Assembly (NCBI RefSeq): GCF_006152115.1
Contig: NZ_VDFU01000010.1
Coordinates: 1 to 64,000, forward strand
Origin: Rubellimicrobium rubrum
GTDB taxonomy: Bacteria > Pseudomonadota > Alphaproteobacteria > Rhodobacterales > Rhodobacteraceae
Direction: 5' to 3'
DNA length: 64,000 bases
Positions 1-64,000 of the stretch are shown in pieces. The notes beneath the pieces were generated by a model. The model ran no database searches, was not told the origin of the DNA, and saw nothing but the letters and a program-made list of their open reading frames with translations. Every line of letters begins with the position of its first letter. Positions within the stretch are counted from its first letter, which is position 1. The position numbers were made by a program, and so were the translations under genes.

Positions 1-462
1 GTGCGGATAGCCCGCATCTTCAACACCTACGGCCCCCGCATGAGCCCCGAGGATGGGCGCGTGGTGTCGAATTTCGTGCGCCAGGCGCTCGTAGGCGAGC
101 CGCTGACGCTTTACGGCGAAGGGGAGCAGACGCGCTCCTTCTGTTATGTCGACGACCTCGTAGAGGGACTGGTGCGGCTCATGGCGTCGGCTGTGGAAGG
201 GCCCGTGAACCTCGGCAACCCCGGGGAGTTTACCGTGCGGGCACTGGCCGAGATGGTGCGTGAACTGACGGGCTCCGCGTCCCCCCTCGTGCACCGGCCC
301 TTGCCCCCCGACGACCCGCGCCAGCGCCGCCCCGATATCGCCCGCGCTCAAAGCGAGTTGGGATGGATGCCCAGCATCGACCTGCGTCAAGGCCTCCAGC
401 GCACCATCGACCACTTCCGCGAGGAGATGGCGCAAGCAGAACGGGCATTGAGGGTCGGGTAA
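1..462 (+). CDS. NAD-dependent sugar epimerase/decarboxylase, C-terminal part (UDP-glucuronate decarboxylase-like)
   Basis: The visible 153 residues are the C-terminal half of an extended short-chain dehydrogenase acting on nucleotide sugars. [10 protein letters not shown] near the start and [12 protein letters not shown] around residue 46 are typical of UDP-glucuronate decarboxylase and related epimerases, which make UDP-xylose or similar donors for polysaccharides. The N-terminal Rossmann domain and catalytic YxxxK would lie before the window, so the gene is cut by the edge and the GTG at base 1 is probably not the start. It ends five bases before galE and is followed by a glycosyltransferase, which fits an exopolysaccharide operon. 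The decarboxylase assignment is likely; another nucleotide-sugar epimerase is possible. Confidence 0.85.
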
Positions 463-467
463 CAGCC

Positions 468-1463
468 ATGCGCAGCACCGTTCTGGTCACCGGGGGCGCC
501 GGATTCATCGGCTCCCAAGCCTGCCGCCTGCTGGCCGAGCAGGGGTGGAGCCCAGTCGCCTTTGACAACCTCTCGACGGGGCACCGTGATGCCTTAGGCG
601 AGATCCCCCTTGTGCGGGGGGATGTCCGTGATGCCCCCGCAGTCGCTGCCGCCTTGGACCGCTACGATGCCTCCGCCATCATTCACTTCGCGGCCAAGGC
701 CTATGTGGGTGAATCCGTGGTTCAGCCTGCGGACTACTGGGACAACAATGTGGGCGGGATGATCGGCCTGTTGGCGGGAGCGCGGGCAGCAGGGGTGACG
801 CGCATCGTTTTCTCCTCCACCTGCGCGACCTATGGTGTGCCCGGGCGGCTTCCTATCCGCGAGAACGACCTCCAGAGGCCGATCAACCCCTATGGGCACA
901 CCAAATTAGCTTGCGAGCAGATGCTGCGCGACCATGAGGTGGCGTACGGCACGCGCCATGTGGCGCTGCGCTACTTCAATGCCGCCGGGGCCGACCCCTG
1001 GGGCCGCATGGGCGAACGGCACGAGCCCGAGACACATCTGATCCCCCTCGCGCTCCGGGCAGCATCGGGTCAAAGCGGGCCGCTGCGCATCTTCGGCACC
1101 GACTACGACACGCCGGACGGAACCTGCATTCGCGACTACATCCACGTCCACGACCTCGCCCGCGCGCACCTGCTGGCCCTGCGCCATCTAGAGGAGGAGG
1201 GCGAAAGCCTTGCTCTCAACCTGGGCAGCGGACGCGGCAGCTCGGTCCGCGATATCGTCGCCGCTGTGGAGACTGTGACCGGGCGCGCCGTGCCAGTGAT
1301 CGAGGAAGCCCGCCGTCCGGGTGATCCGCCCGTGTTGACCGCCGACCCGACCCGCGCGGCCGAATCTCTGGGTTTTAGAGCCGAGATGTCAGACCTTGCG
1401 ACCATTCTGCGGCATGCCGCCCCCTGGTTCGGGCATGAGGGACGGCATGAGCAGGCAGCCTGA
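468..1463 (+). CDS. galE: UDP-glucose 4-epimerase
   Basis: This 331-residue protein has the full GalE layout. The NAD-binding glycine motif TGGAGFIG lies at residues 8-15, SSTCATYG sits before the catalytic region, and the YxxxK pair is in NPYGHTK near residue 140. RDYIHVHDLA lies in the C-terminal substrate domain. It interconverts UDP-glucose and UDP-galactose in the cytoplasm to supply galactosyl donors. The ATG at 468 is chosen because the glycine motif begins within ten residues of it, as usual for the family; the open frame upstream only overlaps the preceding gene. It overlaps the next gene by 17 bases, so the block is probably one operon. Confidence 0.93.
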   Translation: MRSTVLVTGGAGFIGSQACRLLAEQGWSPVAFDNLSTGHRDALGEIPLVRGDVRDAPAVAAALDRYDASAIIHFAAKAYVGESVVQPADYWDNNVGGMIGLLAGARAAGVTRIVFSSTCATYGVPGRLPIRENDLQRPINPYGHTKLACEQMLRDHEVAYGTRHVALRYFNAAGADPWGRMGERHEPETHLIPLALRAASGQSGPLRIFGTDYDTPDGTCIRDYIHVHDLARAHLLALRHLEEEGESLALNLGSGRGSSVRDIVAAVETVTGRAVPVIEEARRPGDPPVLTADPTRAAESLGFRAEMSDLATILRHAAPWFGHEGRHEQAA

Positions 1464-3237
1464 CTCGTTGGCTCCGATCCTGACCGGGGGACGTCAGAGG
1501 CTTCAAATCGGGCTGGCTTTGCTCTGGGCTGTCGCCTGCCTAACATTCTGGGTCTGGTGGCTTGAGCCTGCCCACGTCGTAGGAACCGGTCGCTTCGTGC
1601 TCGTCTCAGGGCTATTGGGCTGGGTGCAAGTGCTTGGCCTCTGGTACGTGGCCTTCACGCTGCGGGCCGTGCGCTCCATTGCGCCCGACCCAGTGTCGGG
1701 TCGGTGGCGCGTTGCCATGATCACCACCAAGACCCCGTCCGAGCCTTGGTCCGTCGTCCGCCGCACCTTGAACGCGATGCTGGCGCAAGACCATCCGCAT
1801 GACACATGGCTGGCGGACGAAGACCCGTCCGCCGAGACACTGGCGTGGTGCGCGGCACATGGGGTGAGGGTGTCGTGCCGCAAGGGCGTTGCGGAGTACC
1901 ACCGCGCAACCTGGCCGCGGCGAACCCGGTGCAAGGAAGGAAACCTGGCCTACTTCTACGACCATTGGGGCTATCGCGACTACGACATCGTGAGCCAGCT
2001 CGACTCGGACCACATGCCCCAGCCCGGCTACCTGCGCGAGGTGTTGCGTCCCTTTGCTGACCCGGCCGTGGGTTATGTCAGTGCCCCATCTATCTGCGCG
2101 GCGAACGCGCCGGAGAATTGGGCTGCGCGAACCAGGCTTTACGCTGAGGGACCATTCCACGGCATCCTCCAGGCCGGCTATACTAACGGGCTTGCCCCCA
2201 TGTGCATCGGCTCGCATTACGCCGTCCGCACTGTGGCCTTGTCTGAAGTCGGTGGTTTGGGGCCCGAGCTCGCCGAGGATCACTCAACGACGTTGCTGCT
2301 GAATGCGGGGGGCTGGACAGGCGTACACGCCATCGACGCTATCGCCATAGGCGATGGCCCGGCCACGGTGGGCGACATGGTCACGCAGGAATTCCAGTGG
2401 TCGCGCAGCTTGGTGACGCTGCTGTTGCAGTACACGCCACGCTATCTCGGGCGGCTGCCCTGGCGGCTTCGGGCGCAGTTCCTGTTCTGCCAGCTGCTCT
2501 ACCCGATCTTCGCCATCACCATGGCTGTTATGTATCTCCTACCAGTGTCTGCCGTTGTGCTGGATATCCGCTACGTGGATGTGACCTGGCCGGCTTATGT
2601 GCTTCATGCCGCCCCGCCGGCTCTGCTTCTGCTAGCTATTTCTTGGGTGCAGAAGTCCTCGGGCCTGTTTCGGCCGGTCGACGCTCAGATCCTGGGCTGG
2701 GAGAAAGTGCTGTTCGTCCTGCTGCAATGGCCTTGGGTTGCCTGGGGCTGCTTGATGGCGGTCCGTGACTGGTTGTCAGGACGCTTCGTGGACTTCCGCA
2801 TCACGCCCAAGGGCGAGGCTGCGCGCGGGCGACTGCCCACCCGCGTCCTGTTGGTTTACGCGGCATTGGCGCTGGGCTGCCTGTTGCCCGTACTGGCTGT
2901 GGAACGGCTGGACGTCGCGAAGGGCTTCTACGCCCTCATACTGGTCACAGGCCTTCTCTACACAGCGACGGTAGTTGTCATCGTCCTGCGCCACCTTTCC
3001 GAGAATGACTGGGCTTTTGTTGGTCGAGTCAAGGATGCGGCCGTTCAGTTCGGCATTCTGGCGACATTGGCCCTCCTGGCAGGATTCACGACCTCGGCGA
3101 GGCTGGCTGAAGGGGTCTACGGCCTGTCGATCGGGGCAGGCCGTATCAACCCCGTCGAAGCTCGGTTCCAAGTGGCTGGTGCAGGAGGCGGGATGGCGGG
3201 ACGGCTGAGCTACGAATGGGCCATCCCCTGGAACTGA
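1447..3237 (+). CDS. Cellulose-synthase-like membrane glycosyltransferase (GT2)
   Basis: This is a processive-type family 2 glycosyltransferase of about 596 residues. Two N-terminal membrane segments lie at residues 20-70. The cytoplasmic catalytic domain carries DED (124-126), the metal-binding DSD (186-188), the general-base motif AEDH (276-279) and QEFQW (314-318), a variant of the Q(Q/R)xRW product-binding motif. A group of C-terminal membrane helices forms the presumed export channel. The product cannot be named: no PilZ domain is visible, so c-di-GMP control as in BcsA is not evident. The start (ATG 1447) overlaps the end of galE; ATG 1435 is an alternative. A secreted GH26 enzyme follows, a common partner of such synthases. 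Confidence 0.85.
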   Translation: MSRQPDSLAPILTGGRQRLQIGLALLWAVACLTFWVWWLEPAHVVGTGRFVLVSGLLGWVQVLGLWYVAFTLRAVRSIAPDPVSGRWRVAMITTKTPSEPWSVVRRTLNAMLAQDHPHDTWLADEDPSAETLAWCAAHGVRVSCRKGVAEYHRATWPRRTRCKEGNLAYFYDHWGYRDYDIVSQLDSDHMPQPGYLREVLRPFADPAVGYVSAPSICAANAPENWAARTRLYAEGPFHGILQAGYTNGLAPMCIGSHYAVRTVALSEVGGLGPELAEDHSTTLLLNAGGWTGVHAIDAIAIGDGPATVGDMVTQEFQWSRSLVTLLLQYTPRYLGRLPWRLRAQFLFCQLLYPIFAITMAVMYLLPVSAVVLDIRYVDVTWPAYVLHAAPPALLLLAISWVQKSSGLFRPVDAQILGWEKVLFVLLQWPWVAWGCLMAVRDWLSGRFVDFRITPKGEAARGRLPTRVLLVYAALALGCLLPVLAVERLDVAKGFYALILVTGLLYTATVVVIVLRHLSENDWAFVGRVKDAAVQFGILATLALLAGFTTSARLAEGVYGLSIGAGRINPVEARFQVAGAGGGMAGRLSYEWAIPWN

Positions 3238-3272
3238 GACGGCCTAACCGCGCGACGGGAGACTTGGTGATT

Positions 3273-4262
3273 ATGAGTGTATACATGCGAGCCTTCTACT
3301 TAACCCTGCTAGCTAGCCTGAGCGCACAGCCTGTCTCGGCCGCCCCGCCGGGTGCAGTCCCATTTGGGGCTTACGACCCTTCAGGCACTTTCGAAAACGA
3401 CGCAGAGGTGTCGATCGAGCATGTGTTCCTTCCCTGGGAAGATGTCTCGCTCTCATCCCTCATCTCCGCAGACCAGTACGCCTTGGAGCGAAACCGGGCG
3501 CTTCTCATCACCGTGGAGCCCTGGACATGGACCCAGGACGAGAGAAACACGCCTCAAGCTCTGCGCGACGCTATCCTAAGCGGCCGCTATGACAGCAATA
3601 TGCGTGAGATCTGCGAAGTCGCAGATACGTTGCAAAGCCCGGTCTCGATCCGCTGGGGGCACGAGATGGAGGATGACGACGGCCAGTTCATCTGGGCGGG
3701 TTGGGCGCCCCAGGACTACATCGCTGCCTATCGCCGCATGGTGGAGGTGTGCCGCGCGGCGGCGCCCCGGACCCGTTTTGTCTGGTCGCCGCTAGGACAC
3801 GTGAACCTGACGGAATACTACCCTGGCGCTGATGTCGTCGACATCGTGGGCCTGTCGATCTTTGGCTTCCAAACGTTCGAACACGACATCCTGGGCCGGG
3901 AGCTTCGGTACGAGGATCTGCTTCGAGAGCGCTACGCTCGTGTGGCGCCCTTCCGTAAGCCCGTCATAGTGGCGGAGTTAGGCTACACCGGGAACGCCGA
4001 CTACGTGCAGGCCTGGGAGGACGCAGTGCGAGTGCCTCATCCCGAGATGGCCTACCTTGTCGGCGTCGTCTACTTCAACCAACAAGAGGTCTACCCTTGG
4101 CCGAACGGCTACGGATACCCTGACTGGCGTGTGACAGAGCGGGTAACAGCGTCGCCGACTGAGTCAAAGGTCAACGCATCGAAGTCGAGTGAGGCTCACT
4201 GCACAGCACGCCTCAGCATCCTCATCAGCTATTTAACCGGTATCTGCACCTCAGCTCAATGA
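3273..4262 (+). CDS. Secreted glycoside hydrolase family 26-like (beta-mannanase fold)
   Basis: This is a 329-residue exported enzyme. Residues 5-23 form a signal peptide with cleavage expected after VSA. The GH26 signature follows: RWGHEM with Glu131 as acid/base and VIVAELG with Glu235 as nucleophile, plus aromatic residues lining the cleft (FIWAGWAP). Such enzymes cut beta-1,4 or beta-1,3/1,4 glucans or mannans. Next to a cellulose-synthase-like enzyme, a role in trimming or releasing the nascent polysaccharide is likely. The start is ATG 3273, with ATG 3285 as an alternative. The last 17 or so residues are unusual: they are encoded by DNA that, on the other strand, matches the end of the MliC-like gene at 10.1 kb, so the C-terminus may be chimeric. 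Confidence 0.8.
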   Translation: MSVYMRAFYLTLLASLSAQPVSAAPPGAVPFGAYDPSGTFENDAEVSIEHVFLPWEDVSLSSLISADQYALERNRALLITVEPWTWTQDERNTPQALRDAILSGRYDSNMREICEVADTLQSPVSIRWGHEMEDDDGQFIWAGWAPQDYIAAYRRMVEVCRAAAPRTRFVWSPLGHVNLTEYYPGADVVDIVGLSIFGFQTFEHDILGRELRYEDLLRERYARVAPFRKPVIVAELGYTGNADYVQAWEDAVRVPHPEMAYLVGVVYFNQQEVYPWPNGYGYPDWRVTERVTASPTESKVNASKSSEAHCTARLSILISYLTGICTSAQ

Positions 4263-4263
4263 C
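4212..4263 (-). pseudogene. Relic of the 3' end of a MliC-like gene (matches 10114-10165)
   Basis: These 52 bases align without gaps to 10114-10165 with 43 identities, and all nine differences are transitions. Read on the minus strand the second copy is the end of the MliC-like lipoprotein gene (VTGLRCRYQSGG then stop). This copy reads VIELRCRYRLNS then stop. Similarity weakens just upstream, after a gap of about 9 bases. I read it as the leftover 3' end of a second lipoprotein gene, now overlapping the 3' end of the GH26 gene on the opposite strand. Confidence 0.55.
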
Positions 4264-4420
4264 TCATCGTCGACTGTAGAACGCACACGACGATCTGATC
4301 GAGGGTGAAATCCCAGCCCCCGCACTCTGGGCTGAGGATACGCTCGCCCCGCGAGTTCATCGCACAACCGCCTGAGTGTCTGGTCAAATAGCGGCCAGAT
4401 CAGCCGGTGAACCTGATTTC

Positions 4421-6016
4421 TCAGAAAATGATCAGGTCATCGGCTAGGGCACCGATGTTCGACACGCCTGCCACATGCAGCACCGAAGTTCCAAAGTCGA
4501 CGATCACAACGCCGGACTCGAGACTGGCACCTCTCAGAATACTCGCTACGGTTCTCGGACTTCCACCCCACAACGCGTCATCAATCCAGATCTCGTCCAC
4601 GTTGTTGACGAAATCGCAAATCCGGTCCTGGCCTGTGGAGAATACGAAGCGGTCAGCACCCGCTCCACCCCACATCTGATCCGCTCCGCCTGCGCCATCC
4701 AGCGTATCTGCCCCAACTCCGCCGTATAGGTGATCGGTTCCCGGCCCGCCGATCAGACGATCCATGCCAGCCCCGCCCTCTAGACGATCGGCACCATCTC
4801 CGCCTTTCAGGGTGTCATTGCCATCTGCCCCCAGAAGGCGGTCATTGCCTAAGAGGCCAGAAAGAATGTTATCAGCGGAGTTTCCAGTGAGCTGGTTGGC
4901 GAGACGGTTTCCAGTTCCTGAGACGGCAGAAGCACCGCTCAGAAACAAGTTCTCTATGTTCTCTGCTAGAACAGTCCCGACGCTCGACTTGACTTGGTCC
5001 GTTCCTGCATTGGCGAGTTCAACGATGACATCTCCGGAATGGCCGATGACATAGAGGTCATCTCCCAAGCCGCCCTCCAGCCGGTCTCGATCCGCACCGC
5101 CGTCCAATGTATCCGAGCCTGCGCCACCTTTCAGTGTGTCGTAACCCTTTCCACCTGCAAGCCGATCGTCTCCTCCTAAGCCAACCATAACGTCAGCTCT
5201 GCCTGATCCAGTGAGACTGTCAGCGTTCACCGTGCCGAAAACACTGAGTGGCGCAGTATTCAGATCGAGGAATGTTTGCCCAACTTCCGTCAACTCGCCC
5301 ACTGAATTGAAAACACCGCTGTTGAGGTGCCAGTTGTCGCCGCCCTCATAGGCAGAGAACCAGGCATGCCGCTCCACAAAAGTCAGGTCATCCATCATCT
5401 CGGTGCCAGCACGAGCAAACTCGGCTTGCTCAGTCGCTGAGAACCGTCCCGGATTGTCCCAATCAGCAAGGGTCCACTCTGTGACCCAAACAGGTCTGCC
5501 GTACTGCTTGTGAACTGCTTCAAGAAAAGCCTTGAACTCGTCGACGTCGCCAGTTGTCGAATAATAATGCACCGCGATGAAATCGACGCGCAGACCGCTG
5601 GCCTCAGCTCCAGCCATAAATTGGCCAAGCCAAGAGTCAGGTCCTAACGTTTGATCCATCGTCGCCGCCGGGGACCCGAGCCTCAGGCCAGTCGCCTGCA
5701 ACTGAGGCCATAAGTCCAGAGCTTGCTTTACGCTGAGATCGGCCTGGCGGGCATTGTCCGGCTCGTTGAAGCCCAGAAGCGTGGTGGTGCCAGTGGATCG
5801 CACTCTGGCGAGAGCCTCTTGTGTGACGTCCCGTTCATCCCAGCACATCGCCACGAACGAGGACGTCTTTTGGGCGGTATCGTAGGTCCATAGATCCCAT
5901 TCGCTCCAAGTATAATGCCATCCAAAACTCAGTTTGTTCAGATCATTCAGTGCGGTGCCTTGGCTATCCCGTTCCCAAGTGCCCAAGCCAATCTTTTCAG
6001 GGTTCTCGATAGTCAT
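4421..6016 (-). CDS. Type I-secreted GH128-like glycosyl hydrolase with RTX tail
   Basis: This 531-residue protein has two parts. Residues 1 to about 245 resemble the Asl1/GH128 family of beta-1,3-glucanases, with LLGFNEPDN (Glu85) as candidate acid/base and VWVTEWTLADW (Glu180) as candidate nucleophile. Residues 265-460 carry calcium-binding RTX nonapeptides of the GGxGxDxLx kind (for example GGAGSDTLDGG and GGKGYDTLKGG). There is no N-terminal signal peptide. RTX proteins are normally exported by type I secretion with a C-terminal signal, and the hydrophobic, acidic last 30 residues fit that. It is convergent with the GH26 gene, and both probably act on extracellular polysaccharide. The 500 bases upstream are unusually AT-rich. 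Confidence 0.82.
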   Translation of the reverse strand: MTIENPEKIGLGTWERDSQGTALNDLNKLSFGWHYTWSEWDLWTYDTAQKTSSFVAMCWDERDVTQEALARVRSTGTTTLLGFNEPDNARQADLSVKQALDLWPQLQATGLRLGSPAATMDQTLGPDSWLGQFMAGAEASGLRVDFIAVHYYSTTGDVDEFKAFLEAVHKQYGRPVWVTEWTLADWDNPGRFSATEQAEFARAGTEMMDDLTFVERHAWFSAYEGGDNWHLNSGVFNSVGELTEVGQTFLDLNTAPLSVFGTVNADSLTGSGRADVMVGLGGDDRLAGGKGYDTLKGGAGSDTLDGGADRDRLEGGLGDDLYVIGHSGDVIVELANAGTDQVKSSVGTVLAENIENLFLSGASAVSGTGNRLANQLTGNSADNILSGLLGNDRLLGADGNDTLKGGDGADRLEGGAGMDRLIGGPGTDHLYGGVGADTLDGAGGADQMWGGAGADRFVFSTGQDRICDFVNNVDEIWIDDALWGGSPRTVASILRGASLESGVVIVDFGTSVLHVAGVSNIGALADDLIIF

Positions 6017-6540
6017 AAATCACCACCGGATAAGGACCGTGAAAGCCCGATGTGTTAGGCTTACAACGCACCTCGATCGAAGGTAGAGCTAACTGTGGTG
6101 GCAATTTAGATTATAAGATTCGGTTGAAATACCCTTACAGTTTTCTGTTCTTTATGCTCTGTTTATTCTACTATCCACAGAGTTAAATAGTAAAAAATCA
6201 ATGCGGAATACAAGCCATATCAATAGCTTGCCAACCTGTCTGCCTTACGCGCAGAGGCCAAGTTCTCTTCTTCATTACTGTTTTAATATGGTTGGCTGAC
6301 TAAATCATGGTTCCTCAGAGATCAACTATTCTGGCGAAATGGTCGATGAAGGAACGAGTGGCTAAGATCTGTCTGATCGTTCTGGCAACCTGATGGGATC
6401 CAGGCAGAAGCTGGCCCTGACCTAGGAACCTGGTCCAGATTGAAAGGTATCCTTGCAGTGGGGGCCGTCTGACGCCGATGGGGGAGGTCGGGTAAGACCC
6501 TGAGCTTATGGCAGGCTCTAAGGTCATATTGCAGGTGGAG
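6017..6540. other. AT-rich non-coding stretch upstream of the RTX hydrolase
   Basis: No convincing gene is seen. Bases 6080-6260 are strikingly AT-rich for this genome, with runs such as TAAATAGTAAAAAATC. They probably contain the promoter for the minus-strand RTX hydrolase, and may be of foreign origin. Confidence 0.5.
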
Positions 6541-6812
6541 GTTCTCTCGGCATCCGACTGGGCTCGGCGACGGCTCGGCGGCACGGGATCTCGCGCTCCT
6601 TGCTGACGCGCTGGCGCCGGGAGTTACGGGCGGGGCTGCTGATGGCGGAGGAGCGGCCCGGGTTTACACCTTTGCAGATCGCGCCGGATGTGCCGCCGCC
6701 ATCTCCAACGAAGGCACCGACATGCGCTTGGGCATGAACAGCCTGGCGCTGAAGGTTCGGGAAGGCTTGGGTCCTCCGCCCTAGGGTTCGCTGAGACACT
6801 TCAGACGGCTTA

Positions 6813-7223
6813 TTGAAGCCGACCGGAGGTGTTGAGATGACAGATGGGAAGCACGAAGGAGCCGCGGACGCGGAGACCTCGGGGATCGGAGCGGCCGCGG
6901 CTCCGGGCCGGGAGCGGCGAATGACGGCAGGCCGCAAGCGCGACGCGGTTCTGCGGCTTCTCCGGGGCGAGCCCCTGGAGATCGTGGCCCGCGAACTGGC
7001 GGTGACGGCGGCGGACCTGAGCGCCTGGCGCGATGCGTTCCTGGAAGCCGGAGCTGCGAGCCTGAAGTCGCGGGAGCGGGACGACCGCGACGAGACGATC
7101 GATCGGCTCCGGACCAAGGTGGGCGAGTTGACGATGGACAGGGAGCTGCTCCAGGCCAAGATCGACCGGCTGGAGGCCGGGGGTGGCGGCGTCCCTTTTG
7201 GACCGCGGAAGTCGAAGCGATGA
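6813..7223 (+). CDS. IS3-family transposase OrfA
   Basis: This 136-residue protein has an N-terminal helix-turn-helix of the transposase type (REPLEIVARELAVTAADLS region, residues 48-70). A leucine-zipper-like coiled coil rich in charged heptads follows (residues 88-122). It would bind the terminal repeats and pair with OrfB. The start may be ATG 6813 or ATG 6837. Its stop overlaps the OrfB start in an ATGA, and the two frames are offset by -1, so OrfB is made by translational coupling or by frameshifting into a fusion. Confidence 0.85.
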   Translation: MKPTGGVEMTDGKHEGAADAETSGIGAAAAPGRERRMTAGRKRDAVLRLLRGEPLEIVARELAVTAADLSAWRDAFLEAGAASLKSRERDDRDETIDRLRTKVGELTMDRELLQAKIDRLEAGGGGVPFGPRKSKR

Positions 7224-8116
7224 GCGCCGCCGTCTCGATCTCCACGCACCGGCCCTACGGCCTGACCCGGGTCTGTCGGGTATGGGGTGTGTCACGAGCC
7301 GGCATCTACCGCGGCCGCCGGGTGATCGTGCCATCCATGCCGCGACGCCGACCAGGGTCGCAGGGCGTGATGCCGGACGCGGCTCTGGTCGAGGCGATCC
7401 GGGGCGTGCTCCTCGCCAGCCCCTTCCATGGCGAGGGCTATCGCAAGGTCTGGGCCCGGCTGCGCCACGGGGGCTTACGCACCTCCAAGGAGCGCGTGCG
7501 GCGCCTCATGAGCGAGAACGGCCTCTCGGCTGCAACGCGAGTGGGCTCTCCCCGCAGCCCGCGCAACCATGACGGAACGATCATCCCGGAAACGGTCGAC
7601 ACGATGTGGGGCACCGATATGACGACGGCCTACACCACCGAGTATGGTCAGGTCGCCGTCTTTGTCGCGGTCGATCACTGCTCGGCCGAATGCGTCGGCC
7701 TCCACGCGGCCCTTCGTGGCACCCGGTTTGAGGCGCTCGAGCCGGCCCGGCAGGGCGTCGTCGAGCGCTTCGGAGCAGTGGAGAAGGATACGGCTCAGGG
7801 CCTCAGCATCCGCCACGACCATGGAAGCCAGTACATGTCGCACGACTTCCAGAAGGAGATCGCCTGGCTCGGCGCCATATCCTCTCCCGCCTTCGTCCGT
7901 GCCCCTGAAGGGAACGGCTGCGCCGAGCGCTTCATCCGGACGCTGAAGGAGAACCTGCTCTGGGTCCGGACCTTCCGCACCGTCGAGGAACTCCGGCTTG
8001 CCCTGCTCGACTTCAGACGGACCTACAACGAACACTGGCTGATCGAGCGGCATGGCCACCGCTCGCCCGCCCAGTTCCGCCGCGACCAGATGGACACCAT
8101 GCCACTGGCCGCCTAA
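7220..8116 (+). CDS. IS3-family transposase OrfB (DDE integrase core)
   Basis: This 298-residue DDE recombinase shows the acidic triad in order: Asp in MWGTDMTT, Asp in SIRHDHGSQY and Glu in NGCAERFIRTLKEN. An HTH_21-like N-terminal part (GEGYRKVWARLRHGG) precedes the core. It catalyses strand transfer of the element. It overlaps OrfA by four bases and ends 36 bases before the right terminus. No frameshift or missing catalytic residue was seen. Confidence 0.9.
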   Translation: MSAAVSISTHRPYGLTRVCRVWGVSRAGIYRGRRVIVPSMPRRRPGSQGVMPDAALVEAIRGVLLASPFHGEGYRKVWARLRHGGLRTSKERVRRLMSENGLSAATRVGSPRSPRNHDGTIIPETVDTMWGTDMTTAYTTEYGQVAVFVAVDHCSAECVGLHAALRGTRFEALEPARQGVVERFGAVEKDTAQGLSIRHDHGSQYMSHDFQKEIAWLGAISSPAFVRAPEGNGCAERFIRTLKENLLWVRTFRTVEELRLALLDFRRTYNEHWLIERHGHRSPAQFRRDQMDTMPLAA

Positions 8117-8309
8117 TCGCAAACAGGTGTCTCAAGATCCGGGGGCGGTACATGGGGCGCGACCCGCACGCGGGCGCGATCTTCTGCTTCCGTGGCCGGA
8201 GGGGCAACCTGGTCAAGCTCCTGTGGCACGATGGCGTGGCGTGCGATACCGAGTGGGCCACCTTTGTCCGAAGCACTTGGCCGGCGACAAGGCCGGCACC
8301 ACAGGGCCA

Positions 8310-9655
8310 AGGACTGTCAGGGATCTTGTGCGGGGGCCATGAGGATGGATCGGAAAGGATCATCACATGGCTATCGACAAGGACTTGCTGGACCGGCTGC
8401 TGGAGGGGCGCGACCCCTCCGAGTTGTTTGCCCGTGATGGGCTGTTGGACGACCTGAAGAAGGCGCTCTCCGAGCGCGTCCTGAACGCCGAGCTGGACGA
8501 GCACCTGGGCGCGGAGCATGGCGAGGCGGAGGCATCCCGCCGGCCGAACCGGCGTAACGGGACGTCGCCCAAGATGGTGCTGACTGGCACGTCCAAGGTG
8601 CGCCTGGACATTCCGTGCGATTGAGCGGGGACGTTCGATCCGCAGCTGATCGCCAAGTACCAGCGGCGCTTCCCCGACTTCGACGACAAGGTCGTGTCGA
8701 TGTACTCGCGGGGCATGAGCACGCGGGCAATCCGTGACCATCTCGAGGAGCTCTACGGGATCGACGTGTCACCGGACCTCATCTTGGCGGTGACGAGCGC
8801 GGTCCTGGAGGAGGTGGCCGAGTGGCAGGGCCGCTCGCTCGACGCCTGCTACCCGTTGGTGTTCCTGGACGCGATCCGGGTGAAGATCCGCGACGAGGGG
8901 TTCGTGCGGAGTGAGCCAGCGAGGCGCCACCGGTTCAAGCCCGCCGGCGAGCGCCATCTACGTCGCCCTCGGCATCCTGCCCGACGGCACCCGCGAGATC
9001 CTGGGTCTTTGGATCGAGCAGACCGAGGGGGCCAAGTTCTGGCTGCGGGTGATGAACGAGCTGAAGGCCCGCGGCATTCAGGACATCCTCATCGCCGTCA
9101 CCGATGGGCTGAAGGGCTTCCCTGAGGCCATCAACGCCGTCTTCCCCGACACCGTTGTCCAGACCTGCATCGTTCATCTCGTCCGCCATTCCCTGGACTT
9201 CATCTCCTGGAAGGACCGCAAGGCGGTAGTTCCTGAGCTGCGCGCCATCTACCGCGCCCGGAACACTGAGGCGGGTCTGGCGGCGCTCGCGGCCTTCGAG
9301 GCCGGGCCCTGGGGCACGAAGTACCCCGCCGTCGCACCCGCCTAGCGGCGGAACTGGGATCGCATCATCCCGTTCTTCGCCTTCCCCGAGGCGGTGCGCC
9401 GGATCGTTTACACCACGAACTCCATCGAGGCGCTGAACTCCAAGCTGCGTCGCGCGGTCCGGGCCCAGGGGCACGTCCCCAATGACAAGGCGGCCACCAA
9501 GTGGCTCAACCTCGTCCTCAACCGCGCGGCCGCCGACTGGAAGCGACCATCGCGGGAGTGGATCGAGGCCCAGACCCAGTTCGCCATCACCTTCGGCGAG
9601 CGGTTCCGGACCAACTGAATGCAACCAGTCCCCGCACAGAATTCCTGACAGTCCT
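8310..9655. mobile_element. IS256-family insertion sequence (defective)
   Basis: The element is 1346 bp. The left end AGGACTGTCAGGGATCTTGT and the right end in reverse complement, AGGACTGTCAGGAATTCTGT, form a terminal inverted repeat of about 26 bases with three mismatches. It is flanked by an 8-base direct repeat, CAGGGCCA, at 8302-8309 and 9656-9663, the usual duplication size for the family. Its transposase gene is broken. Confidence 0.9.
8367..9618 (+). pseudogene. IS256-family transposase, disrupted by two stops and a frameshift
   Basis: The mutator-type transposase can be followed through the element but is not translatable as one protein. It begins MAIDKDLLDRLLEGRDPSEL at 8367. An in-frame TGA at 8622-8624 replaces the codon expected in IPxDRAGTFDP. 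Around 8905-8950 the frame shifts by +1 through extra sequence just before the AIYVALGILPDGTREI segment. A TAG at 9343-9345 then interrupts before RRNWDRIIPFFAFP. The C-terminus ends normally at 9618. The catalytic domains are recognisable, so this is a relatively recent loss. Confidence 0.88.
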
Positions 9656-9926
9656 CAGGGCCAGTATCTGCTTGTCTACCCCGTCCTACATCCAGCCTAT
9701 CATCCAACGTACAAGGGCGGCAACATGGGACAGGCTCTGGCATTCGGCATCCGATCCGATTGGCAAACCCGATTTCAGATGACTTCTATGGTTAACTAGT
9801 CTATACATCTCTAAGTTGATTCCTGAGCCACGTGATTGCCTCCTGGCTGCTGGAGGGTAAATCCCTTTCTGTTGGGATTGAAACGTCGTGATGGTTGTTG
9901 ACGTGCTATAGTCGTGAGGTGACCCG

Positions 9927-10109
9927 ATGACGGTTCATGTACAGACGCTCCAGTTCCTGGCCCTTCTAACCCTACCGCTGGTTCTTACCCTGCGAGAGGT
10001 GCGTCTGGATGAAGCCCAGGTGCGGGTTCGGTGTATGGGTCGCCTAAGCTTTTGGGCCGTTTACGCGAGTGTTGTCATAGGACTGTGGATCTGGACCGCA
10101 ACCTCATGA
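9927..10109 (+). CDS. Small membrane protein, unknown
   Basis: This 60-residue frame has two hydrophobic segments (LQFLALLTLPLVLTL and FWAVYASVVIGLWIWTA) separated by a short charged loop. GAGGTG lies 7 bases before the ATG. I do not recognise it. It lies between an IS256 element and a convergent lipoprotein gene, so it could be chance coding; the ribosome site and clear hydrophobic pattern give modest support. Confidence 0.4.
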   Translation: MTVHVQTLQFLALLTLPLVLTLREVRLDEAQVRVRCMGRLSFWAVYASVVIGLWIWTATS

Positions 10110-10113
10110 CTGA

Positions 10114-10165
10114 CTCGGCATCCTCATCAGCCACCTGACTGGTACCTGCACCTCAGCCCAGTGAC
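10114..10165. repeat. 52-bp repeat, second copy (see 4212-4263)
   Basis: It matches 4212-4263 at 43 of 52 positions with transitions only. It covers the last codons of the MliC-like gene and about 13 bases beyond its stop. Confidence 0.7.
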
Positions 10166-10486
10166 ACGACCACTCTCATCCGTCTCTGCTTTTGAGGCGA
10201 TGAGAACCTCAGGTCCTTGTACAATCATGACGAGGTCGCCGCCTGTGTACACGACCCCCTCCTCCGTCGGCGTATATCTCATCGCAGTGTTACGGCCCCT
10301 GAGGCGAAGTGTGGCGTCTTCCTCGTTCCAGGCGATCTGAGCCAGCCGTCCGTCCCAACACTGGTAGGTTGAGAACGGAAGGCCATCAACACCGTCTGCA
10401 AGGGGAAACACGTCAAACTCGGCTTCTTCACATCCAGCAAGAAGCAACGTGGCCAAAACAGCCGAGTTGAAGTGTCTCATCATCAT
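10127..10486 (-). CDS. MliC-like lipoprotein (putative lysozyme inhibitor)
   Basis: This 119-residue protein starts with a lipoprotein signal peptide: MMMRHF, a hydrophobic stretch, then the lipobox LLAG-Cys around residue 19. The mature part resembles the MliC/C-type lysozyme inhibitor fold: a YQC motif, then short beta strands (AQIAWNEEDATLRL, MRYTPTEEG, VYTGGDLVMIVQGPEVLI) and a second Cys near the end (RCRYQ) that could pair with the first. It would be anchored in the outer membrane, facing the periplasm. Any of the first three Met codons could start it. The gene's 3' end is duplicated at 4212-4263. Confidence 0.65.
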   Translation of the reverse strand: MMMRHFNSAVLATLLLAGCEEAEFDVFPLADGVDGLPFSTYQCWDGRLAQIAWNEEDATLRLRGRNTAMRYTPTEEGVVYTGGDLVMIVQGPEVLIASKAETDESGRVTGLRCRYQSGG

Positions 10487-10808
10487 GCCCGTGTCCTGCT
10501 TTGTGACGTCGTCCCGCGTCTCGGCTAGGTTGCTCTGAGGACGTCGTCAAGGAAGCAAGGCCATGCTGACGCTGGTTGATATGGTCTGGTGGTTCAACTG
10601 CGCCACCTGCAAGTCACGGCGCCGGAAAGCCACCTCACAACCAACTCTATAAGTCCTGAGAGCCTCAGCCGCAGATCATTGGCTGTCGGGGATCCCATCT
10701 GGTGGTTGCGGATCGGGCGCAGCCACAAAGTGGCCGCATCTCGACCACAGTTCGGACCAATCGTCTCAGGAAGGAACTCCGACAGCAGTCTGAAGGCCTG
10801 CTGATCTC

Positions 10809-12767
10809 ATGATCGGACCTAGAAGGGGATCCTCGTTGCTTACCAGTTCTTCGTACACCGTCAGCGCTCAGATCACTGGAGTGCTTGGCGATCTTGCAGT
10901 CCATCCCGTGATCCAACACGCGCCGGGCGATGACGTCACCCCGGTCACCCTTACGCTCACGCGGGGCGGCGTCTTGGACCTCTCCGGCTGGCTGGGACCT
11001 GTGGGGATCTTTCTGACCTACTCAGGTTCAGGGCTGACGGCAGACCTGGACGTCACCACTGGATCAGGCAACGACCACCTGAATAGCCTCACAGGCAACA
11101 TCACCTTGCATGCGGGTGAGGGTGACGACCGCGCTCAGGTCATCGGCGGCTCCAACACGCTGTTTGGTGGTGCTGGCGCCGATGTGCTGTTTGCGACGGA
11201 TGGCACCAACCTCATGTACGGGGGAGCCGAGAGTGACTATCTTGAGGCGCAGGGCGGCACCAACACGTTGCAGGGCGACGAGGGTGCGGATTGGCTCTAT
11301 GCCACTGGTGGCACGAACCTGATGCTGGGCGGAGGAGACGGGGACGTCCTCGTCGCTGCGGGCGGAGTCAACACGCTGCACGGCGACGGAGATGCTGACT
11401 ATCTCTACGCTTATGACGGGGTCAACGAGTTCACCGGCGGCGAAGGTGCCGACTACCTCGAGGCACAGGGCGGCACCAACACGCTGCAGGGTAACGAGGG
11501 AGCCGATCGCCTATACGCCACCGATGGCGCCAACCTGATGCTGAGTGGGGCGGATGGTGACGTTCTGGTTGCCGCGGGCGGAACGAACACGCTGCACGGC
11601 GAAGACGGGGCCGACTACCTTTACGCCTATGACGGGACCAACGAACTCGTCGGAGGCGAGGGCTCTGACTATCTTGAGGCTCAAGGCGGCATCAATACGC
11701 TGCAGGGCGATGATGGCATCGATCATTTGTATGCCACAGACGGTTTCAATGTTCTCCAAGGTGGCACGCAAGGGGACCATCTTTGGGTTGAGGGCGGCAC
11801 CAACACGTTGCAGGGTGATGATGGCGCTGATCGGCTGTACGCCACCGGCGGCACCAACCTGATGTTGGGTGGGGCGGATGTCGACGTCCTCGTCGCGGCG
11901 AGCGGGATCAACTCACTGCATGGAGAGGACGGGGCCGACTACCTTTACGCCTACGATGGCCTCAATGAGCTGACCGGGGGCGAAGGCTCCGACTACCTCG
12001 AGGCGCAGGCTGGCACCAACACGCTGCAGGGCAACAACGGCGCTGATCGGCTGTACGTCACCGGGGGCACCAACCTGGTGATGGGCGGGACTGGAAGCGA
12101 CTCCCTTACCGCAGACGACGGGAGCAACACGCTCCAAGGGGGTGGCGGGACTGACACCCTCTTTGCTCATGGGGGCACCAACGAACTCGTCGGTGGCGAC
12201 GGGGCTGATCGACTGGTCGCGACGCGCGGAACCAACCTGCTGCTGGGCGGAGAGGGGAGCGACTCTATAACTGTAACAAGCGGCACCAACACGCTGCAGG
12301 GCGATGGTGGTGTTGATCGTCTCTATGCTCATGGCGGCACCAATGTGCTTATGGGCGGCGAGGGAGCCGATCAGCTGGTCGCAACCGGTGGAACCAACCT
12401 CATGTGTGGCGGGGCTGGTCGTGACACGCTCAGCGGTGGAGCCGGCAGCGACTCCTTCCAGTTCCTGGCTCCACAGGACGGCGGCGATGTCGTGACCAAT
12501 TTCCTTAATACGGCAAGGGGCGACGATAGCATTCTCATCGACGCAGCCGGGTTCGGGGGCGGCCTTGTGGCAGGCGTCCTCTTGGGCACTCAGTTCCAGA
12601 CCCGCACTGACAACCTTGCTCAGGACACAGACGATCGCTTCATCTTTCGCACGACAGACACAACGCTTTGGTTTGACCGCAACGGCACTGAAGCGGGCGG
12701 GCTGATGCTTGTGGCGGACCTGCAGGCCGACGCCAGCCTGACGAACGCGGATATCCTGATCGTATGA
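10809..12767 (+). CDS. Large RTX-like repeat protein
   Basis: This 652-residue protein consists mainly of tandem glycine- and aspartate-rich repeats from about residue 95 to 540. Two kinds of unit alternate. One is a canonical RTX nonapeptide (GGEGADYLEAQ, GGAGRDTLSGG) expected to bind calcium in a beta-roll. The other is a GGTNTLQG or GGTNLMLGG unit lacking the usual aspartate. A non-repetitive C-terminal part (QFLAPQDGGDVVTNFLN to VADLQADASLTNADILIV) resembles the tail of type I-secreted RTX proteins and probably carries the export signal. No catalytic domain is visible, so a structural surface or matrix protein is the best guess. The start codon is uncertain. Confidence 0.75.
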   Translation: MIGPRRGSSLLTSSSYTVSAQITGVLGDLAVHPVIQHAPGDDVTPVTLTLTRGGVLDLSGWLGPVGIFLTYSGSGLTADLDVTTGSGNDHLNSLTGNITLHAGEGDDRAQVIGGSNTLFGGAGADVLFATDGTNLMYGGAESDYLEAQGGTNTLQGDEGADWLYATGGTNLMLGGGDGDVLVAAGGVNTLHGDGDADYLYAYDGVNEFTGGEGADYLEAQGGTNTLQGNEGADRLYATDGANLMLSGADGDVLVAAGGTNTLHGEDGADYLYAYDGTNELVGGEGSDYLEAQGGINTLQGDDGIDHLYATDGFNVLQGGTQGDHLWVEGGTNTLQGDDGADRLYATGGTNLMLGGADVDVLVAASGINSLHGEDGADYLYAYDGLNELTGGEGSDYLEAQAGTNTLQGNNGADRLYVTGGTNLVMGGTGSDSLTADDGSNTLQGGGGTDTLFAHGGTNELVGGDGADRLVATRGTNLLLGGEGSDSITVTSGTNTLQGDGGVDRLYAHGGTNVLMGGEGADQLVATGGTNLMCGGAGRDTLSGGAGSDSFQFLAPQDGGDVVTNFLNTARGDDSILIDAAGFGGGLVAGVLLGTQFQTRTDNLAQDTDDRFIFRTTDTTLWFDRNGTEAGGLMLVADLQADASLTNADILIV

Positions 12768-12846
12768 GGGCTCCGACACTCACAAGGTGCGGCTGAGAGA
12801 AGGGCCTTGAACCGCGCCGGGTTTGCCGGAGGCCGGTTGGTCTTAG

Positions 12847-13988
12847 CTACGCGGCCAAGGCGGATTGCTCCAGAGCCGCGTAGAAGTTTGCTTCGGCCTC
12901 GGCCGGCGGGATGTTTCCGATCGGCTCAAGGAGGCGCCTGTTGTTGAACCAGTCCACCCATTCGAGGGTGGCGAACTCCACGGCCTCGTAGCTGCGCCAG
13001 GGTCCACGCCGATGGATCACCTCGGCCTTGAACAGGCCGTTGATCGTCTCGGCCAGAGCATTGTCGTAGCTGTCGCCGACGCTCCCGACCGACGGCTCGA
13101 TGCCGGCGTCTGCCAATCTCTCGGTATACTTGATGGACAGGTATTGGCTGCCCCTGTCGCCATGATGGACCAGCCCCATGCCTTTGGCGGGCCGGCGTTG
13201 ATGGACGGCCTGCTCCAGGGCATCGAGAACGAAGCCCGCGTGCGCCGATGGGCTGACCCGCCAGCCGACGATCCTGCGGGCAAAGGCGTCGATCACGAAA
13301 GCTACGTAAACGAAGCCCTTCCAGGTCGCGACATAGGTGAAGTCGCTGACCCAGAGCATGTTGGGGGCAGCCACGCGGAACTGCCGGTTCACCTTGTCCG
13401 AGCCGGGCAAGGCACTTTCTTGTCCGGGATTGTCGTCCTGTGTGGCCTGCCCCGGATAACGCCTTGGAGCCCCATGTCCTTCATGAGCCGTGCCACTGTG
13501 CAGCGGGCCACCACAAAGCCTTCCCGGCCCAGCTGACGCCAGACCTTGCGGACGCCGTAGACGCGCCAGTTCTCCTCGAACACCCGCAGGATCTCAGGCC
13601 GCAGCGTCTCGTCGCGCAGCGCACGATCGGACAAGCGGGCCGGGTCCGCCCGCTTCGCCAGATGATCATAGTAGGTGGACGGGGCAATCCGCAGAAGACG
13701 GCAGATCGGCTCGACCCCGTGTGTCCCTCGATGGGCGTCGATGAACGACACCATCACTTCGACCGGCGGTCGAGCTTCGCCATCACAAAATACGCACTCG
13801 CCTTGCGCAGGATCTCGTTGGCCTGGCGCAACTCCCGGTTCTCGCGCTCCAGCGCCTTCAGCCGATCTGCCATCTCGGTAGGGATGCCGGCCCGGCGGCC
13901 GGTCTCCACCTCGGCCTTCTTCACCCACTCGTTCAACGTCTGCGCCGCACAGCCGATCTTGGCCGAGATCGACACGATAGCGGACCAA
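12847..13988 (-). pseudogene. IS3-family transposase OrfB, frameshifted
   Basis: The first frame (from 13988) carries the HTH_21-type region ([20 protein letters not shown]) and ends shortly after [13 protein letters not shown]. The second frame (to 12847) continues with [20 protein letters not shown] and the integrase core: Asp in WVSDFTYV, Asp in HHGDRGSQY, and Glu in NALAETINGLFK. The join, near 13395-13410, needs a shift of one base in the sequence that usually reads PCPxDKVNRQF in related elements. The mutation separates the DNA-binding and catalytic parts. Confidence 0.85.
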
Positions 13989-14086
13989 CGAGAGACATGC
14001 TGGCCCTCGTGATCCAGCACCATCCGCACCGCGCGCTCGCGCACTTCAGGAGAAAACTTGTTCGTCGTCTTGCTCATGGGCTTCAC
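13754..14086 (-). CDS. IS3-family transposase OrfA
   Basis: This 110-residue protein has an HTH_Tnp_1 fold ([18 protein letters not shown], then [11 protein letters not shown]) and a C-terminal leucine-zipper segment ([19 protein letters not shown]). The likely start is the first or second Met ([11 protein letters not shown]). It overlaps the OrfB frame, as expected where a -1 ribosomal frameshift makes OrfAB. OrfA itself is intact. Confidence 0.85.
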
Positions 14087-14342
14087 CCTACTCAGGAGTT
14101 GAAGCCTCCGGCAAACCCGGCGCGGTTCACCTCACCCGTTTCGTTCGGAACAGGCGGTGCCCCACTCCATCGTATATACGGCGCCGCCGCGTGAGGGCTT
14201 AGCAAGAGCAAGCAATGAGCGAAGCGAGGGCGTGCCTCAAAGTAGGGTTGACCTAGCTCATTGTGTGACGCTGCACCAAAGGATATCAACAAAAATTAGC
14301 GATACGTCCGAGCCTATAGGGCGCCCAAAGGAGATATCGATA

Positions 14343-14588
14343 ATGATCCCTGCCCAGTGTCGTGCTGCCCGCGGACTTCTGAATATTACACAGTCGGCTT
14401 TGGCCGATGCGGCGGCTGTGGGACTGACAACTGTGGTCGATTTCGAGAAGGAACGGCGTCAAGTCGGGCGGTTCTCAGTGAGCTTCATCCGTAGAGCTCT
14501 CGAAGCCGCTGGCGTAGTCTTCATCGAGGAGAACGGCGGGGGGCCGGGGGTGAGGCTGCGGAAGGTCGGGTCGGATGGTGGGACATGA
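14343..14588 (+). CDS. Small XRE-type helix-turn-helix regulator
   Basis: This 81-residue protein has a cro/C1-type helix-turn-helix: AARGLLNITQSALADAAAVG followed by a recognition helix around TTVVDFEKERRQ. The C-terminal part (RRALEAAGVVFIEENGGGPGVRL) is typical of short alphaproteobacterial regulators. ATG 14343 is preceded by AAAGGAG with an 8-base spacer, a strong ribosome site that decides this start over the longer open frame. It converges on, and overlaps, a decayed resolvase gene. Its target is unknown. Confidence 0.75.
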   Translation: MIPAQCRAARGLLNITQSALADAAAVGLTTVVDFEKERRQVGRFSVSFIRRALEAAGVVFIEENGGGPGVRLRKVGSDGGT

Positions 14589-14996
14589 GCCTGTAAGGCC
14601 GGCCCATCTTGCGTCCTTCTCGCTTGGCTCTCTCGCGGCCCTCGCTCGTCCTGACGCGGATCAGCTCGCGCTCAAACTCCGCGAGGCCCGCTAGCACCAT
14701 CAGCATGAGCCGGCCGTGCGGGGTGGTGGTGTAGCCCATGGATCGGCAAGGGAACGGAACATGGCGCCCTTGTCGGCCAAGCTTCCCAGCACGTGCAGGA
14801 GATCCCGCGTGGAGCACGCCGACCGGTCAAGCCGGGTCACCAGCACCACATCGCCGAGTTGCATGTCCTTCAGGAGCTTAGCGAGCTGTACCCGGTCGCG
14901 TTTCGATCCCGAGGCGGTCTCCCGGTATACCCTCGTCGTCCCCGCTGCCCTGAGCTGCTCCACCTGAAGCCCGAGTGCCTGACCGTCCGTGCTCAC
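14521..14996 (-). pseudogene. Serine recombinase (resolvase), frameshifted and start-less
   Basis: The first frame reads STDGQALGLQVEQLRAAG, then VVLVTRLDRSACSTRDLL, which are the catalytic-domain blocks of the resolvase/invertase family. A one-base loss at about 14745 (normally RSLADPWADTTTPHGR) moves into the second frame, which supplies GYTTTPHGRLMLMVLAGLAEFERELI and the GRERAKREGRKMGRP block. The N-terminal GYARVS motif that holds the catalytic serine is present in frame, but directly behind a TGA. No start remains except a GTG inside the motif, so the protein is non-functional. Confidence 0.8.
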
Positions 14997-15474
14997 CCGC
15001 GCATAGCCTCAAACGCAGGGTGAAGGATCGTCGGAAAGGTCGCCGGAGGGCTCGAGTTCTGCATGGGACATACGGACAGGCTAAGCTCTCGAAGAGGTTA
15101 CGTCGAGCAGTCGAATAGTGAAACGAAAGATCTGCTCTCAAGCGGGACAAGTTTGGCGGCTCAGTTCTGAGCGGACGACGCCGATCGGGTGCGGGAGTTC
15201 TCTACCTGCTTGGGTTGGTCCTCGATGAAGTCAGCCAGGTGCCGAGTGACTTGGTGAACCAACTCGGTCCGGAGCATGGTAAGGCCCTGACCAGTCGGTC
15301 AAAGCAGCAGCCTCGCAAGCTGATGGACTCTGCCAGGGCCCGCGTGACCTAAAGAGGCTGCTCACGACCCTCCTCCGCGCGCATCGTAGCTTCAGCCGCA
15401 CCCATATGTTGTGCGACAAGCAGCTACACGCCATACAGTTGCGCTGATGCGGTCCAAACTGCGGGGCGGAGTGA
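14997..15474. other. Non-coding gap before the cold-shock gene
   Basis: No gene is recognised here. The 3' half is the leader of the double cold-shock-domain gene; long structured leaders are usual for that family, but no specific element could be identified. Confidence 0.4.
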
Positions 15475-15483
15475 GTGTACTTG

Positions 15484-16107
15484 ATGGAGCTTGACACCAT
15501 AGTCGAACAGGCAGGCCAGAACCGCCCCTTGCGCGGACACGTGAAATGGTTCGACCCCGGCAAGGGGTTCGGTTTCGTCGTGGCCGACGAGGGGACTCCC
15601 GACATCCTCTTGCATGCCAACGTCCTGCGCAGCTTCGGCCAGAGCACCGTCGCTGACGGCTCTGCCATCGAAATCGAGGTCGCATGCACCGACCGGGGGA
15701 TGCAGGCCACCGTCGTCCTGTCCATCCGCCCACCCGAGGTGCCGCCGGGCGCCGGGCTGGCCGACCTATCCGGCATCGACCCGGCCGCCCTCGCGGAGCG
15801 GCCGCTCGAACCCGCCCGCGTCAAATGGTTCGACAAGGGCAAGGGCTTCGGCTTCGCTAACGTCTGGGGCTCGGAGGACGACGTGTTCCTGCATACCGAG
15901 GTGCTCCGCCGGTCGGGCTTCGCCGACTTCGCCCCGGGCGAGGCCGTGGGCTTGCGCGTGATCGACGGCAAGCGCGGCAAGCTGGCGGTGGAGGTCCTGG
16001 CCTGGGACGCCGCCGGCCGTGCGCGATCAACCGCAACCCTGAGCGGCTCCCAGATCAAGAGCCAGCCTGCCGGCGACAGGATAGCCATCAACGCGTCCCT
16101 TCGATGA
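15484..16107 (+). CDS. Protein with two cold-shock domains
   Basis: This protein of about 207 residues contains two cold-shock (OB-fold) domains. Both carry RNP1-type motifs: VKWFDPGKGFGFVV at about residues 21-34 and VKWFDKGKGFGFAN at about 114-127. RNP2-like ILLHANVL and VFLHTEVL follow. The two-domain form is common in alphaproteobacteria, where these proteins bind single-stranded RNA or DNA as chaperones and may regulate stress genes. ATG 15484 is preferred to GTG 15475, though neither has a strong ribosome site. The last 30 residues (SGSQIKSQPAGDRIAINAS) look atypical and could come from read-through into neighbouring DNA. Confidence 0.85.
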   Translation: MELDTIVEQAGQNRPLRGHVKWFDPGKGFGFVVADEGTPDILLHANVLRSFGQSTVADGSAIEIEVACTDRGMQATVVLSIRPPEVPPGAGLADLSGIDPAALAERPLEPARVKWFDKGKGFGFANVWGSEDDVFLHTEVLRRSGFADFAPGEAVGLRVIDGKRGKLAVEVLAWDAAGRARSTATLSGSQIKSQPAGDRIAINASLR

Positions 16108-16794
16108 TCGGCTTTGAACCGATGAGATCCACCAACGGCTTTCTACGGAAGCCGGTGAGATGGACGGTAGCGTCCTGTCGACGTGGTGGAGTTTGGGATG
16201 GAGTGTTTCAGTGACCCGCTCCCGCGGCATCCGCAGCTTTCGCCGCTTGGCAGGCGTGCTCAGCGGCGAGCACCCACCCACGCCTCCGGTCAGAAACTCA
16301 CGATACCGGTGAAAAAGTCCGATCACGGGCAACCAGAGCTGAGTCCGAGTCCTTCCTGCTGAGGTGCTCTTAGCAAAGTCAGCAGCTTACGGCGGGGTCG
16401 GCTCTCGCGAAGCCATCCAAAAGCCTCCGATTGAGTTTGGGCCTGCCTTTTTCACCGGCATCTCACATTATCTTCCCTCATCCTGCACCAATTAGGGTCG
16501 TCAGAATTGAGTTGAGCTTTTCGTAGATCATGATCGCACGCCGACTAACCGGTCGTGCTCCTCGCGGGTGTTCAGGATGGTGAGCCGGCGCCGGCGCAAG
16601 AATCCGGGCGCTTCGATCAGGATCTCGTTGCGGTGCTTGGCAACATTGCTGACTACCAGCACGGCGCCCTTGGGCATACGCTGACGAGTGGTTATGGTCG
16701 TTCTCCTTCGGTGGCGTCGGCCACATCACCGTCGGAGACCTGAGGTCCGGCCATGACCGCCCGCTTCGCCTCATGAGGAGCTCCGCAGAGCGTC
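16108..16794. other. Gap with a possible small mobile element
   Basis: No firm gene is seen. Bases 16302-16317 and 16447-16462 form an inverted repeat (GATACCGGTGAAAAAG against GATGCCGGTGAAAAAG) around 129 bases, resembling the ends of a small non-autonomous element. On the minus strand, 16528-16677 is a 49-codon frame (MPKGAVLVVSNVAKHRNE) with an AAGGAG 27 bases upstream followed by ATA-ACC; it may be a small gene that lost its ATG. Confidence 0.35.
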
Positions 16795-17064
16795 ATGGCC
16801 TCCGTCCCGCTCAGCTCCCCGATGTGTTACGGGCCGGAGTTCGCTGGCCGCATTCTGGACCGGTGGGCCACCCTGAACGGCGTCGAGCTGGACTTCAGCC
16901 AACCGGGCAAGTTCACCGACAACGCCACCATTGAGGCCTGCAACGGTCGCCTGTGTGCCGAATACCTGAGCGCATCCTGGTTCTTGTCCATGGCTGACAC
17001 CCGGGCCCGGATCGAACGCTGGAGAAAGGATCACAACGACGAGCGCCCCTACTCAGCGCCTTAG
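16795..17064 (+). pseudogene. IS3-family transposase fragment (C-terminal)
   Basis: Eighty-nine codons match the end of an IS3-family OrfB: YGPEFAGRILDRWATLNGVE, then LDFSQPGKFTDNATIEACNG with the catalytic Glu, and RIERWRKDHNDERPYSA. The N-terminal two thirds are missing. No terminal repeats could be matched, so this is an isolated relic ending 46 bases before the duplication that flanks the IS66 element. Confidence 0.75.
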
Positions 17065-17146
17065 GCGGCGTGACGCCTCGGGCCTAGGCAGACCAATCTA
17101 CCCACGCCCGGAAACTTGGTAAGCGGTGTTCTGGCCCCACGCGGGG

Positions 17147-17476
17147 TTAGCCTTGACGGAACGGGATGACGTTGTTGCTGCGCATGAGGGCGATGGCGCC
17201 TTCGCGTTCGAGGGCCTCCACTGCGGCGTTGCGGGCGTCCCGGTCGGTCCTGAACTGGTCGTCCCAGACGTGGCTGGTGCCCTTGTGATCCACGACTTCG
17301 AGGGTCCAGGTCCTTTCGGTTTCCAGGCGATAGATCTCGATGGCGAAGGGGTAGCCGTCCACGACGATCCTTTGGCTCTTGCTCGAGGTAATCAGGTTCG
17401 GCTCGTCGTCGGTCATGCGCAGGGCTCGTGGCTGGTGGGATCGGCCCAACTTTGAGGTGTCCTCCGGCTCGGTCAA
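17147..17476 (-). CDS. IS66 passenger protein, unknown
   Basis: This protein of up to 109 residues lies inside the IS66 terminal repeats, after tnpC. It can start at TTG 17476, overlapping the tnpC stop in TTGA (translational coupling), or at ATG 17416. The sequence has an alternating beta pattern (QRIVVDGYPFAIEIYRLETE, then TWTLEVVDHKGTSHVWDDQF), a helical segment (ARNAAVEALEREGAIAL) and the end NNVIPFRQG. I do not recognise the family. Its position makes it cargo of the element. Confidence 0.6.
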   Translation of the reverse strand: MTEPEDTSKLGRSHQPRALRMTDDEPNLITSSKSQRIVVDGYPFAIEIYRLETERTWTLEVVDHKGTSHVWDDQFRTDRDARNAAVEALEREGAIALMRSNNVIPFRQG

Positions 17477-19079
17477 TCCTCGAGGGGTGCGCCTATTCTA
17501 TCGTTCCAGGGCAGCAGCTCGGCGATGCGGCTCTGCTTATGGCCTCGGACAATGGCCGTGATGGTGGCGGCCAGCCAGGCGTGAGGGTCGACGCCATTCA
17601 GCTTGCAGGTTTCGACCAGCGAAGCGATGACGACCCAGTTCTCGGCGCCTGCGTCGTGGCCCGGGAAGAGGGCGTTCTTGCGGCTCAGGGCGATGAAACG
17701 GATCGTCCGCTCGACGGTGTTGCTGTCGATCTCGATGCGCCCATCGGTCAGGAAGCGGCCAAGGCCGTTCCAGTACTTGGCGACATAGGCCAACGCTTCG
17801 CCGAGGGGCGATTTCGAGGAGACGCGGGCGCGGTGGTGGATGAGCCAGTCGCCGATCCGGGCGAGGACCGGCGCTGACCGCTCCTGCCGCAGGGCCAGGC
17901 GGGCCGCCGGGGCGAGGACACGGATCTCCGCTTCGATGCCGTAGAGCTCGCGGATGAGGGACACCCCTTCCTCCGCGATCGGGGCGGGACCTGTGCGGGT
18001 GATATCGATCAACTTGCGGCGAGCATGCGTCCAGCAATAGGCCAACTGGATGCTGGGACCGATGCGGTCAGGCGCGATCAGCCGGCTGTAGCCGGAATAG
18101 ACGTCCACCTGGAGGACACCCCCGAAGCCTTGCAGGATCCGTTCAGCATGCTGGCCGCCGCGTCCGGGCGCGTAGGTGAGGATGACGCCTGGCGGGGAGG
18201 TGCCGCCCCAAGGACGATCGTCTCGGGCGAGCGCCTAGAAGGTGCCGATCTTGGTCTTTCCAGACTCCGGATCGAGCACCGGCGCGCGTGTCTCGTCCAT
18301 GAAGAGGTTCGAGGACCGCTTCAGGTCCGCCATCAGGGCCTCATGGACCGGGCGCAACTCGAAGGCCGCGCGACCGACCCAGTCGGCAAGGTGGAGCGGT
18401 CGAGGTCGATCCCTTGGCGGCTGTAGATCTGGGCTTGGCGGTACAATGGGAGGTGATCGGCGTACTTCGAGACCAAGACATGTGCGACGGTCGCCTCGGT
18501 CGGCAGGCCGCCGGGGATCAGCCGCGCCGGGGCTGGCGCCTGCGCCACGCCATCGGTGCAGGACCGGCAGGCGTACTTCGGGCGGCGGGTCACGATCACG
18601 CGGAACTGGGCCGGAATGACGTCGAGCCGTTCGGACAGGTCTTCGCGGATGCAGTGCAGGCCACCGCCGCAGGCGCAGACCAGGCTCGTGGGCTCGATCA
18701 CCTCTTCGATGCGGGGCAAGTGCTGCGGCAGCGCGCCACGATTGGCCGCACGGGGCCTGACCTGCCGCTTGGCGGCACGATCCTCGGCATCCTCGTCGGC
18801 GTGAACGGCGGCGATGGCCGTTTCCAGATCCTCCAAAGCCAGCTCAAACTGATCGGGATCGCTCTTCTCGGACCGCCGTCCGAAGGCCGCCTGCCGAAAC
18901 GCCGCAACCAGCTTCTCCAGCCGCGCGATCCGCTCGTCCTTGCGCAAAGAGCGCTCCTCTGAAGCGGCGAGGCACGCCCTCAGCGTCGCGATCTCCTCAA
19001 GCAGATCGGCAGTTCCAGCATGGGGCCTGTCTACCAGACCCGCCCCGCTGAGGCCCGGAGAAAGGGCCGCCCGGGTCAT
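17473..19079 (-). pseudogene. IS66 transposase TnpC, frameshifted and with a nonsense codon
   Basis: The N-terminal part (from ATG 19079) carries the leucine-rich region, the zinc-finger-like segment (CACGG and KYACRSC) and YADHLPLYRQAQIYSRQGI. A one-base deletion in what should read TLADWVGRAA (about 18385) shifts the frame. In the new frame, FMDETRAPVLDPESGKTKIG is followed by TAG at about 18236, where ALARDDRPWG needs a Trp codon before it. The rest, through VDVYSGYSRL and CWTHARRKL to the C-terminus, is open to 17473. At least two lesions make it inactive. Confidence 0.88.
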
Positions 19080-19089
19080 CCTGCCGCAG

Positions 19090-19443
19090 TTATTCCACCG
19101 CCTCGGGTGCCCGCGCCTCGACGGCTCGGACCCGCCGCCAATCGAGCCCGGCAAACAGCGCCTCGAACTGCGCGTGGTTCAGCGACATCAGCCCGTCCTT
19201 CACCGCAGGCCAGGTGAAGCTGTGCTCCTCGAGCCGGGTGTCAGCCATAACCAGCCCGGTCCCGTCCCAGGTGAGCAGCTTCAGCCGGTCGGCCTTGCGC
19301 GCCCGGAACACGAAGACGGTCCCAGTGAACGGGTCCTTGCGCAGCTCGTTCTTCACCAGGGCCGCCAGGCTGTCGTGGCCCTTGCGAAAGTCGATGGGCT
19401 TTGTAGCCACCAGGATCCGCACGCGGTTCGACGGAACGATCAT
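19090..19443 (-). CDS. IS66 TnpB
   Basis: This 117-residue protein matches the IS66 Orf2 family: ILVATKPIDFRKGHDSLAAL, then DPFTGTVFVFRARKADRLKL and LTWDGTGLVMADTRLEEHSF. It is required for transposition of these elements, but its biochemistry is not settled. It starts inside the tnpA stop (ATGA overlap at 19440-19443) and ends 11 bases before tnpC, which is the normal operon arrangement. Confidence 0.9.
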   Translation of the reverse strand: MIVPSNRVRILVATKPIDFRKGHDSLAALVKNELRKDPFTGTVFVFRARKADRLKLLTWDGTGLVMADTRLEEHSFTWPAVKDGLMSLNHAQFEALFAGLDWRRVRAVEARAPEAVE

Positions 19444-19823
19444 GCCGGTGGCGCCAAGGCACGCACGATGGCCGCGATCCGCTCGGCCGAGGCACCGGGC
19501 TCCAGCCGGATCGTCACCGCCGCCACCACAATCTCCGGTCCCGCTCGCCCCACGACCGGGGCCTCACCCTCCGGCGCCGCAAGCACCATCGCGGCAAACT
19601 CTACCGCCTCCTCCGGAGCAGGCAGAACCAGCTTGCCCTTGCGTGCCAGCGTGCGCCACGCCGACACATGGTTCGCCTTGAGGCCATGCTGACGGGCGAC
19701 GTCGTTCACCGTCCGGCCCGGCCGCAGCGTCTCCGCAACGATCCGGCCCTTCACCTCATCCGGCCATAGCCGGTTGCGACGGCCCACGCCTCCGCCCGTG
19801 AGAACCTCCAATGGTGCAGCCAT
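19440..19823 (-). CDS. IS66 TnpA
   Basis: This 127-residue protein has a helix-turn-helix: WPDEVKGRIVAETLRPGRTV, then DVARQHGLKANHVSAWR. The C-terminus (ITIRLEPGASAERIAAIV-like) is usual for IS66 Orf1. It is the first gene of the element's operon, its start lies about 85 bases inside the right terminus, and it is intact. Confidence 0.88.
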   Translation of the reverse strand: MAAPLEVLTGGGVGRRNRLWPDEVKGRIVAETLRPGRTVNDVARQHGLKANHVSAWRTLARKGKLVLPAPEEAVEFAAMVLAAPEGEAPVVGRAGPEIVVAAVTIRLEPGASAERIAAIVRALAPPA

Positions 19824-19979
19824 GGAAAACCTCCAGCCCGTCCCACACAGGAGGTCTGGATCTCAGCTCAACGGCCGAGAAAGAAGGTGGGGTCAGAACA
19901 GCGCTTACGAAACTTGCATAGACCCTGGATCAGCTTCGGGATCAGGACCACGGCTTACAAAGCCCTACTCCACGGCGGA

Positions 19980-20162
19980 CTACTCCAATGGAGACAGACC
20001 GATGGCCCCCCTTATGGCGCTGTAGTGAGCCGCCATGTGCTCGCACACGAAGCCCAGGTTGAGAATGTCGTCGGCCCGGCGCAGGAGAGAGCCCTCGGAC
20101 ACCCGTTCCGCAAGGCGGAACCCGTAAAACAGCGCCGTCCGCTCGACGTGTCGACCCATCAT
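19980..20162 (-). pseudogene. IS1182-like transposase, N-terminal fragment
   Basis: The minus-strand frame ERTALFYGFRLAERVSEGSL, then LLRRADDILNLGFVCEHMAAHYS, resembles the N-terminus of IS1182/IS5-like transposases (typically xxALFYxFxLExxVPxDHLLR...IDxFVDL...L.PYYS). It stops where the family would continue with GRPSIDPELM. The remaining 85% is absent. Similarity is by eye and moderate. Confidence 0.4.
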
Positions 20163-20605
20163 GGCAGCGCCCCGTCAGTAATCTTCGTCAGACACATTGA
20201 TCCACGAGGCGCCTCGGTGACACGAAGCCTTCTTAACAGCTTCGTTCGTTTGCCGGACGTCCAAAGCATCGCAGGCTGGCCCGGCTGGCTGTGGCGTACG
20301 AAGCATGATCGGCACCCGAGAGCGTCCTGGTTGCCTAGAAATCTCGCGAAACCAGTTGCTCGCTGGCGGGACCTGATGGCACTAAGCGTCTCAAAGAACG
20401 AGGGACAGTGAAGCTGTCGGCCCCGGTCGCGTCTGCCAGCGCGCCGGGGCCTCCGCACCAGTCTGCCGCGCTAGCGTCTCTGACGCCGTTCGGAGCAGGA
20501 ACGAACTGACCTGGTCGGGTTTAAGTCTCCGCTCCCACAATCAGCCACCTCCCTCGCGACCTCAGGGATGACCCATCAACGCGGCGCAAGACCGACTTGG
20601 ACACA
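20163..20605. other. Non-coding gap
   Basis: Only short, unconvincing open frames are seen on either strand between the transposase relic and the small membrane protein gene. Confidence 0.4.
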
Positions 20606-20788
20606 TCAGGGATCTACCGGGCACAGGAGGCCCGCCATGTAGGACAACGCTGCGCTCACCAGGAGGCCCAGATTGCCGCTCAGGACATAAAAGGCGATTG
20701 TGCTCCAGCATAGGCCCGTGACCTGCGCGCTCATGAGAGCACCGGCAAAAGCTGTGAGCAGGCCGACCAGCAAGTGGCCGAGAACCAT
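20606..20788 (-). CDS. Small two-helix membrane protein, unknown
   Basis: This 60-residue protein has two strong membrane segments (LLVGLLTAFAGALMSAQVTG and WSTIAFYVLSGNLGLLVSAA) joined by a very short turn. ATG 20788 is chosen because GGGAGGA lies about 8 bases upstream. No family is recognised. It is divergent from the DUF892 gene and may share in the local stress programme, but no EcfG-type promoter was found for it. Confidence 0.55.
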   Translation of the reverse strand: MVLGHLLVGLLTAFAGALMSAQVTGLCWSTIAFYVLSGNLGLLVSAALSYMAGLLCPVDP

Positions 20789-21063
20789 GGCACTGTCCTC
20801 CCTTGCATCGTTCAGGCCCAAACTGCTCTGGGCACCGATGTCGTATGTCGCAGCTTGCTGCTGCTGGGTCCTGCAAGTCGACCGTCTCTGCTAGCAGCCG
20901 CTCTGAGTGCGGGCCCACCTGTGGCGAGCCTGCCGTGATCCGTCCCTCGACCGCAAACGCGACCACATCGCGGGCATGGTCGCTTGCCCCGAGGACTGAC
21001 AGCGCATTCCGACCTGACTCCTGACGGCAGATCGACATGGGGGCGCACGATCCCTGAACGGGC

Positions 21064-21088
21064 GGAACACAGGGGAACGCTCGGCGTT
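21064..21088 (+). promoter_or_regulatory. EcfG-type general-stress promoter
   Basis: GGAAC at 21064-21068 and CGTT at 21085-21088 are separated by exactly 16 bases. This is the consensus read by EcfG-type extracytoplasmic sigma factors, which control the alphaproteobacterial general stress response with PhyR and NepR. It lies 34 bases before the DUF892 start. Confidence 0.75.
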
Positions 21089-21122
21089 GCTCGTGGCTTT
21101 GTTGAAGCCAATGGAGATCCCG

Positions 21123-21623
21123 ATGCCCGCTGCGAATTTGGAAAAGCTGTTTCATGACGGACTGCGCGACGTCTACTACGCTGAGCGCAAGGCCCTGCAG
21201 GCCTTGAAGAAACATGTCCGCGCCGCCCAGCACGCCGAGCTGAAGCAGGCGTTCGAGCTGCACCGCGACGAAACCGAAGGCCAGATCGAACGCCTTCAGC
21301 GCGTCTTCGAGACAATCGGAAAGCGTCCGCAGGGCAAGACCTGCGCCGCCATGGACGGCCTTGCCGAGGAAGGCGAGGAGATCATGGAGGAGTACAAGGG
21401 CTCACCGGCGGCCGATGCGGGCCTGCTCGCCGCTGCGCAAGCCATCGAGCACTATGAAATCTGCCGCTACGGCACTCTGGCATCCTGGGCCAAGCAACTG
21501 GGCAACACGGATGCCGAGGCCCTCCTGCGCGAGACCCTGGCCGAGGAGGAGAAGACCGACCAGCTCCTGACCGAGCTGGCCGAGTCCGTCATCAACGCAG
21601 CTGCCGAGGAACAGGCAGCCTAA
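21123..21623 (+). CDS. DUF892 ferritin-like stress protein, copy 1 (YciE/YciF family)
   Basis: This 166-residue all-helical protein belongs to the ferritin-like YciE/YciF family. Helix pairs with acidic residues (LRDVYYAERKALQALKKH, FELHRDETEGQIERLQRVFE, AIEHYEICRYGTLASWAKQL, LAEEEKTDQLLTELAE) place Glu and His where a di-iron site would form. The exact role is unknown; members respond to general stress. ATG 21123 gives MPAANLEKLF, the same start as copy 2 at 33519-34019, and the upstream in-frame ATGs lack conservation. The promoter matches the EcfG consensus. A hairpin follows the stop. Confidence 0.9.
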   Translation: MPAANLEKLFHDGLRDVYYAERKALQALKKHVRAAQHAELKQAFELHRDETEGQIERLQRVFETIGKRPQGKTCAAMDGLAEEGEEIMEEYKGSPAADAGLLAAAQAIEHYEICRYGTLASWAKQLGNTDAEALLRETLAEEEKTDQLLTELAESVINAAAEEQAA

Positions 21624-21662
21624 GCTCCTGTCCGGCAATCACCTGCGGTGAAAGCCAAAACC

Positions 21663-21694
21663 AAGGCCCTGGACGCGAGTGGCGTCCGGGGCTT
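21663..21694. terminator. Hairpin between convergent genes
   Basis: AAGGCCCTGGACGC, the loop GAGT, then GGCGTCCGGGGCTT form a stem of about 11 pairs with one mismatch, flanked by AA and TT. It lies between the ends of the convergent DUF892 and DUF2382 genes and could terminate both, although the T tract is short. Confidence 0.5.
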
Positions 21695-21724
21695 GTGGTC
21701 GTTGGGCCGGTGTGGCTCGGGGCG

Positions 21725-22588
21725 TCAGAACGTGCGCGAGGAGCCGCCCGTCCCGCCCGTGCCCGAGGTGGTGCCCCCGGTGAGCGAGCTGCGCTCGCCG
21801 GTGCGCTCGTCCTCGATCTCCACTTCCGTCTTGCGCACGGTGTCCTGGATGTGCTGGTGCTGGACCTCGGTCTCCTGGCGCAGGCCGATCTCCTCGACCA
21901 CCCGGGCCTCCTTGCCCACCACCGCCACCTCGGCCGTTTCGTGCGCTTCCAGCACCTGGTCGGGCAGGCCCATCTCATCGGGGTTCACGGGCCGGTCCAC
22001 GGGACGGCGCTCGATGTAGACCCGGGTCGACCGCAGCTCGACCTCGGCCTCCACCGGCACCTCACGCACAAAGGACCGCACGCGCACCGCCCCCCCTGCC
22101 ACCTCCTGCTTTCCGACGTTGAGCCGCTCCTCGACCACCTTGACGGTGCTGTCCTGATCGATCTCGCCACCGCTCCTCTGGCCCAAAGAGCCTGTGTCAG
22201 CAGAGGCGGCTGGCTGACGGGGGATGTAGTCCGCACTGGCGTACTGGGTGTCGAGTTCGTCGAGGTCATAGGCGTCCTCGGGGCGGCGCATGATCTCCTG
22301 AACGCGACCGAGATAGCTCTCGTCGTCGACGTCAACCGAGACCACATAGTCGCCGTTTCGAAGTGCCTGCTGATAGGTGCGGATGTCGTCCTCGGGGATG
22401 CCCAAGTCATAAAGCCGGTCCATGGCGCTGCCGGCCAGACCCTGAGCCCCAGAGGTCGAGCCGCTTGCGCCCGCTGTGTCCGACAGGACTGTGATGTTGT
22501 GCCCTGCGATGCCGAGCTGCTCGAGATCCCTGCGGACCAAATCGGCGACGTCAGACGTGCGGTAGATGGCGGTTACAGCGCGATGCAT
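21725..22588 (-). CDS. YsnF/AvaK-like DUF2382 stress protein
   Basis: This 287-residue protein has an N-terminal region of the general-stress YflT-like type (AVTAIYRTSDVADLVRRDLE, LGIPEDDIRTYQQALRNGDY). The C-terminal DUF2382 domain carries the paired repeats VVEERLNVGKQEV...VRVRSFVREVPVEAEVEL and VYIERRPVDRPV. The tail is Gly/Ser/Thr-rich. Proteins of this kind are induced by desiccation, radiation and oxidative stress; their biochemical role is unknown. ATG 22588 is supported by AAGGAACACCTCC just upstream. It is divergent from Mn-catalase and convergent with DUF892. Confidence 0.85.
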   Translation of the reverse strand: MHRAVTAIYRTSDVADLVRRDLEQLGIAGHNITVLSDTAGASGSTSGAQGLAGSAMDRLYDLGIPEDDIRTYQQALRNGDYVVSVDVDDESYLGRVQEIMRRPEDAYDLDELDTQYASADYIPRQPAASADTGSLGQRSGGEIDQDSTVKVVEERLNVGKQEVAGGAVRVRSFVREVPVEAEVELRSTRVYIERRPVDRPVNPDEMGLPDQVLEAHETAEVAVVGKEARVVEEIGLRQETEVQHQHIQDTVRKTEVEIEDERTGERSSLTGGTTSGTGGTGGSSRTF

Positions 22589-23004
22589 GGAGGTGTTCCT
22601 TGTCGGATCGGCAAAGCCAGCCCGCAAGGCGGCTGGCCTTGGCCTTCTGCCACGGTGATGTTCGACGCGCACAACGCCTGGCGGGGCGAACGGTTTCGTT
22701 GCCTCGAGAAGACTGCTGGATGGGGTGCCCGTTCAAGCCTTTGGACGGGGAACGGGTAGCCCAGAGCCTCAGGCGTGAGCACGTCCTACGGTCTCAGGGC
22801 ACCATGGCGCCTAACTCGGCCTGCTCTAATCCTCTACCGTAGATGGCCCTTTCGTCGATGGTCCCCATAGGCTCTCGTCCTGTTGCCGCCGTGACGCTTG
22901 GTCCCTCCAGACCCATGCTCAATCCTGCCTGCACGTGGCGGACCCCCTCGACGCCGCCATGCCCGGCTCCATCTGCTCCTGCGCCATCACATAGGAGGCC
23001 CCCC
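22589..23004. other. Divergent promoter region, ysnF-like / Mn-catalase
   Basis: These 416 bases separate two divergent stress genes. No EcfG consensus with correct spacing was found on either strand (a GGAAC at 22749 lacks a partner). AGGAGG lies 7-8 bases before the catalase ATG. Confidence 0.4.
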
Positions 23005-23946
23005 ATGTTCCTTCGCGTTGACAAGCTCCAGGTCGACCTGCCTCCCCCCAAGAAGCAGGACCCCAACGCGGGTGCCGCCCTCCAGGAACTGCTTGGCGGC
23101 AAGTACGGCGAGATGTCCACGCTCGGCAACTACATGTTCCAGAGCTTCAACTTCCGCTCCAAGTCCAAGTTGAAGCCCTTCTACGAGCTGGTGGCCGCCA
23201 TCACCGCCGAAGAACTGGGGCATGTGGAACTCGTCTCGAACGGCGTGGCGATGCTGAACAACGGCCCGGATTCTGCGGCCGATGACTCGGGCAATGGCGG
23301 CGACATCTCCATGGCCCCCTTCGAGGCCATGCAAGAGATCCGCTCGGCCGCGAGCTTCTTTTCGCATGGCGGCGGCGCGGTGCCGGTGAACTCGAACTCC
23401 ATGTCCTGGAACGTGGACATGGTGACGACCACGGGCAACGTGGTGTTCGACCTGCTCCACAACTTCCACCTCGAATGCGGCGCGCGGCTTCACAAGCTGC
23501 GGGTCTACGAGACGCTGTCCGATCCCACGGGCCGCGAAGTTTGCGGCTATCTCCTCGTTCGTGGAAGCGTCCACGCCCATGCGTACGGCCTGGCGCTGAA
23601 AAAGCTGACCGGCGTCAGCATCGAGCAGATGCTCCCCACTCCGAACATCCCGCTCGACAAGATCCCCGAATGCCAAAAGTACCTGGCCGAAGGCTCGCAC
23701 CGGCGGCTCTACACGTTCTCGCCCGGCGACTACCAGTCGATCCGCGGCATCTGGGAAGGCGAGATGGCCCTGCCAACCGACCCCCCGGGCGAGCTTGAGG
23801 TCGTCGAAGGCATGCCAGACGGCGGACGAATCCACGACCTCGTGGGTCAGCCCTCGGCCTTCTCGCCCGATTATGCCCCTGAGGAGTTCTACGAGATCGC
23901 CCAGCGGCTGACCAAGGCCGCTCATCAGGGCGCCGGCTCGCTCTGA
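23005..23946 (+). CDS. Manganese-containing (non-haem) catalase
   Basis: This 313-residue protein matches the di-manganese catalase family, which converts hydrogen peroxide to water and oxygen in the cytoplasm. Ligand-bearing helices are visible: LQELLGGKYGEMSTLGNYMF, AAITAEELGHVELVSNGVAM (Glu and His ligands), and FHLECGARLHKLRVYE followed by SVHAHAYGLALKK (His ligand). The start (ATG 23005) is preceded by AGGAGG and gives the usual MFLRVDKLQ. Genes for DUF2382 and DUF892 stress proteins are adjacent, a common association in stress-tolerant bacteria. Confidence 0.93.
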   Translation: MFLRVDKLQVDLPPPKKQDPNAGAALQELLGGKYGEMSTLGNYMFQSFNFRSKSKLKPFYELVAAITAEELGHVELVSNGVAMLNNGPDSAADDSGNGGDISMAPFEAMQEIRSAASFFSHGGGAVPVNSNSMSWNVDMVTTTGNVVFDLLHNFHLECGARLHKLRVYETLSDPTGREVCGYLLVRGSVHAHAYGLALKKLTGVSIEQMLPTPNIPLDKIPECQKYLAEGSHRRLYTFSPGDYQSIRGIWEGEMALPTDPPGELEVVEGMPDGGRIHDLVGQPSAFSPDYAPEEFYEIAQRLTKAAHQGAGSL

Positions 23947-24025
23947 CATCAAGGCGGGTGCCCTCTCGGGGCGCCCTCTCCTGCTTCTGCCAACTGCAGG
24001 TTAGCTCGGCCGGTAACACTACGCG

Positions 24026-24346
24026 TTACCAGGTCTTGAGTGTCCGGAAGCAAGCCGAAACTTTGAGGGTTTCGCGCTCCATCCGCGTGCGCTCGAACTC
24101 ACGCCAGAGCTTGGCGTTTTCGGACGCCAAGTCGGCCAGCAATGGCGCCGACAGCCCCGTCGCAGATGCTTGCCCGGCCTGCGCACGCCATAGCGCTGCG
24201 TTCTGGGCCGCCGGCCAACTCCTCAGCATCAAGGGCTGAATGCCGAGCTCGGCCGCGATCTGCATCTGCGGCCGACCGCTGCTCTCCAGCAAGGCCACCG
24301 CTTCGCGCTTGAACTCGGGGGAGAACTCCCGCCTCGTCTTCGTCAT
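24026..24346 (-). pseudogene. IS3-family OrfA fragment
   Basis: The frame begins MTKTRREFSPEFKREAVALL, a typical HTH_Tnp_1 start, with LGIQPLMLRSWPAAQNAA as the recognition helix. It then drifts to SACFRTLKTW instead of the usual ...ILKKA.A.FA ending. No OrfB follows. It is a remnant. Confidence 0.75.
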
Positions 24347-24546
24347 CGGATCACCTTCCCCGCCCACACGGAGCGTATTGGAGGCGTCCACCGAAGCGGG
24401 GGAAGATCAACCTTCGATAATCTCCGGCGAGGAGAAAGAGGGTGCCGTCGATGACCAACGACCAGCGGGAGATCCGCCACGAGGGGCGGGACCTCGACGG
24501 CAAAGCAGGTGAAACGGGTGCTGGATCGGCTGGGATGAGACTGGAC

Positions 24547-24780
24547 CTACGAAGCGCCGACTGTGCCTGTGAAGCTGAGATCACAGACAATACTGCCCTG
24601 TTCGTCGGTGACACGCATCTTCCAGTTGGGATCTGGCCAGAACCGCTTCGCATGGTCTTTGATGATCGCACCTGAGGTAGCCACGGCGGTGACGCGAGCG
24701 GCTTCCAGATCGGGCAAGACGACTCCCACCTGATCAGAGAGGTGGCGGTCGTCTTCGATGTTGAAGAAGTAGCGGGGCAT
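24547..24780 (-). CDS. DUF6894 domain protein, copy 1
   Basis: This 77-residue protein begins MPRYFFNIEDDRHLSDQVGV, then LPDLEAARVTAVATSGAIIK and a beta-rich end (WKMRVTDEQGSIVCDLSF). The family is common and multi-copy in Methylobacterium-like bacteria and has no established function. A second copy is at 40200-40433 with about 60% identical residues by eye. ATG 24780 matches the conserved family start, so the longer frame upstream is rejected. Confidence 0.8.
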   Translation of the reverse strand: MPRYFFNIEDDRHLSDQVGVVLPDLEAARVTAVATSGAIIKDHAKRFWPDPNWKMRVTDEQGSIVCDLSFTGTVGAS

Positions 24781-24969
24781 TGCGGGCTCCTTGCATTGTG
24801 CAGCGGGAGCGCAGGCGCGTCTCTCAGGCACCGAAGGGCTACGAACAGAACCGGTGATGACATTGAGATAGGGGCGCGAGCCTTGAGAACCAAGCGAGCC
24901 GCCCGAAGCAGGGCTTGGGTTGGGTCTGGGGAGCCAGGAGCCTCACCCCAGCCGGTGCGGCGCCCTGCC

Positions 24970-25356
24970 CTACCGGATCAGTTCGACCGCCGCACCCACA
25001 TCCACCCTGCCCGAAGCCTGGTTAGCGGTAAGAGCGGGGGCGCTGAGTTCCGCTGCAAGGGTGAGGCAAGCCCGGTCGCCCAAGGAGAGCCCGAGTGATC
25101 GCGTGGCTGGCCGCAGGTGCCCCGTGGCAGTGGCCTGACCTGCCGTAAGTTGCCGGACGTCCAGGTTGAGCCCGCCCAAGGCTTCTTCCACCTCCTCCAC
25201 GCTGAGGCCGCGCTCGCGCAGCTTGGTGACGACCTCGGCCAGGTTCACGGCCCCGATCACCGCCGAAGGCAGGGCTTCGGCAACGCGATCTGCTCCCGCT
25301 TCTCCGTTCAAGAGGCAGAGCAGCGCCGAGGAGTCCAGGACCACGGCCTTACTCAC
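24970..25356 (-). CDS. vapC: VapC-type PIN-domain toxin
   Basis: This 128-residue PIN-domain ribonuclease has the acidic residues expected at the active site: Asp8 in VVLDSSALLCLL, Glu in NLAEVVTKLRE and Asp in LGDRACLTLA. VapC toxins cut specific RNAs, often tRNA, when released from the antitoxin. It overlaps the upstream AbrB-type antitoxin gene by 8 bases, so the pair is co-translated. The C-terminus (ALTANQASGRVDVGAAVELIR) resembles typical VapC ends. Confidence 0.88.
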   Translation of the reverse strand: MSKAVVLDSSALLCLLNGEAGADRVAEALPSAVIGAVNLAEVVTKLRERGLSVEEVEEALGGLNLDVRQLTAGQATATGHLRPATRSLGLSLGDRACLTLAAELSAPALTANQASGRVDVGAAVELIR

Positions 25357-25630
25357 GCTCGGCCTCGCGCCGGCGGTCCGCGATCAACTCGTCGGCCAGC
25401 GACACCCCTTCGGGCACGTGGCGCCGCAGGATGGCTTGGGCGTGTGCAATGGCTTTGGAGAGTGACCGGATCCGCAACTCGCCATCCGCCACATCGACCA
25501 GCACGGTATCGCCGGTTGCGATGCCGAGCTCGCGTCGCATGCTGGCCGGGATGATGAGCTTACCACCCTCGATGATCCTGACCCTCTGAGGCGACATGGC
25601 GTGCATTAGCATGTCATCCCTAATTGGCAT
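25349..25630 (-). CDS. vapB: VapB-type antitoxin (AbrB/MazE fold)
   Basis: This protein of up to 93 residues has a SpoVT/AbrB swapped-hairpin DNA-binding domain (VRIIEGGKLIIPASMRRELG, then TGDTVLVDVADGELRIRSL) and a C-terminal tail that would wrap the toxin (VSLADELIADRRREA). Four Met codons lie in the first 12; the one before SPQRVRIIE (25597) is the domain-proximal alternative start. It represses its own operon in related systems. The first gene of the vapBC pair. Confidence 0.85.
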   Translation of the reverse strand: MPIRDDMLMHAMSPQRVRIIEGGKLIIPASMRRELGIATGDTVLVDVADGELRIRSLSKAIAHAQAILRRHVPEGVSLADELIADRRREAERE

Positions 25631-25870
25631 GATCCTACCCTTATAGCCGAAACTGGGGCAACTAGCATGCGGGTCACATTACTCGCGATATGAAAGAGTG
25701 GCCCATCAGGTCCAATGTTCAGCATATCGGGCGCAAGTGCGTCATTTAGGGTATGCCTCAGAAGGACATTTACATCGGACAGCTTTGTGCGTCCAAATAG
25801 GGTTGCTTTGGGCCATATCGGACAGTAGCGTGAGCGGGTCTAGACCCTACTCGGACAGAATGGCTCCTCG
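25631..25870. promoter_or_regulatory. Possible res site upstream of resolvase
   Basis: The gap contains a repeated motif: CATATCGGGCGCAAGTGCGT (near 25723), ACATCGGACAGCTTTGTGCG (near 25772), ATATCGGACAGTAGCGTGAG (near 25817) and CTCGGACAG (25849). Serine resolvases bind several imperfect subsites just upstream of their own gene, which fits this layout. Confidence 0.45.
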
Positions 25871-26452
25871 ATGACCCTCTACGGCTATGCTCGTGTGTCT
25901 ACCGGCGATCAGGACCTCGCCCTGCAGGAGGCGGCGCTCCGGTCTGCCGGCTGCCAAGTGACCCGCTCCGAGAAGAAGACCGGCACCCAGCGCGAGGGCC
26001 GGACGGAGCTCGACATCCTGCTGCAGTTCCTCCGCCCTGGCGACACTCTGGTGATCACCCGCATTGATCGGCTGGCACGCTCCCTCAAGGACCTCCAGGA
26101 CATCATGCATGAACTGAAGAGCAAAGGCGTGACGCTCAAGGCTACCGAGCAGCCGGTGGACACTTCCACTGCCGCCGGTAAGGCTTTCTTCGACATGTTG
26201 GGCGTGTTTGCCGAGTTCGAGACCAACCTACGACGAGAGCGGCAGATGGAAGGGATCGCAGCCGCCAAGGAGCGGGGGGTCTACACAGGACGGAAGCCTA
26301 AGATTGACCCAGACGAGGTCCGCCGGCTCTTTAGCGAAGAGAACCTCAGCTCCACGGCCATAGCCAAGCGGTTAAAGGTCGCCCGGTCCTCGGTTTATCG
26401 CTTCCTGCCCGAGCTTCAGACGGTGTCCTCGCCAGCCGGCAAGGAAGCCTAA
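25871..26452 (+). CDS. Serine recombinase of the resolvase/invertase family
   Basis: This 193-residue protein is complete. Its N-terminal catalytic domain starts MTLYGYARVSTGDQDLAL, with Ser10 as nucleophile, followed by LVITRIDRLARSLKDLQDI and FDMLGVFAEFETNLRRERQM (long E helix). A GRKPKIDPDEVRRLF linker leads to a helix-turn-helix of the Hin type (SSTAIAKRLKVARSSVYRFL). It catalyses site-specific recombination. It abuts a response-regulator gene missing its N-terminal half, so it, or the element that carried it, may have caused that truncation. Confidence 0.93.
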   Translation: MTLYGYARVSTGDQDLALQEAALRSAGCQVTRSEKKTGTQREGRTELDILLQFLRPGDTLVITRIDRLARSLKDLQDIMHELKSKGVTLKATEQPVDTSTAAGKAFFDMLGVFAEFETNLRRERQMEGIAAAKERGVYTGRKPKIDPDEVRRLFSEENLSSTAIAKRLKVARSSVYRFLPELQTVSSPAGKEA

Positions 26453-26472
26453 GCCTGGAGCTGTAGAGCTCC

Positions 26473-26706
26473 CGGCATGCTGTCGACCTCCTGATCACCG
26501 ACCATCTGATGCCAGGGATGAGCGGGGCCGAGCTGGTCCGCGAGGCCCGGGTGCTCCGGCCTGGGCTGCCGGCACTGATCGTGTCGGGTTACGCGGAGCT
26601 GGAGGGGATTGCCCCCGGTCTGCCGCGGCTCGTGAAGCCGTTCCGCGCGGCCGAGCTTGCCGAGAAGGTGGGGACCCTCGTGACAGGCGCCACACCCGGC
26701 GGATAG
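26473..26706 (+). pseudogene. Response-regulator receiver domain, N-terminally truncated
   Basis: The frame reads VDLLITDHLMPGMSGAELVR, then LPALIVSGYAELEGIAPGLP and LVKPFRAAELAEKV. These are the phospho-acceptor Asp (LLITDHLMPGMSG), the switch Ser/Thr strand and the Lys of a CheY-like domain. The first 50 or so residues, with the acidic metal-binding pair, are missing. Upstream lies the end of the resolvase gene. ATG 26509 could initiate only a non-functional peptide. Confidence 0.8.
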
Positions 26707-27142
26707 GAACGCCATCCGACCCGCTTGCCATGTCGGTGTCAGCAACATGTGCCTCGCTCTCGAGCAGATCCTTGGACGGCAGCGGACATGGGGGAGAGCG
26801 ATCGTGCTACGTCTACGACATGCGGGGACATCGTCCGACACGAACCCTCTGACTCCAACGGCCGAGAGTTCTTGGGCTCCCGCTGCGCCGCGCGAAGAGA
26901 GCTTCAGTCCCTTCACTCTTCCATGTTGACGGCGGTCCGGATCTGCCGGACGCATGCAGGAGCCGTCTGGCGGGGATCGAGGACGCGCGAGCTGCAGCCT
27001 TCGTCTTCGCCGGCGAGGCAGCGAGGGATGTCAATCGGCACGGGACCCGGGACCGGCGTCCAAGAGGAACTCCGCTTGGGATGCGGCGAGCTGGGCCTGA
27101 TCCGGCGCAGCTGACGGGGAGCGGAGCCGGACCAGGCCTAGT
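26707..27142. other. Non-coding gap
   Basis: No convincing gene or repeat was found. Short frames on both strands lack family features. Confidence 0.4.
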
Positions 27143-27574
27143 TCAGTCCGAGTTATGCGGCGGGACCGTGTGCGACGAGTAAAGGTGCAGGGCCGAAGGC
27201 GCGTCAGGGGGCAGCGGACGGTCATGCAGGACCGCATCGGCCACCTCCATGGCTCCGGCGAGGGAATAATCGGTGATCGGCTTATGTAGGCAGCCCAGGG
27301 CCAAGGCGCGCCCGCGATCTTCCGGACAGTTCCCGGTCGCAAAGAGCACGGGCACGCCTCGCGCCTGGAGCGCCGCCGCGACGTCGAGCCCGCTCGAGCC
27401 TCCCGCCAGCTGCACGTCCACGAGCGCGAGGTCGGGCCGCTCCGCATCGACGGCCGTCATGGCTGAGGGCAAGTCATCGGCCTGAGCTGTCGCCTCATGG
27501 CCCGCAAGCCCCAGCATGCCCTCTATCTCCATGGCGACGAGCACCTCGTCCTCAACGATCAAAACACGCAACAC
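27143..27574 (-). CDS. Single-domain response regulator
   Basis: This 143-residue CheY-like protein has the acidic pair at Glu8-Asp9 (LIVEDEVLVA), phospho-acceptor Asp53 (LALVDVQLAGG), the Thr in VLFATGN and the Lys in LHKPITDYS. There is no output domain; the last 25 residues are an unstructured-looking tail. It starts 41 bases after the large CheB-CheR-PAS kinase gene on the same strand, so it is the likely phosphate acceptor of that kinase. Confidence 0.9.
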   Translation of the reverse strand: MLRVLIVEDEVLVAMEIEGMLGLAGHEATAQADDLPSAMTAVDAERPDLALVDVQLAGGSSGLDVAAALQARGVPVLFATGNCPEDRGRALALGCLHKPITDYSLAGAMEVADAVLHDRPLPPDAPSALHLYSSHTVPPHNSD

Positions 27575-27615
27575 CCTGCTCCTCTCTCCGGCACGTCTCC
27601 AGGGACGCGCCGCCC

Positions 27616-32658
<5,043 letters not shown>

Positions 32659-33069
32659 GGTAGATGGCCTCGACTGAAGGTCCCGTCCCATGAAGCCGAT
32701 CACCACTCTGATCGCAAGCGTCGCGCAGTCGCGATTGCGACGCCCAGACCAGTCAGGTGCAGGTAGCCCAGTGCGCCGAGGCAGTTTGACGTTCCTCCTG
32801 CCGAGCAATGGCGCCGATCAGTGCGACGGCAATGCAGGATGCCGAATAACCGACTGGCATCGTGCCTGCAGGCCTTTGTAGCCGTGGCTTCGCGGCCTCG
32901 AGCCTCTAGACCTCAGACGGTCCGACCCAAATGCCTGGTCCGGGCGCTGTAGGCGGGCTGAAGAAGGGCAGGCAACAGGCTGTCGCTGGTTGGACCACGT
33001 TTCTCCTGCTCCACAACCACAGTCTGGACCTAATCGGCCTTCACCTGCGGCGGGAGCACGACGAGCCCC
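32659..33069. other. Non-coding gap, kinase upstream region
   Basis: No gene is seen. It must hold the promoter of the CheB-CheR-PAS kinase (minus strand) and that of the small broken gene at 33070 (plus strand); no EcfG consensus with proper spacing was found. Confidence 0.4.
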
Positions 33070-33313
33070 ATGATCATGAACGCCGACCGCATTGCCTATG
33101 ACCTCGCCACAAGTCCCGATGAAATCGAGGATGCCAAGACCATCCTGCGGGATCTCGAAGAGATCATCTTCGAGACTTTGCCCCCCCCCCCATCACGCCA
33201 AGGCGGCCTATGTCGCGGCGCTCCGACACCTGCTGCGGCTGCTGGGAGGGGACGCCGTGCTGGCCACGGATAGCCTTCTCGCGCGTGCTACACGTGGGAA
33301 CCGCGAGCGCTGA
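33070..33313 (+). pseudogene. Small hypothetical gene split at a C11 homopolymer
   Basis: The first frame reads MIMNADRIAYDLATSPDEIE, then DAKTILRDLEEIIFETLPPP. After a run of 11 C (33181-33191) the same-looking protein continues one frame over as HHAKAAYVAALRHLLRLLGG, then DAVLATDSLLARATRG. With one C fewer the two halves make a single 80-residue helical protein. The run is either a sequencing error, a real mutation or a slippage switch. No family is recognised. Confidence 0.6.
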
Positions 33314-33518
33314 GGGCTTCCCTCGATCCGGCCGTCTTGGCGCTCCAGCCGATGGACAACTCGAGAGATGATCGAGAAGACTGCCCCCCCTCAAGCACGT
33401 CGCCGGCCTTGTCCCAGAAAGGCTCCCGAGAAGGTGTTAGGTGACCCAAGCTCGTCGGTCATCCCTGGTAAGCCGGCTCTGGCCCTCCCAAGCCGAACGC
33501 GCGAGACGACCGTGCGGG

Positions 33519-34019
33519 TCAGGCCGCCTGGTTCTCGGCCGCCGCGTTGATGATGCTCTCGGCCAAGTCGGTCAGGAGCTTGTCGGTCTTCTCCTCCTCG
33601 GCCAGCGTCTCGCGCAGGAGCTGCTCGGCCTCGGCGTTGCCGAGCTGCCGGGCCCAGGCCGCGAGCGTGCCGTAGCGGGTGATCTCATAGTGCTCGACAG
33701 CTTGGGCGGCCGCGAGAAGGCCCGCGTCGAGGGCAGGAGAGCCCTTGTACTCCTCCATGATCTCTTCGGCTTCCTCGACAATCCCGTCCATGGCGGCGCA
33801 GGTCTTGCCCTGGGGCCGCTTGCCGATGCTCTCGAACACGCGCTGGAGGCGCTCCACCTGGCCTTCGGTCTCGTCGCGATGGGTCTCGAAGGCCTGCTTG
33901 AGCTCGGGGCTCTGGGCGGCGCGGGCGTGCTTTTTCAGCGCCTGAAGAGCTTTCTTCTCGGCATAGTAGACGTCCCGGAGGGTGTCGTGGAACAGCTTCT
34001 CGAGGTTCGCTGCAGGCAT
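33519..34019 (-). CDS. DUF892 ferritin-like stress protein, copy 2
   Basis: This 166-residue protein has the same length and start (MPAANLEKLFHD) as copy 1 at 21123-21623, with roughly 85% identical residues by eye. The helices and candidate metal ligands are kept (VYYAEKKALQALKKHARAA, AVEHYEITRYGTLAAW, LAEEEKTDKLLTDLAESI). Its promoter region also holds a perfect EcfG-type site, so both copies are probably induced together. The two genes are 12 kb apart in opposite orientation. Confidence 0.9.
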   Translation of the reverse strand: MPAANLEKLFHDTLRDVYYAEKKALQALKKHARAAQSPELKQAFETHRDETEGQVERLQRVFESIGKRPQGKTCAAMDGIVEEAEEIMEEYKGSPALDAGLLAAAQAVEHYEITRYGTLAAWARQLGNAEAEQLLRETLAEEEKTDKLLTDLAESIINAAAENQAA

Positions 34020-34055
34020 GAATGTCTCCGTCCTGGCATCGGTGAGGAGTCAGGC

Positions 34056-34080
34056 AACGCGGCCCGATGACAGGTGTTCC
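34056..34080 (-). promoter_or_regulatory. EcfG-type general-stress promoter
   Basis: Read on the minus strand, GGAAC (34080-34076) and CGTT (34059-34056) are separated by 16 bases, identical in layout to the site before copy 1. The site ends 36 bases upstream of the DUF892 copy 2 start. Confidence 0.75.
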
Positions 34081-34134
34081 GCCCTCATCGGATCGGCGGG
34101 GCCTGCGGCTTGGGCAGGTTTCCCTTCGGCTCGT

Positions 34135-34690
34135 TCAGCCTCGCAGGGCGTCCGAGAAGCGGTCCAACTCCTGCTCGAGGATGCAGACCATGACCTCGTC
34201 GGCCATCTCCGCCAGTGCGGCCTTCTGGTCCGGCGTGAACCCCCGCGGCCGAGTGTCGAGCACGCACAGGCCCCCGAGCCGGATATCGCGCATGTAAATG
34301 AGCGGCGCCCCAGCGTAGAAGCGGACGAAGGGCTCCCCCGTGACGAGGGGGTTGGCAGCGAAGCGGGGGTCCAGCCGGGTGTCTGGCACGACCAGGACCT
34401 CGTCGGACCGGATCAGGTGGTCGCAGAACGCATCTGGTCGGGAGGTCTCCTGGAGGTCAGTGCCCGCTCGGGCCTTCACGATCTGCCGGTCCTGAGTGAC
34501 AATGGTCACCAGAGCCATAGCTACCCCGAAGCGCCCCTGCGCACGTCGACAGATCTCCTCCAGCTCCGGCGGGGGGGGGCGAGGTGAGCACATGCAGACT
34601 TCTCAGAACCTGAAGGCGTTGGACCTCGATGAGGCTATCCGAACCAAGCACAGGTGCGTCCTCCCAGCCGCCGAGGCGCATGACTTGCAA
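34135..34690 (-). pseudogene. GAF-domain protein, frame broken at a G9 run
   Basis: The main frame (34593 to 34135) is a GAF domain: LEEICRRAQGRFGVAMALVT, KARAGTDLQETSRPDAFCDH, VVPDTRLDPRFAANPLV and FYAGAPLIYMRDIRLGGLCV. GAF domains bind small ligands and often sit before kinases. The usual lead-in helix (IEVQRLQVLRSLHVLTSPP) lies one frame away, upstream of a run of nine G on the plus strand (34571-34579). With eight G the gene would be continuous from about 34690, giving some 184 residues. The shorter frame could still be translated from ATG 34593. Confidence 0.65.
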
Positions 34691-34809
34691 TGACAGAGCA
34701 CAGACTCAAATCACGGGCTCGCCCGTAGGTTCCGGCTTGACGGAAGGTGCCATCATAAGAGGTGGCGCACATTCACCGCTGGCGAGCCTTTCGAGCGCTC
34801 CGGGCCCGC

Positions 34810-36633
34810 TCACCTGACGATCTGCTCCAGGGGGATCTGCAGGCGGATGAGCACTCCGGCTGGCTGCCAGTCGTGAACCATGGTCCCGCCCAGCTGACCC
34901 GTGATCCCTAGGCGGGCGAGCTGCGAGCCGAAACCCTTCCGGACAGGTGGGCTCGTGATGGTCGGGCCGCCCTGCTCTTGCCAGGTGAGGATGAGAGCGT
35001 CGTCCTGGACCCCCCAGGTGACCTCCAGCGAGCCCTCTGGGTTGCTCAGCGCCCCATACTTGGCCGCGTTGGTAGCCAGCTCATGCAGCACGAGGGCGAG
35101 GCTCGTCGCCGCCTTGGGCCCCGCCCGCAGCGCTGGTCCGTCGACACGGACCCGGTCCGCACCCGCCTCGAGGTAGGGCTCCACGACGACCCCCACGAGA
35201 TCGGCAAGCCGGGCGCTCTCGCCCCCTTTGGCGCTCGCCTTCACCGCAGCCCGTATCAGGTTGTGCGCCCGCGAGAGGGCCAGCAGGCGCCCGCTCAGAG
35301 CTGACGCCATCTCGGCCGGGCTCCGGGCGGTGCGGGCGGTCATGTTGACCATGCCCGCAGCGATGGTGAACAGGTTCTTGAGCCGGTGGTCGAGCTCCTC
35401 GACGAGGAGCTGCCGCGCCTCTTCCGCCCGGTGCAGCTCAGTGATGTCGCGCGAGATGGCGAGGAGCTTCTCTGGGGCGCCCTCCGGGCCGGGGATCGGG
35501 CTGACGGATACGTCCCACCACCTGGGCGTGCCCTTCAGGGTGGGAAGGAACGCCTGGAAACGGCCTGTCCCTCCAGCCAGCGCCATGGCCAGAGCCGCGC
35601 GCGCTTTGGGCTGCTCCTCGGGCGACCAGAGCGAGGCCCACTCGGCTCCGTGCAGCTGGCGCTCGTAGTCGTCCACCTCCATCAGGCCCAGGCCGCCCTG
35701 GCTGAAGAGCTCGAGCCCACCTTTAAGGCTCAGGACCTTGATGCAGTCGGGTGAGCTGTCCAGAATGCTGCGGACGAAAGCCTCGCTGGCCTGGAGAGCC
35801 GCCTGGGCCTCACGCTCAGCCGTGATGTCGACGTTGAAGCCCACGATGCTTAGGCCCTTCGGCGTGGCGACGCCCTCGCCGCAGCCCCGGAGCCAGCGCC
35901 AGCCCGCCTCGGGGCTGCCCACCCGGAACTCGGCCTCGTAACGGCCACCTGGTACCTTGGCCGAAGCCAGGGCCGCCATGGTCGCGGGGAGGTCCTCTGG
36001 ATGGATGCACGTCCCGAAGTCGTCAACACGCCTCGCGGCCCGGCCTGCGGGCATGCCGAACATCGTGGCCAAGCCGGTCTCGTAGATGACCTCCGTCGTC
36101 TCCGCGTCGATCTCCCAAGTGACGAAGCCGGCGATGCGGGAAGCCAGGGTCGCGCGGCGCTCCACGACGGCGGCCCGCTCCTGGGCCTGACGCTCGGCCG
36201 TCACATCGAAGTTGACGCCCACCAGACGGAGCGCCGAGCCGTCCTCGCCCCGCTCGACGACCCCACGATCAAGGATCCACCGCACCTCGCCGTCCGGCCG
36301 AATAATGCGGAACTCGTGGGAGAAGGACGACGCCTCGCTGACATAGGACACCGTCTCCGCGTCCACGCGCTCGCGGTCCTCGGGATGCACGAACGCGAGA
36401 AAGCTCAGGTCGTCGGTCGGGCCCGCGATCACGCCGTAGAGCCGCCGCAGGCTCTCGTTCCAGTCGACGCGGTTGGTGGCCACCTCCCACTGCCAGACCG
36501 CGAGGCCCGGCACCTGGAGCAGGGTTGCCAGATGGATCGGGAGCGGGGGAGAGGCCCCGGACCGCCCTGGCGCCCCCTGCTCGGGAGCGGCCGCGCGCGG
36601 GCCAGTTCCTTGACCGGACCTTTGCTGAGGCAT
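34810..36633 (-). CDS. PAS-domain sensor kinase of the HWE family
   Basis: This 607-residue soluble kinase has three PAS domains (about 40-160, 165-285 and 290-400); the third closely resembles a PAS in the large kinase at 27.6 kb (both contain DCIKVLSL and KLL(A/S)ISRDITE). The HWE-type dimerisation/phosphorylation domain follows, with the phospho-His in EELDHRLKNLFTIAAGMVNM near 410, then the HWE ATPase with LVLHELATNAAKYGAL and KGFGSQLA. HWE kinases feed the alphaproteobacterial general stress and light responses, often through PhyR. ATG 36633 is chosen for its GGGAG ribosome site. No cognate regulator is adjacent. Confidence 0.9.
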   Translation of the reverse strand: MPQQRSGQGTGPRAAAPEQGAPGRSGASPPLPIHLATLLQVPGLAVWQWEVATNRVDWNESLRRLYGVIAGPTDDLSFLAFVHPEDRERVDAETVSYVSEASSFSHEFRIIRPDGEVRWILDRGVVERGEDGSALRLVGVNFDVTAERQAQERAAVVERRATLASRIAGFVTWEIDAETTEVIYETGLATMFGMPAGRAARRVDDFGTCIHPEDLPATMAALASAKVPGGRYEAEFRVGSPEAGWRWLRGCGEGVATPKGLSIVGFNVDITAEREAQAALQASEAFVRSILDSSPDCIKVLSLKGGLELFSQGGLGLMEVDDYERQLHGAEWASLWSPEEQPKARAALAMALAGGTGRFQAFLPTLKGTPRWWDVSVSPIPGPEGAPEKLLAISRDITELHRAEEARQLLVEELDHRLKNLFTIAAGMVNMTARTARSPAEMASALSGRLLALSRAHNLIRAAVKASAKGGESARLADLVGVVVEPYLEAGADRVRVDGPALRAGPKAATSLALVLHELATNAAKYGALSNPEGSLEVTWGVQDDALILTWQEQGGPTITSPPVRKGFGSQLARLGITGQLGGTMVHDWQPAGVLIRLQIPLEQIVR

Positions 36634-36901
36634 GACACTCCCATCAGGTTGGACCAGCACAACGCCGGTAGGCTAACATCGATCCTCTCATCCGTCCGCT
36701 GCGACAGAGGCGCCGCCGGCCGGTTCGCGTTCCCGAGGCACTTTGAGCATGCCCGGATCCGCTCAGCCAGAGAGCCGCCTCGGAACCTTTAGAGAACGGA
36801 AGGCATATCGCACAAGCAGATTGCAAACGGGAAGCGGCGGACGCTGTCCCCAGCGTCCGCCGCTCCTCTTGTTCAAGGCTGACCCCAGTTCGAGCCGAGG
36901 C

Positions 36902-37374
36902 TCAGAACTTGTGCTCGATGCTGGCCTCGATGCCGGTGCGGGTTCTGTCCCCGACTCTGTCGGCCGAGAGCGAGATGTTCCAACCGGTCATCCCGTCTTG
37001 GCTGGTGCCCTCGATCCCCAGGCGCAAGCCGCCGCCACACTCCTGCTCACCGTCCATCCATTCACAGACGAGGCTCGGCGCAACGGTGAGAGTCGTGGCG
37101 TCTGAGAGCTGATCGAGCGGCAGCAAGAACTCCGGCGTGAAGCGCACCGTAGCGTAGTCGACCCCGTCGATGGTGGCAGTGACATCGTCGGTCGTCCCAA
37201 AGGCGGTGGCGTCGAGGTCGAGGTCGCCGATGTCAGTGAAGCCGTAGGCGACCGACAGCTCGGGCCGGATCTCGAAGCGCTCGCGCTCGATGACACCAGA
37301 GATCGCGCCGCCCACCAGGAACGACCGGGTGGTGTAATCGCCTTCCAGCTCGAGTTGTCCCGGTTCAGCGCCCA
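36902..37374 (-). pseudogene. Outer-membrane beta-barrel (autotransporter-like) C-terminus, cut by an IS
   Basis: The frame from the IS edge to 36902 encodes alternating hydrophobic/polar strands (YTTRSFLVGGAISGVIERER, ELSVAYGFTDIGDLDLDA, LTVAPSLVCEWM) and ends ...IEASIEHKF, a terminal Phe typical of outer-membrane barrels. It matches the last strands of an autotransporter-type barrel. The N-terminal part is missing; the frame begins inside the IS3 element at 37375. The remaining piece has no signal peptide and cannot be exported. Confidence 0.65.
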
Positions 37375-37440
37375 TGAGACAGACCGGGGCACTTTGTGAG
37401 AGGAGGATGTCTGGTTCATCGCAGCCGCCAAGGAGCGAAG

Positions 37441-37818
37441 ATGAAGCAGACATCCGGACCGACGAAGAAGGCACCCGCAGAAGCCGTCCTGAAGGACATC
37501 CGGCGCGTCACAAATCGCCAGTTCTCCGCGGAGGAGAAGATCCGCATCGTGCTGGAGGGCTTGCGGGGCGAGGACAGCATTGCCGAGCTGTGCCGCCGCG
37601 AGGGGATCAGCTCGTCCATGTACTACGGCTGGTCCAAGGAGTTCCTGGAGGCTGGAAAGCGTCGCTTGGCGGGTGACACCGCCCGGGCGGCCACCTCGGA
37701 TGAGGTGAAGGAGCTCCGCCGCGAGGCCAGTGCGCTCAAGGAGGTCGTCGCCGACCTCACGCTCGAGAACCGCCTGCTCAAAAAAAGCATCAACGGGGCT
37801 GGGGGCGACGACGCATGA
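37441..37818 (+). CDS. IS3-family transposase OrfA
   Basis: This 125-residue protein has a helix-turn-helix (RQFSAEEKIRIVLEGLRGED, then IAELCRREGISSSMYYGW) and a C-terminal coiled coil (EVKELRREASALKEVVADLT, LENRLLKKS). It overlaps OrfB by four bases (ATGA at 37815-37818). An AAAAAAG run near its end (about 37781) could be a -1 slippage site producing an OrfAB fusion. Intact. Confidence 0.88.
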   Translation: MKQTSGPTKKAPAEAVLKDIRRVTNRQFSAEEKIRIVLEGLRGEDSIAELCRREGISSSMYYGWSKEFLEAGKRRLAGDTARAATSDEVKELRREASALKEVVADLTLENRLLKKSINGAGGDDA

Positions 37819-38795
37819 GATATCCCGCCTCCGAGAAGGCCGAGATCATCCGCCTGGTGGAGCAGTCGCATCTGCCCGTGCGGCGCACGCTGGAGAAGCT
37901 TGGCATCCCAAGGGCCACCTTCTACCGGTGGTACGACCTTTACCAGGCTGGCGGCCCTGAAGCCCTGGAGGACCGCCCCTCCCGGCCAAGCCGCGTCTGG
38001 AACCGCATCCCGGACGAGGTCCGCGTCAAGGTGATCGCCTTGGCGCTGGAGCAACCCGAACTCTCGCCACGCGAGTTGGCCGTGCGCTTCACCGACGAGC
38101 AGAAGTACTTCGTCTCCGAAGCTTCAGTGTATCGCCTGCTCAAGGCTCACGATCTGATCACCAGCCCGGCCTACATCGTAGTCAAGGCGGCGGACGAGTT
38201 CACGGACAAGACCACGGCACCCAACCAGCTCTGGCAGACCGACTTCACCTACCTGAAGGTCACGGGCTGGGGCTGGTACTATCTCTCGACCGTGCTCGAC
38301 GACTTCTCGCGGTTTGTCGTGGCCTGGAAGCTCTGCACGACCATGAAGGCCGAGGACGTCACCACCACACTGGACCTCGCGCTGTCTGCCTCAGGGCTCG
38401 ACCAGGTCAAGGTCCGCCACCGGCCCAGACTCCTGAGCGACAACGGCTCGAGCTACATCGCCGGCGATCTCGCGGAGTGGCTCGAAGACAAAGGTATGGC
38501 CCACATCCGTGGTGCGCCCCGGCATCCACAGACCCAGGGCAAGATCGAGCGCTGGCACCAGACGTTGAAGAACCGCATCCTGTTCGAGCACTACTACCTG
38601 CCGGTCGCCCTGGAGGAGCAGGTCTCAGCCTTCGTCGAGCACTACAACCACAGCCGCGCCCACGAGAGCCTGAGCAACCTCACCCCCGCCGACGTCTACC
38701 TCGGCCGGGGTCAGGCCATCCTGGCCGAGCGAGAGCGGATCAAGAAGCAGACCCTCACCCAACGGCGCTTGCAGCACCACGCCGCAGCCGCCTAA
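37815..38795 (+). CDS. IS3-family transposase OrfB (DDE integrase core)
   Basis: This 326-residue DDE recombinase starts with a helix-turn-helix (VRRTLEKLGIPRATFYRWYD). The integrase core shows Asp in LWQTDFTYLKV, Asp in RLLSDNGSSYIAGD and Glu in QGKIERWHQTLKNRI, then YNHSRAHESLSNLTPADVYL. All catalytic residues are in place, so this copy may be active. Confidence 0.92.
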   Translation: MRYPASEKAEIIRLVEQSHLPVRRTLEKLGIPRATFYRWYDLYQAGGPEALEDRPSRPSRVWNRIPDEVRVKVIALALEQPELSPRELAVRFTDEQKYFVSEASVYRLLKAHDLITSPAYIVVKAADEFTDKTTAPNQLWQTDFTYLKVTGWGWYYLSTVLDDFSRFVVAWKLCTTMKAEDVTTTLDLALSASGLDQVKVRHRPRLLSDNGSSYIAGDLAEWLEDKGMAHIRGAPRHPQTQGKIERWHQTLKNRILFEHYYLPVALEEQVSAFVEHYNHSRAHESLSNLTPADVYLGRGQAILAERERIKKQTLTQRRLQHHAAAA

Positions 38796-38849
38796 TCTCA
38801 CCCCCAGATGGACCAGACCCTCCGATCCTGAGCGACGCCACCGGTCTCA

Positions 38850-39303
38850 AATCACCTGACGACGGACAAACGCCGCCCACGCCATGAGGGGCGCCGGGGT
38901 CCGGAATGGGTGAGAAGCTGAAGCTGAAGTAGCGCTCCGGGAGCGCGCCCTCATGCCGGTAGACCTCGCGCCGATCCGTGTGGAGCACGGCGGGGCCGCC
39001 AGTCAGGATGCCCACCAGCATTGGTCCCACCACCGACCAGTTGTCCGCCCAGGTCTCGGCCGCCGGACGCCCCAGAGCCGCACCGTGCCGCTCTTCATCG
39101 AGCAAGGCCCGATATTTGTCAGTGTATATCTGGATGAACTCCGAACCCCAGCCGATCCACATGGCTTGGGGTACGGCGAATACGGTTTCGACGACCGCCT
39201 TCAGGCGCTCAGGCCAGTTCTCGACAGGCCCGAGCGGCGAGGCTGCCCAAGTGTGCGTCCGCACGTGCGCGCCCATCTCACCGCCGCGGGCCGGGAACGG
39301 CAT
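38850..39303 (-). pseudogene. PAS-domain sensor protein, N-terminal fragment cut by an IS
   Basis: From ATG 39303 (preceded by GGGAGCGAG) the frame encodes a PAS-type sensor start: WAASPLGPVENWPERLKAVV, then FAVPQAMWIGWGSEFIQIYT, DKYRALLDEERHGAALGRPA and YFSFSFSPIPDPG. This is the N-terminus of a hybrid or PAS histidine kinase. It runs into the IS3 element at 38849 and the catalytic part is lost. An EcfG site was not seen upstream. Confidence 0.75.
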
Positions 39304-39340
39304 CTCGCTCCCTGTCTGGCGTACAACCTCGTCCACGAGG

Positions 39341-39514
39341 CTAGCTGTCCTTGTCCGCACACCGGGTGTCGATGAACTTGCGCTCGCTCAGTAATCGAAA
39401 GCCTGCACAAACGACCTTACCGGCCGGGACATAGCGCACGTTGGCGACCTCTTCCTCGACAACCCTGCTGAGAGCCTCGATCAGGACACCCTGTCGGTGA
39501 TGCTTTGCGACCAT
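39341..39514 (-). CDS. Small hypothetical protein upstream of the PAS fragment
   Basis: A 57-codon frame, MVAKHHRQGVLIEALSRVVE, then EEVANVRYVPAGKVVCAGFR and LLSERKFIDTRCADKDS, ends 37 bases before the PAS gene start on the same strand. Codon third positions are GC-rich, as in real genes here. AGGTGG lies very close to the ATG. No family is recognised; it could be co-transcribed with the truncated sensor. Confidence 0.4.
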   Translation of the reverse strand: MVAKHHRQGVLIEALSRVVEEEVANVRYVPAGKVVCAGFRLLSERKFIDTRCADKDS

Positions 39515-39717
39515 ACCACCTGAGGTAGCACAGTCTGCTTGAGCGGTGCTAGGTCGTACCTCGTAAGAGCGCGGTACAGGTGCAACGCCGGCCTTGCGCT
39601 CTCCTAGCGCAGCAGAACGGTCCTCAGGACGAGAATGCTGGTATGATCCCTCGACTGGAGGTCAGGACTGAAGACCTTCCGTGACGTTTCACATGGCCCT
39701 GATCGAAATGCAGCATC

Positions 39718-40074
39718 TTGGACGGCAGGCTCGCCACATTCCTTCGCACCCGCATCGCGGAGCTCGCGCCCACCAAGTCGCAGAAGGAGATCGCCCAGCA
39801 GGCGGGCTACACGAACGCCAACATGGTCACGATGCTCAAGCAGGGCGACACCAAGCTCGCCCTCGACCGGGTGGCGGCGCTGGCCCCTGCTCTGGAGGTG
39901 GACCCGGGACGCCTCTACCTCCTCGCCCTCCACCAGGACGGCCACGCGACCACGGCCCGCGAGATCGAGGAGATCTTCAACGCCATCCTTGAAATACGCA
40001 CAAATCGAGACCTCATGTCTCACGTGGCAAGGTTCATTGAGACGCGGACCTCCCCAACGACTACGGACCGCTGA
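39718..40074 (+). CDS. XRE-like helix-turn-helix protein
   Basis: This protein of about 118 residues has a helix-turn-helix near the N-terminus: TRIAELAPTKSQKEIAQQAG, then YTNANMVTMLKQGDTKLALD, followed by RVAALAPALEVDPGRLYLLA, a layout typical of phage-repressor-like regulators that sense nothing obvious. The start is unclear: TTG 39718 gives the full frame, and no ATG lies upstream in this frame. The target is unknown. Confidence 0.65.
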   Translation: MDGRLATFLRTRIAELAPTKSQKEIAQQAGYTNANMVTMLKQGDTKLALDRVAALAPALEVDPGRLYLLALHQDGHATTAREIEEIFNAILEIRTNRDLMSHVARFIETRTSPTTTDR

Positions 40075-40199
40075 CTGCGCCAGCGCGCTTGTTTTTTGAG
40101 CCTCGCACCGATATATCTCTACTATCGTCGGCTCATCTGTAGCCCTCCGGCGGCTGAGAGACGCGACCGCGCTCCCGCTGCATCACGCGAGGAGCACTC

Positions 40200-40433
40200 A
40201 TGCCCCGATACTTCTTCGACGTTCAGGATGGCCGGGACCTCCCCGACGAGCAGGGGACCGTTTATGCCGATCCGGAGACAGCCCGCCTCGTGGCCGTATC
40301 CACCTCAGGCGAGATGATTGCAGCCCATGCCAAAAGCTTTTGGGCCCACCGCGACTGGCGGATGCACGTCACCGATGAGCAAGGGGCGGCTGTCTGTGAT
40401 CTCCAGTTCACCGGCACGGCTGGCGCGGCGTAG
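40200..40433 (+). CDS. DUF6894 domain protein, copy 2
   Basis: This 77-residue protein begins MPRYFFDVQDGRDLPDEQGT, then ADPETARLVAVSTSGEMIAA and WRMHVTDEQGAAVCDLQFTG. It has the same length as the copy at 24547-24780. GAGGAG lies just before the ATG. Function is unknown; the two copies bracket the signalling island. Confidence 0.8.
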   Translation: MPRYFFDVQDGRDLPDEQGTVYADPETARLVAVSTSGEMIAAHAKSFWAHRDWRMHVTDEQGAAVCDLQFTGTAGAA

Positions 40434-40474
40434 GCTTGGCACGCTCGGATAAGTTCAGGGCTGTAGAACCTATT

Positions 40475-41476
40475 GGTGTTTGATCCCATGGTTTGATGGT
40501 GTGATCCTTTCGATGGAATGGAAGGAAGCCCTATGGGACAGGTTCGTCATGGGAGCGCCACGACCACGCACGCCATCCGAGCTGCGATACAGCGATCGCA
40601 AGCTTCGCTGGCGCAGTTGAGCCGGGAGTTAGGGATCAACCCAAAGACGGTCGCGAAGTGGCGAAAGCGGGTGACGGTCGAGGATCTCAAGACCGGGCCG
40701 AAGGAGCCGCGATCCACGATCCTCACGGAGGTGGAAGAAGCGATGGTCGTCGCGTGTCCCTCGCCACACGCTGCTGCCACTGGACGACTGCCTCTATGCC
40801 CTGCAACCGACAATCCCGAACCTGACCCGGTCGGCGCTGCACCGGTGCTTGCAGCGGCATGGCATCTCACGCCTACCGGACGTCGAAGGGGACAAGCCCA
40901 AACGGCAAAGGTTCAAGAGCTACTCAATCGGGTTCTTCCACATCGACATCGCCGAGCTTCAGACCGCCGCGGGCAAGCTCTACGTCTTCGTCGCCATTGA
41001 CCGGACAAGCAAGTTCGCCTTTGCCAGGCTGGTCGACAAGGCCGGGAAGATGGCCGCGGCGCAGTTGCCTCACGCGATCTGATCGCCGCTGTTCCTTATC
41101 GGCTCCACACCGTGCTGACCGACAACGGCATACCCATCGCAAGGGCGACGTCTTCGCGATGGAGCACATCTTCAGCCGCGTCTGCCGGGAACATGGGATC
41201 GAGCACCGGCTGACCAAGATAAAACACCCCTGGACGAATGGTCAGGTCGAGCGAATGAACCGCACGATCAAGGACGCTACCGTGAAGCGGTTCCACTACG
41301 ACAGCCACGACCAACTCCGCAGCCACCTCCAGGACTTCCTGGACGCCTATAACTTTGCCCGGCGGCTCAAAACACTGGCCGGTCTCACCCCATACGAGTT
41401 CATCTGCAAAATCTGGACTTCAGAACCGCAGCGGTTCACCCTCAATCCGATCCACCAAATGCCGGGACTGAACACC
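40475..41476. mobile_element. IS481-family element, degraded
   Basis: The ends GGTGTTTGATCCCATGGTTT (left, about 40475) and, in reverse complement, GGTGTTCAGTCCCGGCATTT (right, about 41476) form an imperfect inverted repeat. A clear target duplication was not found, so the limits are good to a few bases only. The single transposase gene is frameshifted. Confidence 0.65.
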
Positions 41477-41479
41477 TAG
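40518..41479 (+). pseudogene. IS481-family transposase with several frameshifts
   Basis: Three frames must be joined. The first (to about 40757) has the helix-turn-helix ASLAQLSRELGINPKTVAKW. The second (to 41082) has LLPLDDCLYALQPTIPNLTR, then HIDIAELQTAAGKLYVFVAI with the first catalytic Asp. A third stretch gives AAVPYRLHTVLTDNGI, then HRLTKIKHPWTNGQVERMNR with the final Glu. Shifts occur near 40757, near 41080 and near 41135. The rest runs to a normal end. Confidence 0.85.
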
Positions 41480-42020
41480 CACGTTGAAGGCGAAGGTGTT
41501 CCGGCTCTGGGAGCAAGGCTGGGCGCGAGACGGTCCAGCGCGGCGAGAACGTCCTCCGGAGACAAGGACGCAGGGTCGCAGTCGTCAAGTATGATCAAGC
41601 GTTTCCAGGCGGGCCAAACGGCCACGAGATAGAGGGGCTCCCTTCCCTTCCAGAGCAGTGTTCTTCACGCAAGCCGGAACTGGCCCACAGAGCGGAGCGG
41701 GCTGGCCCTCCGGCGCGCTGCTATCAAAGCTGGCTCCACTGCTGAACGGACCTTTTGCCTTCGGCCTGCGGCGCGTCCTGACCGAACGCGACATAGACGC
41801 TGGTCTACAATCTGTGGTGGACAGGCAGCTTCCTTACGATCATATGTAAGTGTTAAGGTGATCCCAACTTTACCGGGGTCCCGAGCCAGGTGCTATGATG
41901 CTCAAGCTGTCCGTCACGGCACCCGGGAATTGCGAGAGCGCGCTTAACCGTCTAGCGTGACCGCCAACTCACAACGAGCTCACAAGGAGTCGAGCAGAAC
42001 CAGAGCACCCCAGAATGCAA
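41477..42020. other. Gap upstream of the repC region
   Basis: No firm gene is seen. A minus-strand frame at about 41480-41640 (LYLVAVWPAWKRLIILDDCD, then PASLSPEDVLAALDRLAPS) has GC-rich third positions and could be a truncated plasmid gene without a start. Confidence 0.35.
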
Positions 42021-42110
42021 AACCCCCGCGAGGTGGGCACCTCAACGGGGGGGATGCAAGACCAAGGGACGCCAATCCCTCACGGCCACCAACTGTTTCA
42101 GGTCCGGTTT
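42021..42110 (-). ncRNA. Candidate countertranscribed RNA controlling repC
   Basis: On the minus strand, a stem-loop (CCCCCGTTGAGGTG, loop CC/CACCTCGCGGGGG side) at 42022-42053 is followed by TTTT, forming an intrinsic terminator. Upstream on the same strand, TTGCTT and TGCTAA with a 17-base spacer (about 42108-42137) could be the promoter. The transcript of roughly 85-90 bases would be antisense to the repC leader. repABC-type plasmids regulate RepC with just such an RNA. Confidence 0.6.
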
Positions 42111-42209
42111 TAGCATCTCCTCCCATCGAAGCAAGCAAAAAGCGCATCCGTGCGAACGGACGAGTTTTGCCCGGTGCCTCTCGCTCCAACTGATTGGACC
42201 CCGAGGACC

Positions 42210-43448
42210 ATGCTCCGACTTGCCAGCCCCGTTCAGGGCAAGGCGACCTGTCCCGTGCTGCCCAAAGGCAAGCAGCGCAGCGACGTGGAACGTCTCCTGC
42301 CCATTATCCGCCGCGCCTTCCGCCTCTCTGAGGCCTGCGCGCTCACCCTGCTTGCGTTTATCCAGTCCACACGACCCTCCGACTGGACCGACCCCACGAC
42401 CGATCCGGTCTGCCACGCCATGCAGACCGTTATGGCGCAACGTTTGGGTCTCACCCCTCGCGCCGTGCGCTATCATGAGGTCACGCTGGAGCGCGCGGGC
42501 CTGATCGCCAAGACCACCGCCGCCGACGGGAGCCGCGGCTCCTTCGCCGGCGGCCAAGTCATCCAGGGCCTGAGCCTCGCACCGCTGGTCGCCCGCGTGC
42601 CCCAGCTGCTCATTTATGCTGCCGAAGAGGAAGCCGAACGCCTCCGCCTTTTCGGCTTGCGTCGCCAATGCTCGGCCGCGCGCCGCGTTTTAAAAAAAGC
42701 GCTGCAGCGGCTTCTCGATCGCGCCCCGAAAGCGCCCGAAGCGGCCGAGCTCCTGACCGTCTATGGCAGGCTCCCCCGCCGCTACGATGGCCTCGACACC
42801 CAAGACCTCGATGCGCTGCTCGCCCGTCTGGATGAGGCTGTGGAGAAGTGCCTCACCACCCTCGAAATGCGGCATGAGTCTTCCGGCGTGCCGGAACCGG
42901 GTTTCCGCCGATCAATACAAGCTACAACAAAAGACAATCTTGAATCTTGTGTCGCCTCCACCGACGAAGCTCGGCCAGCCGGCACGCCGGCTGACGCTTG
43001 TTCAGTCACGGCGCCTATCAGCGCCGAAAAGAGCAGAGAACCGCAGGCTCGCGACTTCCAACGTGGGCACAAGCCCCATTGGCTGGAAAGTTTCACGCCC
43101 CGGAAGCTCTACGCCGCCTGCTCGGAGGACATGCGGATGTACCTCGACGCCGCCAAAGGCAGCCGCGTTCTGCCCAACGAGCTCGACTTCGTGCGCGCGG
43201 CGATCCTGATCCTGCCCGACCTCGGCATCAACCCGAGCGCCTGGGACGAGGCCACGGAGGCTATGGGCGACCTCGCCGCCGCTCTGGCCCTGATCGTTAT
43301 CGACGCCCGGCGGTTCGATCCCGTGCGCCCCATCCGCAGCCCCGGGGGAGCACTCCGGTCATTCGCCCGCCTTGCCTTGGCCGGCAAGCTTAACCTTGCG
43401 GGCAGCCTGATCGGCCTCGTGGAGCGCAAAAAGACAGGGGTGGAATGA
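42210..43448 (+). CDS. repC: RepC-type plasmid replication initiator
   Basis: This 412-residue protein matches the RepC family of alphaproteobacterial repABC plasmids. The N-terminal winged-helix region contains RLGLTPRAVRYHEVTLERAG; the C-terminal domain contains LDAAKGSRVLPNELDFVRAA and the terminal GGALRSFARLALAGKLNLAG. RepC binds the origin, usually inside its own gene, and starts replication. ATG 42210 is preferred to GTG 42150. No adjacent repA/repB is present upstream, unlike a full repABC operon. A stretch around 42890-43030 is the variable linker and includes less GC-rich codons. Confidence 0.85.
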   Translation: MLRLASPVQGKATCPVLPKGKQRSDVERLLPIIRRAFRLSEACALTLLAFIQSTRPSDWTDPTTDPVCHAMQTVMAQRLGLTPRAVRYHEVTLERAGLIAKTTAADGSRGSFAGGQVIQGLSLAPLVARVPQLLIYAAEEEAERLRLFGLRRQCSAARRVLKKALQRLLDRAPKAPEAAELLTVYGRLPRRYDGLDTQDLDALLARLDEAVEKCLTTLEMRHESSGVPEPGFRRSIQATTKDNLESCVASTDEARPAGTPADACSVTAPISAEKSREPQARDFQRGHKPHWLESFTPRKLYAACSEDMRMYLDAAKGSRVLPNELDFVRAAILILPDLGINPSAWDEATEAMGDLAAALALIVIDARRFDPVRPIRSPGGALRSFARLALAGKLNLAGSLIGLVERKKTGVE

Positions 43449-43593
43449 CCCAGCTCCTCCAACAGGAAAGCCGGGCAGCTTCTCGACCACCCGACCTCAC
43501 CTTCGCGTCCATCGCCGTCCCCGGCTGTAACGCCCCATTAGGGTGGCGCAGACCGATTCAACGGTCAATGCTCGGGCCTGCCTGTCACGGCCC

Positions 43594-43985
43594 TCACCTT
43601 CTTCCGACATCCTCGAGGGTGAGCCCTGCAGGGGCAAGGGAGCCGACAGCCCCTCTGTTAGGTGCCCAGAGCGGACCTAAGGCGCCCCACCAGGCGTGCC
43701 GGCGCGAGGTGTTGTGCGACCGCACGTAGGCCAGGGCCTCCTCCGGCTCCAGGGTCAGGTGCGGATGTGCGAAGCCGGACAGACGGAAGACGATCCGGAA
43801 AGTCCTCTCGGGCCCGTCCTCGTTCACCGGCACAGGCTCAGCCTTGATGAATTGACCGGTCCGCCTGAGGTCTTTGGCGTCCGCATGGAGCTGCTTGGCC
43901 TGAAGGTCTTCGTGAAAGGTGATGACCCGGTGAACCCGAACCGGAGGGTGGTCCTCCTCCAAGGCGATGAACTTGCTGACCTCGC
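43594..43985 (-). pseudogene. Hypothetical protein, truncated at a breakpoint
   Basis: On the minus strand, SKFIALEEDHPPVRVHRVIT, then FHEDLQAKQLHADAKDLRRT, GPERTFRIVFRLSGFAHPHL and TLEPEEALAYVRSHNTSRRH read as a plausible globular protein, with strongly GC-rich third positions in this frame only. No start codon is found before 43985, where plus-strand ParB-like coding begins. The N-terminus was probably lost at that junction. The family is not recognised. Confidence 0.45.
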
Positions 43986-44313
43986 GCGGTGCTTGGCTTC
44001 GCTCCTCGACGTGGAGGACGACGGGCTGGGCCGCCTGATCGACAAGGAGGCGAAAGCCGACCTGCGACAGGTCTGGACGCCCACGGCCGAGAACTTCTTC
44101 GCCCGCGTGGAAGGGCCCACCCTGGACGCGCTGTGGTGCGAGCTTCTGGAGCTGGCGCCCGAGCACCCGACCGCCACCGTTTTCGTCATGCTCAGGAAGT
44201 GGGGGAAGGCCGAGCGTCTGGAGCAGATCTTCGCCGAGCCCCGCGCTGTGCGCGGTCGTCATTCAGGCGCAAGCCGCCCGGATTGCCAAGTGGCGGCCCA
44301 AGACCCTGGCCTG
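43986..44313 (+). pseudogene. ParB-like partition protein, C-terminal relic
   Basis: The plus-strand frame GRLIDKEAKADLRQVWTPTA, then ENFFARVEGPTLDALWCELL and FVMLRKWGKAERLEQIFAEP resembles the C-terminal region of plasmid ParB/RepB proteins. A one-base shift near 44240 is needed to continue to QAQAARIAKWRPKTLA and a stop. The ParB nuclease-like and helix-turn-helix domains are missing. It may be what is left of the partition gene of the RepC replicon. Confidence 0.5.
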
Positions 44314-45368
44314 ATTAAGGAGACAGGACGCGCAGGCACCCTGCCCCAGCCCCGGAAACGAGACCCTCATGGCCGACCCGACCGGTCTGCAGCCCTCCTG
44401 TTCCTCGCGGTCCGGCGTGGCAGGAATTGGGAGTCCAAGCTGCGGGTGGCTTGGGCCTGCGGCATGTTCGTGGACGACCGATGGATCATCGATCCTCGGG
44501 GCCGAGCGGGCTGCAGGCCTCGGCCGGAGTGAGAAACGATCATCGCCAGCCCCGGGCAAGGCGTCCACTCTGCCAGAAAGCCCTTGTTGGTTGCCCTGTT
44601 CCTTCGTGGTGAAGGACCCCTTGGCCCCGCTCACGCAGGACCTTTTTTCCGGAAACCTGAGGCGCGCGCCGGTCCAGGAGACCCGGCGTTGGCATGGGTC
44701 CGCGACATAGGCTCGGGTCCCGCCCTCGGCTTCCCCAAGAGGGTCTCCTCGCTCCGGAGCCGGGTCAGCGGCGTCTCGGGAGGCAACCCACTGGCTGGGC
44801 CTTTGCACACAGGGGCCGGGTCTCGTAAATTGAGGTCAGGCGACTTGCCCAGGCCGCGTGTCTGGCAGGCGCCGTGATCACCCGGCGGCCGACAGGCCCT
44901 GGTTGCCGATCACACCACCCCATTCCGGACGGGGCCGCCCAAGAGCGGCCCGTTCTGTTTCAGGGCAACTGGATCCCGAGCCGCTTACGCAGGCCAGGCG
45001 CGCTCATCCCGCCGTTGGCGATCCGTGTGCGCGCGGAGGCCACGCCGTGGGCGAGCCGCCGGAGGGGCGAGGCGGCCGGGTCGATCCGGACGACGGGCTC
45101 GACCCTCCTTGAACCGGCTGTCCTCGGCCCGCGCCAGGACGGCCTCCATCGCCGCCGTCTGGTTCACGAGCCTCAGCCGGTTCGGGAGAGCCGTCCGCCA
45201 GACGCGGTGCCCACGTCCTCCCTAAGGACTGCCTCTTGGTTCTGCTGCGGCCGAGCGTCGCCACCGCAACCCGATCTAGTCGGCCGGGTCTGCATTAGAC
45301 CTCGTGGGACATCGCAGCCGTCCTGTTCAGGCACTGGCGCCCCGGCGTTCGCTGGCTAGATTGGGCCG
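44314..45368. other. Long gap with a decayed small frame
   Basis: No intact gene is recognised in about 1 kb. On the minus strand 45167-44960, MNQTAAMEAVLARAEDSRFK continues after one extra G as EVEPVVRIDPAASPLRRLAH, then GVASARTRIANGGMSAPGLR and a stop; it reads like a broken gene of about 69 codons. The rest holds only unconvincing frames. Confidence 0.35.
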
Positions 45369-45905
45369 ATGCATCCCCCGAGCCTCGTTCATAAGGACAC
45401 CACCTACAGCTTGGCGCACCTTGCTCCGCGCGTTGGAGGGTTCCAGTGGCTCGGGCAGGATGGGCAGGTCCGACAGCATTCCGTCCGGGTGCGTTATGGC
45501 GATCATTGCTACTCTCGCGAGATCAAGCCGCCCGAGGTCCTTGGTCCCGATGATGTTGTCGTCGCCCAAGGACCTCTTCGGGTGTTTTGTCCTGAGCGGC
45601 ATAGGTACACCCACGATCTGGTTCAGATCGTGGACGGCCTTCTGGTCAAACCCACGACGTCCGTTGCCCTTACCGCAGCCGAGCACAACTGCCATGTTTA
45701 CCGGCTCTACAAGTCGTTAGGAGGGCAGGACAGGTACTGCGTCTTCTTTACCTTGCGGCGCCTTCCCGACCTGCCCGCAGGAGGGCCGACGCTCGATCTG
45801 TTCGTCCAGAGCGCTTACGTGCGCAACAACCAGGTCAAGGTCGTCAAGAACGACCCGTTCGGACGAATGGCCGAGAAAGTCTTGGCGGGAAAGGGGCTCT
45901 TCTGA
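45369..45905 (+). CDS. Hypothetical protein of plasmid backbone
   Basis: This 178-residue soluble protein is intact: TTYSLAHLAPRVGGFQWLGQ, then HSVRVRYGDHCYSREIKPPE, DRYCVFFTLRRLPDLPAGGP and LDLFVQSAYVRNNQVKVVKN. It is rich in beta strands and basic residues and ends with a helix (RMAEKVLAGKGLF). No signal, membrane segment or known motif is seen. Codon usage fits a real gene. The start is ATG 45369, with a weak ribosome site. I cannot assign a function. Confidence 0.65.
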   Translation: MHPPSLVHKDTTYSLAHLAPRVGGFQWLGQDGQVRQHSVRVRYGDHCYSREIKPPEVLGPDDVVVAQGPLRVFCPERHRYTHDLVQIVDGLLVKPTTSVALTAAEHNCHVYRLYKSLGGQDRYCVFFTLRRLPDLPAGGPTLDLFVQSAYVRNNQVKVVKNDPFGRMAEKVLAGKGLF

Positions 45906-46820
45906 GGGTGGGGGAGACTTGCGTCTCCCCCGGAAGTCCTCGACGAGGTCAAGCCGCTCATCACGGCCCACAGCACTAGGCAAGTGATCGGGTGTCCCCG
46001 ATGACAACGGCGCTTTCAGCTCAAGTGAAGCCTCAGTCGATCTGCGCCGGTGGAAAAGACCTAAGGGATATAAGGCCGAAAGTCAAGTTCTGAGCCTCTC
46101 TGTGGGGGATCCCGCCTCCGTCGGGTGATCGGCCGGCCTCGGCCAAGTCAGACAACCTTCCTGGGGGCTCTCAGCGTCGAACGACGGGTTTGACGTCTCC
46201 CCGTTCGGGGCCGGGCTCAAGGTCCGGCTGGCGGGGCCGGCCTGCCCCGGAGCCGGACCAGTGGCCCGTCTCCGCCTTCGGTGATGATCCCTGACGCGAG
46301 CCCAGTGGCCACGCCTGACCCCCGCTCGTCCCGGCCGGGGCATCGGTGGCGCAGGGGCTGGGAGGCCATGTGGGCGGCCAGGGGCTCCGGGAGCGCTCCG
46401 CCGGTCCGAGAGGATTTCATGCGGCTGTGGTCGACCAGATTGGCGGAGACCCCGGCTGACGAGGCCGGGCTCGAGGAGATAGGACGCACGGCGGGAGAGC
46501 CGCGCGACGCCTTTGAGCCTTGGTGGGTCCGCCACGCATCCCTGGTCGCGTCCGTCAAGGGGCAAGCGCCCGCGAGCCAAGCCGCGGTCGGCTCAAGGAG
46601 CCCGCCGTGTCCTCGGCTGCGCCTGCGGGCCGCACCACCGGGCTCCTCCGCCCCCTCTGACGGCCGCGCCCAGGGCCGCGGGCCGGGCTGCGCCCGCCCC
46701 GCTCTGCCGTCCGAAACATGCGGGGCCTGTTTCAGACAGCAGATCAGGACGGCTTCGCCCAAAGGCGGACAAGGGCACCAGACCCACACCGCCATCACCA
46801 CGATGGAGACGGAGCCGGTC
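45906..46820. other. Gap before ardC
   Basis: The ArdC frame is open back to 46281, and part of it (MRLWSTRLAETPADEAGLEE, about 46420-46560) looks protein-like. It could be an extension or a separate lost gene, but known ArdC proteins start near 46821. Nothing else is seen. Confidence 0.35.
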
Positions 46821-47723
46821 ATGGCACACAGCACCACCACACCTTTCGATCCCGAGCGCGAGATCGCGGACAAGATCATTGGGGCCCTGGAGGCGGGCAC
46901 GCCGCCGTGGCGCAAGCCGTGGACGGGGACGGGCGGACGTTGCCCCTTCCCTCTCCGGCACAACGCCGAGCCGTATCGCGGCATCAACGTCCTGATGCTC
47001 TGGCTCGAGGCGGCCGAGAAGGGCTACGCCTCCCCCTTCTGGATGACGTATCGCCAAGCCGAGGAGCTGGGCGGGCAGGTCCGCCGCGGCGAGAGGTCCA
47101 CCCTTGTCGTCAAGTACGGCGTGGTCGAGAAGGAAGGCGAGGACGGGGCGGAGGAGCGCCGCGCCTACCTCAAGGCCTACCGCGTGTTCAACGCGGCCCA
47201 GATCGACGGCCTGCCGGAGAGCTTCACCCGCAAAGCGGAGCCGCCGCAGGATCTCGGGACGGAGGCAAACGAGGGGTTTGACGCCTACTTTGCCCGGCTT
47301 GGCCCGAGCGTCGAGACCACCCCCGACCCGCGCGCCTACTACCACCCCGCGCGCGACCTCATCCACATGCCCCCGATTGCTACCTTCCACACCCAGCAGG
47401 GCTACTACGAGACGCTGGGCCACGAGGCGGTGCACTGGACGGGAGGGGCGGCGCGGCTCGACCGGCTGACCCGGTGCAAGGACCGGCAGGCCTACGCCTT
47501 CGAGGAGCTCGTGGCCGAGATCGGGCAGTGCCTGCTCTTCGCCACCCTGGGCCTGACCCCGTCCATCGACCAGTCCGCCGCCTACATCGAGGGCTGGCTC
47601 AAGGCCCTGGCCGAGGACAAGAAAGCGATCTTCCGCGCCGCGAGCGAGGCCCAGAAGGCGGTGGATCTCATTACCGCGCGCTGCGGCCGCGCCGTGGAGC
47701 AAGACCACGAGGTGGCCGCGTAA
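46821..47723 (+). CDS. ardC: ArdC-like anti-restriction protein (ssDNA-binding, zincin-like)
   Basis: This 300-residue protein has the two ArdC parts. The N-terminal DUF1738 ssDNA-binding domain contains IADKIIGALEAGTPPWRKPW and GRCPFPLRHNAEPYRGINVL. The C-terminal metallopeptidase-like domain has the zinc motif HEAVH (ETLGHEAVHWTGG) and AFEELVAEIGQCLL. ArdC shields incoming plasmid DNA from host restriction during conjugation. ATG 46821 matches the family start; ATG 46803 is 18 bases upstream. Its neighbours (SSB, transfer genes) fit a leading-region role. Confidence 0.9.
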   Translation: MAHSTTTPFDPEREIADKIIGALEAGTPPWRKPWTGTGGRCPFPLRHNAEPYRGINVLMLWLEAAEKGYASPFWMTYRQAEELGGQVRRGERSTLVVKYGVVEKEGEDGAEERRAYLKAYRVFNAAQIDGLPESFTRKAEPPQDLGTEANEGFDAYFARLGPSVETTPDPRAYYHPARDLIHMPPIATFHTQQGYYETLGHEAVHWTGGAARLDRLTRCKDRQAYAFEELVAEIGQCLLFATLGLTPSIDQSAAYIEGWLKALAEDKKAIFRAASEAQKAVDLITARCGRAVEQDHEVAA

Positions 47724-47838
47724 GCGGCCCCTCCCTTCCCATCGCCAACGCGACTCAACTTGGGGTTGCGTGGTTCAGACAATCCCATATGATCGTCACA
47801 GCGCCGTCCCAAGGCGGCGGCCCAGAAAGGATGCTTCC

Positions 47839-48168
47839 ATGCGGACCTTCAGCGAATTCCAGATCATCGGCCATGTCGGCAAAGTCCGATCCGTGGGCCC
47901 GACCTTGCGGGTCGACATCGCGGCCGACTACGGCCGCAAGGACGACACCGGCCAGTTCCAGTCGAACCCGTATTGGAACGAGGTCACGCTCTTCAACGAC
48001 CGGGTGATCGCCTGGGCCAAGGACACCGTGAAGACCGGCGACCTGGTGCATGTGCGCGGGACGCTCCGGCAGACCCGCTACGAGAAGGACGGCCAGACCG
48101 TCTATGGCGTGACCTTGGCCGCCGAGGACTTCGACCTCCTGGCCCCCAAGGCTCAGGTCGGGGCCTGA
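47839..48168 (+). CDS. Single-stranded DNA-binding protein-like (OB fold)
   Basis: This 109-residue protein has an SSB-type OB fold: FQIIGHVGKVRSVGPTLRVD, then WNEVTLFNDRVIAWAKDTVK, and GDLVHVRGTLRQTRYEKDGQ, VYGVTLAAEDFDLL. It lacks the acidic C-terminal tail of chromosomal SSB, as many plasmid versions do. It would coat single-stranded plasmid DNA after transfer. The start is ATG 47839. It lies 115 bases after ardC. Confidence 0.85.
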   Translation: MRTFSEFQIIGHVGKVRSVGPTLRVDIAADYGRKDDTGQFQSNPYWNEVTLFNDRVIAWAKDTVKTGDLVHVRGTLRQTRYEKDGQTVYGVTLAAEDFDLLAPKAQVGA

Positions 48169-48338
48169 GGCTCCGACAACGCCTTCAGGTTCGCCCGCAG
48201 CGTGGGTGGGAGGCACGCCTTCATCAGGCGCGACTCTTCCCCGTTGTCCCACCGGTAGGTCCACCCCAGGACCTCACCCGTCTCGGCGTCCGTGAGGGTG
48301 CCGGTCACCCTGCCAAGCTTCCGTCGGTCTCGTCCCAT
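48153..48338 (-). CDS. Small hypothetical protein convergent with the SSB gene
   Basis: This 61-residue frame, MGRDRRKLGRVTGTLTDAET, then GEVLGWTYRWDNGEESRLMK and ACLPPTLRANLKALSEPQ, has a beta-hairpin-like pattern and a natural codon bias. It overlaps the end of the SSB gene by 16 bases, tail to tail. ATG 48338 is chosen; ATG 48389 would add a low-complexity stretch. No function can be assigned. Confidence 0.5.
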   Translation of the reverse strand: MGRDRRKLGRVTGTLTDAETGEVLGWTYRWDNGEESRLMKACLPPTLRANLKALSEPQAPT

Positions 48339-48689
48339 CTGCTCCACCTGTCGCTGTGCTGCACGACGGCCGGGCCCTGCTTGGTTCACACTGGAGGGCG
48401 AGGGTCAGGCGCGCCTGACCCTCTGCCCGAGCGGCGAGCGACGAGAGGATGGGGGGGAAGCGGATTCGATGGGGGTGGTGCGGCCCGCAGGGCGCTAGCC
48501 CGAGGACACGGCCCCGTCACATCCGCTTCGGGGGGAAGGAAGTCGAAACTCCTTCCCCCCTGCCGGTCCTTGGCTCGATGGATCGTGGTCTTCGACCGGC
48601 CCGACCCCCCTGCCCGAGCTGCGCGCGGACACGTGGGAATGGGTCGGTCGGCTTGCGCGCGGCCTTCAAGTCCGAGAGGGCGCCGTCAC

Positions 48690-49046
48690 CTCGTTGGCCC
48701 CTGCCCTACCCGCTCGTCATCAATGCGCTGGATCTCGACGAGGTGGTCTGTGCCGCCCACGGTGCGCCGCAGGAGGGCATGGCGCCAGTGAGTGCTCAGC
48801 ACGATCGTTTCGTCCTGCGCAACGGACTGGTGGCAGCACGACGCCCAGGCCGGCTCGAAGCCCTACGATGCCTTCGACGACGTCGTGCGCTGGTCGCGGC
48901 CCGGGACGTTCGACGTGCCTTCCGCGACTTGGCCCGACTGGGCACGGACCGGAACACGGCCCCCGAAGTTCGCCTCGACTTTGGCAAAACCGGTCATCAG
49001 TGACCTCGCCCCGTCTCCATCCGCTCACGCTGACCAAGACTCATAG
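48690..49046 (+). pseudogene. Hypothetical gene with a frameshift
   Basis: The first part, LPYPLVINALDLDEVVCAAH, then GAPQEGMAPVSAQHDRFVLR, and a second part one frame over, TDWWQHDAQAGSKPYDAFDD, then VVRWSRPGTFDVPSATWPDW, both have strongly GC-rich third positions. The switch is near 48830. Together they would make a protein of about 115 residues; no start codon is obvious. The family is unknown. Confidence 0.4.
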
Positions 49047-49113
49047 GAAGATATAGGCCTATGTTACAGGGCCCCTATGATTAGCCTTTTGGCCCTTGGG
49101 TCAGTTCTCCACA

Positions 49114-49407
49114 TCACCCCTTGCGCCGCAGATCGAGGAGGTCGTCCTCGGTCACAGTCAGCCCCCGTTCCTTCAGAGCGCCCAAGATGAAGGCCCTCAT
49201 CGTCATGTCGGCGTCCGCCGCCAAGCGCTGGAGTTCGCGGCGCTGGCTCTTACGGAGGCCGAAGGAGAACTGAACGACTGGCTCGGCCGACGCAGGTGCG
49301 TCCACCGCGGTCGGCCGTGGCGCCGCCGCGGGCTGCACGTTCTGCGTTGGCAACTGAGCGGCAACCGCGCTCAAGGACGCCGCGACACTCTGGAGGTTCT
49401 TCTTCAT
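49114..49407 (-). CDS. Ribbon-helix-helix-like partner of ParA
   Basis: This 97-residue protein starts with a flexible Ala/Pro-rich region (residues 1-45), followed by a compact domain: VVQFSFGLRKSQRRELQRLA, then ADADMTMRAFILGALKERGL. This has the strand-helix-helix pattern of small plasmid centromere-binding proteins. It follows parA on the same strand (gap of 62 bases), where the centromere-binding partner is expected. TTCCTAG motifs in the gap and upstream of parA are candidate binding sites. Confidence 0.65.
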   Translation of the reverse strand: MKKNLQSVAASLSAVAAQLPTQNVQPAAAPRPTAVDAPASAEPVVQFSFGLRKSQRRELQRLAADADMTMRAFILGALKERGLTVTEDDLLDLRRKG

Positions 49408-49469
49408 ACCCTCGGCTCTCTCGATGTACTCAGGTTCCTAGTTAGCTCAGCTACCAGCTAGATAGGAAG

Positions 49470-50123
49470 CTAGGAAACTAGCTCTTTGGATGGGAGCGGC
49501 AGCGCCCCGAGTGCGACCACCTCACTCAGCAGGGCGTTGGCCTGAGCCGCTGCTGCTCCCTCGCCCGGCACTTCGCCGGTGAAGGTCATCTCCTTGAAGG
49601 CAACCAAGCGGTGGAGCCGTGTCTCGAGCGTCTTGAGGCCACAAACCTCAAGCTCCCGCTCCACATGGCCAGCCACGACCGTCTTCGCTTGGTAATCCGT
49701 GAGCACGACCCGCGTCAGGATCTCCTGCCGGGTCATTGCCGCGGCGCTCTGGACCAGATGGCTCGTCTTGGCCGCCTCGACCACGTCAGCCGAGGAGAGT
49801 TGACAAGGAATGAGGACCAAGTCGGCGCAGCCGATCGCGAACACGGTCGCCTGCATCGCCGCCCCAGCCGTGTCTATGACCACGAGGTCGTGGGTTTCGG
49901 CGAGCCTCTCGGCAAGCGGGATGATCTTTGTCTCGTTGAGTTCGGTTTCGATCGTGATCGGGTAGCGACCAAAGGTTCGCACCCAGTCGGCCAGGGAATG
50001 GTTGTAGTCAGCGTCGATCGCCGCCACTCGAAGGCCTCGCTTCGCAACTGTGCCCGTGATGATCTGGGCGAGCGTGGTCTTTCCTGCGCCACCCTTGCTG
50101 GTGGCGACGGTGATGATGCTCAT
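49470..50123 (-). CDS. parA: ParA-family partition ATPase
   Basis: This 217-residue Walker-type ATPase begins MSIITVATSKGGAGKTTLAQ with the deviant Walker A (KGGAGKTT) at residues 10-17, then VAAIDADYNHSLADW (switch), DLVVIDTAGAA (Walker B) and CADLVLIPCQLSSADVVEAA. It moves plasmid copies apart using ATP-dependent DNA binding. It is of the short type without an N-terminal helix-turn-helix, so the partner protein must do the repression. ATG 50123 is the family-typical start; the open frame upstream is not conserved-looking. Confidence 0.92.
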   Translation of the reverse strand: MSIITVATSKGGAGKTTLAQIITGTVAKRGLRVAAIDADYNHSLADWVRTFGRYPITIETELNETKIIPLAERLAETHDLVVIDTAGAAMQATVFAIGCADLVLIPCQLSSADVVEAAKTSHLVQSAAAMTRQEILTRVVLTDYQAKTVVAGHVERELEVCGLKTLETRLHRLVAFKEMTFTGEVPGEGAAAAQANALLSEVVALGALPLPSKELVS

Positions 50124-51015
50124 GACGCAATCCTGCTCGTGCTTCTTGTCCCAGGGAGCATGACCTGACTCCCTAGGTCCATCGAGAGGTAATCTCGTAG
50201 GAAGCCACGTTCCTAGGAACCTGTGGAGTAAGGGTGACAGCCGCAGCGCCTTGCGCTCGACGGCTTTGCCTCGATCCGCTCCAGGTTGGCCGTGATCGGT
50301 GCCGCCTGTTTGCGCCGCGCCCTCGCGGACCGAAGGAGCAGCAATCGTCACCCAGAAGGACACGGGCCCAAGCTATCTTCATGGGTTTCAGGATCACTAG
50401 GTTCATAGCTCAATATGCAAAGGACCGGAGAGCGTGTCTGGCCATCGATCCCGTTTCGGATGGTAGGGTGAGCCCCTGGCTTGAGACGGCCGTTGGCGTT
50501 GTTCTGCTCGGAGCCGGGTCTTGAGCCGATCGCGGGCCGGGGTCGCTTGGCCATGCCATGGAAGGGTGAAGCGTCTCACCGCCAGCGTTACCGGGCCACG
50601 ACAAGCCGAAACGCGTCATAGGTCTCTGCCGGAAGGTCCCGGAAGCATCTCCAGGCGGCCCCCGCAGAGGTCCCAGCAAGGCCGCTGGGGCGTCGCCCAG
50701 CTCGCGCGCGGGATGGAGATCGCAGGAGCCACAGGCGTTGCTGCCGCACCCCCTTGGGACATCGCTGCACTAGGAGCGCACGAGCGTGTGCGGCTAACGG
50801 TCCAGACTGAAGCGAGGACGCGTGCCTTGACCGGAGGTGGCAGTTCCCCAGCCGTCCCTCGCACCTCTCCAGTCACTTGACTAGCTTCCTAGGTCCAAGG
50901 CTTCCTATCTTCCCGCTCGAGCCGGGAGGGACCTTCTGAGATCTGTTATGCTTATCCGAAGGGTCCCAGCTTCCCACCTCGGCCTTTCAGGTCTCAAGTC
51001 TGGATTCCTAGTTTC
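50124..51015. other. Gap between parA and repA
   Basis: About 890 bases. Open frames on both strands lack recognisable features and natural codon bias. The ends carry the TTCCTAG motifs; the middle shows nothing I can name. Confidence 0.4.
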
Positions 51016-51894
51016 CTAGCTTCCAGGCTTTCTGTCTTCCTTTTCGAATAGGGACGCAAGCTCCACGATCTGCTCGGCCTCGCCGGAGATGCGAGCCCTT
51101 CGTCCAACCTTCGGACGCTGCAACTCGGCGTAGGCCTCCTTGAGCCCATCGAGGTCTTTCCGCCACCACGCAACACGAACCTTCTCGACCTTCTTGCCAA
51201 CCTTGAGGGGCTCAACCTGACAGCCGAACGATGCGATCGCGTTGATCTCCTCGACCGCCGGCGTGATCGCACGGAGCTTCAGATTCGAGAAGGTGGTGAG
51301 CTTTCCGGATGGAACCCCGAGGAGTTCACGAAAGGCCTCAAGGTCAAAGTCCTCGTAGAACTTGCTTGTAAGCCTGACGCGCCTGGAGAGCGCCTCATAG
51401 AGCGCCAAGCCATACTTGGTCGTGAAGGCGTGCATGACCTCGATCTCGATCTTCCCGAACACCGAGCTCTCGCGCAGGAGCGGGACCAGGCGCTTGTCGA
51501 AGGAGTAAGTGAGACAGCCATGAGCCCGTTCTGGATCTCCCATGTCGTTGCCGCCGAGCAGGGCAACACGCCGGGTTGCACCGCCTGGAAGGCGTACGGT
51601 CACGATGGTCTTCATGAGGGCGACGATGCTGTCCTCGATGCGCTCGTTGCCCTTATGCAGGCCACGAAGCTCGGAGAGACGGATCGTCCACTCCTGACCT
51701 TCCTCGCCCATACGGGGCCCGAAGGCATGAGCGATCAGCTGATTGTACAAACGTCGAGCCGACAACGTGAGACCAGTCGCCCCGTCGATGTCGATGAGCT
51801 CGGCAGGCTTGAGCATCTCACCCGCGGCCGGGATAAGCTCGAGCGTGCGAAGCGACCGCTCCGAACCCTTACCTTCGGGGGGACTTTTATCCAC
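51016..51894 (-). CDS. repA: Rep_3-type plasmid replication initiator
   Basis: This 292-residue initiator has two winged-helix regions. The first covers LSARRLYNQLIAHAFGPRMG and TIRLSELRGLHKGNERIEDS. The second covers VMHAFTTKYGLALYEALSRR and LEAFRELLGVPSGKLTTFSN, then LKLRAITPAVEEINAIASFG. This is the pattern of Rep_3 iteron-binding initiators such as RepA/RepE. It binds iterons upstream and opens the origin. The region before it contains exactly such repeats. It is a second initiator besides RepC at 42.2 kb. Confidence 0.85.
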   Translation of the reverse strand: MDKSPPEGKGSERSLRTLELIPAAGEMLKPAELIDIDGATGLTLSARRLYNQLIAHAFGPRMGEEGQEWTIRLSELRGLHKGNERIEDSIVALMKTIVTVRLPGGATRRVALLGGNDMGDPERAHGCLTYSFDKRLVPLLRESSVFGKIEIEVMHAFTTKYGLALYEALSRRVRLTSKFYEDFDLEAFRELLGVPSGKLTTFSNLKLRAITPAVEEINAIASFGCQVEPLKVGKKVEKVRVAWWRKDLDGLKEAYAELQRPKVGRRARISGEAEQIVELASLFEKEDRKPGS

Positions 51895-51939
51895 CGGGAC
51901 TGCTCCAAACCTTACCTTACAAAGCAGGCTACGTAATTG

Positions 51940-52340
51940 TAAGGATCAGGGCAAGAGCAACTCAGGTCGGCAAGATAGTCGCTCGAAGTCACCCTGAACG
52001 TAATGGGAGATCCCCCGAGACGTACGTCTCAGACCCCCGATATGTAAGCCAACATCCCCCAAGACGTAATATCTGGCCACCCAACTCCTTCTGAAAGTTA
52101 GGAAAATCAGCCACGAAGAAAGAAGAATATGAAGAAGAGAAGAAGAACGCCGCGACCTTGGGATTGTGGATAACTCACTCACGAGGATGGGGCAGGACCT
52201 GCGATGCACAGAAGCTTGCAGGAGTAGGTCAAACCAGATCCCCCCAAACGTAAGGTTTCGTAGACCAGAGCAGCGAGACCTGAGGCCAACGAGACGCGCA
52301 CTCGAGCTGACTCTTACGTCTTGGGGGACTTCTTACGGTT
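51940..52340. other. oriV: Candidate plasmid origin of replication (oriV)
   Basis: Upstream of the minus-strand repA gene there are three direct iterons: ATCCCCCGAGACGTA (52010-52024), ATCCCCCAAGACGTA (52054-52068) and ATCCCCCCAAACGTA (52238-52252). One is inverted (TACGTCTTGGGGGAC, 52315-52329). Weaker copies lie at 51992 and 52033. TGTGGATAA at 52165-52173 is a perfect DnaA box in reverse. A purine-rich, AT-containing stretch (GAAGAA repeats, 52113-52148) could be the melting region. Confidence 0.8.
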
Positions 52341-52482
52341 CGCTCTTCGCACATCGGCCAACAGAGCTGGGACCAGCCCTTGCGGATCCGTCTACCGGAC
52401 CCGCGGTCACGCAGCATCCGTCCTCGACGGGGCCACATCTCTCGTTGCGCAAGCCCCACCCCACGCGTTCATGGTGCCACCC

Positions 52483-54561
52483 TCAGGACGCCATCCGCCC
52501 GCGTCGGCCCGGGGCCGGGCGGGGTGCGCTCGGCTGGAACCGGGAGGGCGCGACAGTGGCGGCCATCTCGGGGCGCCGGAAATAGATGGCGCGTCCGCAG
52601 CGCAGCGGCCTGGTGCCACGGACGATGACGAAGGCCTCGTCCGTGCGGGTGTCCTGCAGGAGCTCGTCGGGTGTGATGAGACGGCGGCGCATCTCGGAGC
52701 GGGTGGCGCTCGTCCCGGAGCTGGCCTGCGTGGCTCTCCCCCAGCGGCCCGAGCTGCCGCGGCTGTCGCCTTCGCTCAGGACCACGACGCCGTGCTCGCC
52801 GCAGACCTCTGAGAGCTCGCGGGCGGTCTCGGGGTCCTGGAGCGCGGCGTAGAGGCGCCAGGAGGTGCCGTCGTACCAGGCGCGCGCGCCCTCGCGGCCC
52901 CATTGCTCCACGAGCTGGCCCGCCGACTGATAGAGCAGCAGCAGCGTCAGGCCGTACTTGCGCCCGGCGTCGCGCGCCGTCTCAAGCGCGGCCATGGGCC
53001 CGAGGCGGGCGACCTCGTCGAGGAGGAAGAGGATGCGGCCTGCGACTCGGCCGTCGGCCTCGTAGGCGGCGTTGAGGAGCGCGCCGATCACCACGCGCCC
53101 GAGGCCCGGGCTGGCCTGGAGCACCTTGAGCGGGATCTGCACGAAGACCGTGAGGCGGCCCCCGCAGAGCTCACGGGTCTCGAAGGTGTCGCCGGAGACG
53201 AGGTCGGCATAGGCGGCGGTGGAGAGCCAGCGCGTGGCCTGGACCGCGTTGGCGTAGACCCCGGAGAAGGTTTCGTCGACGAGACCCATCAGGGTGCCGG
53301 CGAGATCGCGGGCGAGGGGGGAGGCGGAGCCGGCATGGACCTGGGCCAGCAGGCGGCGCATCTCGGCCTCCGGCGTGACCAGCACCCGGCGCAGCTGCCT
53401 CAGCGTCTTGTCGCGGGCCCCGAGCTCCTCGTCCCACAAGAGGTCGGCCAAGAGGCAGGCGATGAGGCTCTTGCCCATGTCGCGGAAGAACTCCCCGCCG
53501 CCACCCGCGCGGGACCCGCGCGCGGGCTCGCCCGCAAGCCAGGTGGCGACGGCCTCGACGTTGGCTTCGGCCAGGGGCGAGGCCGTGTCGATCCAGTCCA
53601 GCGCGTTGAACCCGCCCGTGCTCCCTCCGGAGGGGTCGAGCGTGACCACGCGCTGGCCCAGGCGGGTCTGGCGGGCGCCGGCCACCATGGGTCCGACCTC
53701 GCGCGAGGGATCGAGGACCACGGCCGAGCCGGTCCAGGTCAGGAGCGTCGGCACGCCCACGGAGGTGGTCTTGAAGCCGCCGGAGCCAGCCAGAACCAGG
53801 GCGTGGGTGGGCCCGGAGCGGCAGGGGTCGATGAGCAACGGCGCGCGGCCGCCCTGGCCCCAGCTCGTCGGGTCGTCGGGATCGAACGGGCGCATGCTCC
53901 TGCCAGCGCTTCCCACGCCTCGCCGTCGCACGGCGCGGTCCTGGTCGACGCGGTAGGCCTCGCCCACGACAAGGCCGCCATGGACGGGGTCGGGGCCGGG
54001 GAAGAGGCGCTGGGCCTCCGTGAGGCTCAGCCAGTCGGCGTGGCCATGGTTGTCGGAGCGGGCGCGGGCGCCAGACGTGCCGCCCGCACCCCGGGGAGGG
54101 GCGACGAGGAGGCGAAGACCGACGCCGAGGGCCACGACCCCCACGACGGCGACGACGGTGTAGGCGACTGGAATGCGCTCCACGAGCTCGAGCGCGGAGA
54201 GCCGGCCGACCAGGGGTGCCAGGCCCCGTCCCACCGGCCACAAGGTCAGCGCCAGGGTCCCGGCAAGGCCCACGAGCCCGGCCAAGGCCGTGGTGAGGGG
54301 AGCGAGCCGGCGGACGCGAAGACCAAGGGCGACCATCATCAGCAGGATGGGGCCCATGAGCCCGGCCGCGGGCCAGAGCGTGGTGGCCAGGCGGGCCTCG
54401 ATCCCGCCGGAGCCCAGGGTGGGAGAGAGCAGGACCGCCTCGCGCCAAAGCACGAGGGCGCCCTCTCGGGCCGGCCAGGCCAGGGCGAGCGGCCAGAGCT
54501 GGAGCGCGAAGGCGAGCCCATCCCGTCCCAGGTCGGCGGCGCGGCGCGCGAGCCCCGGCAT
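52483..54561 (-). CDS. traG: TraG/VirD4-type coupling protein
   Basis: This 692-residue protein has N-terminal membrane segments (within residues 15-160) and a cytoplasmic ATPase. Walker A is VLAGSGGFKTTSVGVPTLL near 260 (GSGGFKTT), Walker B is RILFLLDEVARLGPM near 515, with LLLLYQSAGQLVEQWGREGA and EMRRRLITPDELLQ after it. It couples the relaxase-DNA complex to the secretion channel. ATG 54561 lies two bases beyond the stop of traD, so the pair is coupled. The long N-terminal open extension is Arg/Pro-rich and rejected. Confidence 0.92.
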   Translation of the reverse strand: MPGLARRAADLGRDGLAFALQLWPLALAWPAREGALVLWREAVLLSPTLGSGGIEARLATTLWPAAGLMGPILLMMVALGLRVRRLAPLTTALAGLVGLAGTLALTLWPVGRGLAPLVGRLSALELVERIPVAYTVVAVVGVVALGVGLRLLVAPPRGAGGTSGARARSDNHGHADWLSLTEAQRLFPGPDPVHGGLVVGEAYRVDQDRAVRRRGVGSAGRSMRPFDPDDPTSWGQGGRAPLLIDPCRSGPTHALVLAGSGGFKTTSVGVPTLLTWTGSAVVLDPSREVGPMVAGARQTRLGQRVVTLDPSGGSTGGFNALDWIDTASPLAEANVEAVATWLAGEPARGSRAGGGGEFFRDMGKSLIACLLADLLWDEELGARDKTLRQLRRVLVTPEAEMRRLLAQVHAGSASPLARDLAGTLMGLVDETFSGVYANAVQATRWLSTAAYADLVSGDTFETRELCGGRLTVFVQIPLKVLQASPGLGRVVIGALLNAAYEADGRVAGRILFLLDEVARLGPMAALETARDAGRKYGLTLLLLYQSAGQLVEQWGREGARAWYDGTSWRLYAALQDPETARELSEVCGEHGVVVLSEGDSRGSSGRWGRATQASSGTSATRSEMRRRLITPDELLQDTRTDEAFVIVRGTRPLRCGRAIYFRRPEMAATVAPSRFQPSAPRPAPGRRGRMAS

Positions 54562-54562
54562 G

Positions 54563-55123
54563 CTACTCCGCCGCGTCCACGGAGGCCCCCGAGGAGGCGG
54601 GCCGGGCCGAGGCCGCCATGGCTCCACTCTTCGCCGCATCGCTCGCGTCCGCGGGCGGCGCCATGCGCTGCAGGGTGCCGCCGAGCTCGTCCGCGGCGGC
54701 CTTGGCTTCACTGTAGACCGCCAGTCCCTCCCAGTGCTGGAGCACCTTGGACCAGCGAAAGCCCAAGCCTCGGAGCCGCGCGGTCACCAGCGCCGGCTGT
54801 GCGCCTACGAGGGTGAGGATCAGCGGCTCCTTGGCGGCGGCGCGGGCCTTGGCCTCGCGGTCGAAGGCGCGGCCCCCCTCGGCCTGCCAGCGGGCCACCT
54901 GGTCGGGGTCGCTCCTCCGGGAGGCCACCTCCAGCAGCGCCCCGTAGAGGGTGTTGGCGTCGAGCTCCCCGAGCCCGGCCTTGTCGACGAGCCCGCCGGC
55001 CTCGATGAGGCTGCGCGTGCGGGCCTTGCGGGCGTCCTCGCGGATCTTGGCCTCTTCGCGTTGCAGGCGGGCGCGCTGCTGCTCGAGGCGGGCTTGGCGC
55101 TCGGCGAGGCTGGTCAGGGCCAT
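54563..55123 (-). CDS. traD: TraD-like conjugal transfer accessory protein
   Basis: This 186-residue protein has an N-terminal coiled coil (SLAERQARLEQQRARLQREE) and the TraD/MobC-like block RTRSLIEAGGLVDKAGLGEL, then LYGALLEVASRRSD. A C-terminal domain (RLRGLGFRWSKVLQHWEGLA) and an Ala-rich tail follow. TraD-type proteins assist the relaxosome in Ti-like plasmids. ATG 55123 is the domain-proximal start. It precedes traG and is divergent from traA across a 453-base gap that should hold oriT. Confidence 0.75.
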   Translation of the reverse strand: MALTSLAERQARLEQQRARLQREEAKIREDARKARTRSLIEAGGLVDKAGLGELDANTLYGALLEVASRRSDPDQVARWQAEGGRAFDREAKARAAAKEPLILTLVGAQPALVTARLRGLGFRWSKVLQHWEGLAVYSEAKAAADELGGTLQRMAPPADASDAAKSGAMAASARPASSGASVDAAE

Positions 55124-55576
55124 GGGGTGGTCTCCTCTCTTTGTCTCCGTCGCGCGGTCCTCGCGGGCGAGCCCGAGACCCACCCGTGGCGCCGCTTAAG
55201 AATGGCAGACGCCCAGGGATGGCGCAACCTGGAGGAGACTCCCGGTCCCTCGCGGTCCCCAACCTGTCTGCGCCCTGGCCGGAGCGTCGCGAACCCGGGA
55301 GGACGGTTGCGGAGGTCGAGGCCGCTGCAGAGCCGCGTTCTCCCTCCTCGTGTCATAACTTCCTGCCGCTTCCGCCGTTGCAGTCCGGAGCAGCCAGCAC
55401 TGGTCAGTGCCATCTCGACAGCGGAGGACCCACCGGCCGTGCCGGGTTCGGTGATCTCGCGAGGGGCACCCGAGTGAGCGGAGCAGACGCAATATGCATT
55501 CTCGCGAATGCGGTTTGCGGCCTCAACTTGCAGTTGCGGCTTGCGCGTGTTGGGGCGGACCCGCCAAGATGCCCGC
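55124..55576. other. oriT: Probable oriT region between divergent traD and traA
   Basis: The gap separates divergently transcribed transfer genes, the position of oriT in Ti-type plasmids. TCTGCGCCCTGG at 55267-55278 matches the nic core of the RSF1010/Ti group (TGCGCCCT; in reverse complement CCAGGGCGCA). A related sequence, CCAGGGATGGCGCAACCTGG, lies at 55213-55232. The cut site itself is inferred. Confidence 0.6.
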
Positions 55577-58500
55577 ATGGCCATCGCCTTCGCCCGCGCC
55601 CGCTACCTGTCCCGCTCCTCGGGCGGGTGCGCCGTGCGGTCCGCCTGTTACAACGCGCGGGAGGCGATCACCGACCTGCGCACGGGCGAGCGCTACTCCT
55701 TCGCGCATCGCGAGGCGCCCGAGCACCACACGGTGCTGCTGCCCGAGGGTGCGGAGGACCGCCTGGCCGCAAGTCAGGTGCTCTGGAACCTGGCCGAGGC
55801 GGCGGAGCGGCGCAGCGACGCCCAGGTGGCCCGCGAGATCGTGCTGGCGCTGCCGGCGGATAGGGGGCTCACCCACGACGACCGGGTGGCACTCGCGGAG
55901 AGCTTCGCGCGGGAGCACTTCGTGGCCCGGGGACTGGCGGTGCAGCTCGACGTGCACGCCCCGCACGCCGGAGGGGGCCGCGGCGACGAGGGCGGGGCTG
56001 TCGACTCTGACGGGACGGGAGACGCCGAGAGCGAGCGGGCGAACCACCACGCGCATCTCCTGATCACCACGCGGCGGGTGGAGGGGGACCGGCTCTCCGC
56101 CCGCAAGGCGCGCGACCTCGACCCGGTGGTGCGCACCCTCGGCGGGCGCGCGGCGGTGACCGACGGCGCGCGCTGGGGGGAGCTCTGGCGGGCGCACCAG
56201 GACGCCTTCTTCGCCGCGCACGGGCTGGAGCTCCGGGTGGACGCGACAGCCGTGGTGCCGGGTCGGCACGTGGGGCCGGTGCGTATGCGCGTGCCGGGCT
56301 CGGAGGCGGTGGCGCGGGCCGAAGAGGTGGCCCGGGCGAACGCGGCAGCAGTGCGGGACCCTGAGACGGTGCTGCAGGCGCTGACGCGAGGCAACGCGAG
56401 CTTCACGGAACGCGAGCTCGACCGCTTCCTCGCCAAGCATATCCACGACGAGGGCGAGCACCTCACTGTCAAAGCGCGGGTGCTGGGGCACGCTGACGTG
56501 CTGGCGCTGCACGACCCGGAGACCGGGGCGTCCGTCGGGCGGTACACGACGCAAGCGGTCCGCGCGCAGGAGCGGGCGGCGCTGGCGGACGCGGCTGCGG
56601 TGGCCGCGGGCCGGCATGGTGGGTTAAGCAAGGCGGCGCAAGGGACCGGTCTCGAGGGCCGGACGCTGCGGGCAGACCAGCGGGCGGCGTTCGACCACGC
56701 GGTGGGGCCGGGGGGTCTCATTCTTCTCGAGGGCCGGGCGGGGACCGGCAAGAGCTACACGCTGGGAGCGGTGCGCGCCGCACATGAGGCCGCGGGCTAC
56801 GAGGTCATCGGGCTCGCGCCCACGAACGCCGTGGCGCAGGACCTCGCGGCGGACGGGTTCGGTCCAAGGGCAGGCTCAGGGGCGGGCCAAGGAGCGGGGC
56901 AGGGGGGCCGGCCGGGCCGGGCCGCGACGGTGCACTCCGAGCTGTTCCGGCTCAAGAACGGGCGTGTCACCTGGGGTGCGCGGACGCTCGTGGTGGTCGA
57001 CGAGGCGGCGATGTGCGATGCGCGCGTCACCGGCGAGCTCCTGGCGGAAGCGCGGCGCAGCGGGGCGAAGGTGCTCCTGGCCGGCGACGACCGGCAGCTG
57101 GCCTCCATCGAGCGGGGCGGGCTCTTCCCCGAGCTCAAGGCCGCGCACGGCTCGGCCGAGATCCGCCAAGTGACGCGGCAGAAAGTCGACTGGCAGCGGC
57201 AGGCGGCGCAGGACCTCGCGGAGGGGCGCACGCTGGCGGCCGTCGCGGCCTTCGCGCGAGAGGGCGCCCTGCACTGGTCGGAAGACCAGGGGGCGGCGCG
57301 GGCGGCGCTGGTGGCGCGCTGGACGGCGGACACGGTGTCCGACCCGCACGCCACGCGCTTCGTGTTCGCCTACACCAACAAGGAGGTCGACGCGCTCAAC
57401 GCCGAGCTCAGGGCCGTCCGCAAGGCCCGGGGCGAGCTCGGCGAAGACGTGCGGTTTGACACCAAGCATGGGGCGGCCTCCTTCGCCGTGGGCGACCGCG
57501 TGCAGGTGACCGAGACGCTGCGGAGCGCGCGGCTCTGGAACGGCAACGCCGGGGTGATCACCGGGATCGATGCGCGCACGGGGCGGATCACCGCGCGGCT
57601 CGACGGGCCGGGCGGGCGCGAGGTGAGCTGGCGGGCGGGGGAGTTCACTGGCTTCCGGCACGGCTACGCCGGCACCATCTACAAGGGCCAGGGCAAGACC
57701 ATCGATCACACGTACCTGCTGCACTCGGCGCACTGGCGGCAGGCGTCGTCCTACGTGGCGTTGACGCGCCAGCGGGAGAGTGCGGCGATCTTCGCAGCCC
57801 GGGAGACGGCCATGGGCCTCGCGCAGTTGGCGCGTCAGATGAGCCGGCCGGAGGTGCGGGCCGCCTCGGTCGCCTGGGCCACGCGCGACGAGCTGCCCCC
57901 GGCGCTGCGGCCGGAGGTAGGGCAGGGGATGGGGCCGGCCGGGCGGGCCGCGCAGGGGACCCCCGCCGAGACGGCCGGGCGGGACGAGCGCGCGGTCGCG
58001 GAACGGCGTGGCGGGGATCTCTCCCCCCAAGCGGGCGAGGTTCCCAAGTCGCGGCCGCAGGACGAGCCGTCCCCCGCGCCGCGCTGGCTGATCCCGCCGC
58101 GGGCCGGCACAGAGCCCGCCCAGCCCGCAGAGCGAGCCGCGACCATGGCGGCGGTGGCCGCGGACCCGGTGGTGCGGCGGGAGCGGGAGGCGCTGGGGCA
58201 GTACCTCGTGGGCGCCTACCGCAACCCCAAGGCGGCCGAGGCGCGGCTTGGCGAGTTGGTGGCCACTCACGGGGCGACCTCGGCCGCGCGGCGGATTGAG
58301 GCGGACCCGGAGCAGCTCGGGGCGCTTGCGGGTCGTGCGGGACTCCTGGCCGGGCGGGCGGCGCGTCTGGTGCGGGCGCAGGCGGAGCGCGTGGCGCAAG
58401 CCGTGGGGCCAGCCGTGCGGCGGATCGGGGAGGCGGAGGCCGCAGCGGCACAGGGCGCCTTGGCCGCGATGGAGGCCCGGCGGACGGCGGAGGCCATTGG

Positions 58501-58867
58501 CGTGCCGGTGATGTCGGCGCGAGCGGAGGAGACCCTGCGGGTGCTCGGCGCAGCGGAGGCGCCGGCGGAGCGCGCGAAGGCCTGGGCGGCGCTGCAGGCC
58601 GATGATCGGGTTGCCGCCGAGGTGGCGAGCTTCGTGCGATCCGTGAAGGACCGCTTTGGGGCGGAGGCGGTGCGGCGGATGGACCGGCTCGGCCCTGGGG
58701 CGGCGGAGGCTCTCGGCGGGAACGATCCGGAGGTCTCGCGCGCGGTGCTGGCCGAGATAGGATCAGTGGTGCAACTGGTGCGGCACGGCGAGCGGGCGGC
58801 TGCCGTGGAAGGGCAACGGCTGACCCAGGCCGAGCGCCTGCGGCAGGGGACGAGAATGAGGCCGTGA
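55577..58867 (+). CDS. traA: TraA-type relaxase-helicase (MobA/MobL family)
   Basis: This 1096-residue protein has an N-terminal MobA/MobL relaxase domain (about 1-230). FARARYLSRSSGG and SACYNAREAITDLRTGERYS are near the start, and the metal-binding His motif is ANHHAHLLITTRR near 160. A RecD-like helicase follows with Walker A EGRAGTGKSYTLG near 390, VVVDEAAMCDARVT (Walker B), LLAGDDRQLASIERGG and HGYAGTIYKGQGKTIDHTYL. The Ala/Arg-rich C-terminal third is probably a protein-interaction tail. It nicks oriT and unwinds the transferred strand. ATG 55577 is the family start. The stop overlaps the next gene. Confidence 0.93.
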   Translation: MAIAFARARYLSRSSGGCAVRSACYNAREAITDLRTGERYSFAHREAPEHHTVLLPEGAEDRLAASQVLWNLAEAAERRSDAQVAREIVLALPADRGLTHDDRVALAESFAREHFVARGLAVQLDVHAPHAGGGRGDEGGAVDSDGTGDAESERANHHAHLLITTRRVEGDRLSARKARDLDPVVRTLGGRAAVTDGARWGELWRAHQDAFFAAHGLELRVDATAVVPGRHVGPVRMRVPGSEAVARAEEVARANAAAVRDPETVLQALTRGNASFTERELDRFLAKHIHDEGEHLTVKARVLGHADVLALHDPETGASVGRYTTQAVRAQERAALADAAAVAAGRHGGLSKAAQGTGLEGRTLRADQRAAFDHAVGPGGLILLEGRAGTGKSYTLGAVRAAHEAAGYEVIGLAPTNAVAQDLAADGFGPRAGSGAGQGAGQGGRPGRAATVHSELFRLKNGRVTWGARTLVVVDEAAMCDARVTGELLAEARRSGAKVLLAGDDRQLASIERGGLFPELKAAHGSAEIRQVTRQKVDWQRQAAQDLAEGRTLAAVAAFAREGALHWSEDQGAARAALVARWTADTVSDPHATRFVFAYTNKEVDALNAELRAVRKARGELGEDVRFDTKHGAASFAVGDRVQVTETLRSARLWNGNAGVITGIDARTGRITARLDGPGGREVSWRAGEFTGFRHGYAGTIYKGQGKTIDHTYLLHSAHWRQASSYVALTRQRESAAIFAARETAMGLAQLARQMSRPEVRAASVAWATRDELPPALRPEVGQGMGPAGRAAQGTPAETAGRDERAVAERRGGDLSPQAGEVPKSRPQDEPSPAPRWLIPPRAGTEPAQPAERAATMAAVAADPVVRREREALGQYLVGAYRNPKAAEARLGELVATHGATSAARRIEADPEQLGALAGRAGLLAGRAARLVRAQAERVAQAVGPAVRRIGEAEAAAAQGALAAMEARRTAEAIGVPVMSARAEETLRVLGAAEAPAERAKAWAALQADDRVAAEVASFVRSVKDRFGAEAVRRMDRLGPGAAEALGGNDPEVSRAVLAEIGSVVQLVRHGERAAAVEGQRLTQAERLRQGTRMRP

Positions 58868-59799
58868 GGCGGACCGGCGAGCGCGGTCGCCTCACGCGCC
58901 TGGACCGGCGGCACCAGCAGCTGGGGGAGGTCCTCGTGACGATCAGGGACTGGATGAGGCGGCAGCGGTTGCGGCGGCTCGAGCGGCGCGGCGACGTCGT
59001 CCTGCACTGGGCCGAGGAGGCGCAGGCGCTCCTGGACCTCGGGGGAGACCTGATCCCTGAGCGGGAGCTGTCGCGCGACCTCTACGGGCTCCTGGTCTAC
59101 GCCTGGGCGGCCGGGGCGGATCGCCGCGCGATGTTCCACGCCCACGATGTGCTGGCCCAGGTCCGGGCGCGGGCCTGGCAGGGCTACGCCGACATGCCGG
59201 GGCTCCTCGAGGAGATCCGTACCCTTTGGCCACGCGGGGCCACCACCGAGCGCATGGTCGCGTTCTTCGACGAGCTGGCCCGGAAGCGCTCGACCTACCT
59301 GTTCCTGCCGGTGGTCTCCCGCATCGATCGCCACCAGGGCAGGGCGGGTCCGCTGCCACGGGGCGCGCTCTCCGTGGACGGGCTCGTCGAGCGACATGCC
59401 GATCGCCACTATGGACAGGTCATCCGGAACATGTTCGCAGCCGGGCCGGAGTTGGCCCGGGAGCAGGACGTCTTCATGCTAGCCACCCTGGCGGTGCTCT
59501 GGGACGAGGGCCCGTGGCGGGGCGACAGGGCCGCTCTGTTTGGCGTGGTGCAAGCCGGGCTCCGCCGGCTCCATGAGACGCCGGAGACCGTCCTGAGAGC
59601 GGTCCGGGCGGATCGCACTCCCGGCTCGCCGCACAAAGCCGTGGCCGCCGAGATCCTCGCGGCCGCCGAGGAGATCGTCGCCTGGGCGCCCTGGCTCTGG
59701 CTCGAGGCGCTGTTCGTCGTCGAGAACGCCTTAGCCGGGCCGCAATGGTTCGACACGGCCTTCGAGGTGACGGCCATCCCCACGGATACGCTGCTCTGA
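58864..59799 (+). CDS. Conserved-looking unknown protein coupled to traA
   Basis: This 311-residue protein starts with GTG inside the traA stop (GTGA overlap at 58864-58867), so it is translated with the relaxase. It is mostly helical, with a basic N-terminus (RRTGERGRLTRLDRRHQQLG, then IRDWMRRQRLRRLERRG). Blocks such as LLEEIRTLWPRGATTERMVA, FFDELARKRSTYLFLPVVSR and ERHADRHYGQVIRNMFAAGP follow, and the end is hydrophobic (IVAWAPWLWLEALFVVENAL). No known motif is seen. A role in mobilisation or plasmid entry is inferred from its coupling only. Confidence 0.7.
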   Translation: MRRTGERGRLTRLDRRHQQLGEVLVTIRDWMRRQRLRRLERRGDVVLHWAEEAQALLDLGGDLIPERELSRDLYGLLVYAWAAGADRRAMFHAHDVLAQVRARAWQGYADMPGLLEEIRTLWPRGATTERMVAFFDELARKRSTYLFLPVVSRIDRHQGRAGPLPRGALSVDGLVERHADRHYGQVIRNMFAAGPELAREQDVFMLATLAVLWDEGPWRGDRAALFGVVQAGLRRLHETPETVLRAVRADRTPGSPHKAVAAEILAAAEEIVAWAPWLWLEALFVVENALAGPQWFDTAFEVTAIPTDTLL

Positions 59800-59996
59800 G
59801 AGGGTCAAGAGACCGGAGGTCTGTCTGGTTGCCAAGGATGGTTGGAGGCTGTGAGAGGGTCCAGGCGGTGCTGGACCGAGCCAAGCCCGTAACGCAGGAG
59901 CGGGAGAAACCCGGCCCCGAGCACGAGCGGGCTAGGGCCCGGCACCGGCAGAGGGATGACGGGTGGAGCTACGGACTGTGAGGCTGGAGCCGGCTT

Positions 59997-60769
<773 letters not shown>

Positions 60770-60842
60770 AATGACCTCCGGGTGCCCCTCAACGTGGTGT
60801 AACGCTGTTGTCGTTACAAGGTGAGTTAGGCTTTCGCGCCAG

Positions 60843-63700
<2,858 letters not shown>

Positions 63701-63777
63701 GAAGCCGGCCGCTCACGGCGCGGCCCCAGGGCCAAGCTCTCCCGCCATCCCCAACATACGAACGAAGGACACCCGCC

Positions 63778-64000
63778 ATGCAAGGTCCGACCCTTACCCT
63801 CAACAACGGCGTCACCATGCCCGCCCTGGGCCTGGGCGTTTTCCAGACCCCACCCGCCGAGACCACCGCCTCCGTGGAGGAGGCGCTGCGCCGGGGCTAC
63901 CGCCTGATCGACACGGCCGCCGCCTACGGCAACGAGCGCGAGGTGGGCGAAGGCCTGCGCCGCTCTGGCCTTGCCCGTGATGAGATGTTCATCGAGACCA
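63778..64000 (+). CDS. Aldo/keto reductase, N-terminal part (2,5-diketo-gluconate reductase-like)
   Basis: The visible 74 residues, [20 protein letters not shown], then [20 protein letters not shown] and [20 protein letters not shown], are the start of an AKR5-type reductase (Asp and Tyr of the catalytic set in [11 protein letters not shown]). The gene continues beyond the window end. ATG 63778 follows AAGGACACCCGCC. It is the third oxidoreductase in the cluster. Confidence 0.9.

What the first reader, a model, noticed from the sequence alone, without database searches (positions are those of the whole stretch)
21064..34080. Two DUF892 genes share perfect EcfG-type promoters
The sequence GGAAC-N16-CGTT occurs 34 bases before the DUF892 gene at 21123 and 36 bases before its near-identical copy at 34019 on the other strand. 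Those are the sites expected for the alphaproteobacterial general stress sigma factor. Other stress genes in the island (Mn-catalase, DUF2382, DUF6894) lack an obvious copy. Duplication of the promoter with the gene, 12 kb apart and inverted, points to selection for dosage.
Basis: partly seen in the sequence, partly recalled or inferred. Interest (0 to 1): 0.7.

Follow-up and report, generated by a model that had tools for sequence, protein, structure and literature searches.

The report
Stress-sigma promoters before ferritin-like stress genes
Two related genes for small ferritin-like stress proteins each carry a switch for the bacterium's general stress response, as many of their relatives do; they look like ordinary members of a known stress programme, with the twist that one gene's coding part is nearly identical to a third copy elsewhere while its switch is not.

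Summary
Both GGAAC-N16-CGTT sites are where stated and are very probably EcfG (general stress sigma) promoters. The genome (nearest named relative Rubellimicrobium mesophilum) has NepR and two PhyR/EcfG loci. In its genus, 19 of 26 DUF892 (YciF-like) genes carry GGAAC-N16/17-C/GGTT within 150 bp; the window genes' own subfamily has 9 of 9 in exact form, 33-36 bp before ATG, amid diverged flanks. Among 80 named relatives it is 37 of 80, against 0 of 80 for the reversed pattern.

The history needs correcting. The two window genes are not near-identical (81% DNA). The gene at 21123 is 97% identical to a third copy on contig C13, and that identity stops 12 bp before ATG, so the promoter was not copied with it. 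The C13 gene is divergent from a Mn-catalase; both have EcfG sites. The window's Mn-catalase (start 23005) is 96% identical to that one but lacks a site. Gene conversion between older paralogues, sparing local promoters, fits best. Dosage selection is untested.

Closest known system: the RpoS-dependent yciGFE-katN operon of enterics. EcfG dependence is inferred; there are no transcript data.

The parts
21064..21088 (+). EcfG-type promoter, GGAAC-N16-CGTT, 34 bp before the ATG
   Evidence: exact match; same element in 9 of 9 genus members of the subfamily
21123..21623 (+). DUF892 / YciF-like ferritin-fold stress protein, 166 aa
   Evidence: Pfam PF05974 E=1.9e-57; one non-synonymous difference from the C13 copy over the compared codons
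21111..21620 (+). stretch 97.3% identical to contig C13:292012-292521; starts 12 bp before the ATG and ends at the last codon
34056..34080 (-). EcfG-type promoter, GGAAC-N16-CGTT, 36 bp before the ATG
   Evidence: exact match
33519..34019 (-). DUF892 / YciF-like ferritin-fold stress protein, 166 aa; older paralogue (81% DNA identity to 21123)
   Evidence: Pfam PF05974 E=4.4e-62; PDB YciF 2gs4 E=6.6e-39, 4eru E=1.4e-40
23005..23946 (+). Mn-catalase (KatN type), start re-called from 22843 to 23005; no EcfG site upstream
   Evidence: Pfam PF05067 begins at residue 55 of the 22843 ORF, genome search puts the match start at 23005; no site
22974..23944 (+). BLAST stretch 96.2% identical to the C13 Mn-catalase; differences crowd upstream of the gene and in its first 12 codons
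   Evidence: Fisher p=8e-7 for the 12 codons, a boundary chosen after seeing the data
21725..22672 (-). DUF2382 gene between the two; no EcfG-type site
   Evidence: Pfam PF09557 E=7.6e-20
34135..34593 (-). GAF-domain gene upstream of the 34019 gene (context)
   Evidence: Pfam PF01590
34810..36660 (-). PAS sensor kinase of the HWE family (context; the family that feeds the general stress response)
   Evidence: Pfam PF07536 E=2.1e-17
27616..32808 (-). CheB-CheR-multi-PAS kinase with HisKA_2/HWE domain (context)
   Evidence: Pfam hits

Best explanation
The two sites are promoters of the general stress sigma factor EcfG. Each drives one member of a YciF-like (DUF892) gene family that belongs to the general stress regulon in this genus and in many other Alphaproteobacteria. 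Under stress, HWE/HisKA2 kinases phosphorylate PhyR, PhyR takes NepR off EcfG, and EcfG-RNA polymerase starts at these sites, making a ferritin-fold protein that probably works beside Mn-catalase against oxidative damage (function inferred from the family). The genome holds three genes of this subfamily: one on contig C13, in the place shared with other genus members and divergent from a Mn-catalase with an EcfG site of its own, and the two window genes. The recent near-identity is between the C13 pair and the window pair 21123/23005. It covers coding sequence and not the promoters, which fits gene conversion between pre-existing paralogues that left each gene its own local promoter. Shown: sites, conservation, regulators, boundaries of identity. 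Inferred: binding by EcfG, induction, conversion, protein function.
For: Sites and distances. Own genome: NepR; PhyR and EcfG on C7 with an exact site facing each way between them; a second PhyR/EcfG-like pair on C13, by profile score and back-to-back layout. Genus: 19 of 26 DUF892 genes have C/GGTT sites within 150 bp (16 of 26 the CGTT form); the subfamily of the window genes 9 of 9, always N16, 33-36 bp before ATG, while spacer, upstream and downstream flanks average 0.49, 0.34 and 0.43 pairwise identity. Named relatives: 37 of 80 C/GGTT, 26 of 80 CGTT within 150 bp, reversed control 0 of 80; N16 in 35, N17 in 2, N22 in 1, no other spacing from 10 to 24; background 0.009 per 150 bases. Genome-wide, 55 of 83 matches look intergenic against 7 of 30 reversed-pattern matches examined, of 74 (Fisher p=5e-5), and genes behind them include phyR, nepR-ecfG, a sigma-70-type sigma factor, Mn-catalase, PRC-barrel, PNPOx-like and DJ-1/PfpI genes. 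Conversion.
Against: No transcript or mutant data. 7 of 26 genus DUF892 genes lack the site: all 6 of a distant subfamily (one, L135, is cut at a contig end) and one other, L119. 43 of 80 named relatives lack the C/GGTT form within 150 bp, among them all 6 Brevundimonas loci. The exact motif on its own is barely above control in the genome, 83 versus 74, and the GGTT form is below its control, 89 versus 120. Outside the genus no Mn-catalase was found divergent from the DUF892 gene in the 9 loci scanned. Conversion was not tested with a dedicated recombination program, and the 12-codon boundary in the catalase was chosen after seeing the data.
Confidence: 0.85

Rival explanations
1. One reading: gene and promoter were duplicated together within the window, and both copies are kept for dosage.
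For: Two paralogues with equal promoter cores lie 13 kb apart in opposite directions; in genus genome G003 (same sites as R. mesophilum) the two copies do share sequence around the promoter: 11 of 16 spacer bases and 17 of 22 bases downstream.
Against: 81% DNA identity only; spacer 8 of 16 and upstream 13 of 40 identical; the trees put 21123 with C13 and not with 34019, at support 100/100 in DNA and 100/97 in protein.
Confidence: 0.07
2. The 97% pair (21123 and C13) is a recent copy of the coding sequence into a new place, where an EcfG promoter then arose anew; or a relative's genes were imported.
For: Identity begins at -12 and ends at the last codon.
Against: The 21123 promoter sits at the subfamily's fixed distance and shares GGGC before GGAAC with C13 and 34019, unlikely for a new promoter; in the Mn-catalase 8 of the first 12 codons differ against 21 of the other 301, which fits replacement inside an existing gene.
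Confidence: 0.15
3. The sites are read by another ECF sigma factor that also likes GGAAC, not by EcfG.
For: GGAAC is a common -35 element of ECF sigma factors (general knowledge); the genome has two further sequences with weaker matches to the PhyR sigma2 profile, on C9 and C8 (44 and 37 bits).
Against: The -10 CGTT and N16 spacing are those published for EcfG (passages in PMC3892343, PMC7083833, PMC4814048), and the same sites stand before phyR and nepR-ecfG here.
Confidence: 0.08
4. Chance matches in a GC-rich genome.
For: Pattern count near that of the reversed control.
Against: Conserved position and spacing across genomes, reversed control 0 of 80.
Confidence: 0.01

Closest known systems
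EcfG (ECF15) general stress regulon of Alphaproteobacteria, PhyR-NepR-EcfG partner switch
   Same: Promoter GGAAC-N16/17-C/GGTT; regulators present in the genome; targets of the usual kind. R. thermophilum is reported to have two GSR loci, as here (PMC12148442, one section read).
   Different: In the passages that I saw no DUF892 gene is named as a target; a putative Mn-catalase (CH00462) is named as RpoE4-dependent in R. etli (PMC3188799 passage); that RpoE4 is EcfG1 is recalled.
yciGFE-katN operon of Salmonella and EHEC, under RpoS
   Same: YciF/YciE (which match DUF892 proteins here by sequence) and a Mn-catalase joined under the general stress sigma factor (PMC5363993 passages).
   Different: Here the sigma factor is unrelated (EcfG), the genes are divergent and not one operon, and there are extra copies.
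E. coli YciF and relatives (PDB 2gs4, 4eru), ferritin-like fold
   Same: Aligns over nearly the whole protein, E=6.6e-39 and 1.4e-40; E21, H47, E109, H110, E112, E142, D146 kept in at least 99 of 100 aligned rows, the distant subfamily's 6 rows left out.
   Different: No solved structure of the window proteins; metal binding not tested.

Membership tests
EcfG (GSR) regulon | EcfG-type promoter GGAAC-N16/17-C/GGTT at promoter distance | tested here: met
EcfG (GSR) regulon | genome encodes EcfG, NepR and PhyR | tested here: met
   NepR; PhyR and EcfG
EcfG (GSR) regulon | promoter conserved in orthologues | tested here: met
   9 of 9 in the genus subfamily; 37 of 80 named relatives
EcfG (GSR) regulon | expression lost in ecfG or phyR mutant, start site mapped | not testable with these tools
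   needs experiment
DUF892 / YciF family | match to PF05974 above cut-off | tested here: met
   194 and 209 bits against cut-off 23.7
DUF892 / YciF family | ferritin-like diiron fold | tested here: inconclusive
   sequence match to solved YciF and conserved E/H/D residues; no structure predicted or solved
EcfG (GSR) regulon, window Mn-catalase | EcfG-type promoter | tested here: not met
   none within 250 bp and no further match in the window; 8 of 13 genus Mn-catalase genes have one
Ectopic gene conversion | near-identity bounded inside otherwise diverged paralogues | tested here: met
   DUF892 tract stops at -12 and the last codon; Mn-catalase differences crowd in codons 1-12
Ectopic gene conversion | unconverted allele in a relative at the window locus | tested here: inconclusive
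   by the coordinates none of the 7 other genus genomes shows a DUF892 gene beside a second catalase of this type; no wider search was made, and the assemblies are in pieces

The most novel reading that the evidence does not exclude
YciF-like proteins and Mn-catalase form one old stress module that unrelated general stress sigma factors have each taken over (EcfG here, RpoS in enterics), and in this lineage gene conversion keeps the proteins of separate copies alike while their promoters stay separate, so that copies differ in control (EcfG-driven or not) but not in product.
Probability: 0.35. Interest if true: 0.5.

Novelty: new member of a known kind. Interest (0 to 1): 0.35.

Why it matters
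DUF892 proteins have no agreed function. That their promoter is tied to the general stress sigma factor across many alphaproteobacterial genera, as the enteric homologues are to RpoS, makes them a likely stress-regulon marker and gives concrete promoters for reporters. The window Mn-catalase, nearly the same protein as its EcfG-site-bearing twin but without the site, is a natural test of what EcfG control adds.

Tried and rejected
Pattern counting over the window and genome as proof: rejected, since 83 matches stand against 74 for the reversed pattern and the GGTT form falls below its control, 89 against 120. Copying of mature transcripts as the source of promoterless copies: considered because the BLAST similarity of the C13 Mn-catalase ends at the end of its -10 element, rejected because base-by-base comparison shows that upstream stretch and the first 12 codons to be diverged. 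Partner genes in other genera: of 11 named relatives with an exact EcfG-type site also facing the other way, 9 had an ORF longer than 45 codons behind it and were scanned; none was a Mn-catalase (6 small YgaP-TM-like proteins, the 6 Microvirga loci, 5 of them over the Pfam cut-off; one YetF, one SpoIIAA-like, one BLUF). The catalase partnership is thus shown for this genus only. Structure prediction was not run because YciF is solved. Of 55 intergenic-like sites, 45 had a credible downstream ORF; 40 of the 45 were scanned, 30 with a Pfam match and 10 without; three others are DUF892 genes and two (L007, L011) were not scanned. Some of these ORFs start more than 150 bp from the site and may not belong to it. 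The intergenic call is a simple codon-usage score. Literature: in the listings of searches (30 of 164 shown; 15 of 3,315 shown), 57, 65 and 72 I found no paper naming DUF892 under EcfG; regulon tables in supplements were not open to me, so this is weak. Ferritin-like proteins named in two regulon papers are Dps or read as Dps-type (passages in PMC5869019 and PMC6599016).
Full report
OBSERVATION. Both sites exist as described: GGAAC-N16-CGTT at 21064-21088 (+), 34 bases before the ATG at 21123, and at 34056-34080 (-), 36 bases before the ATG at 34019. Both genes are DUF892, PF05974. A third exact match at 9350 lies in sequence that a codon-usage score calls coding. No further match exists in the window even with any base at the first position of the -10. 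Counting alone would not convince: 3 matches in the window against a shuffle mean of 0.84, with 6 of 100 shuffles reaching 3, and 83 in the genome against 74 for the reversed pattern.

ARE THEY PROMOTERS? Position and conservation decide. The genome (4.6 Mb, 104 contigs) has 6 DUF892 genes; 4 have an exact site upstream and a fifth (C14) has GGAAC-N16-GGTT, which is within the published consensus C/GGTT (passages of PMC4814048; section of PMC12148442). Of the 8 genus genomes 7 have DUF892 genes, 26 in all: 16 of 26 have the CGTT form and 19 of 26 the C/GGTT form within 150 bases. The seven without are the 6 members of one distant subfamily (one cut at a contig end) and L119. In the subfamily of the window genes all 9 have the exact element with N16 at 33-36 bases before ATG, while pairwise identity averages 0.49 in the spacer, 0.34 in the 40 bases upstream and 0.43 in the 22 bases downstream. 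43 of 80 lack the form, among them all 6 Brevundimonas loci. Of 43 group labels that I assigned from record titles, 21 have at least one.

REGULATORS AND REGULON. NepR is found once, C7:48273. On C7 a PhyR gene and a NepR-EcfG pair stand back to back with an exact site facing each way. A second PhyR/EcfG-like pair lies at C13:199670-200439, judged by profile score and layout; neither form of the site is listed near it. R. thermophilum too is reported to have two GSR loci (PMC12148442, section read). Of the 83 genome matches 55 look intergenic by codon usage, against 7 of the 30 reversed-pattern matches examined (of 74, the first 30 in contig order; Fisher p=5e-5). Of 40 downstream ORFs scanned, 30 have Pfam matches, including PhyR, EcfG, a sigma-70-type sigma factor (RpoH-like is my reading), Mn-catalase, PRC-barrel (two), PNPOx-like, DJ-1/PfpI, BrkB, CinA and OmpA. 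This is a plausible general stress regulon.

COPIES. The two window genes are 81% identical in DNA, not near-identical. The near-identical partner of 21123 is C13:292012-292521, 97.3% over 510 bases, 13 synonymous differences and 1 non-synonymous. Trees agree. The C13 gene is divergent from a Mn-catalase, and this divergent pair is found in 5 of the 7 genus genomes that have DUF892 genes (G000 C13, G001 C20, G002 C33, G003 C45, G004 C87; coordinates). In all 5 pairs the DUF892 side has an exact site; the catalase side has a C/GGTT site in 2 of 5, and in the R. mesophilum locus L039 the same position reads GGAAC-N16-TGTT (my reading). Of 13 Mn-catalase genes in the genus, 8 have a C/GGTT site within 250 bases.

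The window's Mn-catalase is best started at 23005 and not 22843 (the Pfam domain begins at residue 55 of the longer ORF). It is 96.2% identical to the C13 catalase, but 8 of its first 12 codons differ against 21 of the other 301 (Fisher p=8e-7, with the boundary chosen after seeing the data), and there is no EcfG site. The DUF892 identity begins 12 bases before ATG and ends at the last codon; between 21123 and C13 the spacer, upstream and downstream stretches agree at only 6 of 16, 16 of 40 and 7 of 22 bases. The C13 promoter-to-gene stretch resembles that of G001, G002 and G004, so C13 looks like the ancestral place. The simplest account is gene conversion between older paralogues that replaced coding sequence and left local promoters. 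Thus the promoter was not duplicated along with the gene in the recent event, and dosage selection remains an idea.

WHAT IT DOES. The 34019 protein matches solved YciF structures over nearly its whole length (2gs4, 4eru). Residues of the type that bind a metal pair in ferritin-like folds (E21, H47, E109, H110, E112, E142, D146 in the numbering of the 34019 protein) are kept in at least 99 of 100 aligned rows (the 80 named and 26 genus proteins less the 6 of the distant subfamily, the overlapping R. mesophilum/G003 rows counted twice); calling them ligands is inference. In EHEC and Salmonella yciGFE and katN form an operon, and in EHEC katN depends on RpoS (PMC5363993 passages). Here the same kinds of genes sit behind EcfG sites. 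From memory, the B. subtilis Mn-catalase YdbD is under SigB, which would be a third unrelated general stress factor. In R. etli a putative Mn-catalase is RpoE4-dependent (PMC3188799 passage). I found no paper naming DUF892 genes as EcfG targets in the listings of searches, several of which were cut short, and regulon tables in supplements could not be read.

VERDICT. A correct and useful promoter call, with an incorrect history. Ordinary in kind (members of a known regulon), with a well-supported link between DUF892 genes and EcfG-type promoters across many alphaproteobacterial groups and a neat case of near-identical coding sequence with separate promoters.

Noticed in passing
window 23005-23946 and C13:290909-291880: Near-identical Mn-catalases, one with and one without an EcfG site; differences crowd in the first 12 codons.
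   Followed up: yes
window 27616-32808 and 34810-36660: Two PAS-rich HWE/HisKA_2 kinases, one fused to CheB and CheR, flank the 34019 DUF892 gene; kinases of this family feed PhyR.
   Followed up: no
window 32210-32306 (-): ARAGORN calls a tRNA-Leu with anticodon AAG inside the large kinase gene; probably a false call.
   Followed up: no
window 13680-13796 (-), 18333-19154 (-), 37815-38795 (+), 40859-41479 (+), 25871-26452 (+): ALIL pseudoknot (Rfam), IS66 and integrase-core transposase pieces and a resolvase: the region is rich in mobile elements.
   Followed up: no
C7:46000-58800 (L138): Six exact EcfG sites within 9 kb around the phyR/nepR-ecfG locus.
   Followed up: partly
L083, L086, L095, L096, L097, L117 (Microvirga): A small YgaP-TM-like gene divergent from the DUF892 gene carries its own GGAAC-N17-CGTT site in all 6 Microvirga loci fetched.
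   Followed up: partly
L109 (Brevundimonas), 5192-5641: A BLUF blue-light sensor gene lies divergent from the DUF892 gene with an EcfG-type site facing it, 188 bases before its start.
   Followed up: no
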